A stretch of DNA of 49,499 nucleotides, taken from the IMG/VR virus record IMGVR_UViG_3300025312_000344, positions 1-49,499 of that record, one strand, 5' to 3'. Positions within the stretch are counted from its first letter, which is position 1. Every line of letters begins with the position of its first letter. This stretch comes from a virus. Position numbers and translations under genes: made by a program. Below, piece by piece: positions 1 through 49,499 of the stretch. The notes below the pieces were generated by a model, which saw only the letters and a program-made list of their open reading frames with translations, made no database searches and had not been told where the DNA came from.

Positions 1-214
1 CCCCTAGGCCCCCCCCGTAGCCTACGCCCCCGGCCCCCCCGACCCCCGGCGGGCCGCGCCGCGGGCGGGACTGTAGGCTAGTACCTTAGGGGCCGCCCCC
101 CGCCCGCGCGGGCCGGGGCCGCCGCCCCCCCTACCGCCCTACCCTACCCCCCGCCGGGGCCGCCCCGCCGCCCCGGCGGCCCGGCGCGCCCCCCGCGGGG
201 GCGCCTACCCGGCC

Positions 215-250
215 TATGGTTACGATAACTGATACTTATCGTAAGCCATA
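215..250. repeat. AT-rich inverted repeat (hairpin) in the C-rich leader
   Basis: The left arm TATGG-TTACGATAA (215-228) pairs with the right arm TTATCGTAA-G-CCATA (236-250): 9 plus 5 base pairs with one bulged G (245) and a 7-nt loop. It is the only AT-rich segment in about 400 bases of very GC-rich DNA. It could be a replication-origin element, a protein-binding site or an RNA hairpin; the sequence alone does not decide. Confidence 0.7.
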
Positions 251-295
251 CCCCTACCCCTACCCCCTCCCTACTACCCCGACCCCCCACCACTA

Positions 296-329
296 GGGGG
301 TACGCTAGTACCCCCCACGCGTGGGGTAC
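296..329. repeat. Overlapping inverted repeats with GTAC arms
   Basis: GGGGGTAC (296-303), a GCTA loop and GTACCCCC (308-315) form a perfect 8-bp inverted repeat. The middle arm can instead pair with GGGGTAC (323-329), and a perfect 14-bp palindrome CCCCACGCGTGGGG sits at 313-326. The two hairpins are mutually exclusive, so three arms offer two alternative structures. Confidence 0.65.
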
Positions 330-445
330 GCCCCCCGCCCGCCCGCCCGGCCGCCCGGCGCCCCGCGGGCGCGGGGACCCCCCGCCCCGGCCGGGCGCCC
401 GGACCACACGGGCCACCAGACGCAGGGAGATTTGGAACTTGGGAC

Positions 446-474
446 TTGCAATAGGGGGGTAACCCTAGTATTGT
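446..474 (+). promoter_or_regulatory. Candidate sigma70-type promoter of the left operon
   Basis: TTGCAA (446-451), a 17-nt spacer and TATTGT (469-474); each hexamer matches the consensus at 4 of 6 positions. The spacer contains an inverted repeat TAGGG...CCCTA (452-467), a possible operator. The predicted start near 481 would give a leader of about 165 nt before the first gene, whose Shine-Dalgarno partly pairs in a nested hairpin (611-640). Confidence 0.4.
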
Positions 475-646
475 TGTTTACGCCTAGACCAGACCGCGAC
501 AGGCTGAGAGCCCAGCGCTCACCCGGAACGGGAAACCGTGCTGCGATGCCAGCGGGCGGGCCAAACGGGGCGATAGACGACTGGTCGGGGCAACCCCTCC
601 CTCCTGCCCGTCCGGCTGCCGGCCCGCAGGGGGCGCCGGAGGCGAG

Positions 647-892
647 ATGAGCACCGTATCGAGCAGGAGAACCGAGATTGTCGTAGATGCGAACGACGGC
701 ACGTTCCAGGTGCATGTCGTCGGCCAAAATGTGGGGGCAGGCCAGTCATTCGTGTCGGATGTCAGGGTCAGGATGGCTGACCCGAACGGGGGCGGCATGA
801 CCCTACCCCACGCGAACACTCTTGGCACGCTCGAGCAGTTGCGAGACCTGATCGGCGAGGTGCTGGCGCTGGCGAAGCAGGAGGGTCTCTGA
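647..892 (+). CDS. Hypothetical protein, first gene of the left operon
   Basis: An 81-residue protein with no family I recognise. It has a polar N-terminus, a central Gly-rich segment and a short C-terminal helix-like stretch rich in Leu and Glu. The start is set by GGAGG at 638-642, four bases before the ATG. This Shine-Dalgarno overlaps the right arm of a small hairpin (TCCGG 611-615 with CCGGA 636-640), so translation might be structurally controlled. The stop shares one base with the next ATG (TGATG), which indicates translational coupling. Confidence 0.7.
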   Translation: MSTVSSRRTEIVVDANDGTFQVHVVGQNVGAGQSFVSDVRVRMADPNGGGMTLPHANTLGTLEQLRDLIGEVLALAKQEGL

Positions 893-1296
893 TGCAGTTC
901 CGACCCGCGCTAGCGAGGGCGATCATAGAGGGACGCAAGAGCGTGACGCGGCGGCCGGCCGATGTTTACGATCGCAGGCTCGGCCCAGCCGGCGACTATG
1001 AGCGCGTGTACCGGGCGGCGACGGACCGGCTGATCTACCAGAAGCACGGGTCATACGCCGTGCAGCCAGGCCGGGGGGCGAAGAGCGTGGCCCGCATCCA
1101 GATTGATCGGATCGACTTGGGCTACCTGCACGAGATGAATCTGAGCGACGCCCGGCTCGAGGGGTTTGCGGATCTAGACGGGTTCCGCCGGGTATGGCGG
1201 GAGATGTACAGCCAGTGGGACCCCGACACGCTGGTGTATGTGCTGACCTTCCGGCTCCTGGCCCCCCCGCCCAGTGGCCCGCAGGGGGCGTCGTGA
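892..1296 (+). CDS. ASCH/PUA-like domain protein
   Basis: 134 residues. The N-terminus has the pattern of the ASCH fold (PUA-like barrel): a start strand with FRP, a helix with the AIIEGRK segment, then SVTRR, followed by a middle region ending in the IQIDRIDL strand. ASCH proteins are thought to bind RNA or nucleotides, and small stand-alone copies are common in phages; the exact role here is unknown. It couples to the previous gene by TGATG and to the next by GTGA. Its last 30 bases include GGCCCGCAGGGGGCG, also found just upstream of the first gene's start. Confidence 0.65.
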   Translation: MQFRPALARAIIEGRKSVTRRPADVYDRRLGPAGDYERVYRAATDRLIYQKHGSYAVQPGRGAKSVARIQIDRIDLGYLHEMNLSDARLEGFADLDGFRRVWREMYSQWDPDTLVYVLTFRLLAPPPSGPQGAS

Positions 1297-1523
1297 AGCG
1301 GCCAGACGTCCTGAGAGCCAGCAAGGAGCAGTGGTTGGGCAAGGCGATCCGTTGGTGGGAGTTCATCTGCGCCGGCTGCGGCGAGAGCGGCCTGTGGCCC
1401 GGAACGCTCGCCCAGGCCACGCGGCAGGCCAGGGAGCAGGGCTGGCGGCGGCAGACCTCGCCAGCCGGTCGATTGTGGTCGTGCGGTGGCTGCATGGCCG
1501 AGCAGAACCGGAGGCAGGCCTGA
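1293..1523 (+). CDS. Small Cys-rich (zinc-binding type) protein
   Basis: 76 residues from a GTG start that overlaps the preceding stop as GTGA, with a G-rich Shine-Dalgarno just upstream. Two CxxC pairs (CAGC and CGGC) flank a basic middle segment, suggesting a zinc ribbon. No specific family recognised. Such small zinc-binding proteins are frequent in phage early operons and often bind nucleic acid or host proteins, but nothing here fixes the function. Confidence 0.6.
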   Translation: MKRPDVLRASKEQWLGKAIRWWEFICAGCGESGLWPGTLAQATRQAREQGWRRQTSPAGRLWSCGGCMAEQNRRQA

Positions 1524-1897
1524 GCATCAGACAGGATCTCAGATACGTGGTACGTCGCTGGACCCGACCGGAGTACCGCCCCTACCTGCTACGGGGCATC
1601 GTGACGTGGTGGGGCTTCGTGATCATCTGTTACGGTGTCTGGCTAGTAGCGACGCGTGCTCTCTTCCAGAGCAATCTATCGCCTGCGTGGCTACTGATCT
1701 TCTCCGCGCTCGCCTTCCTCTTCGGTCTCGTAGCAGCCGTCGTCTGGGGCATATTCTGGACGTGGGACACGATGCAGGATGGATGGGTGGACCCACTGAC
1801 CCTCCTGGCCGACCGCCCGACCGAGCCGTTGCCCGAGCATCTGAAGCCGTACTTTTATACGCCTGGGGGCACGCGCTCCGAGCCGCCTTATGACTGA
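1520..1897 (+). CDS. Two-helix membrane protein
   Basis: About 125 residues with two hydrophobic helices (around residues 25-48 and 57-82) and a hydrophilic Pro-rich tail. The frame has no ATG at its beginning. GGAGG (1510-1514) lies five bases before a CTG that overlaps the preceding stop as CTGA, matching the overlaps used throughout this operon; a GTG at 1547 is the alternative. The protein likely sits in the host inner membrane. Function unknown; exclusion or lysis timing are possible but unsupported. Confidence 0.55.
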   Translation: MSIRQDLRYVVRRWTRPEYRPYLLRGIVTWWGFVIICYGVWLVATRALFQSNLSPAWLLIFSALAFLFGLVAAVVWGIFWTWDTMQDGWVDPLTLLADRPTEPLPEHLKPYFYTPGGTRSEPPYD

Positions 1898-2114
1898 CCC
1901 TCCCGCTGGGCAGGCATCCGGCCCGTCCGTCCCACCCCCCGCTGGCCCGAAGGGCGGCGCCGGGTTGGTGATCCGGCCGAACGGCGCTAGACGCCTATGC
2001 GAATTCGAGGGCTGCACGAAGCCGAGGACGTGCTTGTGGTACTGCCTCGAGCACCACGAGATTGTGTGCATGCGCACACGCCGCGGGGTCTGGATTGGAG
2101 ATGGGAATGGATGA
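1890..2114 (+). CDS. Small Cys/His-rich protein
   Basis: 74 residues: a Pro/Gly-rich N-terminal half, then a cluster of Cys and His (CEFEGC, CLWYCLEHH, VC) likely to coordinate one zinc ion. It overlaps the preceding membrane-protein gene by eight bases and the next gene by eight. No family recognised. The compact Cys/His cluster suggests binding to nucleic acid or a host protein. Confidence 0.55.
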   Translation: MTDPPAGQASGPSVPPPAGPKGGAGLVIRPNGARRLCEFEGCTKPRTCLWYCLEHHEIVCMRTRRGVWIGDGNG

Positions 2115-2709
2115 GAGCAGGATCAGGCGGATGGCAGCCGAGATCCACCACCGGCTTGAGCGGGCCATCTGGAAGCCGGCGCGCGTGAGCCTGGACGACA
2201 TCGCCGCCACCAGCGCCGATTCGCCGCGGTCGGAGGAGGTAATCACTCCGGCCGAGGCCGTCAGGGCCATGCAGGCCGTGCTCGAGGCCATCGACGCCAT
2301 GAAGTATGCGTTGCTTGGGATGGTCGGTGCCGCTACAGCGCTCGAGTGCGACATGGACCTGCTGGCTAAGGAATTGCGCGAGACCCAGCGGAAAGCGGAC
2401 GACGACATGCGGAGCACGGCCGGCCAATGGCTGGCCCGCCGCCTTGGCCCGTGGGCCGTACCCGCCCGCCGCTGGCTCCCCATGTGGGCTGCCCGCCGCA
2501 TGGCACTGAGCGAGTGGCAGCGCATCCAGCCACCGACCCTAGGCCAGTGTCGGCACTGCGGTGCCTTCCAGCCGCTGGTGGGGATGGGCCACATGCAGAT
2601 CCTGCAATCGCACCGCGACAGACGCTATCCCATTCTCAGCGGCATTGTATGCCCCAACGTCTACGAGTGGGACACCGTCGAGGGAGAGTTCAAAGATGCC
2701 GCCGACTGA
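2107..2709 (+). CDS. Hypothetical protein with C-terminal Cys motif
   Basis: 200 residues, predicted mostly helical, with a C-terminal CRHCGAF...VCPN pattern that could bind zinc. The start at 2107 is preferred because GGAG (2097-2100) sits six bases upstream; an ATG at 2101 directly abuts it. It overlaps both neighbours. No recognised family. Confidence 0.6.
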   Translation: MDESRIRRMAAEIHHRLERAIWKPARVSLDDIAATSADSPRSEEVITPAEAVRAMQAVLEAIDAMKYALLGMVGAATALECDMDLLAKELRETQRKADDDMRSTAGQWLARRLGPWAVPARRWLPMWAARRMALSEWQRIQPPTLGQCRHCGAFQPLVGMGHMQILQSHRDRRYPILSGIVCPNVYEWDTVEGEFKDAAD

Positions 2710-3256
2710 GACACCGAAGACCCCCGAGATGCTGCGGGCGCTGGCGAATGAGGTAGAACGCAAGCATTCGCCTATCGCCAGTGACCAGTATCCGTGCATT
2801 GAGCCAGAAGATGTGCGTGCCCACGCCGACGCCTGGCAGGCCATCGAAGGCGCTCTGCTCGCGTTGACGCCGGGAGGCTCCGAGTTCGTGGGCAGCCCCC
2901 ATCGATGCCTGGAGTTCATCAAGGACCGCATGGCTACGGTGATGAAGGTCGCCGTGGCCAATAAGACCCTCGGGGTCGAGTTGGAAGCGGTGAAGGCGCG
3001 GGAGGAGGCGGCACGGCCAACACCGTGTATCTGGCGACCGCAGCCGCACGGGGATGAGACGGAGTATTGGGAGACGACCTGCGACAACGCTTACTGCTTC
3101 GAGATCGATGGTCCAACCGAAAACGACTACTCCTTCTGCCCCGGATGCGGCCATCCGATCCTTGTCGCCCCGCTTGTCATGACCGGAATGGAAGAGGGCG
3201 ATGTCCTATTCGACTTGGTGGCCGCCTCGGAGCCGCCGGGGGAGGAGGGGACGTGA
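2696..3256 (+). CDS. Phage zinc-ribbon protein; first gene of the junction-repeat array
   Basis: 186 residues. The second half carries a pattern common in phage hypothetical proteins: C-W, then YWETTC, AYCFE, an FCPGCGHPI ribbon and a hydrophobic end, likely one zinc site. The centre contains EAVKAREEA, encoded by a 27-base segment repeated almost exactly in another gene (3686-3712). The last ten residues, SEPPGEEGT preceded by A, are encoded by the junction repeat that also supplies the Shine-Dalgarno and GTG of the next gene. Function unknown. Confidence 0.65.
   Translation: MPPTETPKTPEMLRALANEVERKHSPIASDQYPCIEPEDVRAHADAWQAIEGALLALTPGGSEFVGSPHRCLEFIKDRMATVMKVAVANKTLGVELEAVKAREEAARPTPCIWRPQPHGDETEYWETTCDNAYCFEIDGPTENDYSFCPGCGHPILVAPLVMTGMEEGDVLFDLVAASEPPGEEGT
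2984..3010 (+). repeat. Direct repeat encoding EAVKAREEA (copy 1)
   Basis: A 27-base segment with one mismatch to 3686-3712. It contains CGGGAGGAGG, similar to the Shine-Dalgarno core of the junction repeats, and lies inside a zinc-ribbon gene. Confidence 0.7.
3221..3256 (+). repeat. Junction repeat J1 (C-terminus + Shine-Dalgarno + GTG start)
   Basis: A 36-base unit whose 3' part is GGGGGAGGAGGGGACGTGA. Read in one frame it ends the upstream gene with ASEPPGEEGT-stop; the same bases give a double GGAGG Shine-Dalgarno and the GTG start of the downstream gene, overlapping as GTGA. It is identical over all 36 bases to the copy at 4087-4122. Confidence 0.85.
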
Positions 3257-3426
3257 GAGGCCAGTGCTATCTTCGGGGATGGAGCCTCCTTGGTCTACTC
3301 AACACACTGCTCGGATGTGTATTCGCCGTCGTGCTAATACGCCACAGAGACTCGACGTCGCACAGGACCGTTCGGTGGTCGTGGGGAAAAGCCTCCGACT
3401 GGCCGCCGGGGGAGGAGGGGACGTGA
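3253..3426 (+). CDS. Small single-span membrane protein (array gene)
   Basis: 57 residues from the GTG inside the junction repeat. One hydrophobic segment (about residues 9-27), then a basic, Ser/Arg-rich stretch, and the array tail PPGEEGT. Predicted to sit in the membrane with a basic cytoplasmic end. Not recognised. Start and stop both lie inside junction repeats. Confidence 0.55.
   Translation: MRGQCYLRGWSLLGLLNTLLGCVFAVVLIRHRDSTSHRTVRWSWGKASDWPPGEEGT
3391..3426 (+). repeat. Junction repeat J2
   Basis: The last 25 bases (3402-3426) are identical to J1, while the 5' part differs. It ends one tiny membrane-protein gene and starts the next with GTGA. Confidence 0.85.
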
Positions 3427-3524
3427 AACACACTGACCTCTGGTGGGAGATTGCCCAAGCCGTAGTAGTTCTACTGGCCATGATTGCGCTTGCTGTCGCC
3501 GTGCCAATCTGGTTCCCGTCATGA
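3423..3524 (+). CDS. Tiny (33-aa) membrane protein (array gene)
   Basis: 33 residues from GTG in the junction repeat: a short acidic/polar start (about 10 residues) followed by one long hydrophobic helix and the ending IWFPS. It lacks the PPGEEGT tail because the next junction lies after its stop. Very short single-span phage proteins can be holin-like or modulate host membrane enzymes; no family recognised. Confidence 0.5.
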   Translation: MKHTDLWWEIAQAVVVLLAMIALAVAVPIWFPS

Positions 3525-3529
3525 TGGGC

Positions 3530-3547
3530 GGGGGAGGAGGGGACGTG
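3530..3547 (+). repeat. Junction repeat J3 (core only)
   Basis: Only the 18-base core GGGGGAGGAGGGGACGTG is kept. It follows the stop of the 33-residue gene and starts the next gene at the GTG (3545). Confidence 0.8.
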
Positions 3548-3892
3548 CGCGAGCATCGTCACAAATGGCACTTCAACCCGAACATGGACAACGAGAGAAG
3601 CGGGCCAACCCGCGTCGGCTTCATCTGCGACGACTGCCAAGAGCAGATGACGCTCACGAAGGCCGAGGCCATTCTTGACGGACGGGAAGCGGCGAAGGCG
3701 CGGGAGGAGGCGGGCAATCTGATGGCCGAGTGCCTTCGGAGCATGGACGGGGTAGACACGCAAGGACCTATCTTGGCGGCCACTATTCACTTCCTCCTCC
3801 GCGACGACGTGCGTGCCGCGGTTGACAAATGGCAGGCCGCCTCGGAGCCGCCTGGCACAGCCCGACAAAGCCTGGGGGAGGAGGGGACGTGA
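3545..3892 (+). CDS. Small protein with CxxC motif (array gene)
   Basis: 115 residues. Starts at the GTG of the junction core; in-frame ATGs at 3521 and 3524 are possible but would translate the Gly-coding repeat. It has a His-rich start, a CDDCQEQ motif, EAAKAREEA in the middle (shared with the gene at 2696) and a helical C-terminal half. The C-terminus is ASEPP, an inserted segment, then GEEGT, reflecting a junction interrupted by 21 bases. Possible zinc-binding; function unknown. Confidence 0.6.
   Translation: MREHRHKWHFNPNMDNERSGPTRVGFICDDCQEQMTLTKAEAILDGREAAKAREEAGNLMAECLRSMDGVDTQGPILAATIHFLLRDDVRAAVDKWQAASEPPGTARQSLGEEGT
3686..3712 (+). repeat. Direct repeat encoding EAAKAREEA (copy 2)
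   Basis: Matches 2984-3010 with one difference. The two copies lie in different genes of the same array, suggesting past recombination between them or a shared ancestor. Confidence 0.7.
3836..3892 (+). repeat. Junction repeat J4, interrupted by 21 bases
   Basis: GCCGCCTCGGAGCCGCC (3836-3852) is separated from the core GGGGGAGGAGGGGACGTGA (3874-3892) by 21 unrelated bases. The insertion keeps the reading frame of the upstream gene. Confidence 0.8.
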
Positions 3893-4122
3893 GCGAAAGC
3901 AGAGGGCAAATGCTCGCCGAGGCCAACGCCGAACTCCATGTCGCGAAGGAAGGACTGGAACAATCGCGGACATGGAAGCGCGAGGCTGAAAGAGCCTACG
4001 ATGATGCGATGGGAAGGTGGGTCAAGGCTCGCCTAAGAAGGGATGCCATCTTGACGGGGCTCCACCGTGCCCCATCGACACATCGTGCCGCCTCGGAGCC
4101 GCCGGGGGAGGAGGGGACGTGA
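3889..4122 (+). CDS. Small helical (coiled-coil) protein (array gene)
   Basis: 77 residues from GTG. Rich in Ala, Glu, Lys and Arg with heptad-like spacing over residues 5-55, predicting one long helix or coiled coil, then the array tail RAASEPPGEEGT. No Cys, no membrane segment, no recognised family. Confidence 0.6.
   Translation: MSESRGQMLAEANAELHVAKEGLEQSRTWKREAERAYDDAMGRWVKARLRRDAILTGLHRAPSTHRAASEPPGEEGT
4087..4122 (+). repeat. Junction repeat J5
   Basis: A 36-base unit identical to J1 (3221-3256). It ends the coiled-coil gene and starts the next with GTGA. Confidence 0.85.
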
Positions 4123-4361
4123 GCGACTGGACCCCGTTCCTCTCTGCGCTGTATCGGGGAGAGCCGCTGGCTTGCACCGCAGAACAATGGCATGGCGGGT
4201 TGCGGACGGCCGTCCAGAAGCACGCCGCCAAGATGGTCGATGGCGGTCAGGACATCTACGCGGTGATTGCTCTAGAGGAGGTACGACGAAACGACGCCGC
4301 GCATGGGAGCGGGATGTCTGGATTCTCGGAGCCGCCGGGGGAGGAGGCAGCCCATAACTGA
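4119..4361 (+). CDS. Small hypothetical protein (array gene)
   Basis: 80 residues from GTG in the junction repeat: a Trp-containing start, a helical core of about 45 residues, and a C-terminus of SEPPGEE followed by AAHN where the last junction copy degenerates. Not recognised. Confidence 0.6.
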   Translation: MSDWTPFLSALYRGEPLACTAEQWHGGLRTAVQKHAAKMVDGGQDIYAVIALEEVRRNDAAHGSGMSGFSEPPGEEAAHN

Positions 4362-4602
4362 TCCCGTCCCGCCTATTGGCCTTTGCTCCTCCTGCCAAGC
4401 CGAGATCCGCTGGATCAAGACGCCGCTGGGGAAGTCCATGCCTCTCAACGCCAAGCCCGTGAAGCGTTGGATCGTCAGAGAGACGCCGGATGGTGCGGGC
4501 GACTATGAGTGGAGTGGCCAGATGGCCGACACCTACGAGAGCCACTATGGCACATGCCCCCAGGCGGCGCAGTGGCGGGGCAGAACGAGATCCGGCGGAT
4601 GA
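4303..4602 (+). CDS. Phage zinc-finger protein (start uncertain)
   Basis: The conserved part has CSSC near residue 28, a GKSMPLNAKPV segment, then an SHYGTCP motif and a basic end. This is a common small phage family with CxxC plus His/Cys ligands, probably one zinc site. The nearest ATG (4303) translates the junction repeat in the wrong frame and has no Shine-Dalgarno. The Shine-Dalgarno of J6 lies six bases before an ATA codon (4354), which may be the true start or a mutated ATG. It couples to the next gene by ATGA. Confidence 0.6.
   Translation: MGAGCLDSRSRRGRRQPITDPVPPIGLCSSCQAEIRWIKTPLGKSMPLNAKPVKRWIVRETPDGAGDYEWSGQMADTYESHYGTCPQAAQWRGRTRSGG
4325..4347 (+). repeat. Junction repeat J6 (degenerate 3' end)
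   Basis: Matches the other junctions through CTCGGAGCCGCCGGGGGAG and on to the second GAGG, but lacks the GGGACGTGA end; CAGCCCATAACTGA follows instead. The Shine-Dalgarno remains but the GTG start is gone. Confidence 0.75.
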
Positions 4603-5387
4603 TTCCCCCGACCCCCGCCCAGGCCCGCCTGCTCCGGGCTGTTTCCCAGCACCCCGACCACTACCTGCGGGTGTGGTTTGGGAGCGTGGACTTCGTAGAA
4701 AGGGCGAAGATCGACGTCCCAGAAGGGCGCTGGTGGCCTGGTGGCGACAAGAGTGGAGCGAGCAAAGAGACGGCCATGGTCTGTGTCCGGCTCGGGTGGC
4801 TTCAGAGGACTCCGAGCGTTCTCGGCTCGTGGCGGATGGGCGGCGAGGCGTCGTTGTACCTGATCACGGATCTCGGCCAACAGGCCATCGACGGCCTTCC
4901 CGATGATGCCTACCGGAGCATCCCCCGCATTGTGCCGTCCGTCGACGGCCATGCCGCCGAAGTGCTACGGGCGCTGTTGGCTCGCCACGACCCAGCCAAG
5001 GGCTGGGTATTCCTGATCGAGGCCCCGATGGATATCGGCGGCGGCCACCACGCCGTCGACGCGTGGGCCATCAACTGCTTCGCCTCCCAGAACCACCGGA
5101 GGGTCGGCTATGAGGTCAAGGTGAGCCGATCGGACTTCGTCGGCGAGTTGAAGAAGCCCGACAAGACCGCCCGCAGCGCCCGATTCTGCACGTCGTTCTA
5201 CTTCGCCTGCCCCGTTGGGGTACTGAAGCCGGCCGACGTCCCAGATCCCTATGGCCTCGTCCATGTGTTCGAGAAGGGCACCACTCGCGTCGTCAAGAAG
5301 TCGACCCTGCCGCCCTCTGATCCGACCTGGGGGCTGGTTGGCCGCCTGCTCCGGCGCCTAGCCCAGATGGAGGAAGAGAGTGCCTAA
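4599..5387 (+). CDS. MmcB-like nuclease-fold protein with N-terminal winged helix
   Basis: 262 residues. Residues 1-95 look like a winged-helix DNA-binding region (PTPAQARLLRAV...LITDLGQQAI). Residues about 130-235 match the MmcB-like group: VDAWAINCF, RRVGYEVKVSRSDF and ARFCTSFYFACP, i.e. a PD-(D/E)xK arrangement with Asp and ExK. Members are linked to DNA repair or nuclease activity. Here it probably binds and possibly cuts DNA during replication or host takeover. The start is chosen by ATGA overlap. Confidence 0.6.
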   Translation: MIPPTPAQARLLRAVSQHPDHYLRVWFGSVDFVERAKIDVPEGRWWPGGDKSGASKETAMVCVRLGWLQRTPSVLGSWRMGGEASLYLITDLGQQAIDGLPDDAYRSIPRIVPSVDGHAAEVLRALLARHDPAKGWVFLIEAPMDIGGGHHAVDAWAINCFASQNHRRVGYEVKVSRSDFVGELKKPDKTARSARFCTSFYFACPVGVLKPADVPDPYGLVHVFEKGTTRVVKKSTLPPSDPTWGLVGRLLRRLAQMEEESA

Positions 5388-5601
5388 CACGCTTCGATTC
5401 ATGGCGAACGGCACGACCATGGCCTTCGACGAGATGGGCCAGCAGATCGCCGAGATCCAGAAGTTCCCTTGGCTGGCTATCGCCCTGGCTAGGCTCGAGA
5501 GCCTAGGCTATGACCCCAAAGCCTTCGAGATCCTGATGCCGAGCCGCCTGAAGGTGCGTCCCGAGAAGGTAGACGGCCGCTGGACGTGGTCATTCGAGTG
5601 A
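5380..5601 (+). CDS. Small hypothetical protein
   Basis: 73 residues from a GTG that overlaps the preceding gene by eight bases. It has a helical middle containing WLAIALARLESLGY and a Trp-containing end (GRWTWSFE). No motif or family recognised; it couples to the next gene by GTGA. Confidence 0.55.
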   Translation: MPNTLRFMANGTTMAFDEMGQQIAEIQKFPWLAIALARLESLGYDPKAFEILMPSRLKVRPEKVDGRWTWSFE

Positions 5602-5840
5602 AGCCATCCACCGAACTGCTGCGCCTGCTGGCTGGCGGCATGAATATGACCGATGGGCCATGGGCCTTGAAGTGCGCCAGGGAGTGGGACTCGCTCATCC
5701 GGGCGGCCTCGCGGTATCTCCGCTACGTCGATCGCTACCGCCAGGTGGCGGCCTGGGGCGGGGAGATGCAGCGCGTAACCTTCCGCCGCATGATCAAGGC
5801 CGAAAGCATGTTACGATGCCGCCTGGAACGGTTGCGCTAG
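5598..5840 (+). CDS. Small basic hypothetical protein
   Basis: 80 residues from GTG 5598 (GTGA overlap); a GTG at 5586 is an alternative. Strongly basic and Arg-rich in the second half, with alternating Tyr/Arg, which suggests nucleic-acid contact. Not recognised. Confidence 0.55.
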   Translation: MKPSTELLRLLAGGMNMTDGPWALKCAREWDSLIRAASRYLRYVDRYRQVAAWGGEMQRVTFRRMIKAESMLRCRLERLR

Positions 5841-5842
5841 TA

Positions 5843-6196
5843 ATGGGCCGCACGATCTACACCGGCATCACCACCCGCTACCGGGGAACCCGCTTCCTCG
5901 GATTCAACGTGTACGTCTCGTGGCGGGGCAAGAGCCGGGCTACCAGCATCGGCTGCCTAGATGAGGACTGCGTCGACCGGGCGCTGGTGATCCGCGAGCG
6001 CTTCTGGCGAGAACTCGGCAAGCCGGCCACGGAGCGGAATATCCGGGCCGGCTACGGCCGACCCTACGTGCGCGACGGCATCGTGGTGGTCTCGATCGGC
6101 GACCACTACCGGAAGTTCAGCATCCGCAAGCACGGCCGGCGCGAGGCTATGCGTCTGGCCAAGGAGGCGAAGGCAAGATGGCTCAGCGGGGAATGA
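5843..6196 (+). CDS. Possible AP2-like DNA-binding protein
   Basis: 117 residues from ATG 5843; ATG 5816 would add nine residues. Two similar modules are visible: strands with GITTRYRG and FNVYVSWRGKSRATSIG followed by a helix, then IVVVSIGDHYRKFSIRKHG followed by a helix ending the protein. Three strands plus a helix resembles AP2-type domains found in phage homing-endonuclease accessories, but I am not certain. No nuclease motif is present. Confidence 0.45.
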   Translation: MGRTIYTGITTRYRGTRFLGFNVYVSWRGKSRATSIGCLDEDCVDRALVIRERFWRELGKPATERNIRAGYGRPYVRDGIVVVSIGDHYRKFSIRKHGRREAMRLAKEAKARWLSGE

Positions 6197-6399
6197 GGCG
6201 TTTCGTGGTCCTACGGAACGAAGATCCCGGCGGCGTCTCAGGCACGGGGCAAGTAGCCGAGGGCGTCGAATTCAGCGATGGCACCTGCGTGCTGCGGTGG
6301 ACCACCGTTCAGAAGTCGACCGCCTTCTACGACAGCGCCGAGGCCTGCGAGGCCATCCACGGCCACAGCGGAATGACGAGGTTCGAATGGATCGACTAG
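6193..6399 (+). CDS. Conserved small phage protein
   Basis: 68 residues from ATG 6193 (ATGA overlap); an ATG at 6178 is the alternative. The order RRFVVLRNEDPGGVSGTG, VAEGVEFSDGT, LRW, then FYDSAEAC and IHGHSGMTRFEW matches a small, well-conserved family seen in phages and actinobacterial genomes, of unknown function. Probably a compact beta-rich domain. Confidence 0.6.
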   Translation: MRRFVVLRNEDPGGVSGTGQVAEGVEFSDGTCVLRWTTVQKSTAFYDSAEACEAIHGHSGMTRFEWID

Positions 6400-6959
6400 A
6401 CGCCCCCGAAGGGCATCCTGACCGGAACGTCCGGCTTCCCGTCGGCGGCGTCTTGCCGGCCGCGGGGGCTGGGGGAATGCCGGGAGCACCCCCAGCCCCC
6501 ATCACGCTCGAGGAACTCGAGCAACTGCACCGGGCCGCCTCCCCGGCCCCCTGGCACGCCTGCCGGGACGGCGAGTGCAAGTGCAAGCAATTGTGGACGG
6601 CCGACCATCCCGTCGCCGTCATCGAGGCTGGCGAGTGGGGCGACGAGTACCCGGCTCTGCGGATGTTGGACGTCGAGGGCACCCTGCATGGCACACAGAC
6701 GGTCGTGGAGGCCTACACCGAGCGTATCCCCTATGGCGAGATCAGCGAGGATCTGGCCAAGGCGAATATCCTGCTGATGGAGCGGCTCCGCAACGCGACC
6801 GAGGCGCTTCTGACGCTGGCCCGGACCGCCCAGAAGGTCGCCTACATCATCCGGCCGGGCCGGCATAGCCTATCGATGAGGATCGACGAGAACACCACCG
6901 ACGAGGAGAAGGACCAGATCCTGCAGTTCCTCGCCGCAGCGGAGGCGGCCCCGAAATGA
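6387..6959 (+). CDS. Ea22-like phage protein
   Basis: 190 residues. The N-terminal 45 residues are Pro/Gly-rich. Then comes the pattern seen in Ea22-like early phage proteins: a helix LEELEQLHRAASPAPW, a Cys segment (CRDGECKCKQLW), and a helix in which AKANILLMERLRNATEALL is typical. Function unknown in the family. It overlaps both neighbours, by 13 and 4 bases. Confidence 0.5.
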   Translation: MDRLDAPEGHPDRNVRLPVGGVLPAAGAGGMPGAPPAPITLEELEQLHRAASPAPWHACRDGECKCKQLWTADHPVAVIEAGEWGDEYPALRMLDVEGTLHGTQTVVEAYTERIPYGEISEDLAKANILLMERLRNATEALLTLARTAQKVAYIIRPGRHSLSMRIDENTTDEEKDQILQFLAAAEAAPK

Positions 6960-7348
6960 AGCCAATTACTATCGCACTTCTCGTAACGGTAGAGATAGTC
7001 CTCGTCGCCGTCGCTGGATACCTAGTCGGCGTCGAGAATGGCATAAACGTCACGATCGCCGCCTACAATGACCAGTGCGATGCCCGCGTGCAGACGGCCA
7101 TCGACGAGACGGCCCGTCAGGGAGTGGAAGTCGGCGCACAGATGGGGATGGAGGAGGCCGGGAAGTACTGGTTGCCTCAACTGCAGGCTTGCCTTCTCGA
7201 GACGAATAGTGTCCACGCGGCCATTGCGCGGTTAATCTACGAGGAGGAGTGGGACGACGCGGTTGCCTATGATCTCCTGTGGTGCATCATGGGTGACGCC
7301 CATCCACTGGAGGACTGTCGGGCGATGCTCGCCGAGGCCCGCCAGTGA
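6956..7348 (+). CDS. N-terminally anchored membrane protein
   Basis: 130 residues. Residues 4-25 form one hydrophobic helix (signal anchor or uncleaved signal), followed by a hydrophilic, mostly helical domain with four Cys. ATGA and GTGA overlaps on either side. The soluble part is probably exposed outside the membrane. No family recognised. Confidence 0.55.
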   Translation: MKPITIALLVTVEIVLVAVAGYLVGVENGINVTIAAYNDQCDARVQTAIDETARQGVEVGAQMGMEEAGKYWLPQLQACLLETNSVHAAIARLIYEEEWDDAVAYDLLWCIMGDAHPLEDCRAMLAEARQ

Positions 7349-8664
7349 CCGACCAGCAGGGGATCTGGATCGAGTACATGGACATCCGGGCACTCGTGCC
7401 CGATCCCGACAACCCGAAGGACCATGACGTCGGCGCCATCGACGAGTCCGTCAACGTGTTCGGCTTCGTCAACCCCATGGGGATCAACGAGGAGTCGGGC
7501 CTGGTCATCTTCGGGCATGGCCGGCTGAAGGACTTGCTGGGCAAGCAGGACCGAGGCGAACGCCCACCCGGCAATGTGCGGCTGGAGGATGGCCGATGGC
7601 TGGCGCCGGTGGTGCGCGGCGTCCACCTCGACGCCGAGAAGGCGAAAGCCTACGTCATCGCCGACAACCAACTGACATTCCTCGGCGGCTGGAATGAGCC
7701 GAAACTGCTGGCGAACCTGATCGAGTTGGCTGGGCCGGCCAAGATCGGCATCGGCCTGCGGGGCACGGGCTTCGCCCCAGACGACATCGACCGGCTTGAG
7801 CGCCTGCTCAACCCAAGCGATCACGACGACCCGATCCCCCACGTGGACCTAGCGGCCAAGTTGCAGAGCAAGTGGGGTACGGTGGTCGGGCAACTCTGGC
7901 GGGTTCCCTCCAAGGCCGTGGCCGGCGTCGAGCACCGCATCTTCTGCGGCGACTGCACCGTGCCCGAGCACATCGACGCTCTGATGGGCGACCGGACCGC
8001 CGCGCTGGTCGTCACCGACCCGCCCTATGGGATCGACCACATTAGGCACCGCAGCGGCAAGCGGACCCGGCCGCAGGAAGGCGATGAGGACTCGGAGCGG
8101 GAGCATTACCCGGCGATCGGTGGCGACGCCCTGACCGGGAAGGAGTTCGAAGAATTCATGACCGGCGCCTTCCGCAACGTGGTGCGGCATGTGGCCGACG
8201 ATGCGGCCTGGTACGTCTGGCACGCCGCCGACAACCGCGAAGCCGTCGCCCGGGCGATGGCTACCGTCGGCGTCCAGGTCCATCAGGAGATCGTGTGGAA
8301 GAAGGACAACTTCTACATGGGCCGCCAGGATTACCACTGGCAGCACGAGACCGCCCTGTACGGCTGGCGGGGCAAGCACAACTTCTACGGCGCCCGCAAT
8401 CAGTCGACCGTCTGGGAGATCCGCCGGGATAAGAAGATGATGCACCCCACCATCAAGCCGGTGGCTCTCTATATGATCCCGATGCGGAACAACACCCACC
8501 ACGGCGAGATCGTGCTCGACCCCTTCGGCGGCTCGGGGCCGGTGGTGCTGGGCGCTGAGCGGACTGGCCGGCTCGGCTACGCGCTCGAACTCTCGCCGGG
8601 CTACGTGGCGGTGATCCTCCAGCGGTGCCGGGACATGGGGCTGGAGCCTCTGCTAGATGGCTGA
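7345..8664 (+). CDS. ParB-fused DNA adenine/N4 methyltransferase
   Basis: 439 residues from a GTG (GTGA overlap). Residues 1-115 are a ParB/sulfiredoxin-like domain with NPKDH, GFVNPMGI and GHGR (57-60). Residues about 170-435 are an N6-adenine/N4-cytosine methyltransferase of beta architecture: DPPY (225-228) precedes the SAM-binding FGGSG (394-398), with MHPTIKP before it. Such fusions are frequent in phages and probably methylate phage DNA against restriction. The recognition sequence cannot be read from the protein. Confidence 0.9.
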   Translation: MTDQQGIWIEYMDIRALVPDPDNPKDHDVGAIDESVNVFGFVNPMGINEESGLVIFGHGRLKDLLGKQDRGERPPGNVRLEDGRWLAPVVRGVHLDAEKAKAYVIADNQLTFLGGWNEPKLLANLIELAGPAKIGIGLRGTGFAPDDIDRLERLLNPSDHDDPIPHVDLAAKLQSKWGTVVGQLWRVPSKAVAGVEHRIFCGDCTVPEHIDALMGDRTAALVVTDPPYGIDHIRHRSGKRTRPQEGDEDSEREHYPAIGGDALTGKEFEEFMTGAFRNVVRHVADDAAWYVWHAADNREAVARAMATVGVQVHQEIVWKKDNFYMGRQDYHWQHETALYGWRGKHNFYGARNQSTVWEIRRDKKMMHPTIKPVALYMIPMRNNTHHGEIVLDPFGGSGPVVLGAERTGRLGYALELSPGYVAVILQRCRDMGLEPLLDG

Positions 8665-8824
8665 CGCTCGGATCGATATCGACATGAGCAAGCCCTGCCC
8701 CCGGTGTGGCAAGATGGGGGCGGCCAACGGCGGTCCGTGCCTGAAGTGCATCCTGAAGGCACTCGACTCTGGCGAGATCCGTCCCGGCGGCCGCCGCCGC
8801 AAGAGATCCCGTAATGCCCAATGA
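8657..8824 (+). CDS. 55-aa zinc-ribbon protein
   Basis: 55 residues. CPRC (14-17) and CLKC (28-31) form a likely zinc knuckle, followed by a strongly basic end (GGRRRKRSR). It overlaps the methyltransferase gene by eight bases and the next small gene by eleven. It may bind nucleic acid, perhaps with the methyltransferase; that link is inference. Confidence 0.55.
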   Translation: MADARIDIDMSKPCPRCGKMGAANGGPCLKCILKALDSGEIRPGGRRRKRSRNAQ

Positions 8825-8912
8825 CATCGAGAGTCAGGGGTGCAACTGCTGTGGCTGCCTGACTGTGCTGGCGGTCATCGCAGTCTGTGTCCTTATGCTC
8901 GTGATAATCTAG
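8814..8912 (+). CDS. 32-aa Cys-rich single-span membrane protein
   Basis: 32 residues: a short polar start, a CNCCGC cluster just before one hydrophobic helix of about 19 residues, then stop. The stop overlaps the AGGAGG Shine-Dalgarno of the next gene. The Cys cluster at the membrane boundary could be lipidated or bind metal. It is short, but the close fit between neighbours supports it. Confidence 0.45.
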   Translation: MPNDIESQGCNCCGCLTVLAVIAVCVLMLVII

Positions 8913-8920
8913 GAGGCCCA

Positions 8921-9475
8921 ATGGAGAATTGGACCCACGCCCGGGCTGTTGCTTTTCAATCCTACGCCCAGCGGACCATCACCGCACTCGGGACCGTCGA
9001 TGCCGGAGCGGTGGCCGAGGCCGCATGGCACATGCACCGGGAGCAGCGCATGGGCGCGCACGTGTTCGTCATCGGCAATGGCGGCTCCTTCTCGACGGCC
9101 GAGCACATCGCCGCGGATCTCTCGAGATCGGGCGGGGTGAAGGGCGTCCGGGGGCCGGGCTACCTCGACTGGATCACCGGCCAGGCCAACGACTTCGGCT
9201 ACGAGAGCATCTTCCAGGCGTACCTCATGATGTGCGCCACGCCAGGCGACGTGTTGATCGCATTGTCCGTCAGCAAGCAGAGTCCCAACATCATCTTGGC
9301 CTGCCAGTATTGGCAGGAGCGCGGCGACGTCATCGGGTTGTGGGGGAGGCGATGGCCACAGGGGGCCGACAAGTTTGCCGACGTCAGTATATTTGTCGAC
9401 GACGACGACCCCAAGGTGGTAGAGACATGCCATCTGGCCATCGGCCAGGCTTGGGCCGACATGGTGAGCGCGTGA
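8921..9475 (+). CDS. gmhA: GmhA-like SIS-domain sugar phosphate isomerase
   Basis: 184 residues, close to the usual GmhA length (about 190). GNGGSFSTAEHIAADL (from residue 52) is the sugar-phosphate-binding loop and helix of GmhA, which converts sedoheptulose 7-phosphate to D-glycero-D-manno-heptose 7-phosphate; LIALSVSKQSPNI matches the second SIS phosphate-binding strand-turn. AGGAGG is five bases upstream of the ATG. It precedes the terminase genes, while an HddA-like kinase for the product lies at 23409. Another SIS-domain isomerase is possible. Confidence 0.8.
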   Translation: MENWTHARAVAFQSYAQRTITALGTVDAGAVAEAAWHMHREQRMGAHVFVIGNGGSFSTAEHIAADLSRSGGVKGVRGPGYLDWITGQANDFGYESIFQAYLMMCATPGDVLIALSVSKQSPNIILACQYWQERGDVIGLWGRRWPQGADKFADVSIFVDDDDPKVVETCHLAIGQAWADMVSA

Positions 9476-10359
9476 GCGACCGCCCCGACGAAGTCCTTGC
9501 CCGGCACCCCAACGCCCTGCAGCGCGTGACCATCGCGCAGGGCTTCTACGCTGAGCGGCTCCGGCCCACAGCCGACCGCACAGTGAAGTTCGTCTGGTAT
9601 CGGGAGGACTCCGGCGTCCCAGTCTGCTCGGCGAAGTCCCGGCGCTGCCGCAAGTGCGACCACTACTATCCCCTCGAGGAGAAGAAACTCACCGAGTGCC
9701 CGGAGTGCGGCGATCCGCGCTTCTGCCGGACGGGCGTAATCAAGCCCGGCGACCGCTGTCGGATGCACGGGGGCGGGGCAAACAAACTCGTCGGCTCGGC
9801 CAACCCGTCATTCAAGCACGGCAAGTACTCCCGCTACATGCCGGCCCGGCTGGCCGCCAAGTATCTCGAGTCCGCACGGGACCCCGAACTCCTCGCCAAT
9901 CGCCAGGAGATAGCGGTGCTCGATGCCCGGCTGGCCGAACTGCTGGGGCGGGTCGACACCGGGGAATCTAGCCGGCTGTTCTCGCAGGCCAGGGAAGCAT
10001 TCACGGGGTTTCGCAACGCGTTGGATCGCTCCGACAAGGAGACCATGCAGATCCACCTGCAGACGCTCGATGCGACGTTGGGGCGTGCGGTGGGTGACTA
10101 TGCGGCCTGGGACGATATCCGCCAGAGCCTTGAGACCCGCCGCAAACTCGTCGAGACCGAGATGCGTCGGCTGGAGAAGATGCAGCACTTCCACACGGCC
10201 GAGGAATTGCAGAGCCTGCTGACTGCCATCGCCCACATCGCCAAGCGCGTCATCTCAGACCCAAAGGTGCTGAATGAGTTCACCCTCGCCATTCTGGAAC
10301 TCGGTCAGCGAGACCCTAGCCGATCTCCTGCGGCCGACGTACTACCGCGAGGCGCGTGA
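9472..10359 (+). CDS. Putative terminase small subunit
   Basis: 295 residues from GTG (GTGA overlap). Two Cys pairs (CRKC, CPEC) form a zinc ribbon around residues 60-82. Then comes CRMHGGGANKLVG...FKHGKYSRY, the HGG/HGxYS motif typical of small-terminase-like proteins encoded directly before TerL in many phages. The rest is helical, possibly oligomerising. The assignment rests on the motif plus position; it would recognise phage DNA and load it onto the large subunit. Confidence 0.65.
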   Translation: MSDRPDEVLARHPNALQRVTIAQGFYAERLRPTADRTVKFVWYREDSGVPVCSAKSRRCRKCDHYYPLEEKKLTECPECGDPRFCRTGVIKPGDRCRMHGGGANKLVGSANPSFKHGKYSRYMPARLAAKYLESARDPELLANRQEIAVLDARLAELLGRVDTGESSRLFSQAREAFTGFRNALDRSDKETMQIHLQTLDATLGRAVGDYAAWDDIRQSLETRRKLVETEMRRLEKMQHFHTAEELQSLLTAIAHIAKRVISDPKVLNEFTLAILELGQRDPSRSPAADVLPRGA

Positions 10360-11719
10360 CTGGCCAGACGTCAGTCACTACTACAACGCTGAGCGCCATC
10401 GATTCTACAAGCCCCACAACCGGGACGAGGCCATAGCGCTTGTCGACATCATCCACAGGTACATCCTAGCCAAGGGCGGCGAGGGCGGCGGCAAGTCCGT
10501 GTTCGGCATCATCAAGGACCTAGAGCGGTTCCGCCGGGGCTGTCACGGGATCGTCGTCAGTCCAGACTTCGAACACTTCAAGCGGTCCCTATGGCCGGAA
10601 TTCCGCCGCTGGTGCCCGTGGGACATGGTCCATCCGAAGCACCGCTACCGCCAGGCACCGGAGTGGGAGCCGACCAAGCCCTTCATGTTGCTCTTTGTCA
10701 CGGGGGCCGTCGGCTACTTCGGCGGCATCGATAAGGAGATGGGCTGGGAAGGCCCGAACGTGAACTTCGCTCACTTCGACGAAGCCCGCCGCAAGGATAC
10801 CCCGCTGGCCCTGAAAGTGTTGGATGGCCGCGTCCGCATCCCCGGCCCGTTGGGCGACCCGCCGCAGATGTGGCTCACCACCACGCCCCGCAAGCATTGG
10901 CTCTTTGACTACTTCGGGCCACGCGCCCCAGGTGGCCAGACCGACACCTATGCTGCGTTCAAGAGGGACTCGCTCGTTTTTACCCTCATCACCAAAGAGA
11001 ACGAGGACAACTTGGAGCAGGACTACGCTGCCAAGCGGCGCCAGTCGCTGACGGAACAGGAGGCCCGGGTGCTCCTCGAGGCGCTATGGGAGGATCTCGA
11101 GGACACCTCGCACTTCCTGCCTTCGATGCTTCTCTGGGACCTTTGCCAGACGACCATCCCCCCACTCGACGCCTACACGCCGATCGTGGTGAGCCTAGAC
11201 GGGGCCGTTACCTACGACAACTTCGGCATCACGGCCGTGAGCCGCCATTGGGAAGAGGCCAGGCACGCGACCGACGTCGCCTTTCGCTTCGTCGAGGCCT
11301 GGACGGCTGACCAAGGCCCGATCAACTTCATGGGCACGGAGGACTATCCTGGCCCTGAGCGCCGCCTGCGCTGGCTCATCAACAACTTCAATGTCGTGCA
11401 GGTCTGCTTCGATCCAGCCCAACTGCACGACATGGCGCAGCGGCTCGGCGTGCCGGGCGACGGGCTGGCGTGGTTTTCCGAGTTCAGCCAGGCGGCGGAG
11501 CGGCTGGTGGCCGACAAGCGCCTGCTGGATCTGATCATCCAGCGCCGGGCGCAGCACGACGGGAATCCGAGCCTGCGGCAGCACATCGAGAATGCCGACA
11601 AGAAAGAGGACCCCGAGACCCGGCGGCTACGGATCGTCAAGCGGCACGAGGCATTGAAGATCGACTTGGCCGTGTCGGGCTCGATGGCTGCCCATCGCTG
11701 TCTGGAATTGAATCTGTAG
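10274..11719 (+). CDS. terL: Terminase large subunit
   Basis: 481 residues. ATPase domain: Walker A KGGEGGGKS (67-75), Walker B/catalytic FDE (168-170) and coupling motif TTTPRK (202-207). Nuclease domain: VVSLDGAVTYDNFG with Asp 309 as the first metal ligand, and an FDPAQ segment. It cuts and pumps DNA into proheads with the upstream small subunit and the portal. The ATG overlaps the upstream gene by 86 bases and no better start is seen. Confidence 0.9.
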   Translation: MSSPSPFWNSVSETLADLLRPTYYREARDWPDVSHYYNAERHRFYKPHNRDEAIALVDIIHRYILAKGGEGGGKSVFGIIKDLERFRRGCHGIVVSPDFEHFKRSLWPEFRRWCPWDMVHPKHRYRQAPEWEPTKPFMLLFVTGAVGYFGGIDKEMGWEGPNVNFAHFDEARRKDTPLALKVLDGRVRIPGPLGDPPQMWLTTTPRKHWLFDYFGPRAPGGQTDTYAAFKRDSLVFTLITKENEDNLEQDYAAKRRQSLTEQEARVLLEALWEDLEDTSHFLPSMLLWDLCQTTIPPLDAYTPIVVSLDGAVTYDNFGITAVSRHWEEARHATDVAFRFVEAWTADQGPINFMGTEDYPGPERRLRWLINNFNVVQVCFDPAQLHDMAQRLGVPGDGLAWFSEFSQAAERLVADKRLLDLIIQRRAQHDGNPSLRQHIENADKKEDPETRRLRIVKRHEALKIDLAVSGSMAAHRCLELNL

Positions 11720-11736
11720 CCCACAGGGGCTATACT
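11708..11736 (+). promoter_or_regulatory. Candidate sigma70-type promoter
   Basis: TTGAAT (11708-11713), a 17-nt spacer and TATACT (11731-11736), at the end of terL and before the gene at 11751. The predicted start near 11743 falls inside the Shine-Dalgarno (GGGAG 11741-11745), so transcripts would be nearly leaderless for that gene but would serve the portal gene normally. Confidence 0.4.
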
Positions 11737-11750
11737 CACCGGGAGAATCG

Positions 11751-12206
11751 ATGAAGCGACACAACCGCATGCCCCTCGCGCCCACCGCCGGCGGGCGCCG
11801 GCGCGAGGCCCAAGCCCTGATCGTCGAACGTCCGGGGCCGTCGGCCGAGATCGTCTGCCCCTTCTGTTTCCCCCGGCACCCCTTGGTGGTGGGCCAGCCG
11901 GCGAAGTGCGGCACGGTCCTCGAACTGAAGGCGGTGCAGCGGCTCTATACTGGAGTGGCGTGCGGAAAGTGCGGAAAGACCAACGGGACGCTGGTCAAGC
12001 GCGGCGACAACTACCAGCACGCGCAGGACTGCATGCCCGGCAAACTCCTACTCGCCGAAGATCCGGTGCCGAGCCGATGGGCGGCGATCGTCTATCGCAT
12101 GCCTCCGCGCCTGAAGGTATGGATCGAGAACAGGCGGGGTAGCCAGGTGGCGACCCGGCTGCAGGGCCAGGATGGCAAGGTGGTGTACTCGTGGCTCCAA
12201 GCCTAG
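11751..12206 (+). CDS. Zinc-ribbon protein between terminase and portal
   Basis: 151 residues: basic N-terminus, CPFCF...C and CGKC forming a likely four-Cys zinc site (residues 36-82), then a beta-rich end. GGGAG lies five bases before ATG. Position suggests a packaging accessory or HNH-less remnant, but no catalytic motif is seen and the family is not recognised. Confidence 0.6.
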   Translation: MKRHNRMPLAPTAGGRRREAQALIVERPGPSAEIVCPFCFPRHPLVVGQPAKCGTVLELKAVQRLYTGVACGKCGKTNGTLVKRGDNYQHAQDCMPGKLLLAEDPVPSRWAAIVYRMPPRLKVWIENRRGSQVATRLQGQDGKVVYSWLQA

Positions 12207-12215
12207 GAGGGTCGC

Positions 12216-13901
12216 ATGCCAGATAATCCGCCCGCAGCCATCACGCCCGAGACTATGCTCGAGTCGGTGCGGGCCACTGTCCAGACCATCCCCGAGGCCT
12301 CGCAGGCGACGCAGCCCACCGATAGCATCATCATGTACATCGCCTCCGTGGCCGATTCCCTCCCGCCGTGGGGGACTCAGACCCAGCGCCGGGACAAGAT
12401 GCTCCGGGAGTTCTTCATCCGGGAGCCGTTCCTCGCCGGTGCCGTCGGTTCCGTCTGTGCTTCGCACGCCTCCTATCGATGGGAAATCGAGAGCGAGGAC
12501 GACGAACTGAAGAAGGTCGTCACGGCCATGCTCGAGACGGCCCACTTTGGCGAAGGTTGGACGTCGTTCGCCAGCATGGTGACCATAGACTACTTGACGC
12601 AGGACCGCGGGGCCTACGTCGAGATCATCCGAGATGGCGCATCGCCGTCCGCACCTGTGCTCGGCATTGCGGTGCTCGAGGCGTTGCGATGCACCCCCAC
12701 CGGCAACCCCAGGACGCCGGTCGTGTACGAGGATGAGCACGGCGGCCGCCACCTCCTGAACTACTACGACGTCGCCCGCCTAATAGAGATGCCGTCCAGC
12801 ATCTCTACCATGCGCGGCATGCAGTACTCCGCCGTCAGCCGGGTTCTCGCCGCCTCCCAGATCATGCGGGACATCATCATCTACCGGGGCGAGAAGGTCG
12901 GCGGCCGGTTCCAGCGCGTGCTACACATCGTGGGCGGGCCGGCCAAGCAGGACATCAGGCGGGCGCTACAGATGGGCGACGAGGATGCCGACAACCAAGG
13001 GCTGGTCCGCTTCCAACTGCCGACCATCCTAGCCTCGCTCGATCCTTCGAAGCCCGTGAGCCACGTCGAGATCCCGCTGGCCAGCCTGCCCGACAACTTC
13101 GACCTCGAAGATGAGATGAAGTGGTACATCACCACCATCGCCGCCTGCTTCGGGCGGGACTACCAGGACTTCGCCCCTCTGCCCGGCGGCAACCTCGGAT
13201 CCTCGGGGCAGTCCGAAGTGATGGCGGCCAAGACGAAGGGGAAAGGCCCCCGGCTGTTCATGTCTAGCGTGGAATATGCTATGAACTTCCGGGGCATCGT
13301 GCCGACGCCCCTAGCGAAGTTCAACTTTCGGGAGATGGACCTCGAGGATGAGGGGAACCACGAAAAGATCCGGCGCCTGCGGGCTGAAACTCGAGCATCC
13401 ATGATCAAGTCGGGCGAGATCACGCCCGAGGTGGCCCGGCTGATGGCCATCAAGGACGGGGACTATGACAAGGATTTGCTCCCCGTGATCGAGAAGAGCG
13501 AGGAGGAGGCCCGGGTGCGAGCAGAGGAGAACCTGCGGCTAAACGCCGAGGTGAACGCCGAGACACGGCAGACGCCCGGTGGCCGGACGTCCCAGGCCAA
13601 CGTCCCCAAGCCGACCCGGAGCATCGGGGCGGCCAAGAAGGACATGTTGGCCCCGGACTTCCGGGCCGACCTGCAGGCTATGCTGCCACTGGCGGCCATC
13701 GTCCACTCGCTCAGGACGAACCAGCGCTCGGAGGCCCTAGCGCCAGTGCTCGAGAAGATGCTGGCTGGGCAGGTTGGCACGTCACAGGCCGTGACTGGCC
13801 TGCTGGTGGAGGTCGGAGCGCTCATCAAGACGCTCAAGGAGGCTCCGCCCCCGCAGGTGATCATCCAGCCGTCTATAATCCCGCCAGCCAAGGAGAAGTG
13901 A
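12216..13901 (+). CDS. Portal protein
   Basis: 561 residues, in the usual range. It follows TerL by one gene and starts after AGGAGG. The middle has features of portal proteins: a stem-wing core with REFFIREPFLAGAV, GEGWTSFASMVTID, an SSQIMRDIIIYR-like helix, and a SSGQSE segment after the PLPGG loop. The C-terminal 130 residues are helical and charged. It forms the dodecameric DNA channel at the capsid vertex. Assignment rests on size, order and overall pattern. Confidence 0.8.
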   Translation: MPDNPPAAITPETMLESVRATVQTIPEASQATQPTDSIIMYIASVADSLPPWGTQTQRRDKMLREFFIREPFLAGAVGSVCASHASYRWEIESEDDELKKVVTAMLETAHFGEGWTSFASMVTIDYLTQDRGAYVEIIRDGASPSAPVLGIAVLEALRCTPTGNPRTPVVYEDEHGGRHLLNYYDVARLIEMPSSISTMRGMQYSAVSRVLAASQIMRDIIIYRGEKVGGRFQRVLHIVGGPAKQDIRRALQMGDEDADNQGLVRFQLPTILASLDPSKPVSHVEIPLASLPDNFDLEDEMKWYITTIAACFGRDYQDFAPLPGGNLGSSGQSEVMAAKTKGKGPRLFMSSVEYAMNFRGIVPTPLAKFNFREMDLEDEGNHEKIRRLRAETRASMIKSGEITPEVARLMAIKDGDYDKDLLPVIEKSEEEARVRAEENLRLNAEVNAETRQTPGGRTSQANVPKPTRSIGAAKKDMLAPDFRADLQAMLPLAAIVHSLRTNQRSEALAPVLEKMLAGQVGTSQAVTGLLVEVGALIKTLKEAPPPQVIIQPSIIPPAKEK

Positions 13902-13963
13902 CCGTGCCCGTGCAGACAGTGAACCTAGAAATCGCCCGTTGAAAGGCAAGGAGGAATAGCCCC

Positions 13964-14398
13964 ATGAACATGCATCGTGTCTACGAACGCCCGGAAGGCC
14001 GGCGGGAAGGCAAGGTCCTGCTCGGTGTAGAGGTCCTCGATACGGGGACGCGCGCGGAGCAGCAGTTCAGCCCGGATCTCGTCGCCAAGGCCATCGAGCA
14101 GGGATGGATGACGCTGGAGGCCGACGTGCTGACCCTGAAGGCATATCAGCAGGAGGACCTGCACTACAAGGTCCTGCGCCTTCCTGGCCGCTACTGCCTG
14201 CACTGCAAGGCAGCCCTGCCCGGCGTCCGAGAGGACTACTCGGGCGTGGCGGCCCGAGAGCATGTGGCCCTCGAGCACCCCGGCAAGCCATCCCCCAGCA
14301 AGGAATGGCACACCGGCTACGAGGTTGTGAACGCGTTCGAGTGCGTGCTCGACGCCAAGCAGCACGCGAAGTTCAAGGCGGGAGGTCGCCGTGGCTAA
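13964..14398 (+). CDS. Hypothetical head-module protein with zinc-like motif
   Basis: 144 residues after a strong AAGGAGG Shine-Dalgarno. The middle has CLHCK and a downstream H-x4-EH, possibly one zinc site (C2H2-like). It lies between portal and a small structural protein; no catalytic motif. Possibly a head accessory or assembly factor. Confidence 0.55.
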   Translation: MNMHRVYERPEGRREGKVLLGVEVLDTGTRAEQQFSPDLVAKAIEQGWMTLEADVLTLKAYQQEDLHYKVLRLPGRYCLHCKAALPGVREDYSGVAAREHVALEHPGKPSPSKEWHTGYEVVNAFECVLDAKQHAKFKAGGRRG

Positions 14399-14867
14399 CT
14401 TCGTTTTCAACACCAGCAAGGGCCGTGCGGCGGAGTTCTACAACCGCGTCGACACCAACGACCCGGCGGCCGCCGAATTGGTCGTCATGCTCTTGGCTTC
14501 CACCGGCATCGAGACGGATGCTGTCCTACGGGACAAGGATACATTTGCCGACGTTGTGTCGGGCACGACCAACGAAGCCACGAACACGGGCTACGCCAAG
14601 AAGGTCCTAACCGATGTTGAACTGGCCGCCTTCGCGCCGGACGATGGGGCCGACGTCGTCAACCTCGACATCCCAGATCAGACATGGGTCGCCGTGGCCA
14701 ACGATGGCACCGGCGCCATCGGTGATCTGGACATCGGCTATGACCCGGTCGGCTCCCAGACCATGGCCGACATCATCCCGATGACCCAGCACGATTTCGT
14801 GGTGACCCCGGATGGCTCGGACATCACGGCGCAGATCGCCGCGGCGGGCTTCTTCCAGGCGGCATAG
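14391..14867 (+). CDS. Conserved phage structural protein
   Basis: 158 residues from GTG. The pattern MANFVFNTSKGRAAEFYN...NDPAAAELV, then LDIPDQTW and DFVVTPDGSDI, matches a family of small virion proteins common in head modules of siphophages. Beta-rich; probably a head minor or decoration-type protein, exact role not known. Confidence 0.65.
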   Translation: MANFVFNTSKGRAAEFYNRVDTNDPAAAELVVMLLASTGIETDAVLRDKDTFADVVSGTTNEATNTGYAKKVLTDVELAAFAPDDGADVVNLDIPDQTWVAVANDGTGAIGDLDIGYDPVGSQTMADIIPMTQHDFVVTPDGSDITAQIAAAGFFQAA

Positions 14868-14927
14868 CCGACGGCCGGGGCGCGGCAACGGAGGCGAAGT
14901 CCGACAGTTTCAGGCCAGGAGAACTAA

Positions 14928-15485
14928 ATGAATCTGGCGATCTGCCTTATCCACAACCGGACGGCGCTACAGAATCGCGGCCAGATCACGGCCATTGCCA
15001 ATCTGGTCGTTTCCAATTACCTGCCGCTAGGTTCGACCTCTGAGGAATATGAGGAGAGGTACTACACCATCGCGGGGCTGGCGGTCCCGCACGTCGCCAA
15101 GTTCTATCAGGTCCTGCCCTTCGGCGTGAACCGGCCGAACAACATGGAGACGCTCGACTCGCACAATGTCATCTACGGTGCGAGGGACGAGAACAAGACG
15201 GGTACACATCCCCGCTTTCGTAATTGGTCGATCAAGCGCGCCTGTGACCACGGCGCGGATGTTGTCGCCCTCGTGACTGACCACGCGCAGTTCACCGTTG
15301 CTGGGCTAACCCTCCAAATCGCCCGGCTGGTGGACCGGCGCTTGCTAGTCCTGCCACTGTGGGGCCTAGCCGTGTCCTGCCGCCTGTTCCCGCTGATCGG
15401 CCAGTTCCGGGAGGACCTAAACGCCGTCGACGCCTTGGCTGATCTTCGGGCGCGCATCCTCGCCGCCGGGTGGGAGGCAGACTGA
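14928..15485 (+). CDS. Possible degenerate GT-A glycosyltransferase-like protein
   Basis: 185 residues. The start is a beta strand (MNLAICLIHNRT). Around residues 95-125, the segment RFRNWSIKRACDHGADVVALVTDHAQFT resembles the RN...A...GAD...xDxD stretch of GT-A enzymes, but with TDH in place of a DxD metal motif. It is shorter than normal GT2 enzymes. Located inside the head module before the MuF chimera. It could equally be an unrelated structural protein. Confidence 0.4.
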   Translation: MNLAICLIHNRTALQNRGQITAIANLVVSNYLPLGSTSEEYEERYYTIAGLAVPHVAKFYQVLPFGVNRPNNMETLDSHNVIYGARDENKTGTHPRFRNWSIKRACDHGADVVALVTDHAQFTVAGLTLQIARLVDRRLLVLPLWGLAVSCRLFPLIGQFREDLNAVDALADLRARILAAGWEAD

Positions 15486-18400
15486 TGGCCCGGCTGATGT
15501 CCTTCCCGTTCGAACTGAACACCATCGCCGCTTCTATGGATTGGCAAACATCGACGACTGGTACGCCAGTCATTGAGACCACAGACTTCCGCTCCGGCGC
15601 AGCGGCGCTCAGGATCAACAGCGCTGCTGGCGCGGAGAACATCCAGCACATCTTCCGCACGACGCAAGGACCGTGTTGGACTCGGTTCTACTTCAAGGTG
15701 GTGGCTGGCGCTACCGGCAACGACGTTACGATCATTGCAACTCTGAATGGTGCTACGGCCCGGGTAGGGGTTCTTATCAATGCTGACGAGACACTGGAGT
15801 TCTGGAACCTGGAGGACTCCGCCCAGGTTGGAGCCAGTTCGTCAGCGATCAGTTTAGACACTTGGTATCGTCTTGAATACCTCATTGACTCGACCACATT
15901 GGCCTCCACCGCTATCGAGGCTAGGCTGTACGCGGCCTCGGACGAAAGCACCCTGCTGTGGAATCCATCGGGGACGATTAACTTGGCCCTCAACCCCGAC
16001 CGCTTTCGTCTGGGCATCCCTTCGGCCGATGCCACGTTGGACATCATCTACGAAGATGGAGCGATCAACGACAACAGCGGTAGTTTCGAGAACTCCTGGC
16101 CGGGCGAAGGCGAGCAGATCATGCTCCGGCCGAGCGCCGCGGGCGACAACGCGGATTGGACGCGGGGCGGAACGGACAGCGGGGCCAACTGGTCGCAGGA
16201 AGAGGAGGCCCCACCCGATGACGTGACGACCTACGTTCAGAGCAATACCTCCGGTCAGATCGACGACTACAACCTGGACGCGACGCCCGCGGCGATGGCC
16301 TCCGATGATGTCATCAACTGCGTTCAGGTGGGCGTGCGGTTTGCGATCAGCGGCGCGGGTGGCGCGGACCCGGACTTCGTGCTGCGCATCAAGGCCTCGT
16401 CCGGGGGCACGGTCGAGGAAAGCGCCGCCCTTTCTGGTGCTGGCGACACCTCCTACCAGTCTTACAAAATAGCCACGCCTAGGCAATATGCGCTGACGCT
16501 GTATGACTTGCCCGGCGGGTCCGCGACGGCGTGGACAAAAGCCGACTTAGACGCGGCGCAGGTCGGCATACGCGAGACGATCACGGATACCCACTTCGTC
16601 CGGGTATCGGCGCTGTGGGTGGTGGTAGACCACAAGCCAGCGGCCGCTGGCGGCCAGACCATCCCGGTCGGCCAGGCGACCGAGGCCGACACCGCCCAGG
16701 CCATCACGCTGCTTCGCACCTACCCGATCACCCAGGTAACCGAGACCGATCTCGCCCAGGCCATCAGTGCGGTGCGGGCCTATGCGGTGGGCCAGGCCAG
16801 CGAGACAGATCTCGCCCAAGCCGTCGTGGTCCTTCGCACGTACCTGATCGGGCAGGCGTTCGAGACCGATCTCGCTCAGGACATCGGCCAGCCCGCAAAG
16901 GTCAATCAGGTCCTCGAGACGGATCTCGCTCAGGCGATTACGGTTGTCAAGGCGCTGTTGCTGGGCCAGGCTACCGAGGCTGATCTCGCGCAGGCCATCG
17001 CCGTTCTCAAGTCCCTGACTGTAGGACAGATCCAGGAGACGGACCTCGCCCAGGCCATCGCCGTTCTCAAGTCCCTGACTGTAGGACAGGTCCAAGAGGC
17101 TGATCTGGCCCAGGCCATCACAGTCGTCAGGAGCCGTCTGCTCGGGCAAGCCAGCGAGACCGACGTTGCCCAGGCCATCACGGTGCTCAAGGCGGCGCTG
17201 ATCGGCCAGGCGAGCGAGACAGACCTCGCCCGCGCCATCACGATATTGCGGACGGTACTAGTTGCTCAGGTCCAGGAGACGGACCTCGCCCAGGCCATCA
17301 CTGCCCTGCTGGGGCGTGTGGTTCAGCAGGTGCAGGAAACGGACTTGGCGCAGGCCATCACAGTCGTGGCTGGGGCTGCTCCCATCCCGCCGCCCGCGCC
17401 GCCCGCGCCTCCGATGGTGGTGGTGGGCCGCGTCCGTCGGCGCCGGGAAGAGCCGTCGGCTCCAATACGGCGGCTGATCGACGAACTGTTCGAGCCAGCC
17501 CGGCAGGCCGAGTTACGGCGGATCGAGGAATTGCTTCGAGAGGACGATGAGGAGATCCCGCCGCCGGCCTCCCGGCCATCCCCGAAGGGGCTGGGTGAAG
17601 TCGGTCTCGAGGACCTGATCCGGGCGTCCAAGGGATACGAGAATCTGGTGGCCGACATCGCCGTGGCGGTGACCAAGGCCATCAACCTTCCGGGCCTGAA
17701 GGAGTATTTGAAGGTTCAGGATGCCCGAGTAGCGGCCATTGAGAAAGGACCTACGGCCCCGGACCGGGGTCCTTCGGTTGATGCTCTAGCCCCGGACCGG
17801 GGTCCTTCGGTGGATGCTCTAGCCCCGGCCGAGGCAGCACGCCTCTACCAGGAGATGGTCGGCGAGATGATGGGCCTGATCGACCTTGACGTCCCACCGC
17901 CGACGATGACAGCAGAGCGGCGGAAGGAGATCCTCTCGAAGCCGGGCATTCACGCGACCCAGGTCGCCATCCTCAAGCAGACCCGTGCCCGGCCGCTCCG
18001 AACCAAGTACGAGAAGCGCCTCGCCGCCCTGATCCGGCAGTTGGCGACCGGCGAATTGAACGCGGCCGAGTTCATGGACTCGGCTTTCCAGGCGACCGTT
18101 GATGCCTATTGGGACGCGTTCGGGGATGGACGGGACGCTGGCGGGGTGGAGGAGGCGGTCGAGGTCTACTTCCACGAAGGCGGGATCGTGGCGGCCCAGG
18201 TCGTGTGGGCCGGCCAGAGCCTGCAGAAGATCATCGCCCTGCTGCCGGCTGGCCACAGCGATGGGGACCTGCAGGAGGCGCTCCGTCGGGTGCCGACCAT
18301 GGCATCGGCCATCGAGGTACTCTGGTACGAGGGTCTGGGGACGGCTGCCGATGACCCTCTGTACGAGTGGATCATCGGGAGCACGAAGGAGCACTGCACA

Positions 18401-18568
18401 GACTGCCTCGGGTATCATGGGCAGCGGCACCGGCTGAAGGCATGGATCGCCGCCGGGGCGATCCCACAGTCTTATCCGCTGGAATGTCACGGCTTCGAAT
18501 GCAAATGCGAGTTGCGGAAGAGCCGTGGCCATGAGGTTGGAACGCTACGATCGCCGGGGTTGAACTGA
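15485..18568 (+). CDS. Chimeric MuF-like head morphogenesis protein with N-terminal beta domains and 12-copy repeat
   Basis: 1,027 residues. In order: a LamG-like beta-sandwich (about 1-205); a second beta-sandwich of the type found on phage appendages (215-395); twelve copies of a roughly 20-residue repeat with core ETDLAQAI (395-632); a Pro-rich hinge; a 40-residue module shared with the protease gene; two copies of APDRGPSVDAL; and a C-terminal MuF/SPP1 gp7-type domain ending CTDCLGYHGQR...CHGFECKCEL. MuF proteins are normally 250-500 residues. The start follows GGGAGG by seven bases. One uninterrupted frame. Confidence 0.75.
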   Translation: MARLMSFPFELNTIAASMDWQTSTTGTPVIETTDFRSGAAALRINSAAGAENIQHIFRTTQGPCWTRFYFKVVAGATGNDVTIIATLNGATARVGVLINADETLEFWNLEDSAQVGASSSAISLDTWYRLEYLIDSTTLASTAIEARLYAASDESTLLWNPSGTINLALNPDRFRLGIPSADATLDIIYEDGAINDNSGSFENSWPGEGEQIMLRPSAAGDNADWTRGGTDSGANWSQEEEAPPDDVTTYVQSNTSGQIDDYNLDATPAAMASDDVINCVQVGVRFAISGAGGADPDFVLRIKASSGGTVEESAALSGAGDTSYQSYKIATPRQYALTLYDLPGGSATAWTKADLDAAQVGIRETITDTHFVRVSALWVVVDHKPAAAGGQTIPVGQATEADTAQAITLLRTYPITQVTETDLAQAISAVRAYAVGQASETDLAQAVVVLRTYLIGQAFETDLAQDIGQPAKVNQVLETDLAQAITVVKALLLGQATEADLAQAIAVLKSLTVGQIQETDLAQAIAVLKSLTVGQVQEADLAQAITVVRSRLLGQASETDVAQAITVLKAALIGQASETDLARAITILRTVLVAQVQETDLAQAITALLGRVVQQVQETDLAQAITVVAGAAPIPPPAPPAPPMVVVGRVRRRREEPSAPIRRLIDELFEPARQAELRRIEELLREDDEEIPPPASRPSPKGLGEVGLEDLIRASKGYENLVADIAVAVTKAINLPGLKEYLKVQDARVAAIEKGPTAPDRGPSVDALAPDRGPSVDALAPAEAARLYQEMVGEMMGLIDLDVPPPTMTAERRKEILSKPGIHATQVAILKQTRARPLRTKYEKRLAALIRQLATGELNAAEFMDSAFQATVDAYWDAFGDGRDAGGVEEAVEVYFHEGGIVAAQVVWAGQSLQKIIALLPAGHSDGDLQEALRRVPTMASAIEVLWYEGLGTAADDPLYEWIIGSTKEHCTDCLGYHGQRHRLKAWIAAGAIPQSYPLECHGFECKCELRKSRGHEVGTLRSPGLN
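16667..17380 (+). repeat. Twelve tandem 60-bp coding repeats (ETDLAQAI)
   Basis: Period 60 bases (20 codons), one unit shortened. Core E-T/A-D-L-A-Q-A-I with a hydrophobic linker and G-Q before each unit. Units 17002-17061 and 17062-17121 are nearly identical at DNA level, indicating recent expansion; others have diverged. Confidence 0.9.
17630..17750 (+). repeat. Shared 40-aa module, copy 1 (in MuF chimera)
   Basis: Encodes KGYENLVADIAVAV...IEKG. It is highly similar at DNA and protein level to 20896-21017 in the protease/scaffold gene. Confidence 0.85.
17756..17821 (+). repeat. Two 33-bp direct repeats encoding APDRGPSVDAL
   Basis: Two adjacent copies differing at one base. Each contains the palindromic CCCCGGACCGGGG, so each can form a hairpin. 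Confidence 0.9.
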
Positions 18569-19143
18569 TGGCCATCATCCGCTTCAAGCCGATCACCCGC
18601 AACCTGCGGGCCTACGACCCCAAGAAGGTGGTCCGGGCGATGGAGGATGGTCTTGCCGACGTCGGCAAAATGATCAAGGCCGACTTCGCAAAGACCACGT
18701 CTACCTGGAATGCGGGTGGCACGGACGGCAAACCGATCCCCGGCGGGCTACCCAAGTTCCGCACGTTCGGCCCCCGGATGGTTGGCGAGGCCATGATGCT
18801 CGAGGTCTCGACCCAGCACAGCGTCTACTACTACCTGAACTTCGGCACCCGGGCGCACCTGATCAAAGCGAGGCGTTCGAAGGTGCTCCGTTTCCGCACG
18901 GCCGGCCGTGGCTCCTATCGGGCCAAGACCCGGCAGGGCTGGCTGGGCAGCCAGGGCGGCGGCCCGCGTGGCCCGTGGACGATGCGGCCGCGCGTGGATC
19001 ATCCCGGCAACTTCGCCCGCGGCTGGGACATCACGATCACTGAGCGGCAGCGGGGCCGGGCCGAACTTTCCAAGGCGATGAACCGTCGAATCAGGGATGC
19101 GCTCGGCTCGATGGGGGCTGGCGTTCGGAGTAGCCGCGCTTGA
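18568..19143 (+). CDS. HK97 gp10-like head-tail/tail-completion protein
   Basis: 191 residues. YYYLNFGTRAHLIKA...LRF is the typical core of HK97-gp10-like and virion morphogenesis proteins; the end has HPGNFARGWDITI. These form part of the head-tail connection or tail terminator. It overlaps the MuF stop by one base. A copy of the palindrome TTGCCGACGTCGGCAA lies at 18653-18668. Confidence 0.6.
   Translation: MAIIRFKPITRNLRAYDPKKVVRAMEDGLADVGKMIKADFAKTTSTWNAGGTDGKPIPGGLPKFRTFGPRMVGEAMMLEVSTQHSVYYYLNFGTRAHLIKARRSKVLRFRTAGRGSYRAKTRQGWLGSQGGGPRGPWTMRPRVDHPGNFARGWDITITERQRGRAELSKAMNRRIRDALGSMGAGVRSSRA
18653..18668. repeat. 16-bp palindrome TTGCCGACGTCGGCAA, copy 1
   Basis: Perfect 16-bp palindrome inside the gp10-like gene (encodes LADVGK). 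Identical copies at 29741 and 42864, and a 14-of-16 match at 46668. Confidence 0.85.
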
Positions 19144-19168
19144 CCGGCACGCGTATGCGTTCTACAAT
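19140..19168 (+). promoter_or_regulatory. Strong sigma70-like promoter before the protease/scaffold and capsid genes
   Basis: TTGACC (19140-19145), 17-nt spacer, TACAAT (19163-19168): 5 of 6 matches in each hexamer with ideal spacing. It starts exactly at the end of the upstream gene. The predicted start near 19175 would make the ATG at 19180 nearly leaderless. Confidence 0.6.
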
Positions 19169-19179
19169 GCGCCACAGGT

Positions 19180-21210
19180 ATGCCCTACAGCAATGTTCCG
19201 CGCCATCTATGGGGGAAGATGGACTCGTGTGTCCAACAAGTCATGGCTCGCGAAGGGGTCGACAAGAAGCGAGCCATCGCAATGTGCCATGCAAGCCTAG
19301 TGAAGGAGGCCGAGGTGGCGAGTTCCAAAGACCGTAGGCGACAGCGTCGGGCCGTCGAACGTCGAGAGGAAGAGAAGGGCTCGAACAGCGACCCCGAGGT
19401 GCTTGCCGCGCTGGCCTTGGCAGACCCGAACGTCATCGCCGACTATATGGGCACCGTGCCTGTGGGGAAGGACGACGGGGACGAGACTGGAGCCGAAGGC
19501 GATGATGGCTCGCCTGGCAAGATAGACGACATCTCGCGCGTCATCGTCGGGGCTAGGACGCCCGAGCCGGGCACCGCGGCTCCCTCGGTGCCGGAGGCGG
19601 ACGACGCAGATCCGGCCGCCGACGAAGAGAAGGACAAGAGCCTCTACGCCGTCGCCTCGGGCGACATGTACGAAATCTACCGCCCGTTCGATGGGGCCGC
19701 GTCCTGGGGGGACTACGACGCCTACATCAAGGCCAGGGATCAGGCCCGCGCCATCAACGACGTCACCTATGTGTTCCAGACGCTGGTCGAGAACGTGATG
19801 CGGTCGGACGAGATCTCGCCCGACGAGAAGGCAAGCGCCATTGCCACGCTGGCGACCGGCTACAAGACCCGCCTGCAGAAGTCCAAGAGCGTGTTCGAAA
19901 GCCTGAAGCGCGCGCTGAGCGGGGCCGGCAAGAATGACCTGCCGGACTCGGCTTTCGCATACATCGAACCGGGCGGCAAGAAGGACGAGAGTGGCCGGAC
20001 CGAGCCCCGCTCCCTCCGGCACTATCCCATCCACGACGCCTCCCATATCCGCAACGCTCTGTCCCGGGCGGCGTCGGCGGTGAGTAGCGGGGGGACCACA
20101 GCCAAGATTGCGCGCGCGGCCCTGCCGAAGATCCGGGCTGCCGCCAAGCGCGAGGGCATTGGGGCGGCGGGAAAGAAGGCCGAGAAGAATGGATCGGGCT
20201 TCTCGGTGATCAAGGCCGCCGACGGATCGTGGCGATGGGTCGGCTGGGTCACCAACAAGTTCCGTGACCGAGACGCCCATGCCCTGAACGCCGTGAAGGG
20301 CGGCGAGATCGTCACCAGCGAGGCCCACCGGGAATTCATCGAATGGGTCTACGCCGATCCGAAGAACCGCATGCCCGAACTGTGGATCTGGCACACGCCG
20401 GGAACGCAGCGGGAGAAGCGTGCCGACTGGATCGACTTCGCCGATGGCTTCGTGGTGGCGAGCGGTCCGCTGTCGGAAAAGGAGGCGGGTGAACTGCTCG
20501 CGCTCGAGGCCGTGATGCCCGACCTCGGGATGTCGCATGGCATGTTCGTCCTTTCCGTCGACGAGAAGAACGGGTATATTACGAAGTACCGCAGTTTCGA
20601 GGACACCGTCCTGCCCGCGAAGTGGGCAGCCAACCCGTGGACTGCGTTCTCCACCATCCTCAAGGAGGTGAGTGAAATGACATTCAGCGAGGACAAGCGC
20701 GCCACTCTCGTCGCCGCGTTGGGCGAGGAAAGGGTGGCAGATTTGGAAGTGACCACTGCAGGGATGGCGAAGACGCTCGTGGACCTTGGCATCGAGCACA
20801 AGGCCATCACGAGCGAGGCACCGGCCCCGGTGCCCGGAGATCCGGCCCCCGCGCCGCCCCCGGCACCCGTCCCGGCTCCGGGACCCTCGGCGGCCAAGGG
20901 CTACGAGGATCTGGTGGCCGACATCGCCACGGCGGTGACCAAGGCCATCAACCTTCCTGGCCTGAACGAGTACTTGAAGTCCCAGGATGCCCGCGTCTCG
21001 GCCATCGAGAAGGGGCCGGCCAAGATCGTGGCCGCGGCCATGCAGCCGAAGGCAGGCGCCAACCTGTGGGACAACCGACCGTCCCAGAGCGAGAGCACCA
21101 AGGTTACCGATGGCGCGCCCCAGCCGGCCGTCAAGGAAGTTGGCGAGGCGTGGATCGATGGGGCCTTCGGTGCCTCTGCAGTTCCGGCCGTGCCCGCCGC
21201 CCTAGCCTAG
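19180..21210 (+). CDS. Prohead protease / scaffold fusion
   Basis: 676 residues. It starts with a small Cys/helix motif (KMDSCVQQVM...AIAMCHASL). Then a disordered acidic linker, an LPDSAFAYIEPGGKKD...RHYPIHDASHIRNAL segment common in head proteins, and a protease-like domain (about 340-500) with WRWVGWVTNKFRDRD, LWIWHTPGT and a SHGMFVL segment, resembling XkdF-type maturation proteases. A Pro-rich hinge leads to the 40-residue module shared with the MuF chimera. It sits directly before the capsid gene. An ATG at 19219 is an alternative start. Confidence 0.65.
   Translation: MPYSNVPRHLWGKMDSCVQQVMAREGVDKKRAIAMCHASLVKEAEVASSKDRRRQRRAVERREEEKGSNSDPEVLAALALADPNVIADYMGTVPVGKDDGDETGAEGDDGSPGKIDDISRVIVGARTPEPGTAAPSVPEADDADPAADEEKDKSLYAVASGDMYEIYRPFDGAASWGDYDAYIKARDQARAINDVTYVFQTLVENVMRSDEISPDEKASAIATLATGYKTRLQKSKSVFESLKRALSGAGKNDLPDSAFAYIEPGGKKDESGRTEPRSLRHYPIHDASHIRNALSRAASAVSSGGTTAKIARAALPKIRAAAKREGIGAAGKKAEKNGSGFSVIKAADGSWRWVGWVTNKFRDRDAHALNAVKGGEIVTSEAHREFIEWVYADPKNRMPELWIWHTPGTQREKRADWIDFADGFVVASGPLSEKEAGELLALEAVMPDLGMSHGMFVLSVDEKNGYITKYRSFEDTVLPAKWAANPWTAFSTILKEVSEMTFSEDKRATLVAALGEERVADLEVTTAGMAKTLVDLGIEHKAITSEAPAPVPGDPAPAPPPAPVPAPGPSAAKGYEDLVADIATAVTKAINLPGLNEYLKSQDARVSAIEKGPAKIVAAAMQPKAGANLWDNRPSQSESTKVTDGAPQPAVKEVGEAWIDGAFGASAVPAVPAALA
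19529..19550 (+). repeat. 22-bp repeat shared with a tail gene, copy 1
   Basis: ACATCTCGCGCGTCATCGTC followed by GG is identical to 36939-36960. Both copies encode ISRVIVGA in the same frame. Confidence 0.8.
20896..21017 (+). repeat. Shared 40-aa module, copy 2 (in protease/scaffold)
   Basis: Encodes KGYEDLVADIATAV...IEKGP; counterpart at 17630-17750. A helix-rich module ending in an RVSAIEKG coiled-coil-like stretch. Confidence 0.85.
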
Positions 21211-21250
21211 CCCGAGTCGATCCTGATCTTCGATCGAGGGAGTTGACATC

Positions 21251-22693
21251 ATGGACCAGAACGCAATCCTGGAAGCCCTGGCGAAGGCGCTTCTGCCTGT
21301 CGTGCAGAAGCACACCACGCCCACGGGCACGCCCTCGAACCCATACGTCCACGGCCCGGGTGGGCTGTTCGGCGTCATGGGTCTCGAGCGGGAAGTCATC
21401 CACACCCGCCTGCAGCCCGTCGGTTTGGCCGGTATCCTCCCGGTGCGGCCAAGCGTCGACATGTGGCCCCTGTTTCCCTACATCAGCGGCTTCCGGGATG
21501 TGACGGGGGATGTGGCCAACGGAGTCTGCGACGATCCGCAGACAGCGGGGCCGATGAAGACCTGCCTGCAGACGGCGCCGTTCGGCCGCTACTCGTTCAT
21601 GACCCGCGAGATGGAAATCAACCGGGTCGGCCAGGTGATCAACCGGGGCGAGTTCCTCGACCTGACGCTGATCAACAGCCCGTTGGCGGCGCAGTTGGGG
21701 TCCTCGATCTTCCCGACGATCCCAAGCGAGCAGCAGGCCCTGAAGGGCGCTGAGGTGCTGCAGCGCTTCATCGAGGTCGGCGTGGCGTTCCAGAACCAGT
21801 TGGGACGCCAGTTGTATGCCGCCAACCCGGTGAACGACTCGGCGGGCGGCGGGTACGAGGAATTCAACGGCCTCGATCTGCTGATCGGCACTGGCAAGGT
21901 GGACGCCAAGACGGCGATCGCCTGCCCCAGCCTCGACTCCATCGTCTGGGACTATAACCTGACGAACATCGCCAGCCCCACCGCCAACCCGAACATCGTC
22001 ACCCTGCTGACCAACATCCTGCGCCGGCTGAACCACATCGCCACTCGGACGGGGCTACAGCCTCTGGTGCTCACGTTGGCCATGCGGCAGGACCTGTTCT
22101 GGGTGATCACGGATCTGTGGGCGTGCGCGTACTACAGCGACCGCTGCCAGACCTTGAACAACGCGCAGGTCATGCTCGACGGAACCGAGATGACGACCAT
22201 CCGGGATGCCATGCGGAATGGCGAGTACCTGCTGGTGGACGGCAAGAAGGTCCCGGTGGTCATCGACGACATGATCCCCGAGCAGTCGAGCAACGAGGAC
22301 GCCGCCATCCCGGTGGGCTGCTTCGCCAGCGACATCTACATCGTCCCGCTGACGGCCCGCGGCATGCCGGTGACCTACTTCGAGCACTTCGACTACCGCG
22401 GCGGATCGATGCAGGCGGTGGTCGATGGCCGCATGACGCAGTACTTCTGGACGGACGGAGGGATCTTCCTCTGGCACGCCAAGCCGCCGCTGAACTGGTG
22501 CGTCCAGTGGCTCGGAAAGATCGAGCCGCGGCTGGTGCTGCGGACGCCGCACCTGTCGGCGCGGATCCTCGACGTGCTGTACTGCCCGCTGGCCCACAGC
22601 CGCGACACGCACCCCGATGATCATTACTGGATCGACGGTGGTGTGACGGAGCGGAGCGTGGATTACTTCTACCACGAGGGTCGGCTGCCGTAA
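21251..22693 (+). CDS. Major capsid protein
   Basis: 480 residues after a GAGGGAG Shine-Dalgarno. It follows the protease/scaffold, has no Cys-rich or enzymatic motif, and shows the long E-loop/P-domain pattern of HK97-fold capsids (SFMTREMEINRVGQVINRGEF, a central helical spine, then YIVPLTARGMPVTYFEHFD). Assigned from position, size and general composition. Followed by a hairpin and a structured intergenic region. Confidence 0.75.
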   Translation: MDQNAILEALAKALLPVVQKHTTPTGTPSNPYVHGPGGLFGVMGLEREVIHTRLQPVGLAGILPVRPSVDMWPLFPYISGFRDVTGDVANGVCDDPQTAGPMKTCLQTAPFGRYSFMTREMEINRVGQVINRGEFLDLTLINSPLAAQLGSSIFPTIPSEQQALKGAEVLQRFIEVGVAFQNQLGRQLYAANPVNDSAGGGYEEFNGLDLLIGTGKVDAKTAIACPSLDSIVWDYNLTNIASPTANPNIVTLLTNILRRLNHIATRTGLQPLVLTLAMRQDLFWVITDLWACAYYSDRCQTLNNAQVMLDGTEMTTIRDAMRNGEYLLVDGKKVPVVIDDMIPEQSSNEDAAIPVGCFASDIYIVPLTARGMPVTYFEHFDYRGGSMQAVVDGRMTQYFWTDGGIFLWHAKPPLNWCVQWLGKIEPRLVLRTPHLSARILDVLYCPLAHSRDTHPDDHYWIDGGVTERSVDYFYHEGRLP

Positions 22694-22705
22694 CCTGACC
22701 ACGGA

Positions 22706-22740
22706 GTGAAGGGAGGGGCGGGCAACCGCCCCTCCGTCAC
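22706..22740 (+). terminator. Hairpin after the capsid gene
   Basis: GGAGGGGCGG (22712-22721), GCAA loop, CCGCCCCTCC (22726-22735): a perfect 10-bp stem capped by a GNRA tetraloop, extendable by GTGA/TCAC. No T-run follows, so it may act as a weak terminator or as an RNA-stabilising 3' end for the abundant capsid transcript. Confidence 0.6.
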
Positions 22741-22741
22741 T

Positions 22742-22810
22742 CCCCGGAGCGCCTAGGGCAGTCGCGCACCTGCCCGAATGCGGTTGCTCCCGGCCGCTGG
22801 CGCTCCGGGG
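22742..22810 (+). ncRNA. Candidate structured RNA (three-way junction)
   Basis: CCCCGGAGCGCC (22742-22753) pairs perfectly with GGCGCTCCGGGG (22799-22810). Inside are two hairpins: GGGCAG/CTGCCC (22756-22775) and GCGG/CCGC (22780-22797). The 69-nt element fits no tRNA (no 7-bp acceptor, no anticodon or T arm). It lies between the capsid and the sugar island, so it could be a leader element, a riboswitch-like switch or a processing site. Confidence 0.5.
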
Positions 22811-22842
22811 GTTTACGGGAGAGAAAGGCCTCGGGAGGGCCT

Positions 22843-23412
22843 ATGAACAGTCCCCTCGAGGGCCAGGACTATCTGGCCCACCTCGCACAATTTGACGACT
22901 GGAACGCTCGAGCATTCCTCGCCATCATCGTGGCGTTCGGCGCGCCCATGACTTATCTGGACGTCGGATGCGGCACAGGTGCCATGATCCGTATGGCTCG
23001 GCGGCTAGGTATCGACGCCGTCGGCCTGGACATCCTAGCCCCGCCGAACGCGGATCTCCACGGCATCATGAAGGTGGACGTTTCCCGCGAGTTCAATATC
23101 CTTCGGAAGTTCGCCCTGCTCACCTGCATCGAGGTGGCCGAGCACATCCCGGAGGATCAGGGAGGCATGCTGATCCGCAATATCGCCGAGCACGCCGCCG
23201 AAACATGTCTGCTCATCTGGACGTCCGCCGGCCCCGGCCAGGGGGGGGAGAACCATCAGACGCTCGTTCCCGGCTACGTCTGGCGGTCGATGCTCCATGA
23301 CCACGGGCTACACTACAACGAGGCCTGGACCCACCGGCTACGGCTCATCTGGCAGGCCATCGGCATGCCCATGATGTGGCTGCCGGATAACCTACAGGTG
23401 TTCGACCGATGA
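22843..23412 (+). CDS. SAM-dependent methyltransferase
   Basis: 189 residues. YLDVGCGTGAMIRMA (SAM motif I) followed by VGLDI (motif II) and LLTCIEVAEHIPE (post-motif acidic region) define a class I methyltransferase. The ATG directly follows a small hairpin (AGGCC 22826-22830 with GGCCT 22838-22842) whose loop holds GGGAG. First gene of the sugar island; it overlaps the kinase gene by ATGA. It probably methylates a sugar or small molecule rather than DNA, as no DNA-specific domain is seen. Confidence 0.75.
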   Translation: MNSPLEGQDYLAHLAQFDDWNARAFLAIIVAFGAPMTYLDVGCGTGAMIRMARRLGIDAVGLDILAPPNADLHGIMKVDVSREFNILRKFALLTCIEVAEHIPEDQGGMLIRNIAEHAAETCLLIWTSAGPGQGGENHQTLVPGYVWRSMLHDHGLHYNEAWTHRLRLIWQAIGMPMMWLPDNLQVFDR

Positions 23413-24401
23413 TCATCACCCGGACGCCGCTGCGCGTGTCCTTCATCGGTGGCGGGACGGATCTGCCGGCCTGGTACGAGAACCATGGCGAGGGGCAGGT
23501 GTTCGGCGCCACCATCGGATTGTACGTCTACGTGATCGTCAGCCCCCACTGGAATCCGCACCGCTACCGGGTGGCCTACAGCCGCACCGAGGACGTCGAC
23601 AACCTCGACTATGTGAGCCACGGGATCATCCGTAATGCTCTGCGCCGGGCTGGCCTGACCCTTGGGGGCGTGGAGATCCACACGATCGCCGACATCCCTG
23701 GCCAGGGATCTGGGCTTGGATCGAGTGCCGCCGTCGCCGTCGGGACGCTGAAGGCGCTATTCGACTATCAGAAGCGCTACCTGCACTTTCAGGACCTGGC
23801 GGCCATGGCGGCCGCCATCGAGATCGAGGACCTTCGAACGGGTGCCGGCAAGCAGGACCACTACATCGCCGCCTACGGTGGGGTGAACCACTTCCGGTTC
23901 AGTAATGCCGATCCGCTCGTCAGCGGGGGGGGCGGCTATGTCGACGAGAAGATCCGTGATCATTGGTCGAAATGGATGCCGCTGTTTTCCACGGGCATCC
24001 ATCGCCACGCCGAGCCAATCCTCAAGGAGACCGGGAAGCGCATCAAGGCAGGTATGGCGACGGGCGCCCTGCAGCGCACGCTGGCCATGGTCGAGCCGAT
24101 GAAGTTGGCGCTGCTCTCCGGCGAGATGGAGGCGGTTGGCGAGATGCTCGACAAGGCGTGGAAGCACAAGCAGGCAGCCAACCCTGATGCCATGCCGGCC
24201 GGTGCCGTCCAGATGTACCGGAGGGCACTCGAGGCCGGGGCGCTGGGTGGCAAGTTGTGCGGCGCCGGCGGCGGAGGCTACTTGCTGCTGGTGGTACCGC
24301 CCCGGAAGTGGCAGGCCGTGGCCGACGTTGTGGGCCAGCAGCCCGTGCGGGTGCCCTACGGGGTTGGCGGAAGCACCACCATCTTCGTGGAGCAGCGATG
24401 A
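23409..24401 (+). CDS. hddA: HddA-like heptose 7-phosphate kinase (GHMP kinase)
   Basis: 330 residues, the normal HddA length. The start has TRTPLRVSFIGGGTDLPAWY, the sugar-binding start of HddA-type GHMP kinases. Motif 2 is IPGQGSGLGSSAAVAV (96-111), the ATP-binding loop. Motif 3 is GGKLCGAGGGGYLL near residue 290. HddA phosphorylates D-glycero-D-manno-heptose 7-phosphate at C1. With the GmhA-like protein encoded at 8921 this gives the first two steps to GDP-heptose. Galactokinase-like members are a less likely alternative. Confidence 0.8.
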   Translation: MIITRTPLRVSFIGGGTDLPAWYENHGEGQVFGATIGLYVYVIVSPHWNPHRYRVAYSRTEDVDNLDYVSHGIIRNALRRAGLTLGGVEIHTIADIPGQGSGLGSSAAVAVGTLKALFDYQKRYLHFQDLAAMAAAIEIEDLRTGAGKQDHYIAAYGGVNHFRFSNADPLVSGGGGYVDEKIRDHWSKWMPLFSTGIHRHAEPILKETGKRIKAGMATGALQRTLAMVEPMKLALLSGEMEAVGEMLDKAWKHKQAANPDAMPAGAVQMYRRALEAGALGGKLCGAGGGGYLLLVVPPRKWQAVADVVGQQPVRVPYGVGGSTTIFVEQR

Positions 24402-25051
24402 CCGCCTGGCCGACCATCGGGGTCGCCCTGCTGACTTACCGTCGCACCGACCTCGCTCTGCGGACTGTGCGGGCCATGATCGGCAACCTCGTCTATCAGG
24501 GGCCGCTGGTCTGGTATATCGCCGACGACGGATCGGAAGATCAGCACATGAGGGCATTGCTCGAGGTGCTGGGCGGGCATCTGATCGGCTTCCACAGCGA
24601 GCGTGTGGGACCGGGGCCGTCCTGGAATCGGGCGGTGGAGGCAGTCATGAATGCGACGCCCTTCGTCCTATGGCTCGAGGACGATTGGGAGTTGCGGCGC
24701 CCGCTGAATATCGAGCCATACGTTGACCTGCTGATGAACAACGGCCAGGTGGGGATGGTGCGGACGGGAGGCCTGCCCATCGGCCTGCTGGCGGAGAGCG
24801 TGGGCTACGGCGGCGTCCACTACCTGAACATCCTGAAGGACCGCCAGTACTGCTACTCGGGCAATCCAAGCCTGCGGCACTCTCGTCACTTTGCCGCCTA
24901 TGGGGGCTACCCGACCGACCAGCGCCCGGCCGGCGAGTGCGAGGTGTTCCACGACCACTTCGTCCGCACCCGGCCTGGACCAGAGGTCTGGTGGCCTGTC
25001 GACATCGGGGGCTGGGGGATCTTCGGCCACATCGGGACCGAGAAGGCATAG
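24398..25051 (+). CDS. GT2-like glycosyltransferase
   Basis: 217 residues from ATG (ATGA overlap). IGVALLTYRRTDLALRTVRAM and WYIADDGSED are the GT-A/GT2 nucleotide-sugar-binding start; LWLEDDWEL carries the acidic metal-binding motif in DxD position. Shorter than full GT2 enzymes but with a C-terminal region containing Trp-rich loops. Part of the sugar island. Confidence 0.65.
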   Translation: MTAWPTIGVALLTYRRTDLALRTVRAMIGNLVYQGPLVWYIADDGSEDQHMRALLEVLGGHLIGFHSERVGPGPSWNRAVEAVMNATPFVLWLEDDWELRRPLNIEPYVDLLMNNGQVGMVRTGGLPIGLLAESVGYGGVHYLNILKDRQYCYSGNPSLRHSRHFAAYGGYPTDQRPAGECEVFHDHFVRTRPGPEVWWPVDIGGWGIFGHIGTEKA

Positions 25052-25059
25052 GAGGCATC

Positions 25060-25224
25060 ATGTCGAACGAACTCGCCGCGCTGATCATGGGACTGCTGAT
25101 CGCCGGGCTGGGCTACGTTCTGGGCCGGCAGGTAGGCTGGGCAGCCCATCGGCGGGCTGAGCAAGACGAGCGAGACCAAGCCAGCGCCAACATTGACCGG
25201 GCCATCCGTGAGTGGTTCGGATGA
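25060..25224 (+). CDS. 54-aa single-span membrane protein
   Basis: 54 residues after GGAGG. One N-terminal hydrophobic helix with glycine (about residues 5-24), then a basic and charged helical tail. It overlaps the epimerase gene by ATGA. Could be a membrane anchor or holin-like peptide; no family assigned. Confidence 0.5.
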   Translation: MSNELAALIMGLLIAGLGYVLGRQVGWAAHRRAEQDERDQASANIDRAIREWFG

Positions 25225-26123
25225 ACATCCTGCTGACGGGAGCGAGGGGATTCATCGGCCGGCATACCATGGCGGACCTGCTGGCCGCCGGCCACACGGT
25301 CCGGCCGCTGGACCGGAAGCCAGATCCCGACATGCCCGGCGGCGGCATCTGGTACGACCTACGGGATGCGGACCGGCTCGGGCTGGCCTTCGAAGGCCGA
25401 CGTTACGATGCGGTGATCCACCTAGCCGCCAGCGCCAGCCTGCAGCACAGCATCGACGATCCGGCCGACGATGCCGAGCACAACATCCTCGGGACGATCA
25501 ACTTGCTGGAGGCCTGCAAGCGACACGGCATGGGGCGCTTCGTGTTCGCCTCGACATCGGCCGTCTATTCCCCCTATGGGGATCTCCCCTACCAGGAGGA
25601 CGACCCGAAAGGGCCGCAGAGCGCCTACGGGGTCAGCAAACTGGCTGGCGAGGACTACGTCCGGCTGGCTGCCGTATCGGGCCGAGGCATGAGCATAGCC
25701 ATCCTGCGGTACGGGAACGTCTACGGGCCAGGGCAGAAGGCTGTCGGGGAGAATGCGTTGGTGGCCCGGGCGCTGGATCACATCTACTTCGGGACGCCCT
25801 TCGTCATCAACGGCGACGGCGATCAGACGCGGGACTGGATTCACGTGCGGGACGTGGCTCGAGCAAACCGACTGGCGGCTGAGCGGCAGGTTCCGATCGT
25901 GGCCAACATCGCCACCGGCGAAGGCAAGTCGGTGAATTGGGCCCTTGGCGTGCTGGCGGCCGCCGCCGGCTGGCAGGACATTTTCAAGACGCACGGGCCG
26001 GCGAAGCCAGGCGAACTCCGGGACGTGCGATTACACTGCGCGCAGGCGAGCATCGGACTTGGCTTCGTGGCAGAGATCCCGGCGGCAGAGGGCTTGACGG
26101 ATACGGCTGTCGCATGGGCCTGA
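25221..26123 (+). CDS. NAD-dependent sugar epimerase/dehydratase (extended SDR)
   Basis: 300 residues. GARGFIG (7-13) is the NAD-binding Gly motif. The catalytic Tyr-Lys pair is YGVSK (136-140), with STSAVY (111-116) contributing the Ser. The pattern (HLAASAS, NILGTINLLEAC, RYGNVYGPGQ) matches GalE-like nucleotide-sugar epimerases. The exact substrate is unknown. Located between a GT2-like and a multi-domain glycosyltransferase. Confidence 0.85.
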   Translation: MNILLTGARGFIGRHTMADLLAAGHTVRPLDRKPDPDMPGGGIWYDLRDADRLGLAFEGRRYDAVIHLAASASLQHSIDDPADDAEHNILGTINLLEACKRHGMGRFVFASTSAVYSPYGDLPYQEDDPKGPQSAYGVSKLAGEDYVRLAAVSGRGMSIAILRYGNVYGPGQKAVGENALVARALDHIYFGTPFVINGDGDQTRDWIHVRDVARANRLAAERQVPIVANIATGEGKSVNWALGVLAAAAGWQDIFKTHGPAKPGELRDVRLHCAQASIGLGFVAEIPAAEGLTDTAVAWA

Positions 26124-29101
26124 AACTAGCCATCGTCCCGTGGTTCAACCACCCGGACCGGGGGGACGGCGGCATCCGGCGCGTGGTCGAGGCGCAGGTT
26201 CGGTACCTGCGGGACTACGACGTCGAGCCGATCGAGAACGCCGACGAGGCCGATGTGCTCATGTGCCACGGCACGTCGCTGGTTACCCGCCCAGGAAAGC
26301 CCGTGGTCAATTGCAACCACGGGCTGTACTGGAGCCGTTACGATTGGCCCCTGTGGGGCGAGGAAACCAACGCCCTGGTCATCGATGCCATGGCGAACGC
26401 CCAGGCACATACGGTGCCCAGCCGATGGGTTGGGGACGCCGTGCGTCGGGGCATGCTCGTGTACCCCGAGGTGATCTATCACGGGGTCGAGTACGACGAA
26501 TGGCAGGGTGAGCCGGGGAAGCACGGCGGCTACGTTCTGTGGAACAAGGCCCGGACGGATGCGGTGTCGGACCCGGCCGATATGAATCAGGTGGCGGCGA
26601 TGCTACCGAAGCGGTGGTTCGTGTCCACCTTCGGCAACCCGGCGCGCAACGTCCGGCTGGTCGGCAAGCAGGCCCACAGCGTGATCAAGCCGCTGGTGGT
26701 GGAGGCGGGGGGCTATCTGGCGACCACCCGCGAGACCTTCGGGATCGGGACGCTCGAGGCGATGGCTGCCGGCGTGCCAATCGCCGGATGGGCCTGGGGC
26801 GGGCAACTCGAGATTGTCCGTCAGGGCCAGACGGGATACCTAGCCCCGCCCGGCGATCACCGGGCGCTCGCAGACGCCATCGAGGCGTGCATCGCAGAGC
26901 GGACGCGCCTGTCGGCGAATTGCAAGGATGACGTTCAGGAGCGATGGCTCTGGCCAGACAAGATCCGCCAGTACGCCATGCTGATCCACCGGGTCCACGA
27001 GGCCTATCACCGGCCCGGCCCCCGGGTGTCGGTGATCATCACCTGCCACAACCTGGCCCGGTTTGTGGGCGAGGCCATCCGCTCAGTCCAGTCTCAGTCC
27101 TTCGAGGATTGGGAGTGCATCGTCGTCGACGACGCCAGCACGGACCCGACCAAGGAAGTGGTGGAGATCCACTGCGCGGACCCCCGCGTCCACTATTTGC
27201 CGACGCCGGCAAACTTGGGCCTGTCGGCTGCCCGCAACTTCGGCTACCGGGCCAGCCGGGGGCGGTATGTGGTGTTCCTCGATGCCGACGACATGATGGC
27301 GGACAACGCCTTGGCCATCCAGGTGGAGGCGCTTGACACTCGTCCCGGCATGCACATCGTGACGGGTGGGCTGGAGATCGTCGATGATGGGGGCAAGAAC
27401 CGGCACCGGAACGACTGGCCATCCGGCGCCTACAACTGGTTCGGTCAGATGGCCCACATGAACCAGATTCACTACTCGAGCATGATGCGCCGGGAAGTGA
27501 TGGAGCGCTCCGGCGGCTACCGGGTGCGGGACTGGCGGGCCGAGGACGCAGCCCTGTGGTGCCGGGTGACGTCGCTGGGCTTCCGGGCCGTCCGGGTGAC
27601 CGATGCGCCCACCCTGATCTACCGGGACCGAAGCGACTCCAAGTCTAAGGGCGAGCCGGGGGACGGGCCTTGGACCGAGGCGTTCGGCTGGGCGCTGGCC
27701 TACAAGTTCGACCGCACCCTGTCGGTCGCTGCGGCCCGCGGGCACCATCCTAACCCGGATGTTGTTCCGTTCGGGGCGCAGGGGTCGCCCGCCCCCCACA
27801 AGGCGTGGCCGGTGCATGATTACGCCAACCCATTCGTGTCGGTGATCATCCCGGTGGGACCGGGCCATGAGCGGTACGTCATCGACGCTCTGGACTCGCT
27901 ACTGGCCCAGCGCTTCGTGAATTGGGAGGCCATCGTCGTCAACGACACGGGCCGGCTTTGGGCGCAGGGCTTCGACAGCCCGCTGGCCGGCGCGCCGTTT
28001 GCCCGGATCATTACAGCCAGCCAGCACCTAGGACCGTCCGGTGCCCGAAACTTGGGGGGGAAGTACGCCCGGGGGGAGGCGCTGCTCTGGCTGGACGCCG
28101 ACGACTATCTGATGCCGTTGGCCCTCGACAAGATGGTGGCGGCCTACGTCGAGAGTGGCCGGGTGATCTACACCGACGTCTACCAGCGGTTCGCTGACGA
28201 CAGGAAGCCCATGGAGCCTTACGTCACCGAGGACTTCGTGTGCGGGGCGGTACTCAAGCGCATGCAGCACACCTCGCAGGTGTTGGTGCCTCGGGCGGTC
28301 CATGAAAAGATAGGAGGCTTTGACACCACGGCACCGGGGTGGGAAGATTGGGACTACCTCATCGCCCTACAGCATCAGGGGCTATGCTCTCTCCGCATCC
28401 CTGAGCCGCTGTTCGTCTACCGCAAGGAGAGCGGGCAGGTCCGGGAGAAGGCGTGGGCCAGCCGGGAGCAGAACGTCAAGTGGATTCGCAACAAATGGTT
28501 GCCCTACTACGAAGGGAGGATGGAGATGCCTTGTAGCAAGTGTCCTCAGCCGGCCGACGGAGCGCGGAAGCCCCAACAGGTGTTGTCCGCGGCTTCGGGC
28601 GGCGGATCATCGGGCGCGTCGACAGACGCGGTGCTCATGGCCTATCAAGGGCCGGGGCCGAAACGTATGGCTATGCGAGGGAAAGTCACCGGGACGGTCT
28701 ACCCCTTCAAGCAGGGCGAGTTCCGGTACGTCGATGCCCGCGACGCTACTGACTTCCTAGGGCGCGTGCGGGGGGACGGATCGCATGATTTCCTGCTGAA
28801 GCCGAAGCCCGTCCTGCCCAGCGTGCCGCCGCCAGCCGAAATGACAGTGGCTGGCCCGCCGCTTCCTCTGCCCGTGATGGGCGTCGACATGGCGGTCGGT
28901 GAGGACCATGGAGGAATAGCGGAGATCCACGTGAGGATCTCAGACCTCGACGAGGCTGGAGCGAAGGCGCTTGCCCGGACGGCCAACCCGGAGGACTACG
29001 AGGCGCTGATCGCCGAAGAGGAATCGGGCAAGCATCGGCCGAAGGTCCTCAATTCGCTCAAGTACTGGCAGAGGATGCGGGGCGAGAGGGCGACGGCTTG
29101 A
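26114..29101 (+). CDS. Three-domain glycosyltransferase (GT4 + GT2 + GT2)
   Basis: 995 residues. About 1-300: GT-B domain with the GT4-type ETFGIGTLEAMAAG nucleotide-sugar motif. About 302-560: GT2 with VSVIITCHNLARFVGEAI, VDDASTD and FLDADD. About 574-800: second GT2 with VSVIIPVGPGHERYVIDAL, VVNDTG and WLDADD. The tail (800-995) has a CSKC motif and a YPFKQGEFRYVDARDA domain. A polymer-building enzyme could alternate these active sites. It overlaps the epimerase gene by ten bases. Likely target: virion or host surface glycan. Confidence 0.85.
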   Translation: MGLKLAIVPWFNHPDRGDGGIRRVVEAQVRYLRDYDVEPIENADEADVLMCHGTSLVTRPGKPVVNCNHGLYWSRYDWPLWGEETNALVIDAMANAQAHTVPSRWVGDAVRRGMLVYPEVIYHGVEYDEWQGEPGKHGGYVLWNKARTDAVSDPADMNQVAAMLPKRWFVSTFGNPARNVRLVGKQAHSVIKPLVVEAGGYLATTRETFGIGTLEAMAAGVPIAGWAWGGQLEIVRQGQTGYLAPPGDHRALADAIEACIAERTRLSANCKDDVQERWLWPDKIRQYAMLIHRVHEAYHRPGPRVSVIITCHNLARFVGEAIRSVQSQSFEDWECIVVDDASTDPTKEVVEIHCADPRVHYLPTPANLGLSAARNFGYRASRGRYVVFLDADDMMADNALAIQVEALDTRPGMHIVTGGLEIVDDGGKNRHRNDWPSGAYNWFGQMAHMNQIHYSSMMRREVMERSGGYRVRDWRAEDAALWCRVTSLGFRAVRVTDAPTLIYRDRSDSKSKGEPGDGPWTEAFGWALAYKFDRTLSVAAARGHHPNPDVVPFGAQGSPAPHKAWPVHDYANPFVSVIIPVGPGHERYVIDALDSLLAQRFVNWEAIVVNDTGRLWAQGFDSPLAGAPFARIITASQHLGPSGARNLGGKYARGEALLWLDADDYLMPLALDKMVAAYVESGRVIYTDVYQRFADDRKPMEPYVTEDFVCGAVLKRMQHTSQVLVPRAVHEKIGGFDTTAPGWEDWDYLIALQHQGLCSLRIPEPLFVYRKESGQVREKAWASREQNVKWIRNKWLPYYEGRMEMPCSKCPQPADGARKPQQVLSAASGGGSSGASTDAVLMAYQGPGPKRMAMRGKVTGTVYPFKQGEFRYVDARDATDFLGRVRGDGSHDFLLKPKPVLPSVPPPAEMTVAGPPLPLPVMGVDMAVGEDHGGIAEIHVRISDLDEAGAKALARTANPEDYEALIAEEESGKHRPKVLNSLKYWQRMRGERATA

Positions 29102-29430
29102 TGCTTGCGCTAACCCCCATCTCTCTGCTACTGTTGGTGTTGGCGACATGGCGCCTCTCGGCGATGATTGCTTACGAGGTTGGACCGTGGCGCTTGTTCG
29201 TTCGACTGCGGCGACTCGTGGGTATTGAACCCGATGACGCAGGCCGGCCCGCCGCATGGAATCCAGACGCTTTCCTGGCCGGCCTGTTCGTGTGTCTCTG
29301 GTGCGTGTCGGTGTGGGTCGGGCCTGCGCTAATGGTGATGGTGGTAGTGTGGCCGCCAGCGCAGTGGTTGCTGACGCCACTGGCATTGAGTGCGGGAGCG
29401 ATCCTAGTTGAGCGGCTCGCGCGGGGCTGA
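29101..29430 (+). CDS. DUF1360-like membrane protein
   Basis: 109 residues. An N-terminal hydrophobic helix followed by ATWRLSAMIAYEVGPWRLFVRLRRL, then FVCLWCVSVWVG and a last hydrophobic span, the order of the DUF1360 family frequent in phage genomes near head-tail genes. It usually has a CxxC-W pattern; here the first Cys is present as CLWC. Its ATG overlaps the preceding stop (TGATG). Function unknown. Confidence 0.6.
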   Translation: MLALTPISLLLLVLATWRLSAMIAYEVGPWRLFVRLRRLVGIEPDDAGRPAAWNPDAFLAGLFVCLWCVSVWVGPALMVMVVVWPPAQWLLTPLALSAGAILVERLARG

Positions 29431-29442
29431 TAGGAGAGCAGG

Positions 29443-30651
29443 ATGAGCAGGGCGATCATCCGCACGTGGCTTCCTCTCGACCGATGGCGTGAATACTTTG
29501 GGATCAACCCATTGCACTTCGCCCAAGCGTTCTCGGCCAAGTTCCCCGGCCAGGACTGCGGCGACGTGTGGTTCCAATACGCGTGGCAGCACAGCAATCA
29601 GGTGGGGCGCCACGAGTTGGCATCGGCGATCCACTCCGCCGAAAAGGCCATCGCTGACCAGGTCAAATACAACCTGATCCCCGACTGGACGGCGGCGGAG
29701 AAGGTGAAACTCCCTCGGCCAGCCCGTCGAGAGGTGTACTTTGCCGACGTCGGCAACATTCGCGGGCAGGCCCGCAGTCTCGAGGTGCAGCGGGGCCACC
29801 TGATCGCCCCCGGATACCGAGTGAAACAGACGATCACCACCGGGCTGGCATTCGCCCGGGCCGACAATGACGGCGACAGTTACGATGAGGACTGTCTCGC
29901 CACATTCGCCACCGCCGTCACCGACCCGTGCGAGATCCGCATCTACTATCCGGGGCACGAGGGCGAGGACGAGTGGGAGATCCGGCCAGCCACGGTCGAG
30001 ATCGCCGCCGGGATAGCCAGCGTGTCATTCAAGGCATGGCTGGCCATCGACCCGGATCTGCAGGAGGGGCTGGCGCCTGGGCCGATCGACGGCGACGTCA
30101 GCACCAACTACATCACGACGGTCGACGTCTACCGGGTCTACACCGACCCCTCGACGGAAGGCCAGATGGTGTGGGAAGGATCGCCCGGCTCTTGCGGCGC
30201 ATGCGTCGCCTGCAGTGTCGGGCTACAGGATGCCTGCGTCGGCTTTCGGGACGAGGAGATGGGCTACGTTACGCTGACGCCGGCCACATACGCCGACGGC
30301 GAATGGACGCCAACGGCGCTGGCGACATGCCGCGCGCCGGACCGAGCGCGGCTATACTACCTGTCGGGCTGGCAGGCCCAGGACGTGGCCTGCTCGATGA
30401 AGGACATGGACCGCTACTGGCTCGAGGCGGTGGCTCGGTATGCGGCGGCGCTACTTGATAGGCCGGTGTGTTCGTGCAATAATACCGAGAACTTCATCAA
30501 GGAGCAGCAGAGGGACATCGCTGCCGTGAGGACGGGGATCATCTTCCAGGTGTCGAACGACTCGCAGGTGGCAAATCCGTTCGGGACTTGGGTCGGCGCG
30601 CTCTTCGCGTGGATGCGTGTGAACGGCAAGGGAAGGGCGCTACCGAAGTGA
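29443..30651 (+). CDS. Putative head-tail connector/adaptor protein
   Basis: 402 residues. The start WLPLDRWREYFGINPLHFAQAF...CGDVWFQYAWQHSNQVGRHELASAI is typical of adaptor-like proteins placed between head and tail genes. The centre contains CGACVAC and CSVGLQDAC pairs. The palindrome TTGCCGACGTCGGCAA lies at 29741-29756 (encodes FADVGN). Role inferred from order and pattern. Confidence 0.5.
   Translation: MSRAIIRTWLPLDRWREYFGINPLHFAQAFSAKFPGQDCGDVWFQYAWQHSNQVGRHELASAIHSAEKAIADQVKYNLIPDWTAAEKVKLPRPARREVYFADVGNIRGQARSLEVQRGHLIAPGYRVKQTITTGLAFARADNDGDSYDEDCLATFATAVTDPCEIRIYYPGHEGEDEWEIRPATVEIAAGIASVSFKAWLAIDPDLQEGLAPGPIDGDVSTNYITTVDVYRVYTDPSTEGQMVWEGSPGSCGACVACSVGLQDACVGFRDEEMGYVTLTPATYADGEWTPTALATCRAPDRARLYYLSGWQAQDVACSMKDMDRYWLEAVARYAAALLDRPVCSCNNTENFIKEQQRDIAAVRTGIIFQVSNDSQVANPFGTWVGALFAWMRVNGKGRALPK
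29741..29756. repeat. 16-bp palindrome TTGCCGACGTCGGCAA, copy 2
   Basis: Perfect copy inside the connector-like gene; same sequence as 18653 and 42864. Confidence 0.85.
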
Positions 30652-30953
30652 GAGAGGTGGACTATCAGGATGAGAGGGGACGCAAATACCGTGTGCGCCT
30701 GCCTGACGAAGCCAGCGATGATGAGGCTGCCGACGGAGTGCCCGTCGGCCCGGTCGAGGTAGCCGATGCGCTCGGCCTACCGGAGCCGGTGGCGACCCGC
30801 CTCCACAACGAACTCCACAGACGGGGCCTGTGGAATCTGCGTGAGGTGAAGCGGAGGCCCGACGCGCTCCTCGGGGCGCTACAGGCCACATTGAACGTGG
30901 ACGTGCAAGTGCTTCTGAAAGCATTCTCCGACTACGAGAGCCAAGCCGTTTAG
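30648..30953 (+). CDS. Small conserved head-tail protein
   Basis: 101 residues from GTG (GTGA overlap). The pattern of an acidic-basic start, VPVGPVEVADALGLPEPVATRLHNELHRRGLW and a helical end is a common small protein between connector and tube genes. Probably helical, with a winged-helix-like centre. Function unknown. Confidence 0.55.
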   Translation: MREVDYQDERGRKYRVRLPDEASDDEAADGVPVGPVEVADALGLPEPVATRLHNELHRRGLWNLREVKRRPDALLGALQATLNVDVQVLLKAFSDYESQAV

Positions 30954-30962
30954 GAGGCCCCA

Positions 30963-32462
30963 ATGGGAAACGAGATCACCGTCGCTGGCGAGAGCCGAGT
31001 GTGGCTGGCCGAATTCGGTGCCGGACCTGGGCACGCATTCGTGTATCAGGGGTGCATGAAGATCGGCGACACTTCCTGGCCGCAGGGCGACATCACCCGG
31101 ATCGAATGTCCCTCGCCGGACCGGCGCAACGAGTTCGTCGAGGTAGCGGCCGTGCAGGGGGCGCAGGAACGTGTGAGCACGGAGTTGATGGGGCGCTACC
31201 CGCGCGACATCAGCACCCTGCTCGAACTGACCCGGCGCCGATGCCGCTTCGACATTCAGGTCCACGTCGGCCGCTGCAAGAGCCCGCAGGACTACCTCGG
31301 CGGCTGGGACAAGATCAAGGTCTACCGCGAGGCAACGGTCACGGAGTGGTCCGACGAGAACGCCGGTGCGATCGAGTCGGGTGAGCAGAACCCGACGAAC
31401 GAGACCGGGGCCATCAGCGCCAAGGACCTCTACGAGATCGTCCCGATCGCCTTCGCCGAGAAGGCCAAGACGGAGGTCGTGCGGGAGGTCGTGGCCGCTG
31501 TGATCTGCGACTCGGCGTCCTGTGGCGACTGCGAGAACCCGTCGAAGGGCTGCGAGAAGGCGTTCTTCCTGATGGGCGGCACGGGGGCGACTCCGGGCAC
31601 CAAGCCGGCCGTGGTGTTCACGGGCGACGGCGGGGTGACGTGGGGCGTGTCCTACGTCGACAGCATGTTCTCGGACGAGACCCCGACTGGCCTTGCCTGT
31701 GTGGGCGGCTACCTCGTGGCGATCTCTGAGACGACCACCGGCCTGCACTACGCCTCCATCGACGAGATCTTGGCCGGCACCGAGACCTGGGTCGAGATGA
31801 CCACAGGCTTCGTCGGGGCGATCGAGCCGTTCGCCATCGCCAGCGCCGGCGCTCGGGCGACGTGGATCGTCGGTGAGGACGGCTACATCTTCTTCGTCCT
31901 CGACCCGACCGTGTCGGCCGAGGTGCAGGACGAGGGCGTGGCGACCAGCCAGGACCTCGCCGACATCGCCGCTCTGGACGGCCGCAACGTGGTGGCCGTG
32001 GGCGCCAGCAATGCCGTGGTGTTCACGGACAACGGCGGAGTGACATGGCAGTCGGTGACTGGCCCGTCAGTGGGCGTGAATCTGACTGCAGTTGTCATGC
32101 TCGGGGCCTCGCTCTGGCTGGTGGGCAACGCCAATGGGGCGCTGTACTTCACCGAGAACGCCGGCGTGTCCTGGACCCAGATCAGCCTGCCCGGCACGCC
32201 TACGGTCATCCGCGACATCAAGTTCGTCGACGACGTCGTCGGCTACCTAGCCTTCGACGCGGCTGGCCCGGCCGGGCGCATTGCCCGGACCGTCGACGGG
32301 GGAGCGACCTGGTACATCCTCCCCGAGAAAGCAGTCTCGGGTGTCATCCCGGCCAACGACCGGATCAACGAGATCGCCGTGTGCCGGGACAACGTCAATC
32401 TGATCTTCGCTGGCGGCCTGTCCGACCTGTCGACAGACGGGATCATCATCAAGGCCGCGTAG
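30963..32462 (+). CDS. Tail tube protein fused to an Asp-box beta-propeller
   Basis: 499 residues. Residues 1-180 look like a tail-tube/major-tail domain by position and strand pattern, ending in a Cys cluster (CDSASCGDCENPSKGC). Residues about 195-499 contain Asp-box-like repeats (GDGGVTWG, DNGGVTWQ, ENAGVSWT, DGGATWYI), the turns of BNR/Ycf48-type beta-propellers. Such domains often bind glycans. A tube with a surface-exposed propeller would decorate the whole tail. GGAGG precedes the ATG. Confidence 0.65.
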   Translation: MGNEITVAGESRVWLAEFGAGPGHAFVYQGCMKIGDTSWPQGDITRIECPSPDRRNEFVEVAAVQGAQERVSTELMGRYPRDISTLLELTRRRCRFDIQVHVGRCKSPQDYLGGWDKIKVYREATVTEWSDENAGAIESGEQNPTNETGAISAKDLYEIVPIAFAEKAKTEVVREVVAAVICDSASCGDCENPSKGCEKAFFLMGGTGATPGTKPAVVFTGDGGVTWGVSYVDSMFSDETPTGLACVGGYLVAISETTTGLHYASIDEILAGTETWVEMTTGFVGAIEPFAIASAGARATWIVGEDGYIFFVLDPTVSAEVQDEGVATSQDLADIAALDGRNVVAVGASNAVVFTDNGGVTWQSVTGPSVGVNLTAVVMLGASLWLVGNANGALYFTENAGVSWTQISLPGTPTVIRDIKFVDDVVGYLAFDAAGPAGRIARTVDGGATWYILPEKAVSGVIPANDRINEIAVCRDNVNLIFAGGLSDLSTDGIIIKAA

Positions 32463-32475
32463 ACGGGAGCCAACC

Positions 32476-33024
32476 ATGGTTGATGTAGCGACGGGCGATC
32501 GGGAGTCGCTCGAGCGCATTGCGGCCGCCGTGAACAAGGAGGGTGAGGGTCCGAGGACCCTCACCCTCTCGACCGGGGTCGTTCTGCTGATCAAGCGAGT
32601 GCCGGTGATGTTGCCCACGGACATTGCGGCCGAGGCGCTACGGGTCCAGCCGAAGGTCCCGCGGGTGTTCGTCGAGGCCCTTGATCGGGTCGAAGAGAAC
32701 CCGGACGACCCGGACTACAAGTCGGCGTTGCAGCAGTGGCAGGCTGGCATGCTGCTGGACATGAACAACGCCTTCATCCTGCTCGGGACCGAGCCGACGA
32801 CCATTCCCGAGGGCGTGCCCGCAGCCGATGCCGCCGAGTTCCTCGAGCAGATGAAGATCCTGCGGCGCGACGTCGAAGGCCCACGTGCCCGCTACCTGGC
32901 GTGGGTGAAGTACTGTGCGGCGCCGGACCAGAATGACATCGCATCCATCGTAAGGGAGGTGGGACGGCTCTCCGGCGTCAGCGAGGCTGACGTATCGGAG
33001 GCCGTCCAGGGCTTTCAACGTTAG
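32476..33024 (+). CDS. Tail assembly chaperone (gpG-like)
   Basis: 182 residues between the tail tube and the tape-measure genes, the usual place for gpG/gpGT. An LSTGVVLLIKRVPVMLPTDI beta start followed by helices and ENPDDPDYKSAL is typical of chaperone N-terminal parts. The next frame begins inside its 3' end with no good start; TTT-C at 33013-33016, two codons before its TAG, is a candidate +1 slip site. Confidence 0.65.
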   Translation: MVDVATGDRESLERIAAAVNKEGEGPRTLTLSTGVVLLIKRVPVMLPTDIAAEALRVQPKVPRVFVEALDRVEENPDDPDYKSALQQWQAGMLLDMNNAFILLGTEPTTIPEGVPAADAAEFLEQMKILRRDVEGPRARYLAWVKYCAAPDQNDIASIVREVGRLSGVSEADVSEAVQGFQR

Positions 33025-33292
33025 GTACGACGGCGACCCTGTCCTGCTGATCAAGCCCAGATACGCGCTGGGAACCCGGGTCACCTACGGAATCCGACAC
33101 CCCGAGTTGGTGTCCCCGTTCGAGGAGCACGACGCCCGCATCGGGGCTGGCTACAGCGTGGAGGAGTGGTACGCCATGCCGCCCCGCGGCCGAGCAATGG
33201 AAGTCGCTCTCAATAGGCTCCGCAACCAGATCCGGCTCTTGCAGAACGCCGAGATGCAGGACCATCTGCGCCATAAGCGGGGGCGCCGTTAG
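33017..33292 (+). CDS. Frameshift extension of the tail assembly chaperone (gpT-like)
   Basis: 91 codons in the +1 frame relative to the chaperone. The frame is open from 32954 but has no ATG; the first possible starts (TTG 33107, GTG 33110) lack a Shine-Dalgarno. A slip from TTT to TTC at 33013-33016 continues with AAC-GTT-AGG in this frame, giving a fusion ending in a helical, charged domain (LNRLRNQIRLLQNAEMQD). It ends one base before the tape-measure ATG. A -2 shift would give the same frame. Confidence 0.5.
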   Translation, partial: NVRYDGDPVLLIKPRYALGTRVTYGIRHPELVSPFEEHDARIGAGYSVEEWYAMPPRGRAMEVALNRLRNQIRLLQNAEMQDHLRHKRGRR

Positions 33293-35794
33293 ATGGCCTT
33301 CCCAACCGTAGGCGTGCTGGCCATCGTCGAAGGCATGAACTCCTTCCGCCGCGACATGGACGAAGTCAAGCGGCGGATGGAGCAGTTGGGCCAGACGAGC
33401 CAGAGCGTAGCCAGGCAGACCGGAACCCTCTCGACCGCCATGGGCGGCGTGGGCGGCGCTCTATCCGCCATCGGGACCATCGCCGCAGGCATCCTAGCCG
33501 CCGGAGCCATTCGTGCGATCGCCAACGAGATCAAGCAGATGGCGTCGGAGGCCTTTGACGCCGCCGCCCAACTGCAGAAACTCGAGATCCAGTTCAACAC
33601 GCTGGTGGCCCGCGAGTTGGCAGCCTCCAACAGTACCGAGGGCTTCGCTGACTACCTGCGGGAAGCCGGGGCGGCCTCCGACTACCAGGTCCAGCGCTTC
33701 ATCAACCTGCGGAACTCGCACGACAACTTCATCAAGAAGATGGCGGAGGTCGACCAGCACACGGCGGCCGGGCGATACGCCTTCGAGCAGTACGGGAATC
33801 GACTCAAGTGGGTCGACAGCCAGATCCGCGAACTCATTCCAGGCTTCGACGGGCTGGACAACCGCCTGCAGCAGTCCGCCTTCGGGACCTACGACTTCTC
33901 CGAGGCCCTGAAGGAGGCCGCCGCGCCAGCCCGGGAACTCCTGAACTGGTCGCTCCAGATGTCCGTGACCACCCCCTTCCGGCCGCAGACCATCAGTAGC
34001 GCCATCAGCCTGTCCATGGCCATGGGTTTCCAGACCAAGGAGATCCGACGGCTGATCACGGCGACGGGCGACTACACCGCCGGCATGGGGCTGAGCGACG
34101 AGGTCATGCAGCGCATCCTGTACAACTTCGGCCAGATGAAGGCGGCCGGCAAGGTGATGGGAACCGAACTGCGAGACCTCGCCCGCGGCGCCATGATGCC
34201 TGTGGCGACCGTGCTCGAGATCATGCAGCGCAACATGGGGCTGACCAACATCTCCCTCGACCAGTTCCGCAAGAACGCCGCCGCAGGCCAATACGACGTC
34301 GACCAATTCGTGGAAGCCTTCGTGCAGATGGCCGAGAGCGACTTCGCCGGGGCCATGAAGCGCATGTCGGGCACGTGGGCTGGGGTGACTCAGGACGTGC
34401 AGGACTTCATCAACGTGATCCTCGGCGCCAGCGTGCTTCGGCCGATCCTCGACAGTCTATCCAAGGGGCTCCGGGGCTTGATCGACAGCATGACGGATGA
34501 AGAGACGGCCGCCAAACTGGAGACCACCCGCGGTCTGATGAGCAGTATCGTCACCAGCGTCGGAGGCATCCTCACAGCCCTGTCGGGGATGGCTGGATTG
34601 AAGATCGAGCCGGGGGGGTTCCTTCAGTCGTTCAATGATTTCCTCCGGGGCATCGCCATTCCGATGGCCCAACTGCGAGCGCTTCTGCGAGGCGATTTCA
34701 GTTTCGACGAGTGGCTACAGCGCGTTGGGTTCACGGAGGCGCAGAGCGAGAGCATCAAGGGATTTCTGCACCTGTTTGACCCCGTGATTCAGGGCCTACA
34801 GATGCTGTACGATGCGGCCGTCGGACTTGGCCCCACGATCAAGCAGACTATCGACGACCTGGTCGCGGCAGTTTCGCCGGTCGTTGCGATCGCATTACCG
34901 GGTGTCCTCGAGAACCTCGGCGAGATCTTTGGCGGGCTGGGGAAGTCGCTGGCGGCCACCGGACCAGGCATCTTGGACATTCTCGGCAAGGTAGTGGCCT
35001 TGCTCGCCACGGCGGCCATCGGCACGCTGGATCTCTTCGTGACTAGTCTTGCTACCCTGCTCGACATCGCCAACGGCGATTGGGCTGGTGCCGCAGAAAA
35101 CGTCGGGGGGTTCTGGGACAGGTTCCTCGAATCTGCCCTGTCGCTCGCTGGCGAGACGCCCGAGTCGTTCGCCGAGAGTTGGTCGTGGGTGTGGGAAGCG
35201 GCGGGCATCATCTCTGACAGGTTCTGGTCGAATCTGCAGGAGACGTGGGCGGCGAATGACGACATGCTCCTGCTCATAGTCCAGACCATGATCGCCAACT
35301 ACTCGGAGCGGCTCAAGACGGATTGGGCAACCTTCCTTGAGGACATGCTGGGAGGCATCGATGCCTGGGCCGGCGTCTGGGCCAATCTCGAGACCATCAG
35401 GCTCGAACTGGTCAAGAGGGGTGGGGCCTTGATCCAGGGGTTCTGGGACGGTGCGAAGGCCAAGGTCGCCGCGTTCATGACCTGGCTCAGCGGAAAGATC
35501 AGCGATATCCTCGCTCTGTGGGACAAACTGCTTGATATCGGTTCGCCATCCCGAGTGATGGTGGGCATCGGGAAGAACATGATGGCTGGCCTGCAGAAGG
35601 GCGTTGGCGAGGGGATGCGTGGCACCCAGGCGGCCATGACCGCGGCGGCTGGCCAGCAGGCAGCGGCCCTGCCCGTGATGGCCGGCGGCGGGGCGTCGAC
35701 ATACAACCGCACGATCAACATGGGCGGCGTCTACAATCAGGGCATCGGGGGCGGAGTGTTCGACCGGGCCATGCGTGACTGGCTGGGAGCCTAG
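33293..35794 (+). CDS. Tail tape measure protein
   Basis: 833 residues. A typical start with a basic coiled coil (FRRDMDEVKRRMEQLGQ), Gly/Ala-rich hydrophobic segments (around 50-75, 420-440, 520-590), and a predominantly helical middle. At about 0.15 nm per residue this suggests a tail of roughly 125 nm. ATG follows the preceding stop directly. The C-terminus is Gly/Ala-rich without a peptidase motif. Confidence 0.85.
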   Translation: MAFPTVGVLAIVEGMNSFRRDMDEVKRRMEQLGQTSQSVARQTGTLSTAMGGVGGALSAIGTIAAGILAAGAIRAIANEIKQMASEAFDAAAQLQKLEIQFNTLVARELAASNSTEGFADYLREAGAASDYQVQRFINLRNSHDNFIKKMAEVDQHTAAGRYAFEQYGNRLKWVDSQIRELIPGFDGLDNRLQQSAFGTYDFSEALKEAAAPARELLNWSLQMSVTTPFRPQTISSAISLSMAMGFQTKEIRRLITATGDYTAGMGLSDEVMQRILYNFGQMKAAGKVMGTELRDLARGAMMPVATVLEIMQRNMGLTNISLDQFRKNAAAGQYDVDQFVEAFVQMAESDFAGAMKRMSGTWAGVTQDVQDFINVILGASVLRPILDSLSKGLRGLIDSMTDEETAAKLETTRGLMSSIVTSVGGILTALSGMAGLKIEPGGFLQSFNDFLRGIAIPMAQLRALLRGDFSFDEWLQRVGFTEAQSESIKGFLHLFDPVIQGLQMLYDAAVGLGPTIKQTIDDLVAAVSPVVAIALPGVLENLGEIFGGLGKSLAATGPGILDILGKVVALLATAAIGTLDLFVTSLATLLDIANGDWAGAAENVGGFWDRFLESALSLAGETPESFAESWSWVWEAAGIISDRFWSNLQETWAANDDMLLLIVQTMIANYSERLKTDWATFLEDMLGGIDAWAGVWANLETIRLELVKRGGALIQGFWDGAKAKVAAFMTWLSGKISDILALWDKLLDIGSPSRVMVGIGKNMMAGLQKGVGEGMRGTQAAMTAAAGQQAAALPVMAGGGASTYNRTINMGGVYNQGIGGGVFDRAMRDWLGA

Positions 35795-37849
35795 ATGGAC
35801 TATCCCAAGGGCCTAGCGGTCTGGCGGCTACTCACGGACGAGGACGAGATTGACCTCTTTCGGGTGGATGGAGATAGCGTTCTCGCGCCGGACGTTGACG
35901 GGCTGGGGAGCGTGGCCGTCAGCCCGGAGGCCTACGACCGGCTGTCCAGCAGGCTCGAGGATCTTCTGTTCGTTGAGCGGGCCGGCATCAACGTGCGGGA
36001 GCACGACATCGATGCCTTAGCCCGCGAGCACGACCGGCTGACCCAGGCCGCCCGCAAGGCGCTACAGTATCGGGAGAGGGGCAACCGCTACCGGGCGCCG
36101 GTGGTGATGCTCCAGAAGGCGATCGGCGAGACCAACCCACGCTACGCGGTCGTCCACTCCATCCCGCAGTACGAGAACCCCTCCAGCCTCTGGACGCCGG
36201 CGATGGCGCAGCAGGCCGCCATCGAGAACCTCGAAGTCAGCATCGCCCGCTACATCTGGCGGGATCAGGTGCCGGGCCAGCGCGGTAGCCCCATCCGGCT
36301 GACTCCGCTGGACAGCCACCCAGACGACGGGGCACTGGCCTGGTCCTTCGTTGGCAACCACCGGCAAGAAAACGGTGCGATCAGCCACATCTATCGCTTC
36401 GATACCACTGGTGGCACGTTCTCGGCGAACCTAGTGGGGACGGAGCACGACCTGTTCGACGCCGACCCCGAAGTAGGCGACATCTATTACATCGGCTTCC
36501 CGCCGACCGAGCCAGGATTCCACTTGGCAGGGCGGTTGGTGACAGCCGGAGTCTACAGTGGCCTCGCCTGGGTTCTCGAGTACTCGGATGGAGCGGCGGG
36601 CTGGCCGGACTTCACGCTCGGTAGCCACTACACGCGCTTTCCCGACGACGAGATGTGGAACCAATTGGGGCCGGTCCTGCTCGGTTGGTCGGGCTACAAC
36701 GGCGTCAATGCCTGGGCCGCCGAGACGGTCAACGCCGTCAGCCGATTATGGGTCCGGTTGCGTGTCACGGGTCTCACTTCGATGACGACCTCGCCGCGCA
36801 TCGCCAGCGACCACATGGCGCTACGTCGTCCTGAACTGGAAATCCCTGCAACCTCCCTGCGAGGCCGGACCTCCCCCTATATGATGTTGCGGCTCAAGAC
36901 GCCTTCGGGCGGGGACGGGTCGGCGGGGAAAATCGGGAACATCTCGCGCGTCATCGTCGGCGCCAAGACGGAGAACATCGGCGACGGGGGCTTCGTCAGC
37001 CGCATCAACCTAGGCAACGCCGGGAACCCGGCCGGCATCGCCGTGACCTACGGGACAGACACCTCGGCGGTTGCCAACCTCCGTACACCCGGCGGGGCGG
37101 CGGCGCAATGCACATTCGCCACCGACACGACGATGACGATGCGCTGCCGAGTGACGCTGACGGACCTGCTGGAGGCCTTGAAGGGCGAGTATCGAGTGTT
37201 CCTCAAGTGCGGCCAGGTTGGTGGGGTCGCAGGCGACGATTATGTGAAACTCCGGGCTATTCTCATCTCGCCTACGACCTACTTCCCCGTTCAGGAGTTC
37301 TCCGAAGTCCGCATGGCGAGTCTGGCCGCCGCCGGGAACCTCGACGAACTGGTGAACCTGACGCCGGGAGGATACCTGACCGTTCCGTTCGCCGAGGTGG
37401 ACGAGGCCGACCCGAGTTACGCCACGGCCAACCTTGTGCTGGAGGTCCACGCGAAGGGCACGGCAGCCTCGGACCTATTCCCGTTCGAACTCATCCTCAT
37501 CCCGACCAACGAATGGTCCTGCGAGTACGCCGACCCGCTCTCCAATCCGACCAACGGGTCGAGCGCCTTGCGTGGGGACAGCATCCTTGAGGATGATGGC
37601 GGGGTCATTCGGGACCGAACCATCAAGCGGCTGATCAGCGAGGGCGTGGAGTTAGGCACGGACATCTGGACCCGACGTGGACTACCACCGCGGCTGGAGC
37701 CGGGCAAGGTTACACGCCTCTATTTCCTCTTCGGCTTCTTCCCTTCGACGGGCTTCGGTCAGGTGCCCCTGCTGGCGCAGCCCGGAATTGGCGTGCAGGC
37801 CGAGTTATATGCCCATGCCTGCTACCACTTCCTGCGCGGGGACGACTGA
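35795..37849 (+). CDS. Tail-tip / distal tail protein
   Basis: 684 residues directly after the tape measure. N-terminal 130 residues are mixed; the rest is beta-rich with several repeated-looking domains, consistent with distal tail or baseplate hub architecture. It contains GKIGNISRVIVGA, also present (GKIDDISRVIVGA) in the protease/scaffold protein, with 22 identical bases. No enzymatic motif seen. Confidence 0.6.
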   Translation: MDYPKGLAVWRLLTDEDEIDLFRVDGDSVLAPDVDGLGSVAVSPEAYDRLSSRLEDLLFVERAGINVREHDIDALAREHDRLTQAARKALQYRERGNRYRAPVVMLQKAIGETNPRYAVVHSIPQYENPSSLWTPAMAQQAAIENLEVSIARYIWRDQVPGQRGSPIRLTPLDSHPDDGALAWSFVGNHRQENGAISHIYRFDTTGGTFSANLVGTEHDLFDADPEVGDIYYIGFPPTEPGFHLAGRLVTAGVYSGLAWVLEYSDGAAGWPDFTLGSHYTRFPDDEMWNQLGPVLLGWSGYNGVNAWAAETVNAVSRLWVRLRVTGLTSMTTSPRIASDHMALRRPELEIPATSLRGRTSPYMMLRLKTPSGGDGSAGKIGNISRVIVGAKTENIGDGGFVSRINLGNAGNPAGIAVTYGTDTSAVANLRTPGGAAAQCTFATDTTMTMRCRVTLTDLLEALKGEYRVFLKCGQVGGVAGDDYVKLRAILISPTTYFPVQEFSEVRMASLAAAGNLDELVNLTPGGYLTVPFAEVDEADPSYATANLVLEVHAKGTAASDLFPFELILIPTNEWSCEYADPLSNPTNGSSALRGDSILEDDGGVIRDRTIKRLISEGVELGTDIWTRRGLPPRLEPGKVTRLYFLFGFFPSTGFGQVPLLAQPGIGVQAELYAHACYHFLRGDD
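36939..36960 (+). repeat. 22-bp repeat shared with the protease/scaffold gene, copy 2
   Basis: Identical to 19529-19550; flanks on both sides are also similar (GKI before, GA-x-T after). Confidence 0.8.
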
Positions 37850-38727
37850 TGAGCCTAGCGAACATCGTCGTCCTGCACAACCCAGCCACGCTTTGGGAGC
37901 GGTACCGCCGCAACATCCCTATCGCCCAGATCGCCGATTGGAAGATGGTTGAGCGGGAAGAGGGTGGCTACTACTCAGCCACCTTCTCTTTCCGCCCGAA
38001 GAGCCGGGAGGACGCGCTGGAGTTCCTCAACAACGGTCCCGGACGCATGACCGAGTTCTACAACCACCGGGGCATAGGCGACTGGGAGGGGATGGTCAAG
38101 CGGGTAAGCATCGACACGGGCATCGTCAAGGTGACCAATGACCTTGCCGACATGGCCAACGCGGTGCTGGTGCGCTACTCCCCGGTGGGCGGCGGCTCCC
38201 CTACCCGTAGTGCAGTCAAGACGCACGCCGCCAGCCAAACTCGGTTCGGAAAGAAGTACTTCGTTCTCTCCGGCGGAGAGTTGGCGGCCGCCGTCGCTGA
38301 CCAGCGCGCGCAACTGTATCTCGACCAGGTATTCTGGGCTTCGCCACGGCTAGAGAGCGTCGACCAGGGCGGCAAGTTCAAGGCTGAGGGAATTACCGTC
38401 GACGTGCAGTGCATTGGCCTGAGCGAGGCGATGGACTTCGTGCTCTACAACCAGACGGCACTCACTGGTCAGGTAGACGCCTCCGTAGTCGTGACGGCCA
38501 TATTCACCAACGCCGAGGTGATGCAGTTCATCAAGTCCTACGAGGTGGCGACCAACGTCACGCCGGTCAGTCGGGAGTTCGATAACGATCGCCGCCCGAT
38601 GGAGATCCTCAAGAGCATCGCGTCTCTCGGCGACAGCAACCGCAATCCCTACGTGGTCGGGGTTGAGGGTGACCGGCACGCGTACTTCCGGCAGGGCGTG
38701 CCATATCGCATTCCGGGGCAGACATGA
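37849..38727 (+). CDS. Tail/baseplate protein
   Basis: 292 residues, beta-rich with a helical end, overlapping the upstream gene by TGATGA. Position after the distal tail protein suggests a baseplate or receptor-binding complex component. The pattern IAQIADWKMVEREEGGYYSATFSF is typical of the gp27/hub-like start. No catalytic motif. Confidence 0.55.
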   Translation: MSLANIVVLHNPATLWERYRRNIPIAQIADWKMVEREEGGYYSATFSFRPKSREDALEFLNNGPGRMTEFYNHRGIGDWEGMVKRVSIDTGIVKVTNDLADMANAVLVRYSPVGGGSPTRSAVKTHAASQTRFGKKYFVLSGGELAAAVADQRAQLYLDQVFWASPRLESVDQGGKFKAEGITVDVQCIGLSEAMDFVLYNQTALTGQVDASVVVTAIFTNAEVMQFIKSYEVATNVTPVSREFDNDRRPMEILKSIASLGDSNRNPYVVGVEGDRHAYFRQGVPYRIPGQT

Positions 38728-40211
38728 GGGGCGGACGGACTGCGCGCGTTACCGAGGAGCATGGCCGGGTGACGACGGAGATATCGCTACGGCCGGTGGA
38801 CTACGTGCGCGACGGCGTGCTACGGGAGATCCCTAGCGACCTGCTGGATGGGGTGATGGAGGAGCGGCACCCACACGGCTTCGACGCCTTCATGACTGGT
38901 GGATTCTGCCGGGAGTTGGACCCGGAAGTGCCCGTGATGTGGATGCTCGACCGCTTCGATGAGCGGCTCGAGGTCTACGCTCTCAACACCATCCCAACGG
39001 TGCTGGGGCAGCGCCGACGGCAGGGCGTGCGGTACCCGAATGCCTGGCCGGCAGCGGACTTGGAGTTTGAATACGCCGGTCATCTAGTGCGAAAATTGAT
39101 CCGTCTGCAGGCCGGCCACCCGCTAGATTTCTCGTTCCGCTTCAACCGGCAGCCAACGCCGGGGCGCTTTCCGGGCGGCATGGCGTTCAGGGGGATCGAG
39201 GTCCCTTCGCCCTACCTCATGGGGCCGGAGGGCCAGAGCGTGGCGCTACGCTGGAAGCGCACGGGCCTGAGCGAGGTCATGGTCGAACTACCTGTGCGGG
39301 ATTGGGCTGGTTGGGTGCTCGACCCGACGCTCACCCTACAGCCGGACGCTACGGCCGGCAAGGACACGGATATCTGGGAGCAGTTCTCAGATGGACTATC
39401 GGGTAGCAATCCAACCCGCGCCTACCTAGAGTTTGGGAACCTTCTTGTCTCAGACCGCTTCTCCAAGCCTTTGATTCAGTTCGACCTCTCCACCATCCTG
39501 CCCGGAAGCACCATCACCTCCGCTATTTTGAGCGTCTGGAAAGACAACACGCCATCATCCTTCAGCGGCACCACGACCGCCAGCATTCTCCGCCTGCTCA
39601 GGGCGTGGGTCGAGGCGACGACAACCTGGGTCGTATACGATACCGGGCTGCCTTGGACTATAGCGGGAGCCGGAGGGTCCGGCACGGATTTCGACCCCAC
39701 CTCCCTTGGAACCCTCGCCATTCCTGATGACGCGCCCAACGGCACCCGCTTCGATGTCGCGCTGACAAACTCCCTCATTCAAGAGATAATTCCCGGCGGA
39801 ACGATGGCCAACAATGGATTGCTTTTCAACCAGAGCAGCGCCGGCGACCTCGCGGAAGCCATACGGTCCAGCGACCATGCCACAGCCGCAGAGCGCCCGA
39901 AACTGGTAGTGGTATACGACCTGCCAGTGGTCAACCGGCTGGCAGCCTACTCGGTGAATCTGTGGGACCCGAAGGGCATCATCCGCGACCGGAACGGCAA
40001 CCCGGTCGATGTGAACGAACTGCACGCCGGGCCATTCATCGAACTGCTGGGGGCCGACCTGCCCGGCACAGAGGTGTACCCGAACTTCTTCCAGGACCCC
40101 AGCAAGACCAAGATCTCCGAGGTCAGCAAGGGACCGGAGGGAGCGCGGATCAAGGCGTCGTCCAGCCAATTCGCCGATGCCATCGTGCGCCGAGCAGCGC
40201 AGGGGCTATGA
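38724..40211 (+). CDS. Tail protein with DNRLRE/CBM96-like carbohydrate-binding domain
   Basis: 495 residues. Residues 1-210 are a phage tail-tip-like region. Residues about 214-395 show the DNRLRE pattern (DIWEQFSDGLSGSN, LIQFDLSTI, ILRLLRAWVE, TTTWVVYDTG, FDVALTNSLIQ, LLFNQSSAGDLAEAI...PKLVVVY), a beta-sandwich found in CBM96-like polysaccharide-binding proteins. The end is a Pro/Asp-rich segment. Probable receptor-binding or host-glycan contact. Confidence 0.6.
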   Translation: MRGGRTARVTEEHGRVTTEISLRPVDYVRDGVLREIPSDLLDGVMEERHPHGFDAFMTGGFCRELDPEVPVMWMLDRFDERLEVYALNTIPTVLGQRRRQGVRYPNAWPAADLEFEYAGHLVRKLIRLQAGHPLDFSFRFNRQPTPGRFPGGMAFRGIEVPSPYLMGPEGQSVALRWKRTGLSEVMVELPVRDWAGWVLDPTLTLQPDATAGKDTDIWEQFSDGLSGSNPTRAYLEFGNLLVSDRFSKPLIQFDLSTILPGSTITSAILSVWKDNTPSSFSGTTTASILRLLRAWVEATTTWVVYDTGLPWTIAGAGGSGTDFDPTSLGTLAIPDDAPNGTRFDVALTNSLIQEIIPGGTMANNGLLFNQSSAGDLAEAIRSSDHATAAERPKLVVVYDLPVVNRLAAYSVNLWDPKGIIRDRNGNPVDVNELHAGPFIELLGADLPGTEVYPNFFQDPSKTKISEVSKGPEGARIKASSSQFADAIVRRAAQGL

Positions 40212-40212
40212 G

Positions 40213-40452
40213 ATGCCAGTCGCAGAGGGACCCGGCGGCGATGTTGGTGGTGGATGGGACTTCAATGACGTCTCGGATATCCTCGCCATGAAAACCGCCA
40301 TGCGCACGACGCAGGTGGGCACGCTAGGCGGCAGCCACTCGGGCAGTGCTTCATCCCGAGCAAACACGGGGCTGACGGCGACGAAGGTCGGCGTGCTGAA
40401 CGTGCCCTACGACCCGGAACTATGGGCCATCCTGGCGTTAGGCGGAGTGTGA
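40213..40452 (+). CDS. Small Gly/Ser-rich protein
   Basis: 79 residues. Gly/Asp-rich start, a short helix (NDVSDILAMKTAM), a Ser/Gly linker and a hydrophobic end (YDPELWAILALGGV). Small tail-associated protein or chaperone; not recognised. Confidence 0.5.
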   Translation: MPVAEGPGGDVGGGWDFNDVSDILAMKTAMRTTQVGTLGGSHSGSASSRANTGLTATKVGVLNVPYDPELWAILALGGV

Positions 40453-40453
40453 G

Positions 40454-41179
40454 ATGCGAGCATTCGTCGTGGGTGGAGGCCCGAGCCTGAAGCACACCAA
40501 CCTCGACCGCTTGGTGGGTGAGGTGTCGTTCGCCATGAACCGCATCGACCTGGCGTACCAGCCCGACCCGGCCAACGGCATCCGAGGGACCATCTGGCGG
40601 CCAACCTACTACCTGTTCGCCGAGCACGTTGGCATTGGCGTGAAGGCGAGCGCGGATTGGAAGGACTACTCGCAATATGTGCTGCCCTATCACGTGGACG
40701 CCGGAGAGACATGCATCATCCGGTCGGTGTTCAAGCCATCGCTGGCCCGTGCTGCTGGCGGACGGCTGGATTGGCCGAACGTCACGTGGTTCGATAACGA
40801 GGACTGCGAGCACCACAATTGCAACATCCGTAGCGATAACCGGCCCTCCCGATGGCACCTGCCGACGCTGTGCGCCTTCGGGGGCACGGTCGGAATCGCC
40901 ATTCAGATGGCACTGATGTTCGGCTATGACCCCATCTACCTCGTCGGCTGCGACCTGGGCTACAAGCCGGTGCGCGGCGGGCCAGACCCCAACCACTTCC
41001 ACCCGGATTACCACACCTGGGACACGCACCCGCTGCTCGAGCGGGACGATACGCTGATCTTGATGCACCAGATCGCCGAACAGGAAGTGATCGCACACGG
41101 CCGGAGCATCTACAACGCCACGGTCGGCGGCCTGCTCAAGGTCTATGACCGCGTCGACTACGAGAGCCTGTTCGAATGA
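40454..41179 (+). CDS. DUF115 / MptE-like protein
   Basis: 241 residues. AFVVGGGPSLKHTNLDRL, FAMNRIDLAY, PTYYLFAE and YDPIYLVGCDLGY match the DUF115 family (6-hydroxymethylpterin diphosphokinase MptE-like), whose bacterial members include Maf-type flagellin glycosylation enzymes. In phages it may transfer a nonulosonic-acid-type sugar or act on a virion glycan, which fits the sugar island. The substrate cannot be read. Confidence 0.65.
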   Translation: MRAFVVGGGPSLKHTNLDRLVGEVSFAMNRIDLAYQPDPANGIRGTIWRPTYYLFAEHVGIGVKASADWKDYSQYVLPYHVDAGETCIIRSVFKPSLARAAGGRLDWPNVTWFDNEDCEHHNCNIRSDNRPSRWHLPTLCAFGGTVGIAIQMALMFGYDPIYLVGCDLGYKPVRGGPDPNHFHPDYHTWDTHPLLERDDTLILMHQIAEQEVIAHGRSIYNATVGGLLKVYDRVDYESLFE

Positions 41180-42555
41180 CCGAGAGGGTTCTGGGGACAG
41201 ATGTCAGCCTGTTCAACGGGCTTGTCTACTGGCCCGGAGCCAAAGCCGACGGCGTTGTGCACGCGGGCATCCGATGGGGCCAGCGGGACGGGCGCAACGG
41301 CTACGCGGATCCGCGCCGGCTCGAGAACTGGTTGGGCGCCAAGGCCGTCGCCATCGACCGCTACGGCTATTGGGTGTGGGATGAGCGGGCTGGCCACGGC
41401 GCTGCAGCCCACATGGCGGGGGTAGTCACGTGCTCGCTGACCTACGATGGCGAACTCCCTTTCGTCGTCGACGTCGAACTGCTGCCGCTCCGCTGGGATG
41501 AACTACACTCCTTCCTGATCCGGGTCGAGTCGTGGGCCGGCCGACGGCCGATCATCTACACCGGCTCGTGGTACTACGACATCGTCGACCCACTTCCGGC
41601 ATGGCTCGAGCAGTACGAGCACTGGCTGACGGGATATAATGACGACGGCCCCAGCGTGTGGGGGCCACTTGCAGATCTCGACATCGCCGTCGTAAACTGG
41701 CAGCAGTCCAACGCATGGCAGGTGGGCTGGTGTGAGCGCGGGGCGGCCGACCGTGACTACTGGATCGACGACTATGCGGGCCACATAGGAGGCGAGATGG
41801 GCGACAAGGTTGTTCGGACAGAGGACTTGCGGGCATGGCTGGCGGGCAATGAGTTCGAGGTCGATCCGCCCGCCCCGCCGCCGGTGCCATCCGACGCGCT
41901 CTGGCTGGCTTGGCCGTGCGATCCGCCCAAGACGCTGACCCAACGGTACGGCATCAACAGGCAGCACTACGCGCAATTCGGGCTACCGGGCCATGAAGGC
42001 ATCGACTTCCGGGCGCTGACTGGATCGCCGATCTTCGCTGCGGCGCCTGGCGTGGTGAGCCGGGTGGAGCCGGCCGCCGGGAGTGGGGCCTACGGTGTGC
42101 ATGTGCGGGTGAAGCACACCCTTGGCCTCGAGGTCTACGAGACCGTCTACGGCCACTGCCAGGTCGCCAGCCTCCGCGTGGCTCTGGGCGAAGCCGTCGA
42201 GCGGGGACAGGTGGTCGGGCTGGCTGACAACACGGGCAACTCGAGCGGGCCGCACCTGCACATGACCCTGAAGCACTATGGCAAGGGTAGCCCGTGGATG
42301 AACAAGAGCGACATCGTCAACCCGACGGCCTACATGCCAGACCTCTTCCCGGGCAACGGATGGATCGTGGACATCGCTGGCAACCTGCGCGAGCAGCCCA
42401 ACGACCAGGCACCCATCATCCGTCTGCTGGCCGCCAACACTCTTCTGCAGGCGCTTGCCTTCGGAGGCGAGGGCGGCGACTGGTGGAAGGTTAAGTTCGG
42501 GACGCAGGAGGGATGGTTCTGGGAGCCGGGCTACAAACTGCGGGCGGTGGCTTGA
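41176..42555 (+). CDS. Three-domain endolysin (GH25 + M23 + SH3)
   Basis: 459 residues. 1-220: GH25-type muramidase with GTDVS (7-11) and FVVDVELLP (D99, E101). 250-380: M23/LytM endopeptidase with HEGID (H273, D277), YGH (H327) and GPHLH (H360, H362), all four zinc/catalytic positions present. 385-459: SH3-like binding domain (GNLREQPN...LLQALAFGGEGGDWWKV). Cleaves glycan strands and cross-bridges at lysis. No signal peptide; a holin is needed for export. Confidence 0.85.
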   Translation: MTERVLGTDVSLFNGLVYWPGAKADGVVHAGIRWGQRDGRNGYADPRRLENWLGAKAVAIDRYGYWVWDERAGHGAAAHMAGVVTCSLTYDGELPFVVDVELLPLRWDELHSFLIRVESWAGRRPIIYTGSWYYDIVDPLPAWLEQYEHWLTGYNDDGPSVWGPLADLDIAVVNWQQSNAWQVGWCERGAADRDYWIDDYAGHIGGEMGDKVVRTEDLRAWLAGNEFEVDPPAPPPVPSDALWLAWPCDPPKTLTQRYGINRQHYAQFGLPGHEGIDFRALTGSPIFAAAPGVVSRVEPAAGSGAYGVHVRVKHTLGLEVYETVYGHCQVASLRVALGEAVERGQVVGLADNTGNSSGPHLHMTLKHYGKGSPWMNKSDIVNPTAYMPDLFPGNGWIVDIAGNLREQPNDQAPIIRLLAANTLLQALAFGGEGGDWWKVKFGTQEGWFWEPGYKLRAVA

Positions 42556-42863
42556 TGGAACTCCCGCCTCAGTTGCAGTGGGCGCTCGGACCATTCGGCG
42601 CGCTGATGATCCTAGGCGTCGTCGCATGGCTTGGATTTAGGGGACACATCTGGAGCAAGCGCCAGGTGGATCAGGCGACCAATGCCCAGCGCGAAGCCTT
42701 CAAGATCGCCGCTAGGGAGATCGGCGAGGCGATGGCGAAGGGCTTGGAGGACGCTATGACGAGTGCCATCGCAAACGGCGTCCCAGCCATGTACAAGAAG
42801 ATCCGCAAGTTCGAGAATGGCAAGATCAACGCGGCAGCGGCCAAGCCAAGGCGCAGGGCGTAG
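42555..42863 (+). CDS. Holin-like membrane protein
   Basis: 102 residues directly after the endolysin (TGATG overlap). One hydrophobic helix at residues 8-28, then a charged helical segment and a basic end (KPRRRA). One-span, basic-tail proteins after endolysins are often holins, but no family is assigned. Confidence 0.5.
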   Translation: MELPPQLQWALGPFGALMILGVVAWLGFRGHIWSKRQVDQATNAQREAFKIAAREIGEAMAKGLEDAMTSAIANGVPAMYKKIRKFENGKINAAAAKPRRRA

Positions 42864-42879
42864 TTGCCGACGTCGGCAA
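42864..42879. promoter_or_regulatory. 16-bp palindrome TTGCCGACGTCGGCAA, copy 3 (intergenic)
   Basis: Perfect palindrome in the 18-base gap between the holin-like gene and a 37-codon gene, ending three bases before its ATG. The other two perfect copies are inside genes. Operator, methylation-sensitive site or binding site for a phage regulator are possible roles. Confidence 0.6.
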
Positions 42880-42881
42880 AC

Positions 42882-42995
42882 ATGGGACAGCCCACCGACC
42901 CACCCCTGATCTGGGCGCTACTGGCAGGCATCCTCTCCTATCTCGTCCTAGCCATGCTGGTGTGGGCGGTGCGGAAGGTGCCACCGACCAAGTAG
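42882..42995 (+). CDS. 37-aa membrane protein
   Basis: 37 residues: a Pro-containing polar start, one hydrophobic helix (about residues 9-29) and a basic end. No clear Shine-Dalgarno: the palindrome occupies that place. Possibly a second lysis-associated peptide. Confidence 0.4.
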   Translation: MGQPTDPPLIWALLAGILSYLVLAMLVWAVRKVPPTK

Positions 42996-43000
42996 GCGGC

Positions 43001-43029
43001 TTGCCCGGCCGGCTGGCCTGTGGTAGCCT
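43001..43029 (+). promoter_or_regulatory. Weak sigma70-like promoter candidate
   Basis: TTGCCC (43001-43006), 17-nt spacer, TAGCCT (43024-43029), in the 79-base gap before the LCP gene. Four and three matches to consensus; listed because spacing is ideal and the position is right. Confidence 0.25.
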
Positions 43030-43074
43030 GACAGCCGTGCCGGACCGGGCCTTCCCCCCACGATAGGAGAGCCG

Positions 43075-44184
43075 ATGAAACTACGGGAGTTCGTTCTCGT
43101 CCTCTTTGCCTTCCTGCTGGCCGGCTGCGCCCCGGCCACGGGCGGGCCGCTGGCGACGGAGGTGGCTGTCCAGGCCACGATCTTCGCCCCCAGCCCCACT
43201 CCGCTACAGCCAGTGCCGCCTACGGCTACGCCTGTGCCCGGCCCCGAGGCGACGTCCTTCGTCCTGCTCGGTCTGGACTCCGACCCGGCCCACCCGGAGC
43301 GGAACGCCTACGGCATCCGCACCGACGTGTTCGTGATCGGCGTTCTAGTCACCTACCCGCAGTGGGACGCGCCGCCCCGACTTGTCCTGTTCAGCCTGCC
43401 GCGGGATCTCTACCTGCCCATCGCCTGCGCCGGGGACACCCAGACGGGCTCGTGGATCGACCTGCCGGGCCAGTATGCCATCGACCAATCGTTGGCCGAC
43501 GTGCCTCGAGAAGCCTTCGACCGCATCAACGCCGCCTACTACCGGGGCGGGCCAGAGTGTGTGCGAGAGACTATTCGCTGGAACTTCGGGATCACTGTGG
43601 ACGGGCCAGTGGTGGCGGTCGAGATGGGCAAGTTCGTGGAAGCCGTTGACGCGCTAGGCGGACTTGACATCACGCCCGGCGAGGACTACGTCGACTTCTG
43701 CGGTTACTACCTCGGCACCGACGGCAACGGCGGTGACTGGCGGCACTGGCGGCCGGGGGTCACCCGTCACCTGACTGGCAATGAGGTTCTATGCTATGTG
43801 CGCGGCCGCCGCACGCCCGACGGGGATCTTGACCGCAACCGCCGCACCCTCGAGGTACTGCAGGCTGCTCGGCAGCAGTGGACGCCCGAGCACCTGATGA
43901 ACACCGCTGGGGCCGACGGCGTCGCCACGCTGATGTCCTGGGCGTGGAACTACGTCACGGTCGACAACTGGATCACGACGATCACATGGAGCGTGGATAA
44001 CTTCGAGCCACTGCGGCTGGCCGAGATCAATACGGCCCGCATGCGGCTAGGTGAGACGGTGGAGTTCTACACCACGCCGGGTGGAGCGAGCGTCGTGGTG
44101 CCGGCCTTCAATCTGGTCGAGCCGGGCATGGATCAGGCGGACTACCTCATGCACTGGTTCGGCTGCGGCATCTGGGCCTGCTGA
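43075..44184 (+). CDS. LCP (LytR-CpsA-Psr) family lipoprotein
   Basis: 369 residues. Lipoprotein signal with lipobox LLAGC (Cys18), then a Thr/Pro-rich stalk (PTATPVPGP), then an LCP domain: FVLLGLDSD, IRTDVFVIGVL, LVLFSLPRDLYLPI, FDRINAAYYRGGPECVRETI, VEAVDALGGLDIT, LTGNEVLCYVRGR and LDRNRRTLEVLQAA. LCP enzymes attach glycopolymers to peptidoglycan or other cell-wall acceptors. In a phage this would change the cell surface, e.g. for superinfection exclusion. AGGAGAG precedes ATG. Confidence 0.8.
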   Translation: MKLREFVLVLFAFLLAGCAPATGGPLATEVAVQATIFAPSPTPLQPVPPTATPVPGPEATSFVLLGLDSDPAHPERNAYGIRTDVFVIGVLVTYPQWDAPPRLVLFSLPRDLYLPIACAGDTQTGSWIDLPGQYAIDQSLADVPREAFDRINAAYYRGGPECVRETIRWNFGITVDGPVVAVEMGKFVEAVDALGGLDITPGEDYVDFCGYYLGTDGNGGDWRHWRPGVTRHLTGNEVLCYVRGRRTPDGDLDRNRRTLEVLQAARQQWTPEHLMNTAGADGVATLMSWAWNYVTVDNWITTITWSVDNFEPLRLAEINTARMRLGETVEFYTTPGGASVVVPAFNLVEPGMDQADYLMHWFGCGIWAC

Positions 44185-44987
44185 TGCGCTGGAGTATCCT
44201 ACTCGCTCTCCTGCTGACCGCCTGCGCGTCTGCCGTGCCGCCTACGGCGGAGCCTGTGGTGGCGACGGCCACGATCCGGCCTACCGCCCGCCCTACTCCC
44301 ACGCGGACGCCCACGGCCACACCCAGCCCGACGCCTGACCCGGCGTGGCCGTTCACCGTGCCGTGGACGGTGAACTGCACGGACGACGTGCAGGAGAATG
44401 GCTACGAGAACCAAGGCTACTGCGTGCCCGGACTTGTGACCTGGGACGCGTCCCGCTTCCAGAACCCCGGCTCATTCTCCGGCGCCATCTCGAGTTACGG
44501 AGAGGGCATCGCCGAGGGAGTGTGCGGCTACCGGGCGACCTACCTGGACATCACCTGCTCCAAGTACAAGGGCTTCGTGGCCGTGATGGGCTGCGGCGAC
44601 ATCGGAAAGCGGGCGATGATCCGCCGGCCGGGCCACGATTGGGATGGCCCGTTCCTGATCGTGGACTGCTCGGGCCGCAACGACGTGGCCGTGAACGTGA
44701 TCCAGAAGCGTCTGGCGGCGGAGGTGGATTACGCTACGGCCCAGAGGTGGGGCCAGTTGACCGTGGGATGGGCAGACGTCAGGGTGATCGGGAACGGCGG
44801 GGGCTACGACGGCCTGCCGTTACGGGAGTGGTACTTGAACGAGGCGCTGGCGTTCGAAGTGGACGGTGCCCCACTACTGAGCGAGCCTACGGCCTGCCCG
44901 CCCGGCCTGTCGGTCGCCCACGCGCTGAGCGTGGACGGCGTGCAGTACCCGGCCGGCTGCTATGTGCCACCGACGTCGGCTCCTTGA
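44184..44987 (+). CDS. Lipoprotein with Thr/Pro stalk and beta domain
   Basis: 267 residues. Lipobox LLTAC (Cys14), stalk TPTRTPTATPSPTP, then a domain with nine or more Cys and a YGEGIAEGVCGYRA...GCGDIGKRAMIRRPG...VDCSGRND region that resembles a double-psi beta-barrel, though I am not sure. Disulfide-rich, so likely displayed outside the membrane. It overlaps the LCP gene by one base, indicating joint expression. Confidence 0.65.
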   Translation: MRWSILLALLLTACASAVPPTAEPVVATATIRPTARPTPTRTPTATPSPTPDPAWPFTVPWTVNCTDDVQENGYENQGYCVPGLVTWDASRFQNPGSFSGAISSYGEGIAEGVCGYRATYLDITCSKYKGFVAVMGCGDIGKRAMIRRPGHDWDGPFLIVDCSGRNDVAVNVIQKRLAAEVDYATAQRWGQLTVGWADVRVIGNGGGYDGLPLREWYLNEALAFEVDGAPLLSEPTACPPGLSVAHALSVDGVQYPAGCYVPPTSAP

Positions 44988-45012
44988 CGCCGGGCCGATG
45001 AGGTTGTAGCAT
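44984..45012 (+). promoter_or_regulatory. Sigma70-like promoter before the last rightward gene
   Basis: TTGACG (44984-44989, 5 of 6), 17-nt spacer, TAGCAT (45007-45012, 4 of 6). Predicted start near 45019, giving a leader of about 38 nt with GGGAGG before the ATG at 45057. Confidence 0.5.
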
Positions 45013-45056
45013 GCACGCGTCTCTCTACTCCGTTCCTCTATCCATCGGGAGGCCAC

Positions 45057-45446
45057 ATGAAGAGTCTGATGCGAACTCGGTACCACCTCGTCGTGATCGC
45101 CGTACTGGCGATCCTGATCCTGCCGCTGTTGGTGGCGGCGGTGTTCCTGCAGGAGATCCCGGAGCAGGTGTTGGTCTGGGCAACCTTGATTCTGTCTCTG
45201 CTGCTCGGCATCCTCGCGCCCAGGCCACTGGACTGGATCAAGAACGTCCTCGGCCTGACTGGCCTCGCGGCGTTCCGCCTGATCTTGGGGATCAGTCTGG
45301 TGATCGCGGTGGCGTGCATGGTGCTGGCAGGTTACTTTGCTGGTTTTGAGGCCAGCCCGGAGGCAATCTTGGCCGCGTTCGGCGTGTTCCTTGGGACCGT
45401 TACCTACGTCTACAAGGCGCTGAACCCCCGGCCACAGTCGCCCTGA
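45057..45446 (+). CDS. Multispanning membrane protein
   Basis: 129 residues with four hydrophobic segments (about 10-31, 39-56, 68-92, 100-119), basic N-terminus and Pro-rich end. Preceded by GGGAGG and its own promoter. Could be a holin or an exclusion factor; independent promoter suggests separate timing from lysis genes. No family recognised. Confidence 0.6.
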   Translation: MKSLMRTRYHLVVIAVLAILILPLLVAAVFLQEIPEQVLVWATLILSLLLGILAPRPLDWIKNVLGLTGLAAFRLILGISLVIAVACMVLAGYFAGFEASPEAILAAFGVFLGTVTYVYKALNPRPQSP

Positions 45447-45460
45447 TCGACACGGGGCCT

Positions 45461-45480
45461 CCGGGCCTTGACTGGCCCGG
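45461..45480. repeat. Perfect inverted repeat with the -35 box as its loop
   Basis: CCGGGCC (45461-45467) TTGACT (45468-45473) GGCCCGG (45474-45480). The 6-nt spacer is exactly the -35 hexamer of the promoter below, as expected for an operator centred on the -35 element. Confidence 0.75.
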
Positions 45481-45496
45481 CGAAAGGCCCTATGAT
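45468..45496 (+). promoter_or_regulatory. Near-consensus sigma70 promoter in the convergent gap
   Basis: TTGACT (45468-45473), 17-nt spacer, TATGAT (45491-45496): 5 of 6 matches in each hexamer. It points right, towards converging leftward genes, so no plus-strand protein gene follows. The likely product is the small RNA at 45503. Confidence 0.6.
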
Positions 45497-45502
45497 GACC
45501 GC

Positions 45503-45566
45503 AAGGTCACGCGCCGCATCGCGTGCCTCCGGCAGACCGGCCCCGACCCATCGGGGTCGGTCATTT
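45503..45566 (+). ncRNA. Candidate phage small RNA
   Basis: About 64 nt from the predicted start to the end of the strong hairpin at 45535-45562. It contains CACGCG/CGCGTG (45508-45525) with a 6-nt loop, then a single-stranded linker CCTCCGGCA (45526-45534), then the terminal hairpin. The CCTCC is complementary to Shine-Dalgarno GGAGG; GCCTCCGGC (45525-45533) is fully complementary to 635-643 at the first gene's ribosome-binding site. No ORF of size fits. Confidence 0.45.
45535..45562. terminator. Bidirectional hairpin at the convergence point
   Basis: GACCGGCCCCGA (45535-45546), loop CCCA, TCGGGGTCGGTC (45551-45562): 12 pairs with one G-T. ATTT follows on the plus strand; on the minus strand it follows the stop codon of the last leftward gene. 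It can end transcripts from both sides, but lacks a long T-run. Confidence 0.65.
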
Positions 45567-45872
45567 ACGGGGGGGTGAGCAGACGTAGCAGCGCTTGCGC
45601 CAGGGGACGTTGGGAGCGTACTCGTTGCCGCACTCGCAGGTGACCCATGCGGCCGGCAGGCGAGTGGGCAGCCCGAGCCGCAGCCGGATCGCCCGGTCCT
45701 TCGGCTCGTAGTCTGTCTGGGCGATGCGCCAGAGGGTGCCCTTGGGGACGCCATAGAAGGCCCCGAGGTGTGCCCAGGACGGATATGGCTGGCAGGCCCG
45801 GAGCGTGGCGATCTCGGCCCGCAGGGCCTGTATGCCCCCAAGACGCAGCGGACCGGCAATCGGACCCGTCAC
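45561..45872 (-). CDS. Small HTH/zinc-ribbon protein
   Basis: 103 residues from GTG 45872. The N-terminal half has a helix-turn-helix look (WAHLGAFYGVPKGTLWRIA, with AIRLRLGLP after). The C-terminal half has CECG and CYVC, a four-Cys zinc ribbon with a basic WRKR in between. Probably a DNA-binding regulator. The start lies within a 19-bp inverted repeat that could be its own operator. Confidence 0.6.
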   Translation of the reverse strand: MTGPIAGPLRLGGIQALRAEIATLRACQPYPSWAHLGAFYGVPKGTLWRIAQTDYEPKDRAIRLRLGLPTRLPAAWVTCECGNEYAPNVPWRKRCYVCSPPRK

Positions 45873-45884
45873 GGGCCGTGACGG
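45866..45884. promoter_or_regulatory. 19-bp inverted repeat at the HTH gene start
   Basis: CCGTCACGG-G-CCGTGACGG: nine perfect pairs around one centre base. It covers the GTG start and is between two leftward genes; candidate autoregulatory operator or RNA hairpin controlling translation. Confidence 0.6.
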
Positions 45885-45892
45885 TAGCCTTC

Positions 45893-46393
45893 CTACGTGA
45901 GCCACCACGCCTCCACGGCCGCCAGCCAGTCGTAGCCCCCGAACAGGCCCGACCAGGACACCTCGAGACACTCGGGCAGACTATGGTATCGGAACCTGAT
46001 GGCCGGCCAAGGGGAGTCCGGTGTAATCCGCAATAGCCGCATGACCTGGGATGGCCGCTGCTCGACGGCGAACCAGCAGATCGCGCCGGCGGCGGCCAGT
46101 TGCCGGAGCGTATCGAACTGATGCTCGCGCTCCTTCGGCAGGCGCCAGGACATGTCCTGCTCGCTCTTGGCGTCGAAGGCTACGAACCGGCCCTTCACAC
46201 AGCCGTAGTAGTCCGGGGCTGCGATGCGGGACGTCGGAGTGAACTGCTTCTGGTGCGTGGCCTTGTTGATGCGCCAGCGGCCGGAGATCCCGTTGTGCTG
46301 CACCCACACCTTCCGCCGGTTCCAGTAGAGGACGTGCGTGAAGGCCAGATACTCCTCAAGACTCTCGCCCGCTGCTTGGCTTAACCTTGTCAA
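45893..46393 (-). CDS. RecU-like Holliday junction resolvase
   Basis: 166 residues from TTG 46393, selected because AGGGAGG lies five bases upstream. VWVQHNGISGRW..., APDYYGCVKGRFVAFDAK (PD-(D/E)xK core) and the following LPKEREHQFDTLRQL helix match RecU-type resolvases, which cut four-way DNA junctions during recombination or before packaging. The overlap with the upstream gene is 38 bases. Confidence 0.75.
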   Translation of the reverse strand: MTRLSQAAGESLEEYLAFTHVLYWNRRKVWVQHNGISGRWRINKATHQKQFTPTSRIAAPDYYGCVKGRFVAFDAKSEQDMSWRLPKEREHQFDTLRQLAAAGAICWFAVEQRPSQVMRLLRITPDSPWPAIRFRYHSLPECLEVSWSGLFGGYDWLAAVEAWWLT

Positions 46394-47003
46394 GGGTCCT
46401 CCCTAGGCGCCGGCGGACGACCCGTAACACAGGGCCGACCCCGTACTCCTGCAGGCGGATGCTCCCGATCTCCCGCTCTGCTCTGTCGATGGTTCCAATG
46501 ATACGCTCGAGCCAGTACTCCGCGCCACTGTCCCGCAGTGCCTTGCCAGCCAGTGCCTGCCGCAGGTCCTCGATGCTCCACTTCTTGGCGATGGCCCGGG
46601 CGAGCCAGGTATCCTGCAGTTTCGGCTCGAGCGGGGCGACTACCTCGTGGTGCCCGAACGTCAATTCTTGCCGACGTCGGTGAAATTCAACCTGGCGGCA
46701 GACGTAGGCGAAGGTCGACAGCCGGCTGTAGGAGTAATCGGTCTCGTCCATGGCCTGGGCATAGGTCTCGCCCCACCTGCGCTCGCCGTACTTGATCCAG
46801 TCCCCGATGAGCCACGGCAGTTTTCGGTCCAGCCGCAGTAGGCGGGCACCATCTGCCTGCCACTGCAGGAAGGTGGGCTGGGCTGTGGGGTCGGGGACCA
46901 GCCCGACCTCGGTGGCCTTGGCCCACCAGAAGGCGATGTCAGGCTGCGCGCGGGTAGCAGTAGATGTGCGAGACGTAGGCCGCCCCGCTCTTTGAGTGGC
47001 CAC
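46356..47003 (-). CDS. Putative DNA-binding (HTH, ParB-like) protein
   Basis: 215 residues from GTG 47003. The order LPWLIGDWIKYGERRWGETYAQAMDETDYSYSRLSTFAYVCRQV, RRRQELTFGHHEVVAPL and helices is a phage/actinobacterial family with helix-turn-helix character, similar to ParB/KorB central domains. Ends in a basic tail. It could bind the phage origin or act as a regulator. The degenerate palindrome (46668) lies inside it. Confidence 0.55.
   Translation of the reverse strand: MATQRAGRPTSRTSTATRAQPDIAFWWAKATEVGLVPDPTAQPTFLQWQADGARLLRLDRKLPWLIGDWIKYGERRWGETYAQAMDETDYSYSRLSTFAYVCRQVEFHRRRQELTFGHHEVVAPLEPKLQDTWLARAIAKKWSIEDLRQALAGKALRDSGAEYWLERIIGTIDRAEREIGSIRLQEYGVGPVLRVVRRRLGRTLDKVKPSSGRES
46668..46683. 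repeat. Degenerate palindrome copy 4
   Basis: TTGCCGACGTCGGTGA matches TTGCCGACGTCGGCAA at 14 of 16 positions. Confidence 0.6.
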
Positions 47004-47280
47004 GGATGCACTCCCAGATGGTGTTGGGCCGGATGATGGTCTCGATGGCGTGGAGCACGTGGGTCGTTGCGGCGTCGATGTCCGGCTGGCTGTAGGCTGT
47101 GACGACGAACTCCGTGCAGACGTCCTCGGGGTGGTTCACGAAGTGGGGGGTATAGGACGTCGACTTGCGGGCGTAGACGTGGGCGGCGTAGGCATCCAGC
47201 GGGATACCCTTGGCTCCTAGGGTCAATAGCCGTTCGCCCAGCGCGAGGACGTCTGTCGAGACGTCTACGGCCGCTCCCAC
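46939..47280 (-). CDS. Hypothetical protein
   Basis: 113 residues from GTG 47280, set by GGAGG six bases upstream. Rich in His and Tyr (AYAAHVYARKSTSYTPHFVNHPEDVC), with a helix HVLHAIETI and IWECIRGHSKSGAAYVSHIYCY at the end. Not recognised. It overlaps the exonuclease gene by 16 bases. Confidence 0.55.
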   Translation of the reverse strand: MGAAVDVSTDVLALGERLLTLGAKGIPLDAYAAHVYARKSTSYTPHFVNHPEDVCTEFVVTAYSQPDIDAATTHVLHAIETIIRPNTIWECIRGHSKSGAAYVSHIYCYPRAA

Positions 47281-47903
47281 GTGCGGCCTCCGAAATACAC
47301 CGGCTCCATCCGCTGGTAGAGTTGCTCGAGCAGGCTGATTTCGGAGTTCAAGTAGGCGCGCAAGCGCTCGTAGTCCATCCCGGCGACGTCGCTCCCGCTG
47401 TCGCCTGGACTCTTCACGTCCAGTCCGAACCTGTTTGCAACCCACTTCAGCCCCCGGCCCGGCCCCCAGTTGTAGAGGATCGCATAGAGATCATACACCG
47501 GCCCGATCCGGTACCGCGCGAGGCTCGGGGGCATGGGCACGGGCACGGCCCACTCCATGCTACGGTGCAGGAGCACGGGGAAGTCAAAGGACAGGATGTT
47601 GTAGCCGCAGCAGACACCACGCTGGCCTGCGAACTGGCCCCAGAACCACACGAGGAGGTCCCTCTCGTCCATGCCCCGCTCACCGACGATGTTCACGGCG
47701 ACCGTCCCGTTGATGGACGTCCCGATCGCCCGCACCGTACACAGGTCCGGGTCGAGCGGGGCGTGCTCGAGTTCGGCGGCGCTCTTCTCGGCGACGTACT
47801 CGGCGATCTTGACCGGGTCCTTGTAGTTCGACGGGGCCTTGGGCGTGCCGACGAAGTCGATGGCGTTGGGGAGTGCGGCGGTCTCGATGTCGAAGGTGAT
47901 CAT
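47265..47903 (-). CDS. DEDD-type 3'-5' exonuclease
   Basis: 212 residues. FDIET near the start (motif Exo I, DxE), GYNILSFDFPVLLHRS (Exo II Asp), and SGSDVAGMDYERLRAYLNSEISLLEQLYQRM (Exo III-like Y-x3-D region). Stand-alone DEDD exonucleases serve DNA repair, recombination or proofreading. No polymerase domain. Located between a zinc-finger gene and an unknown gene in the replication/recombination operon. Confidence 0.75.
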   Translation of the reverse strand: MITFDIETAALPNAIDFVGTPKAPSNYKDPVKIAEYVAEKSAAELEHAPLDPDLCTVRAIGTSINGTVAVNIVGERGMDERDLLVWFWGQFAGQRGVCCGYNILSFDFPVLLHRSMEWAVPVPMPPSLARYRIGPVYDLYAILYNWGPGRGLKWVANRFGLDVKSPGDSGSDVAGMDYERLRAYLNSEISLLEQLYQRMEPVYFGGRTWERP

Positions 47904-48091
47904 GTGGCCCTCTTCATGTTGGGCAGGAAGTCAACGGCCTGGCAGCCCTCGACGCAGGCCGGGCGGTCGTTGCAGAAGCGCACGTTGGTCGTGACCTGCA
48001 CTCCGCCCTCGAGAACCTCCTGTCTCGAGAGGACACTGATCTTGTCGTCGGGCCGGAGGTCGCCACAGACGTGGCAGGTCCATTCATCCAT
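47900..48091 (-). CDS. 63-aa zinc-finger protein
   Basis: 63 residues. CHVCG near the start, then C-x5-C-x3-C (CNDRPACVEGC), likely one or two zinc sites. Overlaps the next gene by ATGA and the methyltransferase gene by eight bases. Probably a nucleic-acid-associated protein; family not named. Confidence 0.6.
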   Translation of the reverse strand: MDEWTCHVCGDLRPDDKISVLSRQEVLEGGVQVTTNVRFCNDRPACVEGCQAVDFLPNMKRAT

Positions 48092-49286
48092 CGCTTACCT
48101 CCATGATGCGGCGGCCGATCCACTCGGCCACCGGAACGCAGACGGCGTTGCCGATCATCCGGTACCGTGCCGAGTCGCTGTGGCCCTCGGTCCACAGGTC
48201 TGGGAAGCCCTGCAGGCGCTCGCATTCGAGCGGGGTCAGGCGGCGGACGGCGCGGTCGAACAGTAGCGGGGCGGCGTCGCCCTTGCCCGTGCTACCCGAC
48301 TCGGCCTTAAGCGGCGGGGCTATCGGCTCGGGTGCGCCCCGGCCGTTCCGGGCCAGCCGGGCCTCGAACACCACCGGGAACCTCCGCTTCTCGGGCATCA
48401 TCTGGCCCTTGGCTATCTGACTGGCGTCCAGCGTGTCGTCGCCGTCGCCGCCGTCCCAATACGTCACGAGGTTCTCGTCGTCCTCGCCGCCCCGGCCGGG
48501 CAGGTTGCTACCCGTGGCCGACCGGCTAGGAAGCGGTGCGGCGACGATGGGCGTGTAGTCCGTGACCCGGTCCATGTGGTCGCCGGTGAGCGTGTTGGCG
48601 ACGTCGCCCGGCCCGTTGCCCCGGGCGTCGAGGATCAGGGCACCCCCTTTGTTGGCTCCGGGATCGTCTCCGCCTCCGATACGGCCAAGAGCGCGAGATA
48701 GAGTGCCATCGGCAATGGACGGCCTCGCTTCTCCGCCCGTCGGAGAATCCCCCGGCAGGCCCGTGGACTCAAGTAGTACTTCGACGGAGGCGAAGTTTCC
48801 AAGGCTGCCGACAATGAACACGCGATTGCGTCGCTGGGCCACTCCGAAGTACTTAGCATCCAAGATCCGCCAGGCCACGCCATACCCGAGTTCGACCAGC
48901 CCTCGGAGGAGGGTTCCAAAGTCCCGTCCTTCGTTGCTGGTGAGCAGGCCGGGGACGTTCTCGATAACACACCAGCGCGGGCGAGTATCTGCAAGAACTC
49001 GATGGAACTCGAACCAAAGACCGGACCGCTCTCCAGCAAGGCCCTTACGGCGGCCGGCCACGGAGAGGTCTTGGCAGGGGAATCCTCCACAGACGAGGTC
49101 AACCCCGGCAAGGTCGGCTGATGGTTGGGCGGTGATGTCACCTAGCCTCCTAACGTCGGGCCAGTGCGTGGCGAGCACGCGCAGGCACGTCTTGTCGATC
49201 TCGACCTGATAGGCGGGTTGCATGCCAGCGCGCTCCATCCCTAGGTCGAGGCCTCCGATGCCGCTGAATAGACTGCCGACTCTCAT
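48084..49286 (-). CDS. C5-cytosine DNA methyltransferase
   Basis: 400 residues from ATG 49286 (ATGA overlap). SLFSGIGGLDLG (motif I), GGFPCQDLS with catalytic Cys 71 (motif IV), IENVPGLL (motif VI), QRRNRVFIVG (motif VIII), a variable target region (about 190-330), then RRLTPLECERLQGFPD and MIGNAVCVPVA (motifs IX-X). Active-site residues are all present. It probably protects phage DNA from restriction; the target is set by the variable region. Confidence 0.9.
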   Translation of the reverse strand: MRVGSLFSGIGGLDLGMERAGMQPAYQVEIDKTCLRVLATHWPDVRRLGDITAQPSADLAGVDLVCGGFPCQDLSVAGRRKGLAGERSGLWFEFHRVLADTRPRWCVIENVPGLLTSNEGRDFGTLLRGLVELGYGVAWRILDAKYFGVAQRRNRVFIVGSLGNFASVEVLLESTGLPGDSPTGGEARPSIADGTLSRALGRIGGGDDPGANKGGALILDARGNGPGDVANTLTGDHMDRVTDYTPIVAAPLPSRSATGSNLPGRGGEDDENLVTYWDGGDGDDTLDASQIAKGQMMPEKRRFPVVFEARLARNGRGAPEPIAPPLKAESGSTGKGDAAPLLFDRAVRRLTPLECERLQGFPDLWTEGHSDSARYRMIGNAVCVPVAEWIGRRIMEVSDG

Positions 49287-49499
49287 AGGGCGATGTCGCT
49301 CTTGACTTCGTTGCCCCACACGTGCCAGTCCGGGCGGGGGCGGCGGGCGAACAACTCGAGCGGCCGGGCGGCCGGGTAGAGCCTGGCGATCTTCTCGTAC
49401 TGCTCGTCCGGCTTCCGGCTGTGGAGCCGGACCGGCGAGTAGATCACGCCGAGCACGTCGTGGGCCTTAACCGGCATGCTGCCTCGGATACCCAGCAGG
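49283..49499 (-). CDS. MT-A70-like DNA adenine methyltransferase, C-terminal fragment
   Basis: The frame is open to the window edge (about 71 residues visible). It contains LHSRKPDEQYEKI, PLELFARR and WHVWGNEV, the C-terminal signature of MT-A70/phage adenine methyltransferases. The DPPW catalytic motif would be upstream, beyond position 49499. An ATG at 49477 is unlikely to be the true start because it would cut the family's conserved fold. Confidence 0.8.
   Translation of the reverse strand, partial: LLGIRGSMPVKAHDVLGVIYSPVRLHSRKPDEQYEKIARLYPAARPLELFARRPRPDWHVWGNEVKSDIAL

Follow-up and report, generated by a model that had tools for sequence, protein, structure and literature searches.

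A 36-nt Repeat at the Borders of Small Accessory Genes in Uncultivated Tailed Phages: A Probable Translation-Coupling Signal and Homology Patch for Gene Exchange

The Phage and Its Array of Small Genes

The stretch of DNA analysed here (the window) is a virus record of IMG/VR comprising 49,499 bases and was assigned to a tailed phage on the basis of PHROGs and Pfam matches, including a terminase (10274-11719) and a tape measure protein (33293-35794), both from PHROGs, and a lysin with GH25/M23/SH3 domains (Pfam). A TerL search for cultured relatives retrieved only three Streptomyces phages with 25% identity, and an Rfam search of the window gave no match. Sugar genes recognized with Pfam are dispersed among the structural genes (8840-9475 and 22843-29101) and encode a SIS-domain protein (phosphoheptose isomerase-like in our reading), a GHMP kinase, an NAD-dependent epimerase and a glycosyltransferase fusion, which possibly modify the virion or a host glycan. 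A LytR-CpsA-Psr family protein is encoded near the lysin (43075-44184; Pfam E 5e-17), and its Thr/Pro-rich, lipoprotein-like N-terminus resembles those of Chloroflexota lipoproteins, a weak hint to the host. Degenerate internal repeats, with units like 'VGQ..ETDLAQAI.V', occur in a 1032-aa ORF (16668-17367).

Upstream of the terminase, in the accessory region, lies an array of tiny genes separated by a short repeat. The exact 18-mer core of this repeat, GGGGGAGGAGGGGACGTG, occurs five times on the plus strand, at 3238, 3408, 3530, 3874 and 4104 (3238-4121), and is absent from the opposite strand of the window; the chance expectation is 0.23 matches even when 3 mismatches are allowed, and none of the shuffles reached five. 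All the features of the array are on the plus strand, and gene starts were assigned by inspection. The first gene, g0 (2699..3256, an ORF delimited by inspection), belongs to a family of unknown function (PHROG 10312, E 5.8e-7) and ends in the tail AASEPPGEEGT, its last codons being the first junction (3221..3256). This junction is a full 36-nt element, GCCGCCTCGGAGCCGCCGGGGGAGGAGGGGACGTGA, carrying a Shine-Dalgarno sequence (SD) and a GTG start codon that overlaps the TGA stop of g0. It is followed by gene A (3253..3426; 57 aa, ending WPPGEEGT, no Pfam match) and by junction 2 (3391..3426), the 5' part of which has partly diverged. Gene B (3423..3524; 33 aa, hydrophobic) stops before the next junction and thus has no tail; junction 3 (3513..3548) retains the conserved 3' half only (SD and GTG), with no stop/start overlap. 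Gene C (3545..3892; 115 aa, CxxC-containing) ends in AASEPPGTARQSLGEEGT, a split junction (AASEPPG-TARQSL-GEEGT) with its 5' part at 3835-3855, and junction 4 (3857..3892) has a conserved 3' half. Gene D (3889..4122; 77 aa) leads to junction 5 (4087..4122), again a full 36-nt element and identical to junction 1, and the array closes with gene E (4119..4361; 80 aa, ending SEPPGEEAAHN). Stop and start codons overlap as GTGA at four of the five junctions, the other having a 20-nt gap.

A sequence-only reading of the window had described six junctions, each appending SEPPGEEGT to the upstream protein and starting the next gene at GTG. Five copies are exact cores with such a start, whereas the sixth (4320-4356) is truncated, consisting of TCGGAGCCGCCGGGGGAGGAGG followed by unrelated sequence with no GTG start codon; the full tail occurs in the window only on g0 and D, B having none and A, C and E altered forms. 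Two copies reported as identical and 866 nt apart are indeed so, over 37 nt (3221-3257 and 4087-4123). Weaker similarity to the junction is seen at further gene overlaps of the window (606-650, 1261-1296 and 1874-1893); GGCCCGCAGGGGGCG precedes ATGA/GTGA at two of the other overlaps, and a SEPPYD end with GAGCCGCC lies directly before ATGA at 1890.

The junctions do separate five small genes, A-E, described as unrelated, but modules are common to g0 and C: a stretch of 29 nt with 97% identity that encodes EAxKAREEA (EAVKAREEA in g0, 2983-3011; EAAKAREEA in C, 3685-3713), and a 'DVRAxxDxWQA' motif. These modules, together with the tandem, same-orientation arrangement, could be taken to mean that one ancestral small gene and its end were duplicated repeatedly and that the bodies diverged past recognition. 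Such a history is most improbable in view of the lack of homology among A-E beyond the tail and short modules, the swapped order of the modules in g0 and C, and the presence of the same joint between unrelated genes of other phages; moreover, an unconstrained 36-mer would not remain identical amid total divergence.

Occurrence in Other Genomes

The 19-mer core and segments of the 5' half of the element served as queries against IMG/VR; because the patterns were exact, diverged copies are under-counted. This search for the core elsewhere, suggested by the earlier reading, yielded seven further phage contigs: G002 (L007), G003 (L008), G004 (L009), G005 (L010), G007 (L013), G009 (L015) and G019 (L063). 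The 36-nt element is found nearly unchanged in at least eight phages, with different flanking genes, and the sequence of junction 1 is identical in G002 and G004. Another contig, L006, matches the window at 99.95% over 12 kb; it belongs to the same phage and was not counted as independent. The contigs are uncultivated and mostly fragments; the G007 copy lies at a contig end, while the two ends of G003 are identical over 127 bp, so that this 70.9-kb contig probably represents a complete genome. Many structural proteins are common to the window, G003 and G007 (~24-92% identity per best segment), whereas G002, G004, G005, G009 and G019 have little or nothing else in common with the window; in blastn comparisons of the window with G004 or G005 the junction is the only shared DNA.

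No copy of the element was present in the terminase relatives G011, G016, G018 and L019-L024, and no credible match to the repeat appeared in cultured phages or plasmids. The 3' half alone recurs in unrelated high-GC phages as an ordinary SD plus GTGA (50 contigs with a degenerate pattern), but the 36-nt form was found in this phage group only; chance or a plain SD was rejected as the explanation. Three contigs (L012, L014, L016) were left out of the family as they have the 19-mer GAGCCGCCGGGGGAGGAGG and not the rest of the element, and the matches in L062, L064, L065 and L112 are apparently due to chance. Prokaryote genomes gave two chance-like 19-mer matches, one in a Burkholderiales contig with ordinary chromosomal genes and the other at an ordinary gene overlap of a Verrucomicrobia contig. 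A separate set of phage contigs (L066, L073, L081, L087 and L099) displays a conserved CCCCGCCGAGGCGGGGC hairpin immediately 5' of GGAGGAGGAGGGGACGTGA, that is, a joint made of a terminator-like hairpin, SD and start in unrelated phages.

Structure of the 36-nt Element

When 18 copies from seven contigs are aligned on the start codon, information spans positions -32 to +3 and is at background level from +4 on, which delimits a sharply bounded element of 36 nt. Its 3' half (GGGGGAGGAGGGGACGTGA) is near-invariant among the aligned copies, while the 5' half (GCCGCCTCGGAGCCGCC) is kept in many copies and lost from others. The first GGAGG lies 7 nt 5' of the GTG, a normal distance for a strong SD. 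That the SD encodes the last residues of the upstream gene is a consequence of any 4-nt gene overlap; what is unusual about the element is that it is repeated and that the 17 nt preceding the SD are conserved. At the joints no stable or shared RNA fold was detected (z-scores of -0.52 to +2.2 relative to shuffles), nor were inverted repeats, including terminal ones, around the joint. On the coding strand there was no promoter- or terminator-like match at the joints, the totals being near shuffled levels (sigma-70-type promoters only).

The conservation is at the DNA level. Under the codon usage of the window, the chance that a second AASEPP is written in the same codons is 0.019, and that of six further identical copies 4.5e-11 if the copies are independent. 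At 16322 in G005, two stop codons of the upstream gene precede the joint, and 27/28 nt of the 5' part are nevertheless conserved. Codon identity and this untranslated copy imply that the identity of the element reflects either recent common origin or selection on DNA or RNA. Since the 5' part is conserved also where it is untranslated, the SEPPGEEGT tail is probably for the most part a by-product of the position of the joint. The constant frame and the translation of most copies would suit a C-terminal tag, with AASEPPGEEGT serving localisation, degradation or partner binding in a set of accessory proteins, but a functional tail is hardly credible given that conservation covers codons as well as residues, that gene B and the G005 16583 gene stop before the joint (the G005 copy being the untranslated one with 27/28 nt in its 5' part), and that the tail sequence varies between copies.

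The 5' 25 nt of the joint also recur in G005 (L047, 9711-9735, plus strand) within a stretch devoid of long ORFs, ~35 nt after a promoter-like TTGACA-17-TACAAT and immediately after a 13-bp hairpin. No credible Rfam match was obtained for this region, which possibly represents a small RNA or a decoy.

Constant Junctions and Varying Genes

An alignment across phages had been proposed as the test of the array, with constant junctions and variable genes as the expected outcome. This is what the seven other contigs display, and the opposite arrangement, with the same genes in the same order and diverged junctions, was seen in none of them. Over 114 between-contig pairs of copies the junction is on average 76% identical, compared with 28% in the 60 nt upstream and 27% in the 60 nt downstream; in 20 such pairs at least 33 of the 36 positions of the junction are identical while the flanks are at most 40% identical.

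Members of the same gene family can also have different joints. The G007 orthologue of gene D retains the upstream joint, within which the G007 contig begins, but its product terminates in AEGGT and the next gene is different. In three gene families the joint is present in one phage and absent in another. The small CxxC protein gene of the window at 8657..8824 (plus strand) follows a methyltransferase with no junction, whereas its G002 homologue (83% nt identity over 94 nt) starts at the 36-nt joint and ends in a different tail; likewise, the G005 16583 and G019 17814 genes have the joint and their G003 homologues (60361, 51% aa identity, and 60125, 53%, respectively) do not. Near-identical phages differing by one cassette were not found, the sole near-identical contig, L006, being the same phage.

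The occurrence of several copies per phage, and occasionally outside gene joints (G005 9711-9735 and window 4320), could also be produced by a selfish short repeat, a very short MITE/REP-like element that inserts at gene ends and carries SD and start incidentally. This is quite improbable, as terminal inverted repeats are absent around the joint, no target duplication was seen and, in the genes that lack the joint, the upstream neighbour differs as well; the latter implies that the exchanged tract is longer than 36 nt.

A Second Joint and Shared Modules

A second joint of ~112 nt is present in G002 (L041, 25109-25222), G019 (L110, 18230-18340) and G009 (L051, 7753-7861), being 92-94% identical across the three contigs with side genes that differ in all of them. 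Its 5' part codes for the C-terminal residues of one protein (PSTVGHPEAKP...GLGKGMGDDRDPS.LQRG) and its 3' part supplies the 11 initial codons of the gene that follows (MTE[TI]RA[AV]YNVG); thus, it behaves like the 36-nt joint although the sequences are unrelated. In addition, an internal 'EAVKAREEA' stretch of 28-34 nt is common to small genes of different kinds in the window, G002 and G019, and recurs in weaker form in G004. The tail of gene D (RAPSTHR-AASEPPGEEGT) resembles the start of joint 2 and then joint 1, and this composite tail and the split joint of gene C may be scars of exchange.

Selection on a regulatory site could in principle maintain the identity of the shared 36-mer equally well. 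The repeat would then be a signal of the kind known as SAS in mycobacteriophages, recognised by a protein or RNA of the phage or its host that regulates how a number of accessory genes are translated, and the genes would differ because the regulon differs between phages. Its position at the start codon, the strong conservation of the 3' half and the conservation of bases beyond those pairing with the anti-SD, an argument also made for SAS in cluster K phages (PMC3203893), agree with this proposal, and the 5' part that lies untranslated behind a promoter-like sequence in G005 could act as a decoy. We nonetheless consider a regulatory site unlikely as the main explanation: the 5' half, present in many copies and lost in others, looks like a drifting shared tract and not a binding site, the stable or shared fold is missing (z-scores as above), and joint 2 behaves alike with an unrelated sequence.

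Comparison with Known Systems

The start-associated repeats of mycobacteriophages (SAS/ESAS) had been named as the nearest analogue. They are described in cluster K (PMC3203893) and also in cluster EF Microbacterium phages (PMC7302621), the SAS being a 13-mer (GGGATAGGAGCCC and GGGAAAGGACCCC, respectively) that mostly precedes ATG, mostly lies in gaps > 50 bp and is in some cases accompanied by upstream inverted repeats (PMC3203893, PMC7302621). Both the SAS and the joint are over-conserved repeats that coincide with the ribosome binding sites of several non-structural genes from different families, and in both the upstream stop codon can fall within the repeated sequence. The joint differs in its length of 36 nt, in its core (GGGGGAGGAGGGGACGTGA, which corresponds to neither SAS consensus), in the predominance of GTG, in the lack of inverted repeats and in its location mostly inside the upstream gene, with overlaps or at most 20 nt in the window where the SAS has its gap.

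Closer precedents are found in two other systems. In lambdoid phages, boundary or linker sequences (Susskind and Botstein, 1978; Clark et al., 2001, for HK620; cited in PMC3029335) are described as short sequences conserved at module borders, between which genes vary, and as proposed sites of homologous recombination. The joint shares with them, as described there, a constant border with side genes that differ between related phages; unlike them, a single 36-mer marks many borders of the same genome and serves at once as gene end, SD and next start. For T4-type phages, PeSLs (promoter plus stem-loop cassettes) have been put forward as mediators of shuffling (Arbiol, 2010; Comeau, 2014; cited in PMC4503421). 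By that secondary account they too are expression signals that double as homology for shuffling small accessory genes, but they are transcription signals between genes whereas the joint is a translation signal inside coding sequence, and early promoters and stem-loop terminators were not detected at each joint (coding strand; sigma-70-type promoter scan). The imperfect inverted repeats of integron attC sites have no counterpart here, with no inverted repeats and RNA folds no stronger than those of shuffles, and the only integrase-type gene seen is a phage-type tyrosine recombinase in G002, none being present among the window proteins scanned (a subset of genes). Judged from its sequence, the joint resembles SAS and appears to work like lambdoid boundary sequences and PeSLs, of which it would be a variant.

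Proposed Mechanism and Significance

The explanation that we regard as probable is that the 36-nt repeat is a translation-coupling signal which doubles as a homology patch for cassette exchange. A group of uncultivated tailed phages would use the repeat as the standard joint between genes of the accessory region, and the 3' half of the repeat provides a strong SD and a GTG start that overlaps the upstream stop. Owing to this SD and the overlapping GTG, each tiny gene is probably translated by coupling to, or re-initiation from, the preceding gene. As 36 nt are near-identical at many borders in many phages, the same tract would offer homology for joining unrelated genes, and small genes could be joined, swapped, gained or lost at the joint with the translation signal retained. 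In line with this proposal, conservation ends exactly at GTGA, translation signals are retained and gene families occur with and without the junction. The cassette system proposed from the window alone thus stands in its constant junctions and varying genes, with recombination as the likely route by which they spread.

A length of 36 nt is short for general recombination, yet in principle enough for annealing enzymes. Exchange may accordingly proceed by phage-encoded annealing recombination, and RecT-like and RecU-like proteins occur in the group. The putative RecT-like protein of G002 (Pfam E 2.4e-4, just below the gathering score; PHROG 2780, E 7e-4) has a homologue in G003 (36% identical); a RecT-like protein was found in these relatives and not in the window, which is partial. 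The window encodes a RecU-type Holliday-junction resolvase (45893..46393, minus strand; Pfam RecU, E 5.3e-12; PHROG 843, E 5.8e-13), a candidate recombination partner.

A more far-reaching version of this proposal, which we offer tentatively and hold to be possible rather than probable, is an integrase-free system of standard parts. Tiny genes would pass from one phage to another, even where the phages are otherwise unrelated, as exchangeable units coupled in translation, using at least two joints (36 nt and ~112 nt) and shared modules, and annealing recombination would assemble new gene sets and fusions.

How phages swap small accessory genes without breaking their expression is a long-standing question. 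According to PMC3029335, a shared sequence cannot be detected at the majority of mosaic borders, and for this reason they are usually ascribed to illegitimate recombination. In the phages described here the border sequence is visible, short and repeated, with an edge exactly at the translation start, and this makes the idea of boundary sequences directly testable. The data suggest that a standard joint is where these phages exchange their small accessory genes, and the joint also provides a search key for the accessory genes of uncultivated phages.
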